Assembly (NCBI GenBank): GCA_018883365.1
Contig: VEQF01000010.1
Coordinates: 1-36,247 of the forward strand
Source: Candidatus Nanopelagicaceae bacterium
Lineage (GTDB): Bacteria; Actinomycetota; Actinomycetes; Nanopelagicales; Nanopelagicaceae
DNA: 36,247 nt
Direction of reading: 5' to 3'
Below the pieces are notes generated by a model. It saw only the letters and a program-made list of their open reading frames with translations, was not told where the DNA came from and did not search any database. The translations under genes and the position numbers were made by a program. Positions 1 to 36,247 of the stretch are shown piece after piece (position 1 is the first letter of the stretch; every line of letters starts with the position of its first letter).

Positions 1-68
1 CTCTTAGGGCCAATACCTGGAAGACGACCTAGTTCATCAATCAGCTCTTGAATAATTCCTTCGTACAT
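1..68 (-). CDS. recR: Recombination protein RecR, N-terminal fragment
   Basis: The minus strand encodes about 22 N-terminal residues beginning MYEGIIQELIDELGRLPGIG, the usual RecR start with the first helix-hairpin-helix (LPGIGPK). The gene runs off the left edge. RecR acts with RecO and RecF in loading RecA at gaps. The ATG overlaps the dnaX stop as TAATG, so the two are translationally coupled. The dnaX-recR order is conserved in many bacteria. Only the start is visible; zinc finger and Toprim domains lie outside the window. Confidence 0.9.
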   Translation of the reverse strand, partial: MYEGIIQELIDELGRLPGIGPK

Positions 69-1753
69 TACTTATCGCTCTCACCAATAACCCGTGCGCC
101 AAGTTCTTTCATGAGTAGCTCAGTTCTAGAGAGTTGAACTTCATCATCAGGATCTTCATCAATTCTCGTGGTCTTAGAGGCGATGGAATTTGGAGAGATT
201 GAAGGATCAACTATCACTTCAATCTTGCGACGAACGCCAGTTACTTCAACAAAAGCATCAACCAGAATCTGTTCACTTTCGGAGCGAATAAATGAATCGC
301 GAGCCCCAGCATTAACGATGCCGATAGTTATATGTTTCTCATCAACGCTCATGATCTGTGCGCTAGCAGAAAGTAAAGACCAGGTAAGTCTGCGACGTCG
401 TTTTACATTCTCAACTACATCAGGCCACATGCGACGTAGGGCTGCAATATCAGCGTTACCTGAAGGTTTTTCGCTCTTTACTTCCGCTTTCTTTGGTTCA
501 ACTTTCTCAGCTTGAGGTTTTGACTCTGCTTTTGGCTCTGCTTTTGCGGTCGGTTTCTCCGCTTTCGGCGCAGGTGCACCAGGTGCAACATCAAAGCCTG
601 ATTGGCGTTCTAAACGTTCCATACGAGAGAGGAGACCAACATCAGAGTTATCACCCTGTGGGATCGTGATCTTTCCAGCAACAAGTTCCAGAATTAAACG
701 AGGAGGAGTTGCTCCACGCATCTGGGTGAGTCCTTCAGCTACGAGCGAGGCTGCGCGATTGAGAGAAGCGCTTCCAATTCGCGATGCTTGAGAGCGCATC
801 CGAGTTAATTGATCTTCGGGATAACCGCGAAGGACTGAGTTAGCAGCATCATCGAGTGCTTCCACAATCACTAAATCACGGAGCCGCTCGAGTAAATCAA
901 AAGCGAAACGTCGTGGATCGTGACCAGATTCAACGAGCAAATCAATTGTTTTAAAGAGAGTCGCGGTATCACGCGCACCAATTGCATCAATTGCATCATC
1001 AAGTAGCGCGCCATCTGTGTAGCCAAGTAATTGAACTGCGATGTCATATGTAACGCCATCTTTTCCAGCACCTGCAAGAAGTTGGCCAAGAACTGAAAGT
1101 GCATCTCGTACAGATCCACCAGAGGCTCGAACAACTAAAGGAATTACACCTTTTTCAACTTTAACTTTTTCTTGCTCGCAGACCTTCTCTAAATGCTCAC
1201 CAAGAATTCCAGGTGGAACTAAACGGAATGGATAGTGATGAGTACGGGAACGAATTGTGGCAATTAACTTCTCAGGTTCGGTTGTGGCAAAAATAAATAA
1301 AACATGTGGTGGTGGTTCTTCGACAACTTTTAGTAACGCATTTGCTGCGCCCGGTCCGAGTTGGTGCGCCTCATCAATAATGTAAATCTTGTAACGGGAA
1401 TTAACCGGTGCAAAAAAAGCTTTGTCGCGCAGATCGCGGGCATCATCAACTAGACCATGTGTTGCAGCATCAAGTTCAATAACATCAATTGATCCTGGAC
1501 CATTTGCGACTAGGTCTGTACAGGATTGGCATTTGCCACACGGATTAGGAGTTGGGCCTTTTTCACAATTAAGAGAGCGCGCCATGATTCGCGCACTTGA
1601 GGTTTTACCGCAACCACGTGGGCCAGAAAATAAATATGCATGATGAATGCGGCCAGATTCCAAAGCATTAGATAGTGGAACCGTTACATGCTCTTGTCCG
1701 ATGACATCTGCAAAAATCGAGGGACGATACTTGCGATACAACGCGAGTGACAT
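68..1753 (-). CDS. dnaX: DNA polymerase III subunit gamma/tau
   Basis: This 561-residue protein is the clamp-loader ATPase of the replisome. Visible motifs are Walker A GPRGCGKT (44-51), four zinc-binding cysteines (C63, C72, C75, C78), Walker B with DEAH (127-130), a sensor-1 ATTEP segment and the SRT arginine-finger region near 168-170. After the clamp-loader domains comes a linker rich in Ala, Lys, Glu and Pro (about 395-435), then a C-terminal tau-like domain. A strong ribosome site, GAGGAGGT, precedes the ATG by about 4 nt. Order is SRP RNA, dnaX, recR on one strand. I saw no convincing A-rich slippery heptamer, so there is no evidence for a frameshifted gamma form. Confidence 0.96.
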   Translation of the reverse strand: MSLALYRKYRPSIFADVIGQEHVTVPLSNALESGRIHHAYLFSGPRGCGKTSSARIMARSLNCEKGPTPNPCGKCQSCTDLVANGPGSIDVIELDAATHGLVDDARDLRDKAFFAPVNSRYKIYIIDEAHQLGPGAANALLKVVEEPPPHVLFIFATTEPEKLIATIRSRTHHYPFRLVPPGILGEHLEKVCEQEKVKVEKGVIPLVVRASGGSVRDALSVLGQLLAGAGKDGVTYDIAVQLLGYTDGALLDDAIDAIGARDTATLFKTIDLLVESGHDPRRFAFDLLERLRDLVIVEALDDAANSVLRGYPEDQLTRMRSQASRIGSASLNRAASLVAEGLTQMRGATPPRLILELVAGKITIPQGDNSDVGLLSRMERLERQSGFDVAPGAPAPKAEKPTAKAEPKAESKPQAEKVEPKKAEVKSEKPSGNADIAALRRMWPDVVENVKRRRRLTWSLLSASAQIMSVDEKHITIGIVNAGARDSFIRSESEQILVDAFVEVTGVRRKIEVIVDPSISPNSIASKTTRIDEDPDDEVQLSRTELLMKELGARVIGESDK

Positions 1754-1799
1754 ATCGACCTCCTCTACTTAACGAGCCATTCAATCTAACAATCTAGTA

Positions 1800-1890
1800 A
1801 GGATCCCCCGCACACCCATTAGAGCGGGCCTACCCTTGCTGCCTTCCAGCCCTGGGGGAGTTCGGCACGGTAATGCCGCACGGAGGATCT
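1800..1890 (-). ncRNA. ffs: Signal recognition particle RNA, small bacterial type (4.5S)
   Basis: On the minus strand the RNA carries the conserved SRP apical loop region, with CAGGGCTGGAAGGCAGCAAG followed by GGTAGGC. The two ends form a terminal helix of about 12 pairs (GATCCTCCGTGC with its partner at the 3' end, allowing G-U pairs). It binds Ffh for co-translational membrane targeting. It lies just upstream of dnaX, a standard actinobacterial position. Ends are set by the helix and may be off by a few bases. Confidence 0.93.
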
Positions 1891-1897
1891 GCGGTGA

Positions 1898-1903
1898 ATC
1901 ATA
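1898..1903 (-). promoter_or_regulatory. Candidate -10 box for SRP RNA
   Basis: TATGAT on the minus strand is followed by 7 nt and then the start of the terminal helix of the SRP RNA, which fits the spacing from a sigma-70-type -10 box to its transcription start. No clear -35 element is seen. Confidence 0.5.
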
Positions 1904-1936
1904 GTTTGAAGCACCGATAGAGTTCTCCCCTTGCTT

Positions 1937-1956
1937 CTTTGAGTTCAAGCTCAAAG
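1937..1956. other. Small inverted repeat upstream of tRNA-Ser(GGA)
   Basis: CTTTGAG and CTCAAAG form a 7-bp stem around a 6-nt loop, 11 nt before the tRNA start. It sits between the divergent SRP RNA and tRNA genes. It may be a regulatory dyad or chance; there is no T-run. Confidence 0.25.
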
Positions 1957-1967
1957 CTGCACGCTCG

Positions 1968-2055
1968 GGAGGATTCGCATAGCGGCCGAGTGCGCACGCT
2001 TGGAAAGCGTGTATAGGGAAACCTATCGAGGGTTCAAATCCCTCATCCTCCGCCA
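1968..2055 (+). tRNA. tRNA-Ser(GGA)
   Basis: A class II tRNA with a 7-bp acceptor stem (GGAGGAT paired with ATCCTCC), anticodon loop CTTGGAAAG giving anticodon GGA, a long variable arm (TATAGGGAAACCTATC region), T-arm GGGTTCAAATCCC, discriminator G and an encoded CCA. It reads serine UCC/UCU codons. It is divergent from the SRP RNA gene. Confidence 0.95.
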
Positions 2056-2095
2056 CACCAGATTAATCACGATCTCCCCCATTCAAAGCTGCAGA

Positions 2096-2734
2096 TCAAT
2101 AGCCGGACAGATAGATGTCGGACCAAATCCCCGGCGTAAATCGCTCTGTAATAAAGTGGTGATTGGAATCTATTTCGTCAATTAGGGCCTTACTTCCTCC
2201 AATCAAAGTGACGTGAAAATCTATCTCATTAGCAACAAACCATCTTCTATCCTTTGGCCACAACATATTAGTAGGTTCGTAATAGAGATAATTATCAACG
2301 ATTTCACCGATTTTTAAGGTGTCAAGTAACGAACTTTTCAATAGATAATAATCTCGGTTGGGAATCTGGAAAAATTTATTGAATTCTCGATTCCCAACAA
2401 ACTTTCTTAAGAAATGTTTTTCCATATTATGAAACAGGTGTGGGTATTCCTCTTCAAAACTCCAACCGAACCCATACCAAATAGCGGCAAAACACTCTTC
2501 TTCTGTCTCAGTGTGATCCATTAACAGCAATGTTAGTTTTTCGAAACACAAACTCTCGCCGAAGTTATTTTTACTTTTCTTCGGTTGATGGCGTACCGAT
2601 ACATAGGCTTCAAAACTCATTGGAATAACATCTGCTAGAAATCTCTCATCTCTTTCTGCAGCTTGAGACAGCGAAGTTCTTACCCAATCTGCTTCCGTAA
2701 AATCAGTTATTAGCGCCAGCTTTGGCGGTTTCAT
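2096..2734 (-). CDS. Hypothetical protein with conserved WPxDRxWFVxxEIDF motif
   Basis: This 212-residue protein has no signal peptide or membrane segment and is probably cytosolic. I do not recognise a named function. The C-terminal part (about 159-181) has the pattern W-P-K-D-R-R-W-F-V-A-N-E-I-D-F followed by TLIGGS, which resembles a motif I recall from uncharacterised actinobacterial proteins; this needs a database check. The start is well supported by AAAGGAGA 4 nt before the ATG. It lies behind tRNA-Ser(GGA) in a patch that looks more A+T-rich than the housekeeping genes around it, suggesting an accessory gene. It runs in the same direction as the ATP-grasp gene, with a 92-nt gap. Confidence 0.75.
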   Translation of the reverse strand: MKPPKLALITDFTEADWVRTSLSQAAERDERFLADVIPMSFEAYVSVRHQPKKSKNNFGESLCFEKLTLLLMDHTETEEECFAAIWYGFGWSFEEEYPHLFHNMEKHFLRKFVGNREFNKFFQIPNRDYYLLKSSLLDTLKIGEIVDNYLYYEPTNMLWPKDRRWFVANEIDFHVTLIGGSKALIDEIDSNHHFITERFTPGIWSDIYLSGY

Positions 2735-2751
2735 ATTCTCTCCTTTGTGAG

Positions 2752-2765
2752 AGAAATATATTTCT
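2752..2765. other. 14-nt perfect A+T-rich palindrome
   Basis: AGAAATATATTTCT reads the same on both strands and lies 17 nt upstream of the start of the 212-residue hypothetical gene, in the 92-nt gap after the ATP-grasp gene. It could be a repressor site or part of a promoter. A+T-rich palindromes also arise by chance. Confidence 0.3.
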
Positions 2766-2826
2766 AAAAACTAGCCTTCTGGTGACAATGTTTACTCTGC
2801 GTAAAGCACTATTACCATCCCAATTT

Positions 2827-4098
2827 TCATCGGATGAGCAACTTCAATATAAATCCCTTCAAAGCAGAATTATCTATCCAGATACCAACTCGTCTGGGAA
2901 GTTTTCCTTTCACCACGACTGTTGCTTTCAACAAAACGTTTCTAAACGGCATTAAAGGAAATAAACACAATCGCAGCAGGTTTGATTTCCTATTGAATGC
3001 AAGATAAAAAGTGCTTAAGACTGGAGAGCCGTAATTCGTGAATTCGTGCCCTAGAATTACTCGCACGGCGCCTAAAATGTTAAGTCGACTTAAGAAATGA
3101 TTAAACAGTCGATATGGTTCATACAGCAACGTTTTCGGTAAATTCTCGGCGACGCTTTTTGTACTAGCCGGAGATTCCCAAAGGGACTTAAAAGGTACTC
3201 CAAAATTTCCAAAAGCTTGATGCCAAATGTTTGGTCGGGCGTCAAACTCAATAATTATGTGTTCGTCAGTTTCCCGACTTAAAATAAAGGTGGCGTTAAC
3301 AAATCCCGTTATTAAACCTTGTTTTCCCAGCCTTGATAGTGGATCCAGAAAATCCAAGTTAAGTGGTGTCAAGTATTGCCTAACAACCGAGGGACCAAAT
3401 CTTGAGGTTTCTTTTTCGAAAAGTGAATAAAGCCAGAACTTGAGCTCTCCTTCACGATAAAAAGCTTCTACGGATACAGTTCTACCTGGTACGAAATCTT
3501 GAATGAGAATCGGAAACCAATTTTTAGGAATCGCATCTATAGAAATGGAACTATTGCGTCCTGCAACCTTTATGAACGCACCTCCTCCAGAAGAGTCTCG
3601 CTTGATCATAACTGGCGTAGAAGCACCATCAATATTGGGTACAGACTTTTCGGTCGCTGAGTCGATAACATAACTTTCCGGCGTATTAATTCCAAGACTC
3701 TTAAACACATTATCTTGGCACACTTTTGAATCTAACATCTTAAAGAATTCTGGATTGCGAAAAGGAAGAATTTTTTTCTTTAATTCGCTTGAAGCGCTGC
3801 TATTCGCAACTACTTTCATAATTTCATCCGAGCACCATAAGAATGTTCCAGTGCATTTAGAGAGAAACTTCTGTTTTTGCAAAAGCTCTTCAACAAACTC
3901 TGATTGTCCCGAGTTATCAAGTCGGATTACTTTATCTATATTTGGATCGGACAATAATTTCATTCCCTTTGCTCCAATTAAGAGAGTCTTAAACCCCGCT
4001 TGTTTGAGACCCAAAGGAAGATTTATCAAAACGTTGTCGATATTACCAACCAGGACAAAATCAAAGTCGACATCGCCAACATCTATTGAATCGTTCAC
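2827..4098 (-). CDS. ATP-grasp domain carboxylate-amine/thiol ligase-like protein
   Basis: This 423-residue protein has an N-terminal Rossmann-like domain (1-110) and an ATP-grasp fold at about 120-310. ATP-binding features are K166 with a glycine-rich loop SSGGGAF (169-174), the QDFVPG strand (200-205) where the adenine sits, and a metal-binding E284...N290 in IIIEFDARPN. The family forms an acyl-phosphate on a carboxylate and couples it to an amine or thiol; the substrate cannot be told here. The C-terminal 110 residues are hydrophobic and basic and not assignable. The start is GTG; it begins 7 nt after the aldehyde dehydrogenase stop, so read-through is possible, but base composition differs from that gene. 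A biosynthetic or peptide-tailoring role is possible, unproven. Confidence 0.8.
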   Translation of the reverse strand: MNDSIDVGDVDFDFVLVGNIDNVLINLPLGLKQAGFKTLLIGAKGMKLLSDPNIDKVIRLDNSGQSEFVEELLQKQKFLSKCTGTFLWCSDEIMKVVANSSASSELKKKILPFRNPEFFKMLDSKVCQDNVFKSLGINTPESYVIDSATEKSVPNIDGASTPVMIKRDSSGGGAFIKVAGRNSSISIDAIPKNWFPILIQDFVPGRTVSVEAFYREGELKFWLYSLFEKETSRFGPSVVRQYLTPLNLDFLDPLSRLGKQGLITGFVNATFILSRETDEHIIIEFDARPNIWHQAFGNFGVPFKSLWESPASTKSVAENLPKTLLYEPYRLFNHFLSRLNILGAVRVILGHEFTNYGSPVLSTFYLAFNRKSNLLRLCLFPLMPFRNVLLKATVVVKGKLPRRVGIWIDNSALKGFILKLLIR

Positions 4099-4105
4099 AC
4101 AATTA

Positions 4106-5530
4106 CTAAATATCTACGCCGATGTACTTGGTTTGTAGGAACTCATGGATTCCATCAAACCCACCTTCGCGACCAAGTCCTGATTGCTTGTTTCCACCAA
4201 ATGGCGCAGCAGGATCAGAGATCATGCCGCGATTGATAGCAACCATTCCTGAATCAATGGCCTCTGCAACGCGGATAGCGCGACCGAGTTCGCTGGAGTA
4301 GACATAGCTAATTAATCCAAAGTCGCTGTCGTTTGCGAGCTGAATTGCCTCATCATCAGTTTCAAAGGTAACGATTGGCGCAACTGGTCCAAAGACTTCG
4401 TACTTCAAAATTTCATTTGATTTATCAACGGTAAGAACTGTTGGCGGATAGAAAGCGCCCGGGCCTTCTGGCATAACACCACCGGTTTCAACTTTGGCGC
4501 CACCTTTAACTGATAACTCAACTAGTTGTGCGATTTTGTCGCGTTCCTTAATGGAAACGCTGGCACCGAGTTGGGCGCCAGCTTCACGGCCCGGAGCCAT
4601 CTTTAACTCTGACATAGCTTTGGCAAACTTATTGGTGAACTCTTCCGCGATTTTCTTGTGAACATAAATACGGTTTGCGGCGGTACAAGCAGCTCCACCA
4701 TTTCGCATTTTGGCGAGCATTAAGCCTTTGACCGCTTCATCAATATTCGCATCATCCAAAACAACAAATGGTGCATTTCCACCAAGCTCCATAGAGCAGC
4801 GAATTACGCGGTCTGCAGCCTCCTTTATTAGAACGCGGCCAACCTCAGTTGAACCCGTAAAGGAAAGGTTCATAACTCTTGAATCATGCAACATCCGGCT
4901 AACCATTGGGCCAGCTGGTGTTGGAGTAACAAGGTTTACAACACCTTTTGGTACTCCAGCTCTTTCCAAAATATCAATGATTGCCATTGCGGTTAATGGA
5001 GTTTCGATAGCAGGCTTAAGAATTACGGTGCAACCCGCAGCGATTGCTGGACCGATCTTTCTAGTGGCCATGCCTGCTGGGAAGTTCCATGGTGTGATTA
5101 ATAATGAAACACCAATTGGTTGATGGGTTACCAAAATTCTCTTGTCACCACTTGGTGATTTGCGGAAATCTCCTTGCACCCGAACAGTTTCTTCGGAGAA
5201 CCAACGGAAAAACTCTGCCGCATAAAGAATTTCACCTTTTGCATCGGTGACTACTTTTCCATTTTCTTTAGAAACTAATTCAGCTAATTGATCAGCCTCT
5301 GCAACCATAATTTCAAATGCTTTACGCAAAATCTCGGCGCGATAGCGTGGTGCGGTTTTAGCCCACTCTGGGAATGCGCGATATGCGGCCTCAACTGCGG
5401 CATCGCACTCTTTCTCCCCTGCTGTCTGAATTTCGGCAATAACGCTGCCATCGCTTGGGTCATAAACCGGAACTGAGCCGTTACCTTTTACCCACTTGCC
5501 ATCGATATAAAGATCGGTTTTTAGCTGCAT
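4106..5530 (-). CDS. gabD: NAD(P)-dependent succinate-semialdehyde dehydrogenase-type aldehyde dehydrogenase
   Basis: This 474-residue enzyme oxidises an aldehyde, probably succinate semialdehyde, to the acid using NAD(P)+. The family motifs are complete: oxyanion Asn149 in TPWNFP, coenzyme Lys172 in LKPA, FTGSTEVG (224-231), general base Glu248 in MELGG and catalytic Cys282 in GAACTAANR. Length is typical. An in-frame ATG 12 nt upstream (5542) lies inside a TATGCT -10 box; the ATG chosen here is 7 nt after that box, which suggests a leaderless transcript and decides the start. It is divergent from the APC permease with under 50 nt between starts. Exact aldehyde specificity is not shown by sequence, and no GABA transaminase is adjacent. 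Confidence 0.88.
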   Translation of the reverse strand: MQLKTDLYIDGKWVKGNGSVPVYDPSDGSVIAEIQTAGEKECDAAVEAAYRAFPEWAKTAPRYRAEILRKAFEIMVAEADQLAELVSKENGKVVTDAKGEILYAAEFFRWFSEETVRVQGDFRKSPSGDKRILVTHQPIGVSLLITPWNFPAGMATRKIGPAIAAGCTVILKPAIETPLTAMAIIDILERAGVPKGVVNLVTPTPAGPMVSRMLHDSRVMNLSFTGSTEVGRVLIKEAADRVIRCSMELGGNAPFVVLDDANIDEAVKGLMLAKMRNGGAACTAANRIYVHKKIAEEFTNKFAKAMSELKMAPGREAGAQLGASVSIKERDKIAQLVELSVKGGAKVETGGVMPEGPGAFYPPTVLTVDKSNEILKYEVFGPVAPIVTFETDDEAIQLANDSDFGLISYVYSSELGRAIRVAEAIDSGMVAINRGMISDPAAPFGGNKQSGLGREGGFDGIHEFLQTKYIGVDI

Positions 5531-5537
5531 GAGGCAG

Positions 5538-5543
5538 AGCATA
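5538..5543 (-). promoter_or_regulatory. -10 box for leaderless aldehyde dehydrogenase mRNA
   Basis: TATGCT on the minus strand ends 7 nt before the ATG at 5530, placing transcription start at or next to the start codon. No ribosome-binding sequence precedes the gene. No convincing -35 element was seen. Confidence 0.5.
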
Positions 5544-5578
5544 CGCGTGAAAATGGGGGCGTAGAATGGTGAATTACT

Positions 5579-7918
5579 GTGGCTAAATCATGGACCGATA
5601 ACGCACCGACCCCCAAGGCGCTGCAGGATCACGCACACCTACGTGACCCCCTTTCCTACCGGCTAAAGAAATTCCTCCTCGGCAATCCGCTAAACCGTCA
5701 CACCCTTAGCCACCAAAGACTTAAGAAACGCTACGCCCTCGGAATTCTCTCCTCAGATTGCATCTCATCTTCGGCATACGGCTCAGAACAGATTCTGGTC
5801 GCGCTACTTCCAGCATTTGGATTAGCTGCATTCACATTATTAATGCCAATGACCTTCGTGGTCTTAGCAATTCTGACCATCATCACACTTTCTTACCGAA
5901 ACGTAATTTCGGTTTATACCCAATTTGGTGGCGCTTACATTGTTTCCCGTGACAACTTCGGTCCGGTGGTTGCGCAGGTTGCTGCTGTTGCTTTGATTTT
6001 GGATTACATCGTTACATTGGCGATTCAAACCGCAGCTGGAGTTGCTGCGATTATTTCTACTTTCCCAGAGTTAGCTCCTTGGAAAATTGAAATGTGCTTT
6101 GTGGTTATCTCACTTCTTTCCTATGGAAATCTTCGTGGTGTTAAAGAGGCTGGAAAGGCCTTTGCGCTTCCAACTTATTTATTCGTTTTCTCAATGTTTA
6201 CTGTTTTTGGAATTGGAATTTTCCGCGAACTAACCACTGGATTACCACAGCTAAACCCTGAAGCTCCAGGTGCGATTGAAATTGGAACTGAACAAGGTCT
6301 GCTCTCTGCCGCAGCAATCTTTATTTTGTTGCGCGCATTTGCCAATGGTGGTTCATCACTTACCGGTCTTGAGGCAATTGCTGATGGAGTTGGTCTGTTC
6401 AAAACTCCAGAGTCAGTAAATGCCAAGAAAACTCTGGTAATGATGTCTTTAATCTTGGGCTCATTGGTACTTGGTGTTTCTTACTTCGCACACCGCATTT
6501 TGGCGGTGCCTTATGAGGATGAAACGCCTACTGTTATTTCGCAGGTAGCCCAAACAATCCTGGGCGATGGAGCCTTTGGATCCGCGTTTTATATTGTGGT
6601 TCAGGCCGCGACTATGTTGATTCTCTTTGCCGGTGCAAACACCACATTTAGCGCATTTCCAATTGTGGTTAATTATGCAGCTGCTGATGGATACCTACCG
6701 AAGTGGCTCACTAAACGTGGACACAAACTTAACTTCTCAAATGGAATCTTTGTTTTATCTGGCGCCGCATTAATTCTGGTAATTGCTACTCAAGGATCGG
6801 TTTCTTACCTAGTAGCTTTCTACGCGCTCGGAGTTTTCACCGCATTTACTTTGTCCGGACTTGGTATGGCCAAGTACAACTATGTAAATCGCGAAGGAAA
6901 TTGGAAACTTAAATTTGCTATTAACGGTGTTGCCGGAAGTCTTTCCCTGGTAATCGTGATTATTTTTGCCATCGTTAAATTCACTGAAGGTGCCTGGGTA
7001 GTACTCGTTACTGCACCAATCATGGTTTTCTCTTTCCTGCGGTTAAGAAAGAGATACGACGCAGAAAGCAAAGCTTTATTAGTTCGTAAAGAACAAGAGC
7101 GCGCTATGTCTATCACTAGACATGATGTAACTGTGTTGGTGGATTCTGTAGATCTAGCAACGGTTGCCACTATCCGTTATGCCCGCTCGCTAAATCCGCG
7201 TTCGCTTCACGCAGTTCACTTCGTGCTTGATGATCGTCGCGCAGAAGCGATTAAGAAAGAGTGGATGTCCAACCACGGTGTGGATGATGTTCCAATTGAA
7301 TTTATTGACTGCCCAGATCGCAGATTGCCTAATGCTGCCGTTGATTACGCAATTCGAGCTACGCAAAAGCCTGATGTAGAGCTGACTTTGCTGCTACCAC
7401 GTCGCGCTTATCGCGGATTTTTAGGTCGACTTATTCACGATCAAACCGCGGAAGAGATTGCCCGTCCGATTTCACAGTTGCCGCGCGTGGTTGCAACCAT
7501 CGTTCCATTTGACATTAACCGCATGATCACAGGCAAGAATCCCGTGGAACATATGCATGAGACGGTAGAGGAAGAGGTTAAGCCTGCCGCACCAGCTCGC
7601 ACCCAAAGCACTTGGTTGCAATCCGCCGACACCATCAGTCACTACGAAGAAAAAGTTATGCCGATTGGCAAGATTTCATGGCGCAAACGCGCACATGTCA
7701 CAGGTCGTGTGACCGCAATTCGTCCAGCTGCGATGGACTCAGCCCCGACGTTAGAGGTGGAGATTTGGGATGAAACCGGTGGCGTAACTCTGCAATTCTT
7801 AGGACGTCGTGAAATCGCAGGCTTAGAAGTTGGCTCGACGATGATTGCGGAAGGAATGGTGGGCGAACAAAATGGCGCGCTTACAATCCTTAATCCTTCC
7901 TACGAGATTCGAGTTTGA
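5579..7918 (+). CDS. APC-superfamily permease with USP-like and C-terminal OB-fold domains
   Basis: This 779-residue protein has about 12 membrane helices in residues 60-500 with amino acid/polyamine permease features (GILSSDCISSSAYGSEQ near 55-71). A cytosolic region follows (about 510-650, universal-stress-like, DVTVLVDSVD...), then an OB-fold of about 73 residues at the C-terminus (VTGRVTAIRP...; GRREIAGLEVGS; NPSYEIRV). The OB part resembles a separate small protein that I recall lying near this permease, ceoB/ceoC and DUF3159 in other actinobacteria, so it looks like a fusion. The start is GTG; a TAGAAT box lies 11 nt upstream and no ribosome site is visible. The transported substrate is unknown, possibly an amino acid or cation. 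It leads an operon with the GtrA-like gene. Confidence 0.87.
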   Translation: MAKSWTDNAPTPKALQDHAHLRDPLSYRLKKFLLGNPLNRHTLSHQRLKKRYALGILSSDCISSSAYGSEQILVALLPAFGLAAFTLLMPMTFVVLAILTIITLSYRNVISVYTQFGGAYIVSRDNFGPVVAQVAAVALILDYIVTLAIQTAAGVAAIISTFPELAPWKIEMCFVVISLLSYGNLRGVKEAGKAFALPTYLFVFSMFTVFGIGIFRELTTGLPQLNPEAPGAIEIGTEQGLLSAAAIFILLRAFANGGSSLTGLEAIADGVGLFKTPESVNAKKTLVMMSLILGSLVLGVSYFAHRILAVPYEDETPTVISQVAQTILGDGAFGSAFYIVVQAATMLILFAGANTTFSAFPIVVNYAAADGYLPKWLTKRGHKLNFSNGIFVLSGAALILVIATQGSVSYLVAFYALGVFTAFTLSGLGMAKYNYVNREGNWKLKFAINGVAGSLSLVIVIIFAIVKFTEGAWVVLVTAPIMVFSFLRLRKRYDAESKALLVRKEQERAMSITRHDVTVLVDSVDLATVATIRYARSLNPRSLHAVHFVLDDRRAEAIKKEWMSNHGVDDVPIEFIDCPDRRLPNAAVDYAIRATQKPDVELTLLLPRRAYRGFLGRLIHDQTAEEIARPISQLPRVVATIVPFDINRMITGKNPVEHMHETVEEEVKPAAPARTQSTWLQSADTISHYEEKVMPIGKISWRKRAHVTGRVTAIRPAAMDSAPTLEVEIWDETGGVTLQFLGRREIAGLEVGSTMIAEGMVGEQNGALTILNPSYEIRV

Positions 7919-8309
7919 TTTGATTAAGCGGATCTTGAAATTGAGCGCAGCGCGCTGGTTCATTGTGGGTTCCGCGACTTTCGTATTGGACACTTCTCTC
8001 TTCCTACTCGCTTTTAGCATCACGGAGACTGCGGTGATTTCAAATTTGTTCTCTGGCACTATTGCCACAACCTTTAATTATTTTTCCCATTACCGCTGGT
8101 CATTTGCCAGTGATCGCAGCCATAAGCAATCAACCTTGATTTATATCTTCTTTTTCTTCGTGTTCTTGTTCCTCGGAACCTCTTTGGTTTCTTTCTTTAT
8201 TCACTCTGGTTTACATCCAGTTCCAGCTAAGGTCGGTACCGCAGCAATCACAGCCCCAATTAGCTTCTTTATTATGAAGTTTGTGACCTTCCGCAGAACA
8301 ACTGTTTAA
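7872..8309 (+). CDS. GtrA-like family membrane protein
   Basis: This protein of about 145 residues has four hydrophobic segments and the GtrA signature FNYFSHYRWSF and MKFVTFRR at the end, typical of flippase-like proteins for polyprenol-linked sugars. The ATG at 7872 overlaps the upstream permease gene by 47 nt; a TTG at 7920, just after the permease stop, would give 129 residues (LIKRILKLSAARWF...) and fits the usual family length. A TTG at 7845 is less likely. It lies 8 nt before a polyprenol-phosphate mannosyltransferase, a common pairing, which suggests flipping or coupling of a polyprenyl-phosphate sugar at the membrane. Confidence 0.83.
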   Translation: MARLQSLILPTRFEFDLIKRILKLSAARWFIVGSATFVLDTSLFLLAFSITETAVISNLFSGTIATTFNYFSHYRWSFASDRSHKQSTLIYIFFFFVFLFLGTSLVSFFIHSGLHPVPAKVGTAAITAPISFFIMKFVTFRRTTV

Positions 8310-8317
8310 AGATAAAG

Positions 8318-9043
8318 ATGAGACGCAGATTGGTGGTTATCCCCACCTATAACGAATCGCTCAGCCTGCCGCCATTATTGGAGCAGATCTTTGAAAAGAT
8401 TTACGGCTGCGAGGTATTGGTAGTAGATGATGGATCACCAGATTCAACTGCGGCAATTTGCCGAAGCATGCAGGATCGATATCCCAATCTTCATGTTCTC
8501 GAGCGAAAAGAAAAGTTAGGAATTGGCAGCGCTTATCGAGCGGGTTTTGCTTGGGGTTTAGAAAAAGGAATTGATGAGTTTATTGAGATGGATGCCGACG
8601 GATCGCATCAGGTAAATGATTTAGTTAAATTAATTGATTTCAAAGCAGAGAACCCGAATATTGGTTTAGTTATTGGAAGTCGCTGGATTAAAGGTGGCAA
8701 AACTGAAAATTGGTCTAAATCGCGAGAGGCACTTTCTAGATTAGCTAACCGTTATGTGCGATTTATGTTGGGTATGGGCGTTCATGATTCGACCTCTGGT
8801 TTTAGAATTTACAGTCGCGATGCGCTACGCAGTATTGATTTCAATCGAATTCGTAGTGAAGGTTATTCATTCCAAATTGAAATGACCCGGTTAGTTCATA
8901 GATCAGGTCACGGAATTATTGAACTGCCGATCACCTTTAAAGAACGGGAAAATGGCGTTAGCAAAATGTCTAAAGCGATCGTTAGAGAAGCGATGTTTTT
9001 GGTTACCGCATGGGGATTAAAAAGGTTTCTAAGGCTTAAATAA
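8318..9043 (+). CDS. Polyprenol monophosphomannose synthase (GT2, Dpm1/Ppm1-like)
   Basis: This 241-residue GT-A glycosyltransferase transfers a sugar, probably mannose from GDP-mannose, to polyprenyl phosphate on the cytoplasmic face. It shows the nucleotide-binding DDGSPDST near residue 37-44, the metal-binding DADGSHQ near 92-98, and GSRWIKGG and the conserved SGFRIYSRDAL segment. There is no C-terminal membrane anchor, so it is of the soluble Dpm1/Ppm1-catalytic type and would need a partner such as the upstream GtrA-like protein. Length is typical for the catalytic domain alone. It is last in the permease-GtrA-ppm run and ends 5 nt before the convergent tRNA-Ser(CGA). Confidence 0.88.
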   Translation: MRRRLVVIPTYNESLSLPPLLEQIFEKIYGCEVLVVDDGSPDSTAAICRSMQDRYPNLHVLERKEKLGIGSAYRAGFAWGLEKGIDEFIEMDADGSHQVNDLVKLIDFKAENPNIGLVIGSRWIKGGKTENWSKSREALSRLANRYVRFMLGMGVHDSTSGFRIYSRDALRSIDFNRIRSEGYSFQIEMTRLVHRSGHGIIELPITFKERENGVSKMSKAIVREAMFLVTAWGLKRFLRLK

Positions 9044-9048
9044 TTAAC

Positions 9049-9138
9049 TGGCGGTGGCGGTGGGATTTGAACCCACGGTTGAGTTTCCCCAACACGCGCT
9101 TTCGAGGCGCGCTCCTTAGGCCGCTCGGACACGCCACC
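9049..9138 (-). tRNA. tRNA-Ser(CGA)
   Basis: A class II tRNA on the minus strand. The acceptor stem GGTGGCG pairs with CGCCACC, the anticodon loop CTCGAAA gives anticodon CGA, there is a long variable arm (TGTTGGGGAAACTCAAC), the T-arm GGGTTCAAATCCC, discriminator G and an encoded CCA. It reads the serine UCG codon. Its 3' end is 5 nt from the stop of the convergent ppm gene. Confidence 0.95.
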
Positions 9139-9159
9139 GTGGGCGACTATACGCGAGCT

Positions 9160-9612
9160 TTATCGTTGCTTCGAAAAGAAATCTTTTAGTAGTCCCGCAC
9201 ACTCTGCTTCTAAAACACCGGTAACTACTTCAACTTTGTGAAGTGAACGCGGGTCGCGCAACAAATCCCACATCGAACCGGATGCACCGGCTTTCTCATC
9301 CCAAGCTCCGAAAACAACCCGCGGAATTCGAGCTTGCATGATTGCGCCTGCGCACATCGCACATGGTTCGAGAGTTACTACCAAAGTACATTCCTCTAAA
9401 CGCCATGCACCAAGGGATCGTGCTGCAGATTTAATCGCCACAATTTCGGCGTGAGCCAGTGGATCTTTTAATAACTCCCGCTGATTATTCCCCATCGAAA
9501 TTATGGCGCCATCTTTATTCAACACAACTGCACCTACCGGCACATCACCGCTAGCAACCTCACCGAATTTTGCGCGCGCTAAGGCAACTCGCATTGCTTT
9601 TTCGTAATCCAT
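9160..9612 (-). CDS. tadA: tRNA-specific adenosine deaminase
   Basis: This 150-residue zinc deaminase converts A34 of tRNA-Arg(ACG) to inosine. The zinc site is complete: H54-A-E56 in PLAHAEIVAI and P83-C84-A-M-C87 in LEPCAMC. Length is typical for TadA. It begins directly after the stop of the tRNA deaminase-associated gene, so the two form an operon. It starts about 20 nt upstream of nothing else and ends 21 nt before tRNA-Ser(CGA). Confidence 0.94.
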   Translation of the reverse strand: MDYEKAMRVALARAKFGEVASGDVPVGAVVLNKDGAIISMGNNQRELLKDPLAHAEIVAIKSAARSLGAWRLEECTLVVTLEPCAMCAGAIMQARIPRVVFGAWDEKAGASGSMWDLLRDPRSLHKVEVVTGVLEAECAGLLKDFFSKQR

Positions 9613-10086
9613 TTATAACTTGTCTATCACTTCAATAAACTGGTCGCCAAAACCAATACGTCTTGCAATCACTTCAAGTTGTTCATCCGGAAACATTTCA
9701 TCATCATCGCAAATAAACTGGAGCTCCATGGCATCAAGACCCAAATCAGTAAAGATATTTAAATCTCCAGCTGGTTCATCAGCATCATCTTCTGCTGGTA
9801 ACTCTAAATCAAGCAGCTCTAATACCTCTGCGGCAATTTCATAATCAAGTGCCGTTATTACATCACTTAAAACCATCTGCATTCTTGCGCCAATCTGACG
9901 AATCAAGATGAAAAATTGATCATCAACAGACAACATCGCGATTGCGCCACCATCAACTTGTTGTGCACGTAATGCGTCAAGAACTATTCCGATATCGGAG
10001 GTTGCTTCATCAGATAGTTGTGAGACCCGCCATTTACCCTCATCGCGCCAGGCAAGAAGAGCGAACTCCATACTTTCGTTCTCCAC
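9613..10086 (-). CDS. Putative tRNA adenosine deaminase-associated protein
   Basis: An acidic protein of about 157 residues with no membrane segments. It matches, by recall, the actinobacterial family named for always lying next to tadA (TIGR03941). Its biochemical function is unknown; context suggests a TadA partner or stability factor. I choose the GTG at 10086 because GGGAGG lies 6 nt upstream; the reading frame extends to 10134 and an ATG (MEFALLAWRDEG) at 10071 is a second choice. The stop abuts the tadA start codon. It is divergent from upp. Confidence 0.83.
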   Translation of the reverse strand: MENESMEFALLAWRDEGKWRVSQLSDEATSDIGIVLDALRAQQVDGGAIAMLSVDDQFFILIRQIGARMQMVLSDVITALDYEIAAEVLELLDLELPAEDDADEPAGDLNIFTDLGLDAMELQFICDDDEMFPDEQLEVIARRIGFGDQFIEVIDKL

Positions 10087-10157
10087 CTCACACCTCCCAC
10101 CGCTGGTTTTGAAGCTAGCTGAACAACGTCTCATGCTTCCACCGTTGCCCTTGGTAG

Positions 10158-10163
10158 TAAAGT
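10158..10163 (+). promoter_or_regulatory. -10 box for leaderless upp mRNA
   Basis: TAAAGT is followed by exactly 6 nt (GCCACC) and the upp ATG, so transcription probably starts at the A of the start codon. No ribosome-binding sequence is present. Confidence 0.5.
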
Positions 10164-10169
10164 GCCACC

Positions 10170-10808
10170 ATGAAAGTACAGGTCGTAAATCACCCGCTTA
10201 TTACCCACAAATTGACGGTGCTACGCGATAAAAACACAAACTCCCAAGTATTCAGACACTTGGTTGAAGAGCTTGTGACGCTGCTCGCCTACGAAGCAAC
10301 TCGCGAAGTAAAGATTGAACCAGTTGAAATTGATACTCCGGTCGCTCGCACCAAGGGTGCAATGCTTTCAACACCACGACCTGTTGTAGTTCCAATTTTG
10401 CGCGCTGGTCTCGGAATGCTCGAGGGAATGATGCGAGTTCTCCCAAGCGCTGAAGTTGGATTTCTCGGCATGGTCCGTGATGAAAAAACTTTACAAGCAT
10501 CTACATACGCAAATCGTTTGCCAGAGGATTTGAGTGGCAGACAGTGCTACATCTTGGATCCAATGCTTGCTACCGGTGGAACTTTGGTTGCAGCGATGAA
10601 TTATTTGATTGAACGCGGTGCGAAAGACATCACCGCAATTTGTTTACTTTCTGCTCCTGAAGGTGCAAAAACTTTAGAGAAAGCATTTGAAAACTCCAGC
10701 TTCCCAATTACTGTTGTAACTGGTGCGATGGATGAAAAATTAAATGAGCATGGCTACATCGTGCCCGGCCTTGGTGATGCAGGAGATCGACTTTACGGAG
10801 TCGTATAA
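10170..10808 (+). CDS. upp: Uracil phosphoribosyltransferase
   Basis: This 212-residue cytosolic enzyme salvages uracil with PRPP to give UMP. The PRPP loop is seen as [11 protein letters not shown] (about 129-139) and the uracil-binding C-terminus as [16 protein letters not shown]. The length is typical. It is leaderless by its -10 spacing and is followed with no gap by the malic enzyme gene (stop at 10808, ATG at 10809). Confidence 0.96.
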
Positions 10809-12185
10809 ATGGCCAATACATCACCTGGTTACGGAATCACAATCCGCGTTGAAGGACGTCCTGAATTCCAACCAGTTGCTGAAATAACCACAATCATTTC
10901 CCGTGAAGGCGCGATGATTACCGCACTTGATGTCGCCGATTCACAATTGGATTCAGTAGTAATCGATGTAACCTGCGATGCAATTGATGCAAATCATGCC
11001 GAGAAAATCACCGCTGCTTTAAGCGCTTCACCAATTCTTAGTGTTAGAAAAGTTTCAGATCGCACCTTCTTGCTGCACCTTGGCGGCAAGTTAGAGGTGC
11101 AATCCAAAGTTCCTTTAAAGACCCGTGATGATTTATCGCGCGCCTACACACCAGGGGTTGCCCGTATCTGTCAGGCCATCGCTAAAGATCCAGCTGATGC
11201 CCGTCGACTTACCATCAAGCGAAATACTGTCGCAGTTGTTACTGATGGCTCTGCGGTTCTAGGACTCGGCAACCTCGGTCCTGCTGCGGCACTTCCGGTG
11301 ATGGAGGGCAAGGCAGCGCTCTTCAAGCGATTTGCAGATGTTGATGCCTGGCCGGTCTGCCTTGATACCCAGGATGTTAATGAAATCGTACGCACCGTCC
11401 AGCTAATCGCTCCGGTTTATGGCGGAATCAACCTTGAGGATATTTCGGCGCCTCGTTGCTTTGAAGTTGAGATGAGACTTCGCGAACTGCTTGATATCCC
11501 GGTATTCCATGATGATCAACATGGCACCGCGGTGGTTGTTTTAGCTGCGCTACGAAACGCTTTGAAATTAGTCAAAAAAGATTTGAGTAAAACCAAGATT
11601 ATTTTAAGTGGCGCGGGTGCTGCGGGAACCGCAATCGCTCGGTTGTTAGTTCTAGCTGGTGCACGCAACATCATCGGCTTTGATGATAAAGGTGTGATCA
11701 GTAAGTCAAGTGATGCCCCGAATGAAATGCGTAAATGGTTTATTGAAAACTGTAATCCTGAGCAGTTCACTGGAACGCTCAGTGAAGCCATTAAAGGCGC
11801 TGATATTTTTATTGGCGTTAGTGCGCCAAATGTTTTGCGTGAAGCAGATGTTGAGGCCATGGCTAAAGATGCCATTGTTTTTGCTCTTGCCAATCCAGAT
11901 CCAGAAATTGATCCGGTATTAGCACGTAAGCATGCGGCAGTCGTCGCTACCGGACGTAGCGATCATCCAAATCAAATCAATAATGTTTTGGCTTTCCCGG
12001 GAATCTTCCGTGGTTTGCTTGATGCAGGTGCGACAAAAATTACCGATGAACTTTTGTTGGCTTGCGCTGATGCCATCGCATCCTGCGTTTCTGAACAACA
12101 GTTGAATGCTTCATTTATTGTGCCAAGTGTTTTCGATCCAAATGTTGTGAAATCTGTGGCTGACGCGGTAAAGGAACAGGTTTAA
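10809..12185 (+). CDS. NAD-dependent malic enzyme with N-terminal ACT domain
   Basis: This 458-residue enzyme decarboxylates malate to pyruvate and reduces NAD(P)+. An N-terminal ACT-like domain (about 8-80) suggests allosteric control by a small ligand. The malic domain shows SRAYTPGVARIC, VTDGSAVLGLGNLGP, MEGKAALFK with the catalytic Lys, INLEDISAPRCFEVE and FHDDQHGTAVV with the metal-binding acids; the NAD domain has LSGAGAAGTAIARL. A GGAG about 8 nt upstream of the ATG lies in the end of upp. Cotranscribed with upp and dedA. NAD versus NADP preference is inferred from the family. Confidence 0.93.
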   Translation: MANTSPGYGITIRVEGRPEFQPVAEITTIISREGAMITALDVADSQLDSVVIDVTCDAIDANHAEKITAALSASPILSVRKVSDRTFLLHLGGKLEVQSKVPLKTRDDLSRAYTPGVARICQAIAKDPADARRLTIKRNTVAVVTDGSAVLGLGNLGPAAALPVMEGKAALFKRFADVDAWPVCLDTQDVNEIVRTVQLIAPVYGGINLEDISAPRCFEVEMRLRELLDIPVFHDDQHGTAVVVLAALRNALKLVKKDLSKTKIILSGAGAAGTAIARLLVLAGARNIIGFDDKGVISKSSDAPNEMRKWFIENCNPEQFTGTLSEAIKGADIFIGVSAPNVLREADVEAMAKDAIVFALANPDPEIDPVLARKHAAVVATGRSDHPNQINNVLAFPGIFRGLLDAGATKITDELLLACADAIASCVSEQQLNASFIVPSVFDPNVVKSVADAVKEQV

Positions 12186-12791
12186 TTGTCCATTGCAGAT
12201 TGGGTTGAGCAGTATTTGGGCGCATCCACCCCATTTTTTATCTATGCCATTTTGGGTGCGATAGTTTTTGTAGAAACCGGAATTCTTATTGCGTTCTTTT
12301 TGCCCGGTGATTCCATTCTTTTTGCCGCTGGATTAGTTGCCGCCACTCGTGATGACACCAGCATTGTTTTGCTAGTGACCGTCATATTCGTGGCCGCGTT
12401 TCTCGGAGATCAGGTCGGTTACGTGTTGGGCCGAAAATACGGGCGGGCGTATCTAGAGCGGCGATCATCAGAACGCATCGCAAAGATGGTGGCTAGAGCT
12501 GAGGATTTTTATGCCAAATATGGCTGGAGCGCGGTAATCCTGGCCCGTTTTTATCCCTGGATTCGCACCTTCATGCCACCTATCGCGGGTATCGGCAAAA
12601 TGAATTACTACAAGTTTTTAGCTGCCAATGCGTTGGGGGCTTTGCTTTGGGGTTGTGGCATAACCCTGCTGGGTTATTACGCCGCATCAATACCAGTACT
12701 CAAAGACTCTTCGCGAGGTATTGCATTGTTCTTTATCGTACTAACAATTGCTATAACTATTAAGAATTATTTGCGTTCTAAACGCGACTGA
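12186..12791 (+). CDS. DedA family membrane protein
   Basis: This 201-residue protein has the DedA (SNARE-associated) pattern: FFLPGDSILFAAGLVA near 38-53, a GDQVGYVLGRKYG segment, and the RFYPWIRTFMPPIAGIGKMN block with the conserved arginines. Several hydrophobic segments place it in the inner membrane; relatives act in lipid carrier (undecaprenyl phosphate) or phospholipid flipping and in proton-motive-force maintenance. Start is TTG directly after the malic enzyme stop. Its last 25 nt overlap the convergent YdcZ-type transporter gene. Confidence 0.9.
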   Translation: MSIADWVEQYLGASTPFFIYAILGAIVFVETGILIAFFLPGDSILFAAGLVAATRDDTSIVLLVTVIFVAAFLGDQVGYVLGRKYGRAYLERRSSERIAKMVARAEDFYAKYGWSAVILARFYPWIRTFMPPIAGIGKMNYYKFLAANALGALLWGCGITLLGYYAASIPVLKDSSRGIALFFIVLTIAITIKNYLRSKRD

Positions 12792-13723
12792 CGAGCTCCG
12801 CCTACGACCACACCGATGTAGGTCATCGCAATTCCGGTCACCAAGAACCAACTCACATTTACCCCTTCACTTGGTGCATAAAGATCCAAGAGTAAGGAAC
12901 CAAATAACTGGCCGCCAACACTAAACAAAGTAAATGTTAAAACTCCAAGATGTTGCACAATCAATGAGGTCGCAGCTATATAGATAACGCCAATTACTCC
13001 ACCGGTGTATATCCACCATGGTCCATTGGGAAGAGGTTGTAACTCAATTTTTCCAAAAGCGGTTAGAAATAAAATAAAAATCACCAAGAAAGATGTGCCG
13101 GTAATGAAATTGAGTAGTGAGGTTGTGTAGCTATTTCCTGAATGCTCATTGATCTGACCATTCAATGCACGTTGCACACCAACTAATACTCCAGCAATTA
13201 CCGCTAGGGCTACTGCGATAAAGGAAAAGGAGTGGGCTTCAATTTTGTCAGCAACTGATACCAAAACTGCAAAAACTGTGATTGCTGCTGCTGCAACTCG
13301 ACGAGGAGAAATTAACTTTGGTCCGCCGCCGGTAAATCCAATTCGATCTACCAATAACGAGGTAGCAGTTTGACCTGCGATAGAGGCCACGGAGTACACA
13401 GCGACGCCAATTAATGGCACAACACTGGTTTGGATTGCAACGAAACTGCCCCCTAAAGCGCCCGCTAAAAGTCGCCATGCTGGAATTTGCCCGTTGGCTA
13501 CCGCGATTCTTAAACGCTTAATTCCCGCCTTTATTTGCGAGCTAAACAGCGCATAAAGCGCCACAAACACCAATCCGGAAGAGAATGAGACCAGAGCCGC
13601 CTGCGGTGCATTATCTAAACGATGGGAGAGTTCACCATTAGCTCTTGCTTGCAGCGCAATCAATACACCAGAAATCGCAGCCAGCGCATCTAGGCGTAAA
13701 TGTTGTTTAGTTGATCTGCTCAC
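12767..13723 (-). CDS. DMT-superfamily transporter, YdcZ/DUF606 type
   Basis: This 318-residue protein has about ten membrane helices arranged as two repeats, each opening with a conserved stretch (ALQARANGELSHRL near 22-35 and GVQRALNGQINEHSG in the second half). That duplicated pattern is characteristic of the YdcZ family of small-molecule exporters; the substrate is unknown. The GTG start has GGAG 4-5 nt upstream and overlaps the end of the ABC-F gene by 17 nt, so translation is coupled. The 3' end overlaps dedA by 25 nt on the opposite strand. Confidence 0.85.
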   Translation of the reverse strand: MSRSTKQHLRLDALAAISGVLIALQARANGELSHRLDNAPQAALVSFSSGLVFVALYALFSSQIKAGIKRLRIAVANGQIPAWRLLAGALGGSFVAIQTSVVPLIGVAVYSVASIAGQTATSLLVDRIGFTGGGPKLISPRRVAAAAITVFAVLVSVADKIEAHSFSFIAVALAVIAGVLVGVQRALNGQINEHSGNSYTTSLLNFITGTSFLVIFILFLTAFGKIELQPLPNGPWWIYTGGVIGVIYIAATSLIVQHLGVLTFTLFSVGGQLFGSLLLDLYAPSEGVNVSWFLVTGIAMTYIGVVVGGARQSRLERK

Positions 13724-15473
13724 TGAGCTCCAGCCACTCGTTCTCTAATTTCTGACGGAGTGATTGTACCCTCTGAAGTTTCTCCGCTATTTCAATTAGC
13801 TTTTGGTGATCAAAGGATGCGGCTTCTTGTTGCGCCAATAAATCCAACTCTTCCTGCTCTGTTTTCTCCATTTGTTTTTCAATACGAGCTATATCTTTCT
13901 TAATCAATCGCACCTGAGCTGCATCTGAAATGTTTTTCTTTGGGGCAGTCGTGACGCTAGCTGCAATATTTGCGCTGCGCATATCTAGATATTGCTCGAC
14001 GCCGCCCGGCAAATCTCGCAAAGCCTGATCACCTAACAGGCCAACAAATCGATCACATACTCGCTCAAGGAAATAACGGTCATGCGAAATCACAATTAAA
14101 GTACCGGCGTAAGTGTCCAACAAATCCTCAAGAGCGGTAAGCGTCTCAACATCAAAATCATTTGTGGGCTCATCAAGTAGTAAAACATTAGGACTATCCA
14201 TCAGCAATCGGGTCAACTGCAAACGACGCTTTTCTCCACCAGATAAATCCCTAATCATCTTTTGCTGTCCGTCATAATCAAATCCAAGTCGCTCGCAGAG
14301 TTGCGAAGCAGAAATCTCACGGCCTTCACCTAGCTCAACGTGAAAAGCAACCTTCTCCACAGCCTCTAAAACTCGCCAAGTTGGATCTAGCTCTTGCAGA
14401 TGTTGAGATAAGAAAGCCGCCTTAACAGTTACCCCCGTCTGCAATTTGCCCGCTGAAAAACGATATTGGCCAGCCAAAGTGCGCATTAATGTGGTCTTTC
14501 CGGAGCCATTTACGCCCACAATTCCGATGCGATCACCAGGGCCGATATTCCAGTTCAATGAATCAATCAAAGTTGTTTCACCAATAGCTAAACGGGCATG
14601 GTGAATTTCGTATACCGCATTACCTAAACGGTTTGCCGCAAAGTTGAGTAACTCAGCTTTATTTCGCGGCGCAGGCTCTGAGGCAATCAATTGATTAGCA
14701 GCATCAACTCTAAACTTTGGTTTTGAGGTTCGTGCTGGTGCGCCTCTTCTTAGCCAGGCCAACTCTTTACGAATCAGATTATTTTTTCGAGCATCTTCGG
14801 CGGCTTGTTGCCTAGCGCGCTCTGCTTTAGCTAAAACATATGCTGAGTACCCGCCTTCATATGATTCAACATTTCCACTTACAACTTCCCACATAGTGTC
14901 AGACACTTCATCCAAGAACCAACGATCATGGGTAATAACAACGACCGCAAGCTCACGACGTTTTCGAATGTGCGTGGCCAACCAGGCAACGCCTTCAACA
15001 TCTAAGTGGTTGGTTGGCTCATCAAGCAAAATAATGTCCAGCGGTTCAATAAGCAGCTTTGCAATTCCTACTCGACGTTTTTCACCGCCAGATAAAGAAC
15101 CAAATGGTCGATCCATTAGCTCAGAGTTATATCCGCCAAACAAACCAGCGAAAATCTCACGTACTCCAGAATCACTTGCCCACTCATGAGTTTTTTTGCT
15201 TCCCACAACAACATCTCGCACAGTTGCGCCAGGCTCTGCGGTATCAACTTGACTTAGCATTCCTAAACGAGCCCAATTAGCGCGAGTGACACGTCCTTCA
15301 TCTGGTTGTTCAATTCCAGCCAAAACTTTTAAGAGTGTGGACTTACCACCGCCGTTTCTGCCGACAATTCCAATTCGTTCACCCTCAGAAACTCCAAGGG
15401 AAACATTGTTCAATAAAGGGCGAATATCAAAGGCTTTAGAAACCCCTTCAATATTGATGATATTGCGCGCCAT
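13707..15473 (-). CDS. ABC-F family ATPase, Uup-like
   Basis: This 588-residue soluble protein has two ABC ATPase domains and no membrane segments. Domain 1 has GRNGGGKST (Walker A), LSGGEKRR and DEPTNHLD; domain 2 has GVNGSGKTT, LSGGEKRR and DEPTNDFDVETL, the last resembling Uup. A charged coiled-coil (about 530-588) forms the C-terminal extension. ABC-F proteins act on the ribosome or, for Uup, affect precise excision and ribosome-related processes; they are not transporters. Start ATG follows a TACTCT box by 8 nt with no clear ribosome site. It is divergent from the glcD-like gene and upstream of the YdcZ-type transporter. Confidence 0.88.
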   Translation of the reverse strand: MARNIINIEGVSKAFDIRPLLNNVSLGVSEGERIGIVGRNGGGKSTLLKVLAGIEQPDEGRVTRANWARLGMLSQVDTAEPGATVRDVVVGSKKTHEWASDSGVREIFAGLFGGYNSELMDRPFGSLSGGEKRRVGIAKLLIEPLDIILLDEPTNHLDVEGVAWLATHIRKRRELAVVVITHDRWFLDEVSDTMWEVVSGNVESYEGGYSAYVLAKAERARQQAAEDARKNNLIRKELAWLRRGAPARTSKPKFRVDAANQLIASEPAPRNKAELLNFAANRLGNAVYEIHHARLAIGETTLIDSLNWNIGPGDRIGIVGVNGSGKTTLMRTLAGQYRFSAGKLQTGVTVKAAFLSQHLQELDPTWRVLEAVEKVAFHVELGEGREISASQLCERLGFDYDGQQKMIRDLSGGEKRRLQLTRLLMDSPNVLLLDEPTNDFDVETLTALEDLLDTYAGTLIVISHDRYFLERVCDRFVGLLGDQALRDLPGGVEQYLDMRSANIAASVTTAPKKNISDAAQVRLIKKDIARIEKQMEKTEQEELDLLAQQEAASFDHQKLIEIAEKLQRVQSLRQKLENEWLELSEQIN

Positions 15474-15481
15474 AAGGAGTC

Positions 15482-15487
15482 AGAGTA
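15482..15487 (-). promoter_or_regulatory. Candidate -10 box for ABC-F gene
   Basis: TACTCT on the minus strand ends 8 nt before the ATG at 15473, in the 48-nt divergent gap. This fits a leaderless or nearly leaderless mRNA. Confidence 0.35.
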
Positions 15488-15509
15488 TTCCAGAGCCCAT
15501 AACACTCAT

Positions 15510-15515
15510 TACAGT
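15510..15515 (+). promoter_or_regulatory. -10 box for leaderless glcD-like mRNA
   Basis: TACAGT is followed by exactly 6 nt and the GTG start at 15522, with no ribosome-binding sequence. It supports the GTG start and a leaderless transcript. Confidence 0.45.
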
Positions 15516-15521
15516 TAGCGG

Positions 15522-16874
15522 GTGGAAATCACAGCAGCGCTGCGCAATGCATTAGGTCCTGATGCCACATTGATTACCGACCCGACGATTCTGCCCTCTT
15601 ATTCGAGAGACCAATCACAGATCGCCAAAAATGGCACGCCCATCGCGGTGTTGTTAGCCAAAAATGAAAGTGAAATTAGCGCCGCCGTTAAGTTTGCGTA
15701 TGAACATAACATTCCAGTAGTCGCACGTGGTGCCGGTAGCGGACTTTCCGGTGGTGCCAACGCGATTGATGGTTCACTTATAATCTCACTTGAGAAAATG
15801 AACCAGATAATCTCAATTGATTCAGCAAACTTGATAGCAGATGTCGAGCCCGGAGTGATTAATCTAGATTTGGATAAAGAGGTTTCAAAATTCGGTTTGG
15901 CTTATCTGCCAGATCCAGCCAGTCGAGAGTGGAGCACAATTGGTGGAAATGTTGCCACCAACGCAGGTGGTATGTGTTGCGTTAAATATGGGGTCACTTC
16001 ACACCATGTTCGTGCGGTTCGCATGGTTACATCTGATGGCAGCGTTGTTACTTTAGGAACTGCCCTCAAGAAATCAGTAACAAATTTAGATTTACTACAT
16101 TTGATAATTGGATCCGAGGGAACCTTAGGAATAGTCACTCAAGTAACCGTAGGTCTGGTGGTTCGGCCAAAACCGGCGACAACTTTAATTGCTACTTTTT
16201 CCTCAATTGACAGCGCTATGAAGGCGATACCCGAACTCGTCGCGCTTGGACCATCTATGTTGGAGGTAGTGGACTCAACAACATTACGGGCGGTCGAAGA
16301 ATGGAAGCCGCTTGGTTTTGAAAATGTAGGCACGGTCCTGTTATTCCAAAGTGATGATTCACCCGAGGTTTGCGCCAAAGCAGTAACAATTGCCGAGCGG
16401 CATGGGGCGATAGATGCCACATACTCTGATGATCCGCGTGATAGCGCAGATTTAATTCAGGTACGCAAACTTGCCTACCCAGCCTTAGAACGAAAGGGCG
16501 CAGCTCTGCTTGATGATGTTTGTGTTCCAATTTCCCAGATTTCCAACCTAGTTACTGAGGTAGAGAAAATTGCCGCAGAATCCGGGCTGCTAATTGGAAT
16601 TTTCGGCCATGCTGGCGATGGAAATATGCATCCCACAATCGTCTACGAACATGGAGATGTGGCAGCCGAACAACGTGCAGTTCAAGCTTTTAATTCGATT
16701 ATCAAAGTGGCTCAAAAGCTCGGCGGCACCGCATCTGGTGAACATGGAATTGGTTCCATCAAAGTGGACTCAGCAAAACGCGAAACTTCAGATCGGGTGA
16801 CAGAACTGCAGCGTTCAATCAAAAAGGTTTTTGATCCAAAGGGGATACTTAACCCAGGAAAGAAAATTCCTTAA
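15522..16874 (+). CDS. FAD-linked D-2-hydroxyacid oxidase (GlcD / D-lactate dehydrogenase type)
   Basis: This 450-residue flavoprotein has an N-terminal PCMH FAD domain (about 35-210) with the pyrophosphate-binding ARGAGSGLSGGANA and the GGNVATNAGG loop, then a FAD-oxidase C domain (about 215-448) with GHAGDGNMHP (metal/substrate histidines) and GEHGIGSIK near the end. The family oxidises glycolate or D-lactate, passing electrons to the respiratory chain. No GlcE or GlcF partner is adjacent. Its position next to a peptidoglycan-recycling locus makes D-lactate, released by MurQ, an attractive substrate; this is inference. The gene converges on the serine hydrolase gene with a 26-nt overlap. 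Confidence 0.88.
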   Translation: MEITAALRNALGPDATLITDPTILPSYSRDQSQIAKNGTPIAVLLAKNESEISAAVKFAYEHNIPVVARGAGSGLSGGANAIDGSLIISLEKMNQIISIDSANLIADVEPGVINLDLDKEVSKFGLAYLPDPASREWSTIGGNVATNAGGMCCVKYGVTSHHVRAVRMVTSDGSVVTLGTALKKSVTNLDLLHLIIGSEGTLGIVTQVTVGLVVRPKPATTLIATFSSIDSAMKAIPELVALGPSMLEVVDSTTLRAVEEWKPLGFENVGTVLLFQSDDSPEVCAKAVTIAERHGAIDATYSDDPRDSADLIQVRKLAYPALERKGAALLDDVCVPISQISNLVTEVEKIAAESGLLIGIFGHAGDGNMHPTIVYEHGDVAAEQRAVQAFNSIIKVAQKLGGTASGEHGIGSIKVDSAKRETSDRVTELQRSIKKVFDPKGILNPGKKIP

Positions 16875-17877
16875 ACTCTTCGCACCAAATCTCATTCATA
16901 GTTTTGTAGTTTTCTTTAGTATGCAATCTATTGCTTAAGTAAATCCAGCTTTCTTTTTCTTGTAAGTTAATTGCAAAACCGGTGCCAGTAAAACCAAAAT
17001 GCCCCATTGCATATCCACTTTTGTTTAGCGCAAATCTGCGAAAGCCTACGCCTTGTACTAACGAATTTCGAGGTTGCGCAAAACTGATTAGTAGAGGAGT
17101 AGGTATAAATTCCTCTAATAATGCAGAGGTGAAAATCTTTAAATCTTCCATAGTAGAAAAAAGTCCTGCATGGCCTGATATGCCTTTGAAAACATGGAAA
17201 GCATTTCCATCGTTTATCTCGCCCGATAAAACATGCTCCCGCCAATTCTTGAAGTCAGAAACTTGTTCTGGCACTACATATGGGGATTTAGTGGAGACCA
17301 TCTTGTACTCAATTGAATCTCCAATAGATGTGGCCGCCACATTGGATTGGTCTGTGGGGGCCGCAAATTGGGTGTTTTTCAAGCCTAATGGCTGAGCAAT
17401 CTCGGATCTAAAAATTTTATCCAGCGAATCGCCGAATACCTTTGTGAGCACTACGCCGAGAGTTATGAAATTCAAATCACTGTAGTGAAACTCTTTTTGC
17501 TTTGGATACTTAAGGGGTAGCGAAATGATCTTGCTTAATACTTGTTCTGGATTAGAGCAAGAAATATAAAAAGGGCGCCATTCCTCCATCCCCGATTCAT
17601 GCCGCAACAAATCTTCAATTGTTATCTCAGCTTTATCTATAGAGTTCCATTGTGGAATAAAGTTACTGACTGAGTCTGAGATTTTTATCAATCCAGAATC
17701 TACCGCCTTCAATATCAGAGTCGTAGTACAAAGAACTTTAGTAACTGAAGCTAAATCAAAACTAGTAGATTCATTAATCGGACTAATCATAGATACACCG
17801 AAGCTCGAGGTGTTACCTGATACTCGAGATTGCCATTTGTCATTGGAAAACTTGGCAATCGCTTTGGCTGAGGTCAC
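16849..17877 (-). CDS. Serine hydrolase, beta-lactamase/AmpC-like family, possible AmiE-type muramyl amidase
   Basis: This 342-residue protein has the penicillin-recognising fold: nucleophile motif S44-V-T-K47, second motif Y132-S-D134 in FHYSDLNFITLG, and third motif H293-F-G295 in GHFGFTGTG. There is no signal peptide, so it should act in the cytoplasm, unlike true beta-lactamases or secreted carboxypeptidases. Bacillus subtilis AmiE, a member of this family, cleaves MurNAc from L-Ala and lies in a mur operon; the neighbours here (dipeptide epimerase, anmK, importer, murQ) suggest a similar job on imported muropeptides. The start overlaps the epimerase stop as ATGA. Another peptidase or esterase role cannot be excluded. 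Confidence 0.85.
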   Translation of the reverse strand: MTSAKAIAKFSNDKWQSRVSGNTSSFGVSMISPINESTSFDLASVTKVLCTTTLILKAVDSGLIKISDSVSNFIPQWNSIDKAEITIEDLLRHESGMEEWRPFYISCSNPEQVLSKIISLPLKYPKQKEFHYSDLNFITLGVVLTKVFGDSLDKIFRSEIAQPLGLKNTQFAAPTDQSNVAATSIGDSIEYKMVSTKSPYVVPEQVSDFKNWREHVLSGEINDGNAFHVFKGISGHAGLFSTMEDLKIFTSALLEEFIPTPLLISFAQPRNSLVQGVGFRRFALNKSGYAMGHFGFTGTGFAINLQEKESWIYLSNRLHTKENYKTMNEIWCEEFKEFSFLG

Positions 17878-18839
17878 GAACTGACCTTACTTGCTTGGTA
17901 ATTGATTTTGCTATCTTTAATCCACCACGCCGCATCAAGATCGTGAATTACATCCGGCGCTACAAGATTTGCCAAATTAATAGCGGCTCGAATTCCGAGA
18001 TCTCCCTCCATCATCGAGCCGATAGAAACATTTAGACCTGCAGCTTGAGCATCACGCACTAATTTAAGAGCAGGAGATACGCCGCCAGCTTTTAGAATTT
18101 TTATATTCAAGAATTCAAAGGCCCCACTTTCCAAGGTTTTCATGAGATCTTCGGAGGTAAAGCAGGATTCATCGGCCATAAGGGGAATGCTTGATCGTTC
18201 CGCCAATGCTTTGTGCCCTGGTAGATCAAATCTATGTAACGGTTGCTCCAAATACTCAATATGTGCCCCGGTTTTTGCCAATTCCGCCGACGCGCGGATT
18301 GCATAATCGAGCTGCCATGCTTGGTTGGGATCAATCCTTATCAAGGCATACTCCCCGGCAAGATCTCTAATAATCTCCACCCGGCGCAATAAGTTAGAAA
18401 TGGAATCCTGTTCTACCTTTAATTTAAAGGCGGTGAAGCCAGCCGCTTTTCTATCAGCCACAATCTTTGGAAGCTCAGATAATTGAGCAATAGGTATTGT
18501 GACATCGGTTTTTACTGAACAACTTTCACTTGGTTCTAAATTCCACCAAGCCATGTCCAAGGCAGCTTTGCTGCTATTCAGTAGATCCAAATCTGCAATT
18601 ACCTCAGGTGTTATCTCGGTTAATGCTTGAACTTGCTTCGAGTTTAATTCCTGCCATATTTCCTCAAAACTATCGCCAGAAATTTGTGGAGTAGCAACGC
18701 ATTCGCCAACTCCAATTTCTCCAGACTCCAGTTGAACGCTAACTCGTATTACCGGATAGGCGCTAACCTGACGAAGCGCAGTTATAAATGGTTCTTTCAA
18801 GTGAACCATTTCTTGCGAAACAGTGATACTTTTAATCAT
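17874..18839 (-). CDS. Dipeptide (L-Ala-D/L-Glu) epimerase, enolase superfamily
   Basis: This 321-residue enzyme has an enolase-superfamily capping domain then a TIM barrel. Catalytic K139-L-K141 (KxK), metal ligands D170 (RIDPNQAW), E198 (EQP) and D223 (ADES), and the opposite-face lysine K247 in NIKILKAGG are all present. A C-terminal D300-L-D302 matches the DxD that binds the dipeptide amino group in this subgroup. L-Ala-D-Glu from murein peptides would be turned to L-Ala-L-Glu for ordinary peptidases. Its ATG abuts the ATG of the divergent GNAT gene (CATATG), so its promoter must lie inside that gene; no clear -10 box was seen. It overlaps the serine hydrolase start by 4 nt. Confidence 0.9.
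   Translation of the reverse strand: MIKSITVSQEMVHLKEPFITALRQVSAYPVIRVSVQLESGEIGVGECVATPQISGDSFEEIWQELNSKQVQALTEITPEVIADLDLLNSSKAALDMAWWNLEPSESCSVKTDVTIPIAQLSELPKIVADRKAAGFTAFKLKVEQDSISNLLRRVEIIRDLAGEYALIRIDPNQAWQLDYAIRASAELAKTGAHIEYLEQPLHRFDLPGHKALAERSSIPLMADESCFTSEDLMKTLESGAFEFLNIKILKAGGVSPALKLVRDAQAAGLNVSIGSMMEGDLGIRAAINLANLVAPDVIHDLDAAWWIKDSKINYQASKVSS
18827..18832 (+). promoter_or_regulatory. -10 box for leaderless GNAT gene, inside the epimerase gene
   Basis: TACTTT ends 7 nt before the ATG at 18840. It lies within the first codons of the divergent epimerase gene, since the two start codons touch. Confidence 0.4.
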
Positions 18840-19334
18840 ATGGAGTTTCGCACTGCTTCTCTTGCCGAGCTAACAGATATTGCAAAGTTGTTCCATGCTT
18901 GCTGGCATGTTTCATATAAAGATCTTTTGTCAGAAGAGGTACGAATAGAAATGACTGTTGATGAAGCAGCCAATTTATGGCGTCCTTCGTTGGTTGAGCC
19001 AAATGGCAAAGAGACAGTAATTGGAACCCTTGGAACACAAATTGTTTCAGTATTTCGGATTGGCGCCGAGAAAGAGAATCCTGAAAATGGCCATCTTTTC
19101 TCGCTGTATGTAAATCCTGAAGTGGCAGGGCAGGGGTTAGGCAAGAAATCTTTGCTTGAGGCGCAAAGTAGATTGCGCCAAAAAGGCTTTAAAACCATGA
19201 GTTTATGGGTTTTTGAAAAGAATGAGATCGCCAAAGGTTTGTACCAAAGTTTTGGATTCCATCCAACTGGATCCTCCAGAGTTGATGAACGCTGGAAAGA
19301 GACCGAGATTGAAATGTCCAAAACACTTACCTGA
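18840..19334 (+). CDS. GNAT-family N-acetyltransferase
   Basis: This protein of 164 residues has a GNAT fold with the acetyl-CoA pyrophosphate loop VAGQGLGKKSL (Q/R-x-x-G-x-G) near residue 97-107, followed by helix and the C-terminal ALW-like FEKNEIAKGLYQSFGF region. The acceptor substrate is unknown. The frame is open back to 18684, but the natural start is the ATG at 18840 (MEFRTASLAELTDI), which fits the family N-terminus and lies 7 nt after a TACTTT box. It stands alone on plus between the minus-strand anmK and epimerase genes, and its last 8 nt overlap anmK. Context hints at amino-sugar or peptide acetylation, not shown. Confidence 0.85.
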   Translation: MEFRTASLAELTDIAKLFHACWHVSYKDLLSEEVRIEMTVDEAANLWRPSLVEPNGKETVIGTLGTQIVSVFRIGAEKENPENGHLFSLYVNPEVAGQGLGKKSLLEAQSRLRQKGFKTMSLWVFEKNEIAKGLYQSFGFHPTGSSRVDERWKETEIEMSKTLT

Positions 19335-20484
19335 TAACTACTTTGTAATTTCCTTCAGGTTTTGGTTTTGGCAACTGTAATGGCTCTGCGCCAGGTGTAA
19401 ATGAACCCAATATGCGATTTCCTTTTGCGCCTGTGCATGAAGGCACAGCGCCTGGCAATCCAAACCAGGATAAGAAGCCAATCAGCGCAAAGGTGGCTGA
19501 TTCTTTTTGTCTAGGGTCAAGGCCTAAAACTGACATTGGCTGGACTTTGCAATTAGGCAATCTTTCTTGCAAACGAGACATCATTAATGGATTTGCAGAT
19601 CCCCCACCATGAATGTACAGATTTGATAAGTTAAATCGATCTACCTCTATTGCTACCGTTTCAACAGTCAACTCCAAAAGCGTTCTTACTACATCGGCAA
19701 TCTTCCAACTTTCAACCGGGCCAAAGAAGCTCTCAATGTAAGGCAGATGAAATAGCTCCTTGCCAGTTGATTTTGGTGGCTGAGCTTTGTAGTAAGGCTC
19801 CTCAAGCATTTTCGCCAGGACCGCTTGATTGATCGCACCTGTCAAGGCAATCTGAGAATCCTTGTCATACTTTATTTTTCCTTTTGAATGCGCTTGAAGC
19901 GCTGCATCCATTAATCCATTTGCCGGCCCAATGTCATATGCAATTGGTGACATTCCACGTCCAGTCACTGTGATGTTGGAAATTCCACCAAGATTTAAAG
20001 CTCCGACCGGTTCGTTGTAATCGCCAAACATCATTTGATCCATAAGGCTTACTAATGGGGCACCATGACCACCCGCGGCCACATCTCTAGAACGAACGTT
20101 GGAAAGCACCGGTATGCCGGTGTTTTCAGCGATCCATGTGGGTTCCCCCAACTGCAAAGTTCCCAGAGCGTGGTTGTTTTCAATCCAATGAAACAGGGTC
20201 TGACCATGAGAAACAATCAATTGAACATCGTGGGTTCCGATTACCTCTTTGGCAGCAGCCGCAAAAGCTTGACCAATATAGGTATCTAACTGACAAACCC
20301 GTTCCATATCAATTGAGCGTGGCGGCATTGAGTCAGCTATTAGTGCATGAAGTTTTTCTTCATAAGGAAAACTCTTGAAGTTTAAAACCTCTAATGTAAT
20401 TTCACCGTTGTTTTCCTGAAAATCGCATAAAGCAACATCAATTCCATCATAAGATGTTCCAGAAATCATTCCTACGATTTTCAC
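19327..20484 (-). CDS. anmK: Anhydro-N-acetylmuramic acid kinase
   Basis: This 385-residue kinase opens 1,6-anhydro-MurNAc and phosphorylates it to MurNAc-6-phosphate using ATP. The family start MISGTSYDGIDVAL is present, as are GHGAPLV, LNLGGISNITV and YDIGPANGLMD with the catalytic aspartate, and the HGGGSANP phosphate loop. Length is typical. I place the start at GTG 20484 (VKIVGMISGTS) because GGAGGT lies 6 nt upstream; a TTG at 20502 is the other option. It overlaps the ABC ATPase stop as GTGA, so it is the last coupled gene of the importer run. Its product is the substrate of MurQ encoded at the head of this gene run. Confidence 0.95.
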   Translation of the reverse strand: MKIVGMISGTSYDGIDVALCDFQENNGEITLEVLNFKSFPYEEKLHALIADSMPPRSIDMERVCQLDTYIGQAFAAAAKEVIGTHDVQLIVSHGQTLFHWIENNHALGTLQLGEPTWIAENTGIPVLSNVRSRDVAAGGHGAPLVSLMDQMMFGDYNEPVGALNLGGISNITVTGRGMSPIAYDIGPANGLMDAALQAHSKGKIKYDKDSQIALTGAINQAVLAKMLEEPYYKAQPPKSTGKELFHLPYIESFFGPVESWKIADVVRTLLELTVETVAIEVDRFNLSNLYIHGGGSANPLMMSRLQERLPNCKVQPMSVLGLDPRQKESATFALIGFLSWFGLPGAVPSCTGAKGNRILGSFTPGAEPLQLPKPKPEGNYKVVIR

Positions 20485-21431
20485 TTTAATACCTCCGGAC
20501 AAGCCACTAAATGGTGTGAAGTCAATTCCAGAAGCTCTGGTACTTTTTCAGCACAAGCTGGAACTGCAATCGGACATCTCTGATTGAAGGCACAACCCTT
20601 AGGAAGATTAGCTGGATCAGGAACTTCACCTTCGAGAACATTTTCAAAATCAATCCCACGAACTGTAGTGTGTTCTGGAATAGATTGAATTAGAGCTTTG
20701 GTGTAAGGATGCTTTGGGGAACTTAAAACCTCGCTCCAACTGCCATATTCAACAACTCTTCCTAAATACATAACTGCGATGTCATCGCTGATATGTCGAA
20801 CCATAGATAAGTCATGACTAATGAAGATGTAGGTAAGATTAAATTGGTTTTTTAGATCAACTAATAAATTCATCACATCTGCGCGTACTGAGACATCCAA
20901 AGCGGATACCGGCTCATCAAGTACCAATAAATCTGGCTCTGCCGCCAAAGCTCTTGCAATAGCTACACGCTGTCGTTGGCCACCAGAGAGCTGGTGTGGG
21001 AAGCGGTTTTGCATATCTTCCGCAATTCCAACTACTGATAAAAGCTCAATTACTCGCGCATTTACTTGATCTTCAGCCCTTAACTTGTGGGTTTTAATCA
21101 CTTCAGCAATGCATGCCCCGATGGTCTGTCTTGGGTTGAGCGATGAGTACGGATCTTGAAATACCAACTGCGTTTTTGTGTGATGACTCCTAAGACCATT
21201 TCGCACCCCTTGGCCCAAAGGAGCTCCGCTCCAATTTAGTGAACCTTCAGTTGGCTGCTCTAACCCCACTATTAATCTTGCCAATGTTGATTTACCACAA
21301 CCGCTCTCTCCAACAATGCCAAGAGTTTTGCCTTTTTCAACTGTTAAGGAGACTCCATTTAACGCGTTCACAACAGTTTTGCGGGATTTAATACTGTACT
21401 TCTTTGTCACATCGCGAATAGTTAATGTCAT
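20481..21431 (-). CDS. Oligopeptide-type ABC transporter ATP-binding protein (DppF/OppF-like)
   Basis: This 316-residue ATPase energises the import complex. It has Walker A GESGCGKST, Q-loop in LVFQDPYSSLNP, signature LSGGQRQRVAIARAL, Walker B LLVLDEPVSALD and the C-terminal oligopeptide-transporter extension with cysteines (CAFNQRCP). The ATG at 21431 is chosen because GGGAGG lies 6 nt upstream and it overlaps the previous stop as ATGA; the frame continues to 21458 without signal. Cargo is inferred to be murein peptides or anhydroMurNAc-peptides from the linked anmK, murQ and epimerase. Confidence 0.93.
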   Translation of the reverse strand: MTLTIRDVTKKYSIKSRKTVVNALNGVSLTVEKGKTLGIVGESGCGKSTLARLIVGLEQPTEGSLNWSGAPLGQGVRNGLRSHHTKTQLVFQDPYSSLNPRQTIGACIAEVIKTHKLRAEDQVNARVIELLSVVGIAEDMQNRFPHQLSGGQRQRVAIARALAAEPDLLVLDEPVSALDVSVRADVMNLLVDLKNQFNLTYIFISHDLSMVRHISDDIAVMYLGRVVEYGSWSEVLSSPKHPYTKALIQSIPEHTTVRGIDFENVLEGEVPDPANLPKGCAFNQRCPIAVPACAEKVPELLELTSHHLVACPEVLK

Positions 21432-22390
21432 GAAGCACCTCCCAATGGAAAGAAGCAAGCGACTGATCCCGTTTGATTATTTTTTAACTCAGGGCGATGA
21501 CTAAAACAAATGTCCTTAGCGCTGCTGCAACGAGGTGCAAAAGCGCAATTATTAATAACTTGCCAAGGTTTTGGCGGAACCCCAGGTATTGAAGCTAATT
21601 TCTCGCGGTTGTTACCTACAGCTGGTAAGGATGCAAGTAGACCAGCGGTGTAGGGATGCTTTGGAGCTTTGAACATTTCCTCAACTGTTCCTACTTCAAC
21701 AACTCGACCGGCATACATAACAATGACTCGATCAACAAGATTTGCCACAACCCCCAAGTCATGAGTGATCCAAAGCATCGACATTTGGCGTCGTTTTCTC
21801 TCGCGTGCCACTAAAGCCAATATCTGCCGCTGAATTGTCACATCCAGGGCGGTTGTGGGCTCATCTGCAATTAGCAGCTGTGGTGATAAGAGAAGTGACA
21901 TCGCAATCATCACTCTTTGACGCATTCCCCCAGAAAATTCATGTGGATAGCTATCAAAAGCACGATCTGGATCAGCTATTCCAACCGCAGCCAAACCATT
22001 GAGAATATGGGCTTTTCTATCGGCGATTTCGTGTTCGTGTGAGTCTAAAACCTCCATTAGTTGGTCGCCGATTTTCATGACCGGATTAAGAGCGGTCATC
22101 GGGTCCTGATAAATCATCGCAATTTGATTGCCTCTGATTTCGCGCATTTCCTCAGTTGAAAGTTTTAGCAAATCCTTGCCTTGGAAATTTATTTCTCCTG
22201 AATCAATCCTTAAGCCCCTCGCTAGAAGACCCAGAATAGAAAGGGCTGAAAGGGTTTTACCTGAACCGCTTTCGCCAACAACACCTACCGCCTCACCTGC
22301 TTTTAGTTCAAAACTGACATCGTTGACTAATACTCTTTTGTCATCGGAGATTACAACCGATAAATTCTTTATCTCAAGTAAATTACTCAT
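21428..22390 (-). CDS. Oligopeptide-type ABC transporter ATP-binding protein (DppD/OppD-like)
   Basis: This 320-residue ATPase is the second nucleotide-binding subunit. It has GESGSGKTLSAL (Walker A), MIYQDPMTALNP, FSGGMRQRVMIAMSL (signature), LLIADEPTTALD (Walker B) and a C-terminal cysteine extension (NCAFAPRCSSAKDIC), as in OppD/DppD. AAGGAG lies about 6 nt before the ATG. Its start overlaps the permease stop and its stop overlaps the next ATPase as ATGA, so all are made together. Confidence 0.93.
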   Translation of the reverse strand: MSNLLEIKNLSVVISDDKRVLVNDVSFELKAGEAVGVVGESGSGKTLSALSILGLLARGLRIDSGEINFQGKDLLKLSTEEMREIRGNQIAMIYQDPMTALNPVMKIGDQLMEVLDSHEHEIADRKAHILNGLAAVGIADPDRAFDSYPHEFSGGMRQRVMIAMSLLLSPQLLIADEPTTALDVTIQRQILALVARERKRRQMSMLWITHDLGVVANLVDRVIVMYAGRVVEVGTVEEMFKAPKHPYTAGLLASLPAVGNNREKLASIPGVPPKPWQVINNCAFAPRCSSAKDICFSHRPELKNNQTGSVACFFPLGGAS

Positions 22391-23253
22391 CCGCTGCTCC
22401 TTCTTGCCGGATCTAGAGCATCGCGAAGTCCGTCACCAACAAGATTTAAGCCAACCACTACAACAGTTATGAATAACGATGGGAAGAACAAAGACCACCA
22501 AGCAAAAGCGGCTAATGGTTGAGCTTCAGAAACCATCAAGCCCAGAGACGCATCTGGTGGTTGGGTGCCAAGTCCCAAGAAAGACAATCCAGATTCAGTC
22601 AGAATAGCCCAAGACAGTGAAAGAGCAATCTGCACAACAATCGGCGCTAAAACATTTGGCATGACATGACGAATCAAGATTCTTGGAGTTGAGAAGCCCA
22701 ATACCCGAACTGATTTCACGTAATCCATCTCTTTTACCGTTAGTACCGGACCGCGAGCAACCCTGATAAAAATCGGGGTATAAACAATGGCAATTGCAAT
22801 TGAGGTATCAATCCAGGAATTACCCAGACTGTTTACGATAGCTAGCGCCAACAGAATCGCTGGGAAAGCGAAAATAACATCGCTGGCTCGCACTACCAAT
22901 CCATCGAGCCAACCACCGAAAAACCCTCCAATGACACCTAGAAATACCCCAACCAGCGCCGCGATTCCGACTGACAGCAAAGCCACAGATAATGAGCGGC
23001 TCATGCCATCGATCGAACGCGAAAAAATATCTCTACCAAATTGATCTGTGCCAAACCAATAAGTGCCACTAGGTCCTTTAAGGGCATCTACTGGGTTTTG
23101 CTCGAGTGGATCAATTGGAGCCAAATTGAGCGCCGAAATTATGGAAAGCGTGACCATGATTAGCACCAGAATTAAACCAATGACTCCACTTGTGCTTTTA
23201 AAGTAGTAATGCACCCAGTCTTTACTCGATGCTGCTTTTGTTTCTTTACTCAT
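22387..23253 (-). CDS. Oligopeptide-type ABC transporter permease (DppC/OppC-like)
   Basis: This 288-residue permease has an N-terminal membrane segment followed by the binding-protein-dependent permease domain, including GTDQFGRDIFSR near residue 70 and the EAA loop (VRVLGFSTPRILIRHVMPN) that contacts the ATPases. About six membrane helices are visible. The ATG at 23253 overlaps the DppB-like stop as ATGA and is preferred to a TTG at 23286. Confidence 0.92.
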   Translation of the reverse strand: MSKETKAASSKDWVHYYFKSTSGVIGLILVLIMVTLSIISALNLAPIDPLEQNPVDALKGPSGTYWFGTDQFGRDIFSRSIDGMSRSLSVALLSVGIAALVGVFLGVIGGFFGGWLDGLVVRASDVIFAFPAILLALAIVNSLGNSWIDTSIAIAIVYTPIFIRVARGPVLTVKEMDYVKSVRVLGFSTPRILIRHVMPNVLAPIVVQIALSLSWAILTESGLSFLGLGTQPPDASLGLMVSEAQPLAAFAWWSLFFPSLFITVVVVGLNLVGDGLRDALDPARRSSG

Positions 23254-24194
23254 TTGATTCTTGGATCCACCTTTCGATAAACCCAATCGGTGATCAAGTT
23301 AATGGTCACAAACAAAATTGCAAAAACCATAATGCTGCTTTGCACCGTGGCATATTCACGCTTATTGATGGCGTCCAAGATTTGTCGGCCCATTCCGGGT
23401 AGCGCAAATATTTTTTCAACAATGACCGCTCCACCAAGAAGATAGCCAAATTGAATACCAGTCATAGTCACGATAGGAATCAATGAATTTCTCAGTACAT
23501 GTTTTAATCGGACCACCCTAGGTTTAACACCTTTACCATATGCGGTACGAATGAAATCTTTGTCTACCGTTTCAAGTAATGCTGATCGGGTAGTTCTCAT
23601 AATTGGTGCGGCAACCGCTATCCCTAAAACCAAGCTTGGAAATAACATCTGTTGCAGATTCATAGATAGATCTTCAAATGGGGTCATATATTCATAGCCA
23701 TTTGGGAAATACTGAAACTTGTTGGCCATTACCGTCACAATGGTTGTGCTCAAAACAAAACCTGGGATGGCTAAGGCTAAAAGACCAAAAAATTGACCCA
23801 GAAAATCACGTGCGCTACCGGGCTTACGGGCGCTGAACATGCCGATTGAGATACCAATCAAAACCCCCAAAAGGGTGCCAAATAAGGCTAATTGCATGGT
23901 TACCAAAAGCGCTGACTTGGTTAGATCCCAAACAGGGGCACCGGTCGAGTAAGAAAAACCTAAATCACCGGATAAGAAGCTGCTCATCCAAGATAAATAT
24001 TGACCAATTAGTGGTTGATCAATTCCATAATACTTACGCAAGCTCTCGATTTGCTCTGGAGTTAGTACACCAGTTTCAATACCAAGTGAGCTAGTAATTG
24101 TGTCACCTGGAATTACTCGTAAAACTACAAAAACAAAAACAGAAATACCAAATAGTGTCGTCAGCACTGAGGGTAAGCGCTTAAGAAAAGCCAT
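23250..24194 (-). CDS. Oligopeptide-type ABC transporter permease (DppB/OppB-like)
   Basis: This 314-residue membrane protein opens with the family segment LTTLFGISVFVFVVLRVIPGD, has the periplasmic region with YGIDQPLIGQYLSW, and the EAA loop (RTAYGKGVKPRVVRLKHVLRN). Six membrane helices are expected. An AAGGA lies about 7 nt upstream of the ATG. A strong stem-loop separates it from the binding-protein gene. It pairs with the DppC-like permease. Confidence 0.93.
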   Translation of the reverse strand: MAFLKRLPSVLTTLFGISVFVFVVLRVIPGDTITSSLGIETGVLTPEQIESLRKYYGIDQPLIGQYLSWMSSFLSGDLGFSYSTGAPVWDLTKSALLVTMQLALFGTLLGVLIGISIGMFSARKPGSARDFLGQFFGLLALAIPGFVLSTTIVTVMANKFQYFPNGYEYMTPFEDLSMNLQQMLFPSLVLGIAVAAPIMRTTRSALLETVDKDFIRTAYGKGVKPRVVRLKHVLRNSLIPIVTMTGIQFGYLLGGAVIVEKIFALPGMGRQILDAINKREYATVQSSIMVFAILFVTINLITDWVYRKVDPRIK

Positions 24195-24227
24195 TCACCA
24201 TTCCTTGTTTGAATTCACTTGAAATTG

Positions 24228-24261
24228 TTAGGGCGTGTGGAGGTTAATCCACACGCCCTAA
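24228..24261 (-). terminator. Strong intercistronic stem-loop between SBP and permease genes
   Basis: TTAGGGCGTGTGGA and its exact complement form a perfect 14-bp stem with a 6-nt loop. On the minus strand it follows the binding-protein stop by 11 nt and precedes the permease start. The next bases (CAATTTCAAG) lack a T-run, so it is more likely a partial terminator or 3' end stabiliser that lets the binding protein be made in excess over the membrane parts. Confidence 0.7.
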
Positions 24262-24272
24262 TTAACTACTTT

Positions 24273-25787
24273 TTAACCAAGCTGAGCGGAACGAAGCTGT
24301 AGCAACGATCCGTTTGCTAGTGCGGAGAATCCACGTAGCTTCTTTGTTGCTACGCGATACTCAAATGGAGTCGCAAGCCATACCCAAACCGCATTGTCTT
24401 CAAGCTCCTTGGAGATTGCGACATATGAGCTCTTTCGATCTGCCACTTTGCCACTTGCTTTGCCCTTGATGAAGTTTGCATCAAGAGTTGCAGATGAATA
24501 AGTAGCAACCTTGTTTAGGTTTCCAGTTGAGGTGAAGTAGCGGGTGTACATGGTGTCTGGATCAATACGTCCACCATTGTTAGCCAATGTTGCGGTGAAA
24601 TCCGCCGCTAACCAACGAGGCACGTAAGTCGCCTGCTCAACGATATCCAAATCCATTGTGATATTTACCTTAGCTAGCTGCGCCTTTAGGTTTTGTGCCA
24701 TCGCGACTGAAGTTGCCCAGCCAGTGCTGGTAACGAGAGTTTTGAAAGTTACACCTGAAGACTTTCCTGCAGCTGCTAGGTATTCCTTAGCTTTTGCTAA
24801 ATCCTGCTTAGGGCAAGGACGAGCAAGTGGGTCAGAACGGAAAGCTGGGCTGGTGATTGGACCAGTTACTTGGCCTTGGCCAAGCAAAGCGGTATTAATC
24901 AACTCATTACGGTCAATCGCACACTGAATAGCAAGACGTACGTTCTTGTCATTCAAAGGTGCGACCTTTGTGTTGAACTGCAATGCGTAGTAACCAAGAG
25001 CTGGGGTCTTGAACATCTTCAGATTGCTCTTTACCTGACGCGCAATCAGCGGATCAGTAACAATTCCCATTCCAATTGTTCCTGCATTAAGCGCTGAAAG
25101 AATTGAAGCTTCATTTGGGATTACGCGGATTGTTACATCCTTGATTTTTGGTTCGCCCATGAAGTAATCAGAGTTAGCAGTCAATTTCAATGATTGAGTT
25201 GGCTCCCATGAAACCCACTTGTAAGGACCGGTTCCGTTTGGCTTGTTAGCGCCACCAATCTTTCCGGCATCAATGTCAGCCTTGGAAAGCATCGCCATGT
25301 TTACACCTTCAAGTGCAGCGAGAATCGGTGCGTTTGGAATAGACATGTTCAAAATCAACTTACGGCCATCTGCCTTAATTGACGTGATTGTTGCGATATT
25401 TGCACGAGCAGCAGCGCCGGTCTTTGTATCAAGAATACGCTCTAGAGATGCTTTTGCATCATCTGCATCAAAAGTTGATCCGTCGTGGAACTTAACGCCT
25501 TGACGAAGGTTGAGAGTTAGAGTCTTTCCATCTTTAGAAAAAATCCAAGAAGTTGCCAGACCACCCTTGATTGCGTTTTTGGCACCAATCTCAATCAAGC
25601 TGCCATAAACCAAACCAAGTCCACGAACTGTTGCGAAGTTTGTCGCGGTATGTGGATCTGTTTTATCGATATCTAGAACGCTGCCAATTACCAAACTGGT
25701 ATCTGCAGCTCTTGCGGGCTGGCCAACGAAAATGCCGCCGAGCATGGCGGTAATCGCAAGGCCGGTCCATACTTTACGTAGTTTCAC
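24273..25787 (-). CDS. ABC transporter substrate-binding protein, SBP family 5
   Basis: This protein of 504 residues is the extracellular receptor of the importer. A Sec-type signal is present: basic VKLRK, a hydrophobic core and ARA before ADTS; no lipobox cysteine is seen, so attachment is unclear. Family 5 features include GLVYGSLIE, LRQGVKFHDGSTFDADDAKASL and RLAIQCAIDRNELI. Members bind peptides and, in MppA, murein tripeptide. The GTG at 25787 is chosen because AAAGGA lies about 6 nt upstream; the frame runs to 25817. It follows murR, and a dyad lies just upstream. Ligand inferred from context to be a muropeptide or sugar-peptide. Confidence 0.92.
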   Translation of the reverse strand: MKLRKVWTGLAITAMLGGIFVGQPARAADTSLVIGSVLDIDKTDPHTATNFATVRGLGLVYGSLIEIGAKNAIKGGLATSWIFSKDGKTLTLNLRQGVKFHDGSTFDADDAKASLERILDTKTGAAARANIATITSIKADGRKLILNMSIPNAPILAALEGVNMAMLSKADIDAGKIGGANKPNGTGPYKWVSWEPTQSLKLTANSDYFMGEPKIKDVTIRVIPNEASILSALNAGTIGMGIVTDPLIARQVKSNLKMFKTPALGYYALQFNTKVAPLNDKNVRLAIQCAIDRNELINTALLGQGQVTGPITSPAFRSDPLARPCPKQDLAKAKEYLAAAGKSSGVTFKTLVTSTGWATSVAMAQNLKAQLAKVNITMDLDIVEQATYVPRWLAADFTATLANNGGRIDPDTMYTRYFTSTGNLNKVATYSSATLDANFIKGKASGKVADRKSSYVAISKELEDNAVWVWLATPFEYRVATKKLRGFSALANGSLLQLRSAQLG

Positions 25788-25826
25788 TTGCTTTCCTTTC
25801 AACGAGGGATAACTCAATCCTTCTCT

Positions 25827-25854
25827 TTAACGACCTGTTGGTCAAGCACGTTAA
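25827..25854. promoter_or_regulatory. Nested inverted repeat upstream of the SBP gene, possible operator or weak terminator
   Basis: Outer arms TTAACG and CGTTAA flank an inner GACC-tgtt-GGTC. The site overlaps the murR stop codon and lies about 40 nt before the SBP start. It may bind the MurR-family regulator or act as a hairpin between murR and the transporter genes. It has no T-run. Confidence 0.35.
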
Positions 25855-26765
25855 CTGAGAGAACTTCGTTTTGATACTGCAGATCTTGATACATCCAGAG
25901 CGGTTTTGGTTTCACTCCAGTTTCTCTGTGCCATTGCGACACAGAGACAGTCAACCACCGTTAATTGTGCTATTCGTGACGCAGTTGCCCCACTACGGAA
26001 GGTGGTTTCCGTAGCTGAGGTGTAAATAACTAAATCTGCAATATCTACAGCTGCACTTCTAATTGAATTTGTAATCAATACAATTACCACGCCGCGGCTT
26101 TTGAACTCTCGCATCACATCTATTGTGTCTATTGTGGAACCAGAGTGAGAGATTGCAACTAAGACATCGCCTTTTTCTAAAACCGCTATTGAAGTCATTG
26201 CGGCGTGGAAATCGGTCCAAGCAATTGCTCGTTTTGAGAGTCGATTTAGTTTTGCCTGAAAGTCTAATGCGACAAAACCGCTTGAGACTAATCCGAACAA
26301 ACCAATGGTGTTTGATTTTTCAAACAACTTTATTACATCTTCTATCGTTTTGAGATCCATTTGTCTGGCGGTGGATTCAATTGCTCGAGCATCAGAAAAA
26401 GTTATCTTCTTTATTATTTCTGAAAGACTATCTGAAGTAGTTATTCCACCATCTAACAACTCGGTATCTATTTGCTTTGCGCTTTTCCATGACAATTCTC
26501 CAACTAAAGCCATCTTAAACTCTGGAAAGCCGCGATAACCTAAAGTTTTACTAAATCTAACTACTGACGAAACGGAGGTCTTGCTGTGATTCGCCAGCTG
26601 GGTAATATTCATAGAGGCAATTTTGTGTGGATCTTTTAAAACACAATTTGCAATCGCAGCTTCGCTGGCATGAAAGTTATTTATTTGACTTTGTATTGAC
26701 TCCAAAAGATTTGGATGGGGCGTGCTTTGCACAATCGAAAGCGGTTTAGCCACAATCTCTCCCAT
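25851..26765 (-). CDS. murR: MurR/RpiR-family transcriptional regulator
   Basis: This 304-residue regulator has an N-terminal RpiR helix-turn-helix (about 20-95, with MNITQLANHSKTSVSSVVRF as recognition region) and a C-terminal SIS sugar-phosphate-binding domain (about 135-265, with GLFGLVSSGFVAL and VAISHSGSTIDTI). In E. coli, MurR represses murQP and senses MurNAc-6-phosphate. Here it sits between murQ and the importer, so the same signal is likely. The ATG at 26765 has no ribosome site; a GTG at 26753 lies just after GGGAGAG and could be the true start. 59 nt separate it from murQ. Confidence 0.88.
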   Translation of the reverse strand: MGEIVAKPLSIVQSTPHPNLLESIQSQINNFHASEAAIANCVLKDPHKIASMNITQLANHSKTSVSSVVRFSKTLGYRGFPEFKMALVGELSWKSAKQIDTELLDGGITTSDSLSEIIKKITFSDARAIESTARQMDLKTIEDVIKLFEKSNTIGLFGLVSSGFVALDFQAKLNRLSKRAIAWTDFHAAMTSIAVLEKGDVLVAISHSGSTIDTIDVMREFKSRGVVIVLITNSIRSAAVDIADLVIYTSATETTFRSGATASRIAQLTVVDCLCVAMAQRNWSETKTALDVSRSAVSKRSSLS

Positions 26766-26824
26766 GAAAAAATGTTTCAGCGGTTAATCAACTTGGTGAA
26801 AATTATCGCCTCCGAAGGCAAAGG

Positions 26825-27736
26825 TCAAGGATTTCCGGCTTTTTTTATCGCTTCTCTTACCTTCGAATTTGCCTCATTCAGAGCGTTCTCGGCAACTTCG
26901 CGGGGCACTTGTAACAACAACATGACGATTGCGACCTTGACCTGGTTGTTGGATGCAATCAGGGCTTCTTCTGCAGTTTTAGCATCAGCTTGTGTCGCGG
27001 CCTGAATGATACGGATTGCTCGATCTCGTAGCTTTACATTGGTCACCTGCAAATCGACCATAAGGTTTCCAAAAGTCTTACCCAAATTAATCATGGTGAC
27101 CGTTGAAATCATGTTCAAAACTAATTTCTGAGCAGTTCCAGCTTTCATTCTTGTCGACCCAGCTAAAACCTCGGGTCCAGTATCAACTTCGATAGCCACA
27201 TCAGCGTACTTCGACATTTCAGAGTTTGGGTTACAGGTGAGCGCTATAGACAATGCACCGATTGATTTTGCATACTCCATAGCACCAATTGCATATGGTG
27301 TTCTTCCGCTAGCAGCGATTCCAACCACTGTGTCTACATTAGAGAGCTTTAGCTTTTTTAATTCTTGAACTGATGACTCTCTATTGTCTTCCGCACCTTC
27401 AATACCTTTACGAAGTGCAATATCGCCACCTGCAATTAATCCAATTACTACACCTTCCGGAATTGAAAAAGTTGGTATGCACTCTGATGCATCTAGAACG
27501 CCGAGGCGGCCAGATGTACCGGCACCGACATAAATCAAACGACCACCTTGCGACATGCGCTTTGTAGTCTCAAGAATTGTTTGCTCAATTTGTGGCAAAA
27601 CTTTTGACACCGAAACGGAAACACTTTGATCATTCTCATTAAATAGCTTTAGGAGTTCTGATGTTGAAAGAAAATCAATTTGGGAATATCTCGGATCAAT
27701 TGTTTCCGTATTTAGCTTGCCAATGTTTTCCGCCAT
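26825..27736 (-). CDS. murQ: N-acetylmuramic acid 6-phosphate etherase
   Basis: This 303-residue SIS-domain enzyme cleaves the lactyl ether of MurNAc-6-phosphate to GlcNAc-6-phosphate and D-lactate. The signature GGRLIYVGAGTSGRLGVLDA (65-84) is intact, with catalytic E85 in ASECIPTF and E116 in GAEDN, and the later ALTCNPNSEMS and GSTRMKAGTAQKLVLN blocks. Length is typical. It leads the mur-importer-anmK run. A TAGGGT box 8 nt before the ATG suggests a near-leaderless mRNA, in only 27 nt shared with divergent tspO. Confidence 0.96.
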   Translation of the reverse strand: MAENIGKLNTETIDPRYSQIDFLSTSELLKLFNENDQSVSVSVSKVLPQIEQTILETTKRMSQGGRLIYVGAGTSGRLGVLDASECIPTFSIPEGVVIGLIAGGDIALRKGIEGAEDNRESSVQELKKLKLSNVDTVVGIAASGRTPYAIGAMEYAKSIGALSIALTCNPNSEMSKYADVAIEVDTGPEVLAGSTRMKAGTAQKLVLNMISTVTMINLGKTFGNLMVDLQVTNVKLRDRAIRIIQAATQADAKTAEEALIASNNQVKVAIVMLLLQVPREVAENALNEANSKVREAIKKAGNP

Positions 27737-27744
27737 GATGCCTA

Positions 27745-27750
27745 ACCCTA
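27745..27750 (-). promoter_or_regulatory. Candidate -10 box for murQ
   Basis: TAGGGT on the minus strand ends 8 nt before the murQ ATG. It lies directly beside the tspO -10 box, so the two promoters would compete for RNA polymerase. Confidence 0.35.
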
Positions 27751-27751
27751 G

Positions 27752-27757
27752 TAACCT
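27752..27757 (+). promoter_or_regulatory. -10 box for leaderless tspO mRNA
   Basis: TAACCT is followed by exactly 6 nt (TTAGCC) and the ATG at 27764, with no ribosome-binding site. Confidence 0.45.
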
Positions 27758-27763
27758 TTAGCC

Positions 27764-28231
27764 ATGGAAACCAAGTACTTATTGGCTGGAATCGGCATTT
27801 TCTTGGTTTTTGTTTACGCAATTGGCTCTGGAGTTTGGGTTTCTAGCTCCCCTAGTTGGTATGCGACTTTAAATAGACCAAACTGGCAGCCGCCGGATTT
27901 CATCTTTGGGATTATTTGGCCCTACAACTTTGTGGTCCTGGGCATTGCTGCATATAACGTTGCGCAGTCGCTATCTCGAAATTTGGCTCTAGCTTGGATT
28001 GTCGTATTCGCAGCCAGCGTAGCCAGCGCCCTAACTTGGGCTTATCAATTCTATGTTCCGCACAATTTATCTATTGCTGCAACGGCCTTAATAATTGCAG
28101 CGATACTGACGCTTCCGGTTCTTTATCTGACCTTTAAAGCATCGATACTGGTAGGAATTCTCCTTGTTCCGTATCAAATTTGGGTAATCATCGCCAGCAC
28201 TTTGGCTTGGGGTTATTCAACACGAAACTAG
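27764..28231 (+). CDS. TspO/MBR family tryptophan-rich membrane protein
   Basis: This 155-residue protein has five hydrophobic segments and the TspO pattern WYATLNRPNWQPPDFIFGII followed by WPYNFVVLGIAAYNV, then later tryptophans (LAWIV, LTWAYQFY). Family members bind porphyrins or cholesterol and act in tetrapyrrole or stress signalling; the local role is unknown. It is divergent from murQ and its last 4 nt overlap prpD at the opposite strand. No operon partner is present. Confidence 0.88.
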   Translation: METKYLLAGIGIFLVFVYAIGSGVWVSSSPSWYATLNRPNWQPPDFIFGIIWPYNFVVLGIAAYNVAQSLSRNLALAWIVVFAASVASALTWAYQFYVPHNLSIAATALIIAAILTLPVLYLTFKASILVGILLVPYQIWVIIASTLAWGYSTRN

Positions 28232-29682
28232 CGCTTTACCAGCAAATCCATTACTTGATCTACAGCAGCATTGGATAACTTTTCATAATCCAAGGTCAAG
28301 GCCGAAATCTCTTCTAGTTGCTTGCCATCGAAAATACGCGCCAAATTTGTTTGGTACTTCTTTACCAGCAAAGGTAATCCTTCTGCTCTACGACGTTTGT
28401 GTCCGACTGGATACTCGATAGCAACTTCATCCAAAACTGTGCCATCTTTAAGTGTGATGGTCATAGCGTTAGCGATAGAGCGTTTTTCTGGGTCATGGTA
28501 ATCCTTGGTGTACTGCACATCTTCAACGCAAATCATCTTTTCACGCAGCGCATCAATTCGTGGATCTGTCGCAACATCATCTTCATAATCACGTGCAGTC
28601 AACTTTCCAAAAATTAACGGAACCGCAACCATATATTGAATGGTGTGATCGCGATCTGCAGGGTTGCGCAACGGTCCTTTTTTATCGATGATTCTGATAC
28701 AGGCTTCGTGAGTACGGATCTTGATCTCTGCAATATCCTCAGAACTCTTGTCCATCTCCTGCAGTTTGGCATAGAGAATATGGGCCGCCTCGACCGCGGT
28801 TTGAGCGTGAAATTCAGCTGGGTATGAGATTTTAAAGAGCACATTTTCCATTACATATGAGCCATAAGGGCGTTGGAAAGCGAACTGCTTGCCTTTAAAT
28901 GAAACATCGTAAAAGCCCCAGGTAGGTGCAGTTAAAGCTGATGGGTATCCCATTTCACCAACCTGTGCCATAAGCGCTAATCGCACTGCACGCGATGTGG
29001 CATCACCTGCGGCCCAGGACTTTCTTGATCCAGCATTTGGAAAGTGTCGATAGGTGCGTAGTGATTGTCCATCAACCCAAGCTAAGGAAACCGCATTCAA
29101 AATTTGTTGGCGATCAAGCCCAAGCATCTGAGCAACAACTGCGGTTGAGGCAACCTTGACCAAAATAACATGGTCTAATCCAACTTTATTAAATGAGTTT
29201 TCTAATGCAATACAGCCTTGAATCTCATGTGCTTTAATCATGGCGGTAAAAACATCTCGCATTTTCAGCGGCTGTTGGGATTTGGTTAACTTATTTCGAG
29301 AAATCCAATCAGCAACCGCCAAGATTCCACCTAAATTGTCAGAAGGATGTCCCCATTCCGCCGCTAACCAGGTGTCATTGAAATCTAACCAGCGAATTGC
29401 GGTACCGATATTGAATGCGCCCTGTACTGGATCAAGTTCATAATCTGTACCAGGAACACGAACTCCATTTGGGACTCTCTGCCCTGGGGCAATAGGTCCC
29501 AACAATTTGGTACATGCTGGATACTCTAAAGATTCTAATCCGCAACCAATTGTGTCGATAAAACAATTCCAAGCTGTGGTGTAGGCCAACTCGGATGTGA
29601 TCTCGTAACTCATCACATAATCAACGATGTCTACAATCTCTTTATCAAAAGGAAGATCTGAGACGGTGAAGTTGGCTGACAT
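28228..29682 (-). CDS. prpD: 2-methylcitrate dehydratase (MmgE/PrpD family)
   Basis: This 484-residue enzyme dehydrates 2-methylcitrate to 2-methyl-cis-aconitate. PrpD features include the RWLDFNDTWLAAEWGHPSDNLGGIL active-site block near residue 97-121 and the ALSLAWVDGQSLRTYRH-type segment, with PADRDHTIQYMVAVPL toward the C-terminus. The length matches PrpD rather than shorter MmgE-like forms. It is the last gene of the tct-prp run, 3 nt after prpC. An aconitase or AcnD-type partner is not in the window. Confidence 0.93.
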   Translation of the reverse strand: MSANFTVSDLPFDKEIVDIVDYVMSYEITSELAYTTAWNCFIDTIGCGLESLEYPACTKLLGPIAPGQRVPNGVRVPGTDYELDPVQGAFNIGTAIRWLDFNDTWLAAEWGHPSDNLGGILAVADWISRNKLTKSQQPLKMRDVFTAMIKAHEIQGCIALENSFNKVGLDHVILVKVASTAVVAQMLGLDRQQILNAVSLAWVDGQSLRTYRHFPNAGSRKSWAAGDATSRAVRLALMAQVGEMGYPSALTAPTWGFYDVSFKGKQFAFQRPYGSYVMENVLFKISYPAEFHAQTAVEAAHILYAKLQEMDKSSEDIAEIKIRTHEACIRIIDKKGPLRNPADRDHTIQYMVAVPLIFGKLTARDYEDDVATDPRIDALREKMICVEDVQYTKDYHDPEKRSIANAMTITLKDGTVLDEVAIEYPVGHKRRRAEGLPLLVKKYQTNLARIFDGKQLEEISALTLDYEKLSNAAVDQVMDLLVKR

Positions 29683-29685
29683 GTT

Positions 29686-30822
29686 TTATCTCTTCTCTAT
29701 CGGAATAAAGCTCCGATTTTCCGGACCGGTGTAGTTTGCAGATGGCCTAATAATCTTGTTGTCTTCCCGTTGTTCAATTACATGACCCGCCCAACCAGTT
29801 AAGCGGGCAAATATGAAAATCGGGGTGAAAAAGCTAGTTGGGATGCCCATTTGGTTGTAGGCCACCGCGCTAAACCAATCTAGATTTGGGAACATCTTCT
29901 TTTCATTCCACATCACAGATTCCATCCGCTCAGCGACCGCAAAAAGGTTTTTGTCTTTATTTTCCTCTGAGAGCGCGCGAGCAACCTCTTTAATAATGGG
30001 GTTGCGTGGATCTGCAATTGTGTAAACCGGATGCCCAAAGCCGATTACTACCTCTTTGTTGGCTAATCTGAGTTTAAGATCATTTTCTGCTGCATCAGGT
30101 GAGTCATACCTTTGTTGAATCTCTAGCGCTACCTCATTTGCTCCACCATGTTTAGGGCCACGGAGTGCGCCGATGGCACCGGTCAAGGCTGAGTAAATAT
30201 CTGAACCTGTGCCCGCTATAACCCTAGCGGTGAAGGTAGATGCATTGAACTCATGTTCTGCATAAAGAATTAGTGAAACCTGCATCGCCTTGATCCAGGA
30301 TTGCTGAGATTGCTTTTGATGTAAAAGTGTTAAGAAGTGCTCGGCCACTGATGAAGCCCCAGTATTCAAATTAATTTTTTGCCCGGAGTTAGTGAAGTGG
30401 TACCAATACAGCAATGCAGATGGGGTTGATGCGATCAATCGATCGGCAACATCTCTTGCCTTTTGTGGCGTGTATGGCTCTGACTCTGAATAGAAACTGC
30501 CCAAAGCGGAGGTTGCGGTACGAACCACATCCATGGGGTGTGCTGTCTTTGGAATGCGCTCCAATATTTCTTTTACTTCAACCGGTAGATCACGTAAGGT
30601 TTTTAGTTTTTCCTTATATGAATTAAGTTGAGTTATATTGGGAAGTTCTCCATAGAGTATTAGATATGCGACCTCTTCAAATTCGCAGTTTTGTGCTAAA
30701 TCATTAATGTCATAGCCACGGTAATGCAAATCATTTCCAGTGTGACCAACTGTTGATAATGCGGTGTTTCCTGCTACTACCCCTGATAAAGCTACGGATT
30801 TCTTTGGTTTTGGCGCGGTCAT
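29686..30822 (-). CDS. prpC: 2-methylcitrate synthase
   Basis: This 378-residue citrate-synthase-fold enzyme joins propionyl-CoA and oxaloacetate. The N-terminal [20 protein letters not shown] and [11 protein letters not shown] are typical of PrpC rather than housekeeping citrate synthase. The catalytic residues appear in GPKHGGANE (His), GFGHPVY (His) and NLDWFSA (Asp). The start overlaps the prpB stop as ATGA. Some PrpC enzymes also make citrate, so dual use is possible. Confidence 0.94.
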
Positions 30823-31694
30823 GAGTTACGGAATTTATCCAAAGAGCTTTCATACTCGTAATAATTAATCCGCTGATAAAGCTCGTCTCTGGTTTGCATG
30901 GTGTCTATGACATTTTTTTGTGTGCCATCTCGGCGGATTGCTTCGTAAACATTCTCCGCAGCTTTATTCATAGCTCTAAATGCAGATAGCGGATAGAGCG
31001 CCATGGCAACCCCGGCTGACCTCAATTCCTCCACCGTAAACAAGGGAGTTAATCCAAACTCTGTGATGTTAGCTAGGACTGGAACATTTACCGCCGCGGT
31101 GAATCTGCGATAACTTTCTAAATCTCTGATTGCTTCTGGAAAAATCGCATCTGCTCCAGCAGCAACGTAAGCCTGTGCGCGTTCGATTGCGGCATCCATT
31201 CCTTCAACCGCAATTGCATCGGTGCGCGCCATGATGACAAACTCATCATCACCACGTGCATCAACCGCCGCCTTTACCCGATCAACCATCTCCTCTTTAG
31301 AAACAATCTCTTTATTGGGGCGATGACCACATCGTTTTGCGCCAACCTGGTCCTCCATATGAACTCCAGCAGCCCCCGCAGCTATCAATGAGGTTATGGT
31401 GCGGGCGATATTGAAAGCTGATGGCCCAAATCCGGTATCGATATCTACCAATAAAGGCACTTTGCAAACATTAACAATTCTTCGAACATCAATTAAAACA
31501 TCTTCTAATGTTGTAATTCCCAAATCCGGCAAACCAAGTGAACCAGCGGCAACTCCACCACCTGATAGATAGATTGCACGATAACCAGCGCGTTGTGCAA
31601 GCAGAGCATGATTGGCGTTTATGGTGCCGATAACTTGTAGCGGATATTCTTCTGCAATAGCTTCACGAAGTAATTTGCCCGCTGATTTCTTCAC
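30819..31694 (-). CDS. prpB: 2-methylisocitrate lyase
   Basis: This 291-residue enzyme splits 2-methylisocitrate to pyruvate and succinate. It has YLSGGG (42-47), metal-binding DIDTGFG (84-90), E114 in VHMEDQ and the catalytic loop K120-R-C-G-H124 followed by RPNKEIV, the PrpB form of the isocitrate lyase superfamily. GTG start lies 6 nt after a TAGGTT box, so a leaderless internal transcript is likely. It is coupled to prpC by a 4-nt overlap. Confidence 0.94.
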
Positions 31695-31700
31695 CTGATT

Positions 31701-31706
31701 AACCTA
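31701..31706 (-). promoter_or_regulatory. Possible internal -10 box for leaderless prpBCD mRNA
   Basis: TAGGTT on the minus strand is followed by exactly 6 nt and the GTG start of prpB. It lies within the 22-nt gap after the MFS gene, so prpBCD could be made separately from the transporter genes. Confidence 0.4.
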
Positions 31707-31716
31707 CCACTGGCCT

Positions 31717-32901
31717 TTACAGCTCATCATCACTCAAAGTAGTTACTGAGACCACACCAGCAGATGCGATTAATGCAGCTAGACCAACAAATACCGCCGC
31801 GCTTCCAAAAGGTGCGGTTAAAGCACCGGCCCCAAGTGGGACCAAGAATTGGCCCAGGCGATTTCCAAATAATCTGATTGATATGGCCATCGCACGCTCT
31901 TCAATCGGCGTCTTTTTAGAAACTATTGACATTGTCAATGGCTGTCCAATTCCCAATAAGAATCCGATAATTGCCATTACAACACCAAGGGTTATTTCAG
32001 TGGTTGCAAAAACTGAAAGAAACAAAAAGATCGCCGAGATAAGGATGCTGTAATTCATCACATTTGCTGAACCAAATCGCTTAGTTAATCTTCCCAATGA
32101 GAATCTAGAAATCATCGCTGCAATAGAGCGAATCGAAAGAATGGCACCAATCACTACGGGATTAATTCCTAGCTCTGTTCCCACCAAAGGCAGAATTACT
32201 ACCAACACATCATTGGTGGATGCAACCACTAGTGAGGTCCAAATTGCAGGTTTTATGCCAGGACGTTTTAAAACATTTCGAGCTTTAATGGAGCTTGCAG
32301 CATCTCGCTCCTCCTGCGACTTAACCTCTTTGATGCCTTTGAAAAGCAGGAAGGGGAGTAAAGCCAACATTGCCAAGATTGCCGCAAATACAAATGCAGA
32401 GGATGATGAACGGGGAAGTACGCCCGATGATCCCGCAATCACTCCACCCAACATCGGACCAAAAGCATGTCCCATTGAAGTTGAAAATGAAAAATAACCG
32501 AAGTTTTGATCTTGTAGTTCACGGGGACTGCGACTTGCAACCATTGCCTGGCTAGCGGCGACATTGGATAGATGAGCAATACCTGCCAATGCTGTTGTTG
32601 CAGCAATGGCATAAATATTATTTAAAAATGCAAAGGCGACTCCAATAGCAATAAAGGAGATACAGCCAGCGAAGAGCAGAGGAATCTCACCGATGCGACC
32701 CACCCAACGACCCATTTGCACTGCAACCAGAAGTGGAACTAATGCATAGATTGCTGCAATGGCTCCGACCTCATAGCCAGTGGCGCCATTTTCTAATGCT
32801 CGATAAGTGATCATCGGCCGCATCACGTAGATGCTGGCTTGGGCAAGAGCGACATTGATTAGTAATGCCCATAACCATGGCTGACTCTTATCCCTAATCA
32901 A
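31717..32901 (-). CDS. Major facilitator superfamily transporter
   Basis: This 394-residue protein has about 12 membrane helices in two halves. The loop between helices 2 and 3 reads GRWVGRIGEIPLL, and a similar basic loop (GRLTKRFGSANVM) lies in the second half, typical of MFS. The substrate is unknown; the association with tct and prp genes suggests a carboxylate or related metabolite, either import or export. Start is TTG overlapping the TctA stop (TTGA), with AAGG a few nt upstream. Confidence 0.85.
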   Translation of the reverse strand: MIRDKSQPWLWALLINVALAQASIYVMRPMITYRALENGATGYEVGAIAAIYALVPLLVAVQMGRWVGRIGEIPLLFAGCISFIAIGVAFAFLNNIYAIAATTALAGIAHLSNVAASQAMVASRSPRELQDQNFGYFSFSTSMGHAFGPMLGGVIAGSSGVLPRSSSSAFVFAAILAMLALLPFLLFKGIKEVKSQEERDAASSIKARNVLKRPGIKPAIWTSLVVASTNDVLVVILPLVGTELGINPVVIGAILSIRSIAAMISRFSLGRLTKRFGSANVMNYSILISAIFLFLSVFATTEITLGVVMAIIGFLLGIGQPLTMSIVSKKTPIEERAMAISIRLFGNRLGQFLVPLGAGALTAPFGSAAVFVGLAALIASAGVVSVTTLSDDEL

Positions 32902-34406
32902 TTGCCTTCCCTAGCCCCGTTCTTCCAACGTCGATAAATCGGTGGGATGAAAATCAACAGCACTAAGAATAGGTACAGAGATTTGGTCATCATTCCCTCA
33001 TATAGAACGGAGTGATCACCTTGGCTGATTTGTAGAGCCCGCTTGTAATACAACTCCGCTAGCGGACCGAGTATTGCACCGATAACCAATGGGGTAATAG
33101 GAACGCCAAACCTTCTAAACAAATAACCGATGATTCCCACACCAAGTGCAACCTGCATGTCGAAAATAGAGCTATTTAAAGCGTATGCCCCCAGTAACGC
33201 AAAGGTAGTGATTCCTGCATACAAATGAGGCTTAGGAATGTAAAGCAGTTTCACCCAGAAACGAATAAAGGGCAGGTTAAGAATCAACAACAAAGTATTG
33301 CCAATAAATAGCGAGGCAATTAACGCCCAAACTAACTCTGGATTAGTTTGGAATAACAATGGTCCAGGTTGAATTTGATAACTTTGAAAAGCAACTAAAA
33401 CAACAGCTGCGGTTGCAGAGGTGGGCAATCCCAAGGCAAGTAGCGGAACCAAAGCTCCTGCAGCATTTGCATTGTTTGCCGCCTCAGGACCTGCAACACC
33501 TTCAATTGCGCCTTTTCCAAACTCTTCCTTGTTTTCACCTTTTGCTAATTTCTTTTCGACTGCGTAGGAAAGAAATGTTGGTACCTCAGATCCGCCCGCC
33601 GGTACAACACCGAGTGGAAATCCAATTGCGGTACCGCGCAGCCACGGTTTCCAGGAGCGCTTCCAATCTTTGCGAGATAGAAAGGCTTTTCCATTTACCG
33701 AGAGAATTTCCTCTTTGTCATGACGTAGTCGGCTGGCTAGATAAATAACTTCGCCAAGTGCAAAAAGCGCAACAATTACCGTAACTGTTTCTACCCCATC
33801 AATTGCGGCGGTCTGGCCAAAGGTCAAGCGCAGTGATCCAGATTGCAGATCTGCACCAACCAATCCAATAGTTAAACCAACCGCCAAAGATAGTAATCCG
33901 CGCACTCGAGAGGAACCCAACAAGGTTCCAACCGTTGCAAATGCGGTAATAATCAAAGCTAAGAAACCTGCAGGCTGAACTTGAATCGCGATTTCAGCTA
34001 ACTGCGGTGCTGCCAAAGCCAAAGTAAATGTGGCGATTGTTCCGGCGACAAAGGAGCCAATAGCCGCGGTCGCCAAAGCAGCGCCAGCACGACCAGCCCT
34101 TGCCATCTTGTTACCCTCAACAGCGGTAATTACCGAACCGCTTTCACCTGGAGTATTTAGCAAGATTGAGGTGGTAGAACCGCCATACATCGCACCGTAA
34201 TAAATAGCAGCAAACATAATCAACGCTTGTGTTGGTTGAACTGTGAGAGTAATCGGCAAAAGCAAGCCAATCGCTAATGCTGGTCCGATTCCAGGAAGAA
34301 CTCCAACTAAGGTGCCTAAAAATGTACCGATAAAACCATAAATTAAATTACTAAAAACTAGGGCATCACTAAAACCATTTAGCAACTCTCCGAAATTATC
34401 AAACAT
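32898..34406 (-). CDS. tctA: Tripartite tricarboxylate transporter large permease, TctA family
   Basis: This 502-residue membrane protein has about 12 helices and the TctA signatures: [20 protein letters not shown] near residue 27-46 and [16 protein letters not shown], with a second glycine/proline-rich repeat in the middle ([16 protein letters not shown]). It carries solute, driven by ion gradients, from the TctC-like receptor. Its ATG overlaps the TctB stop as TAATG, and its stop overlaps the MFS gene start. Cargo could be citrate, 2-methylcitrate, or other carboxylates. Confidence 0.94.
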
Positions 34407-34927
34407 TAGCTAGCCGCCTGACTATTCAAGTCGGAGATTAAATTTTCTAGAATCCACTTTGGAAGTTGAATATCAAGTAGATTGGTAAAACTAAAATAAA
34501 CGAGGGTTGCAAATAGCAATGCAATCACACCGGTCTTCACAATCTTCTTAGCACCAAAACTGTATGCGACCGCCCAAAATGAAATTGTGGCTGAGATTAT
34601 GTAACCAGTTCTTTCAATCAAAAAGATGTGTAAGCCGATCGCCACAATAATGATAAACATAGGGCGCAAATCAGCTTTTTTAAATGAATCGCCCAGTTGC
34701 GTGCCTTCGGGGATTCCTTCTTTTCCGCGTAGCACCTGCCAGGCAACGCCAAGTGAAGTTAGCATCAACAATGTTGCAACAACATAAGGAAAGGTGCGAG
34801 GACTAACAACGGTGTTGTTGGTTGGCAAAACTAGGGAGTGTGTATCCCAATAAACAATTAGAGAAACAAGGAAGAGGGCGCAGGCAAAAACCAGCTCCCC
34901 CTTCCCTGCTTTGGAGACCTTCAACAA
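34406..34927 (-). CDS. tctB: Tripartite tricarboxylate transporter small subunit, TctB family
   Basis: This 173-residue protein has four hydrophobic segments, the usual TctB layout: one near 12-28, one near 45-63, and a pair around 90-150. Sequence conservation in TctB is low, so the call rests on size, topology and position between TctC and TctA. Start is TTG directly after the TctC stop. Stop overlaps TctA start. Confidence 0.88.
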   Translation of the reverse strand: MLKVSKAGKGELVFACALFLVSLIVYWDTHSLVLPTNNTVVSPRTFPYVVATLLMLTSLGVAWQVLRGKEGIPEGTQLGDSFKKADLRPMFIIIVAIGLHIFLIERTGYIISATISFWAVAYSFGAKKIVKTGVIALLFATLVYFSFTNLLDIQLPKWILENLISDLNSQAAS

Positions 34928-36055
34928 CTAGCCACCGAGGCCTAGCTCTTTAATTACTCCAGCAACTAGTGGCAACTCGGTCTTCAAGAATGCGCCGAAG
35001 CTCTTTCCTGCAGCCCATTCGTCATCCCAGTTGTATTGCTTCAAATAACCTTGCCAGGTTGCGGTGCCGCGCATTGCATCAAGCACCTTCACCATATTTA
35101 GGCGATCTGCCTCTGAAAGATCAGCGGTAGCCATAACTCCACGCCAGTTTCCATAAACTAGATCAACACCCTGCTGCTTCAAAGTCTTAGCATTGAAGCC
35201 GGTTAGGCGCTTCGCTGATGAAACTCCCAAAACGCGAAGTTTGCCTGCAGCAACCTGTGCTTGGAACTCCGCAGATCCTGATGTACCTGCAACTGTTGCA
35301 CCTGAAAGAACTGATGCAATTACCTCTGGTCCGCCAGAGTGAACTACAAAGTTCATTGCTTTCGGGCTAATGCCTCCAGCTTGTGCTAGCAATCCAATGA
35401 ATTGGTGATCCGTGGAACCAAGTGATCCACCTGAGATTGGAAGTTTTGGATTTGCCTTCCAATCAGCCATGAATTGCGCCAAAGTCTTGTACTTGGAGTT
35501 AGCCGGAACTACCAATGCCTGGTATTCACGCATTACCTTTGCAATTGGTGTAGAGGACTCTAACTTCAATGGTGATTTGTTGGATGGAATTCCGCCAGCC
35601 ATTGCAAGGCCAGTAATCAATACTGATTCTGGTTTTGCTTTAATTTCTTGGAAGAAACCAAGACCAACTGTTCCACCAGCACCTGGTTTAAAGGTTGAGC
35701 TGTAGGTGGAAAGTAGTCCTTCCTTTTTCAAAGACTCGCTAATTGCAGTTGAAGTTTGCGAATATCCGCCTGGATTTGCAGGAACAACCCAATCCAAATT
35801 CTTAAGTGGCTTTAGATCTGGATACCACCAGCGAAGTTCGCCGCTTGCAGTTCCGTAGGTCATCTTCAAGCAACGAAGATCCGAGCCTTCTGCGCCACGC
35901 GCTTTTGCAACTAGACCTGCACGTCCGCACTCATCGCCAGCTTTCGCTTTTGCGGAAGGAACCTTCGCAGCGGTTGCTGGTGCGGTGCCTGTGAATACAA
36001 GAGCAAGTGAGGTTACGACCGCACCTGCGCTAGTAAGTACTTTTTTCAAAGACAT
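34928..36055 (-). CDS. tctC: Tripartite tricarboxylate transporter substrate-binding protein, TctC family, with N-terminal two-Cys segment
   Basis: This 375-residue secreted receptor has a Sec signal (1-30, ending ATAA). The TctC fold starts near residue 85 (LDWVVPANPGGYSQT), with FKPGAGGTVG and GGSLGSTDHQF later. Between signal and fold lies about 50 extra residues with C43 and C62 and W76-W77; this pattern (D-E-C-G-R-A-G-L ... L-R-C-L ... L-R-W) resembles a small actinobacterial cell-surface module. The total is longer than the usual 320-330. AGGAGA lies about 5 nt upstream of the ATG. It leads the tct-MFS-prp run and gives the transport system its specificity. Confidence 0.92.
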   Translation of the reverse strand: MSLKKVLTSAGAVVTSLALVFTGTAPATAAKVPSAKAKAGDECGRAGLVAKARGAEGSDLRCLKMTYGTASGELRWWYPDLKPLKNLDWVVPANPGGYSQTSTAISESLKKEGLLSTYSSTFKPGAGGTVGLGFFQEIKAKPESVLITGLAMAGGIPSNKSPLKLESSTPIAKVMREYQALVVPANSKYKTLAQFMADWKANPKLPISGGSLGSTDHQFIGLLAQAGGISPKAMNFVVHSGGPEVIASVLSGATVAGTSGSAEFQAQVAAGKLRVLGVSSAKRLTGFNAKTLKQQGVDLVYGNWRGVMATADLSEADRLNMVKVLDAMRGTATWQGYLKQYNWDDEWAAGKSFGAFLKTELPLVAGVIKELGLGG

Positions 36056-36187
36056 ATGTCTCTCCTAGGTTTCTCTTGAGGGTGAGAAGTGAGCCCTACC
36101 GTATCGGTGAATTCCCGCGTAGAGAAGTGCCTTCAGGCGTCAGATAGATAACGATTTTAAGAAAATACCCGTAAAACTCATGAAATC
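36056..36187. promoter_or_regulatory. Divergent intergenic region with small dyads
   Basis: This gap should hold the promoter of the tct-prp run. Two short dyads are visible: ACCG-tat-CGGT (36098-36108) and GCCT-tc-AGGC (36129-36138). On the minus strand a TACGGT lies near 36099, without a good -35. No operator family can be named. Confidence 0.3.
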
Positions 36188-36247
36188 ATGGACCCCATGA
36201 AGTACTTCGCCCCTCAGGTTATTACTAGCGCTGGGGTACTCAAAGAT
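36188..36247 (+). CDS. Start of an unidentified gene, partial
   Basis: An open frame reads MDPMKYFAPQVITSAGVLKD to the window edge; an ATG at 36197 (MKYFAPQV) is an alternative start. No ribosome site is clear and the family cannot be told from 20 residues. It is divergent from tctC, so it might be the local regulator, but nothing in the residues shows that. Confidence 0.4.
   Translation, partial: MDPMKYFAPQVITSAGVLKD

Follow-up and report, generated by a model that had tools for sequence, protein, structure and literature searches.

A Signal-Less AmiE/PBP4B-Type Serine Hydrolase in a Muropeptide Uptake and Catabolism Cluster of “Ca. Nanopelagicaceae”: A Probable Cytoplasmic (Anhydro)MurNAc-L-Ala Amidase

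Introduction

The locus described here raises the question of which enzyme might separate the sugar of a muropeptide from its peptide inside a Gram-positive cell. Muropeptide recovery is poorly known in Gram-positive bacteria that have neither AmpG nor the MurP transporter; Streptomyces coelicolor recycles MurNAc yet has no MurP (PMC5061867). In Bacillus subtilis, the murQRP-amiE-nagZ-ybbC cluster encodes AmiE (YbbE), a MurNAc-L-Ala amidase that is secreted (PMC5061867). The window analyzed in this study, i.e., the whole stretch of 36,247 nucleotides of contig VEQF01000010.1 (assembly GCA_018883365.1, a “Ca. Nanopelagicaceae” bacterium), encodes a serine hydrolase together with AnmK, MurQ, and a dipeptide epimerase. 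According to our analysis, this hydrolase is probably a cytoplasmic (anhydro)MurNAc-L-Ala amidase that supplies AnmK and the epimerase with their substrates, the cleaved bond being a prediction from its relatives and its gene neighbors.

The Hydrolase and Its Gene

The gene of the AmiE/PBP4B-type hydrolase (16849–17877, minus strand) is an open reading frame of 342 amino acids with a GTG start, assigned from profiles, motifs, an AlphaFold2 model and start-codon analysis. PF00144, the domain of the serine hydrolases with the class C beta-lactamase fold, is the only Pfam domain it matched in the profile search (138.5 bits; cut-off, 27), and no second gene of the genome carries this domain. The three catalytic motifs named in the preliminary description of this DNA were all located, as S44-V-T-K47, Y132-S-D134, and H293-F-G295, and they are invariant or nearly so in alignments of 21 and 63 relatives; further residues of interest are W212-R213, D223, and H236AGLF. 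The AlphaFold2 model, built from the 63-sequence alignment, reached a pLDDT of 93.4 and a pTM of 0.93.

The same description held that the protein has no signal peptide and is coupled to the epimerase, and both statements were borne out. An in-frame stop lies three codons 5' of the GTG, so that an N-terminal extension, and hence a signal peptide, is impossible; the only alternative start, M30, is downstream, and the first beta strand of the modeled fold begins at residue 5. The stop codon of the epimerase gene overlaps the start of the hydrolase in the sequence GTGA (17874–17877). Genomes of the same family have the gene too, at 33–63% identity and in the same order after AnmK, and therefore neither the reading frame nor the arrangement is due to chance. 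In one of these genomes (G013, L033:8684–9702) the frame of the hydrolase is broken around SxxK, which represents either a pseudogene or an assembly error.

The Surrounding Gene Cluster

The hydrolase belongs to a single muropeptide uptake and catabolism cluster, whose genes for MurQ, a MurR-like regulator, an Opp importer, AnmK, the epimerase, and the hydrolase itself all lie on the minus strand. The MurNAc-6-phosphate etherase MurQ (26825–27736, minus) scored above the TIGR00274 cut-off and AnmK (19327–20502, minus) above its own NCBIfam cut-off, and both of these enzymes of the anhydromuropeptide recycling pathway are thus present. Profile matches identified the RpiR/MurR-family regulator with HTH_6 and SIS domains (25851–26765, minus), the OppB-like permease (23250–24194, minus), and a family 5 solute-binding protein of the OppA/NikA-like type (24273–25817, minus). 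The OppC-like permease (22387–23286, minus) and the OppD-like (21428–22390, minus) and OppF-like (20481–21458, minus) ATPases were assigned by sequence and by the conserved order of the cluster. The solute-binding protein is the proposed muropeptide receptor; its nearest solved relatives (AgaA, AppA, and NikA) give no hint of the ligand.

The dipeptide (L-Ala-D/L-Glu) epimerase (17874–18839, minus) was recognized by profiles and by its closest solved structure, that of the B. subtilis L-Ala-D/L-Glu epimerase AEE (1jpm/1tkk), with which the C-terminal DxD motif aligned. In this enzyme, the motif binds the dipeptide by its free ammonium group, and the muramyl amide should therefore be cut before the epimerase step. 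Between AnmK and the epimerase lies a GNAT acetyltransferase on the opposite strand (18840–19334, plus), which is kept in the cluster. It is a constant neighbor of AnmK and the hydrolase, as seen also at L052:9435–9896.

On the other side, a GlcD/D-lactate-dehydrogenase-like FAD oxidase (15522–16874, plus; profile matches) is convergent with the hydrolase and overlaps its 3' end by 26 bp. It adjoins the hydrolase only within the genus (L032–L034) and may consume the D-lactate that MurQ sets free.

Pathway Enzymes Elsewhere in the Genome

In the draft genome (1.25 Mb, 92.6% complete, so that an absent gene may be unsampled), searches for single families gave no match to GH3/NagZ, Amidase_2/AmpD (PF01510), NamZ, or GH20. 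The genome does encode MltG and two NlpC/P60 proteins whose N-termini are signal-like. Since no GH3, GH20, or NamZ match was found that would remove GlcNAc, the form in which the muropeptide is imported is uncertain. AmpD acts on its substrate with or without GlcNAc (PMC9790009), and the hydrolase might do the same.

Subfamily and Phylogenetic Position

Among the NCBIfam profiles, PBP4B (NF002968) gave the best score for the hydrolase (102.7 bits), although its equivalog cut-off of 385 was not reached. The AmpH, class C beta-lactamase, and LipL profiles followed at 45–39 bits, with the class C beta-lactamase profile NF033085 at 39.4 bits against a cut-off of 415, and the D-aminopeptidase profile NF009622 gave 18.7 bits against 443. 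The hydrolase carries the signature YSD + G-x-V-[HN]-D-x-N ... GHAG[LV]F and, judged from this sequence pattern, is a member of the subfamily that includes Escherichia coli PBP4B and the AmiE of Bacillaceae. The B. subtilis protein was represented in our comparison by syntenic Bacillaceae orthologs (L155, L157, and L202), which share the fold and signature; the Planomicrobium locus L202 (RpiR-MurQ-MurP-MupG-hydrolase-NagZ-NamZ) has essentially the layout of the B. subtilis amiE cluster, in agreement with the earlier statement that AmiE has this fold and is encoded in a mur operon. In E. coli, yfeW lies in murQ-murP-yfeW, and subfamily members across phyla adjoin murQ, murR, murP, namZ, nagZ, or anmK.

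In our trees, the hydrolase fell into its own AnmK-linked clade (support 100/99), separate both from the Bacillaceae/actinobacterial AmiE and from YfeW. For this reason we regard it as an AmiE-like variant. The idea of a cytoplasmic AmiE-like enzyme stands as regards location, subfamily, and linkage to AnmK and MurQ, but the protein lies outside the AmiE clade of Bacillaceae. A second AnmK-linked signal-less clade, comprising Thermomicrobium roseum, Paenibacillus, Tumebacillus, and two MAGs, is placed elsewhere in the tree, which suggests that the move into the cytoplasm occurred at least twice, in Actinomycetota and in the Bacillota/Thermomicrobiota branches.

The fold by itself does not discriminate between functions. 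Compared with PDB structures, the AlphaFold2 model gave Z values of 29–32, with esterases, AmpC, R61, and acyltransferases scoring alike. An esterase or deacylase of the EstB/family VIII type that is merely located in the operon and acts on something other than peptidoglycan would be compatible with esterases being equal top scorers, yet the tie extends to AmpC and the DD-peptidases. Such an enzyme is very improbable in view of the signature GExxD...GHAG[LV]F, which almost all of 80 relatives share and whose central block is left unaligned by the PDB matches, and of the linkage to mur genes conserved in several phyla. No chain among the matches listed in the sequence search of solved structures aligned across GExxD...GHAGLF, and no solved member of the subfamily was recognized there. 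A clear grouping with esterases or D-aminopeptidases, which would have spoken against an amidase, was seen neither in the profiles nor in the signature or the tree; the proposed comparison of profiles instead led to PBP4B and, together with the signature and the tree, to the syntenic AmiE and YfeW.

More weight is due to a peptidase, i.e., a cytoplasmic LD/DD-carboxypeptidase or endopeptidase that trims stem peptides while another enzyme cuts the muramyl amide. PBP4B, the best-scoring profile, goes by the name of a DD-carboxypeptidase in the literature (Vega and Ayala, 2006, as cited in PMC5061867), and the fold is also that of the R61 DD-peptidase and of alkaline D-peptidase. We nevertheless consider this function unlikely: the genome has no match to an AmpD-type amidase that could perform the amide step, the hydrolase accompanies AnmK even where the epimerase is missing (see below), and the syntenic AmiE of the same signature subfamily corresponds to a proven amidase of B. 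subtilis (PMC5061867). Moreover, a cytosolic DD-carboxypeptidase would, by established reasoning, threaten UDP-MurNAc-pentapeptide.

Fusions are known in this subfamily. Some members are joined to a GH3 domain, and a planctomycetotal reading frame (L153:5370–8909) combines a GH95 (fucosidase-type) domain with an AmiE-like hydrolase domain. Homologs were also seen on a plasmid of Haladaptatus (L055:5710–6951), an archaeon and thus from a domain that lacks peptidoglycan, and as Priestia pbp4b (L054:6674–8035), with a sulfite oxidase gene near both.

Linkage to AnmK and Other mur Genes

Within the family, sampled by 73 genomes (G000–G072), AnmK was found in nine, belonging to five genera, and these are exactly the nine that have a close homolog of the hydrolase; the chance of this coincidence is 1e-11 if shared ancestry is ignored. 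Both genes lie on one contig within a few kb, except in G017, where the contigs end. Eight of the nine genomes gave no match to GH3. The loci of the same family (L032–L039) keep the order Opp-AnmK-GNAT-(epimerase)-hydrolase, and many of them have RpiR and MurQ too.

A sample of 396 genomes of the phylum contained AnmK in 17 and the hydrolase subfamily in 38; both occurred in nine genomes and were adjacent in four, from several families. The arrangement is OppABC-MurQ-AnmK-hydrolase-OppDF in Nonomuraea, while in Embleya an RpiR-Opp operon is divergent from hydrolase-AnmK-GNAT-epimerase, and in T. roseum the order is nagA-hydrolase-AnmK-NagZ-BadF-MurQ. Linkage of the hydrolase to AnmK was also found in Leifsonia, Streptomyces shenzhenensis, Pedococcus, Paenibacillus foliorum, and others. 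Most AnmK-linked loci outside the family retain AnmK without the epimerase, which indicates that the hydrolase follows the sugar kinase and not peptide processing.

Signal Peptides and Cellular Location

Signal-like N-termini, called by a home-made rule that misses some true signals (e.g., in several NamZ-linked actinobacterial members), were found in 1 of 25 AnmK/Opp-linked members of the subfamily vs. 32 of 47 NamZ/MurP-linked members (Fisher p = 6e-8, shared ancestry ignored). In another actinobacterium (G112), the GNAT and the hydrolase form one reading frame (L040:4727–6346), which joins the hydrolase to an enzyme of a type that depends on CoA and is cytoplasmic. Together with the upstream stop codon and the start of the fold at residue 5, this fusion strongly supports a cytoplasmic location.

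The characterized AmiE is extracellular (PMC5061867), and by this precedent the hydrolase could be exported by a non-classical route and act outside the cell, with MurNAc or anhydroMurNAc imported afterward. This scenario is hardly credible given the impossibility of an N-terminal extension, the signal-less state common to 24 of the 25 AnmK/Opp-linked members, and the fusion to a GNAT; in addition, the cell would then have no need of a peptide-type importer or a dipeptide epimerase.

The residues W212-R213 are situated just before the conserved G-x-x-D block. The W-R pair is present in 23 of the 25 AnmK/Opp-linked members vs. 3 of 42 NamZ-linked members, and by this correlation it is a candidate specificity determinant. 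Five signal-less members from Nitrospirota and Myxococcota/Deltaproteobacteria (L156, L165, L168, L181, and L186) also have the pair and are possibly further cytoplasmic forms; among the markers searched, no mur genes were found near them.

Proposed Pathway

The preliminary description had placed a sugar-peptide upstream of AnmK, and the AnmK linkage upholds this; the same linkage favors an anhydroMurNAc-peptide over a MurNAc-peptide as the substrate. We infer both this preference and the order of steps. Secreted MltG-type and NlpC/P60 enzymes would set free (1,6-anhydro)muramyl peptides, which may be shortened to the dipeptide and would then be taken in by the Opp-type ABC importer, whose predicted ligand they are. 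The hydrolase would form an acyl-enzyme on Ser44 with the participation of Lys47/Tyr132 and cut what is presumed to be the lactyl-L-Ala amide bond, standing in for AmpD, which has no match in the genome. The freed sugar would pass to AnmK, yielding MurNAc-6P, and then to MurQ, yielding GlcNAc-6P and D-lactate. The released L-Ala-D-Glu, with its amino end now free, would be converted by the epimerase and degraded by ordinary peptidases.

Several known systems resemble parts of this scheme. AmiE is the nearest in function, as the same bond is proposed for the hydrolase, both genes lie beside murQ/murR, and the fold and subfamily signature are shared with the syntenic Bacillaceae orthologs (30% identity to that of Neobacillus, L157). 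In contrast, AmiE is a secreted protein whose gene accompanies nagZ/namZ/murP, whereas the hydrolase is signal-less, belongs to a separate clade, and has AnmK and an Opp importer as its genomic neighbors. PBP4B (YfeW) of E. coli has 27% identity, shares the YSD and GHAGLF motifs, and is next to murQ, but YfeW starts with a signal-like hydrophobic N-terminus, and the hydrolase lies far under the equivalog cut-off (103 vs. 385 bits). AmpD of Gram-negative bacteria would occupy the same place in the pathway, being intracellular and upstream of AnmK, although it is a zinc enzyme of the Amidase_2 family with unrelated fold and chemistry. YejBEF-YepA, the muropeptide ABC importer of Agrobacterium tumefaciens (PMC9790009), is likewise a peptide-type ABC transporter in the role of AmpG, but it is encoded at a separate locus in a Gram-negative bacterium with AmpD and NagZ; in the locus described here the importer is clustered with the catabolic genes, and AmpD and NagZ gave no match. 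The RmNag3-type fusions carry a domain of the same hydrolase subfamily joined to a NagZ-like GH3 (PMC6987092), and these large proteins are unlike the stand-alone hydrolase; a signal peptide is predicted for RmNag3, and glucosaminidase was the sole activity assayed (PMC6987092).

The literature searched, which covered few subscription papers, yielded no description of a cytoplasmic AmiE, of muropeptide use in acI actinobacteria, or of an ABC importer with a cytoplasmic AmiE-type amidase and AnmK but without AmpD/NagZ. The parts are of known kinds, and their combination is new to this literature. On balance, we lean slightly toward the view that these genes represent a second, AmpD-free form of muropeptide recycling, which would combine ABC import, a cytoplasmic AmiE-type serine amidase sparing UDP-MurNAc-pentapeptide, AnmK, and MurQ. 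The cluster also suggests the relocation of a secreted serine amidase to the cytoplasm, where it would replace the zinc enzyme AmpD and would have to leave the wall precursors of the cell itself intact. It is found again in Streptomyces, Leifsonia, Nonomuraea, Paenibacillus, and others, and it provides a specific explanation, open to testing, of how Gram-positive bacteria without AmpG and MurP may recover muropeptides.

Other Genes in the Window

Beyond murQ, two further regions of the window (28228–31694 and 32898–36055, both minus) contain methylcitrate-cycle-like genes, encoding PrpD, a citrate/methylcitrate synthase, and a PrpB-like lyase, which are followed by an MFS-like gene and genes resembling a tripartite tricarboxylate transporter.
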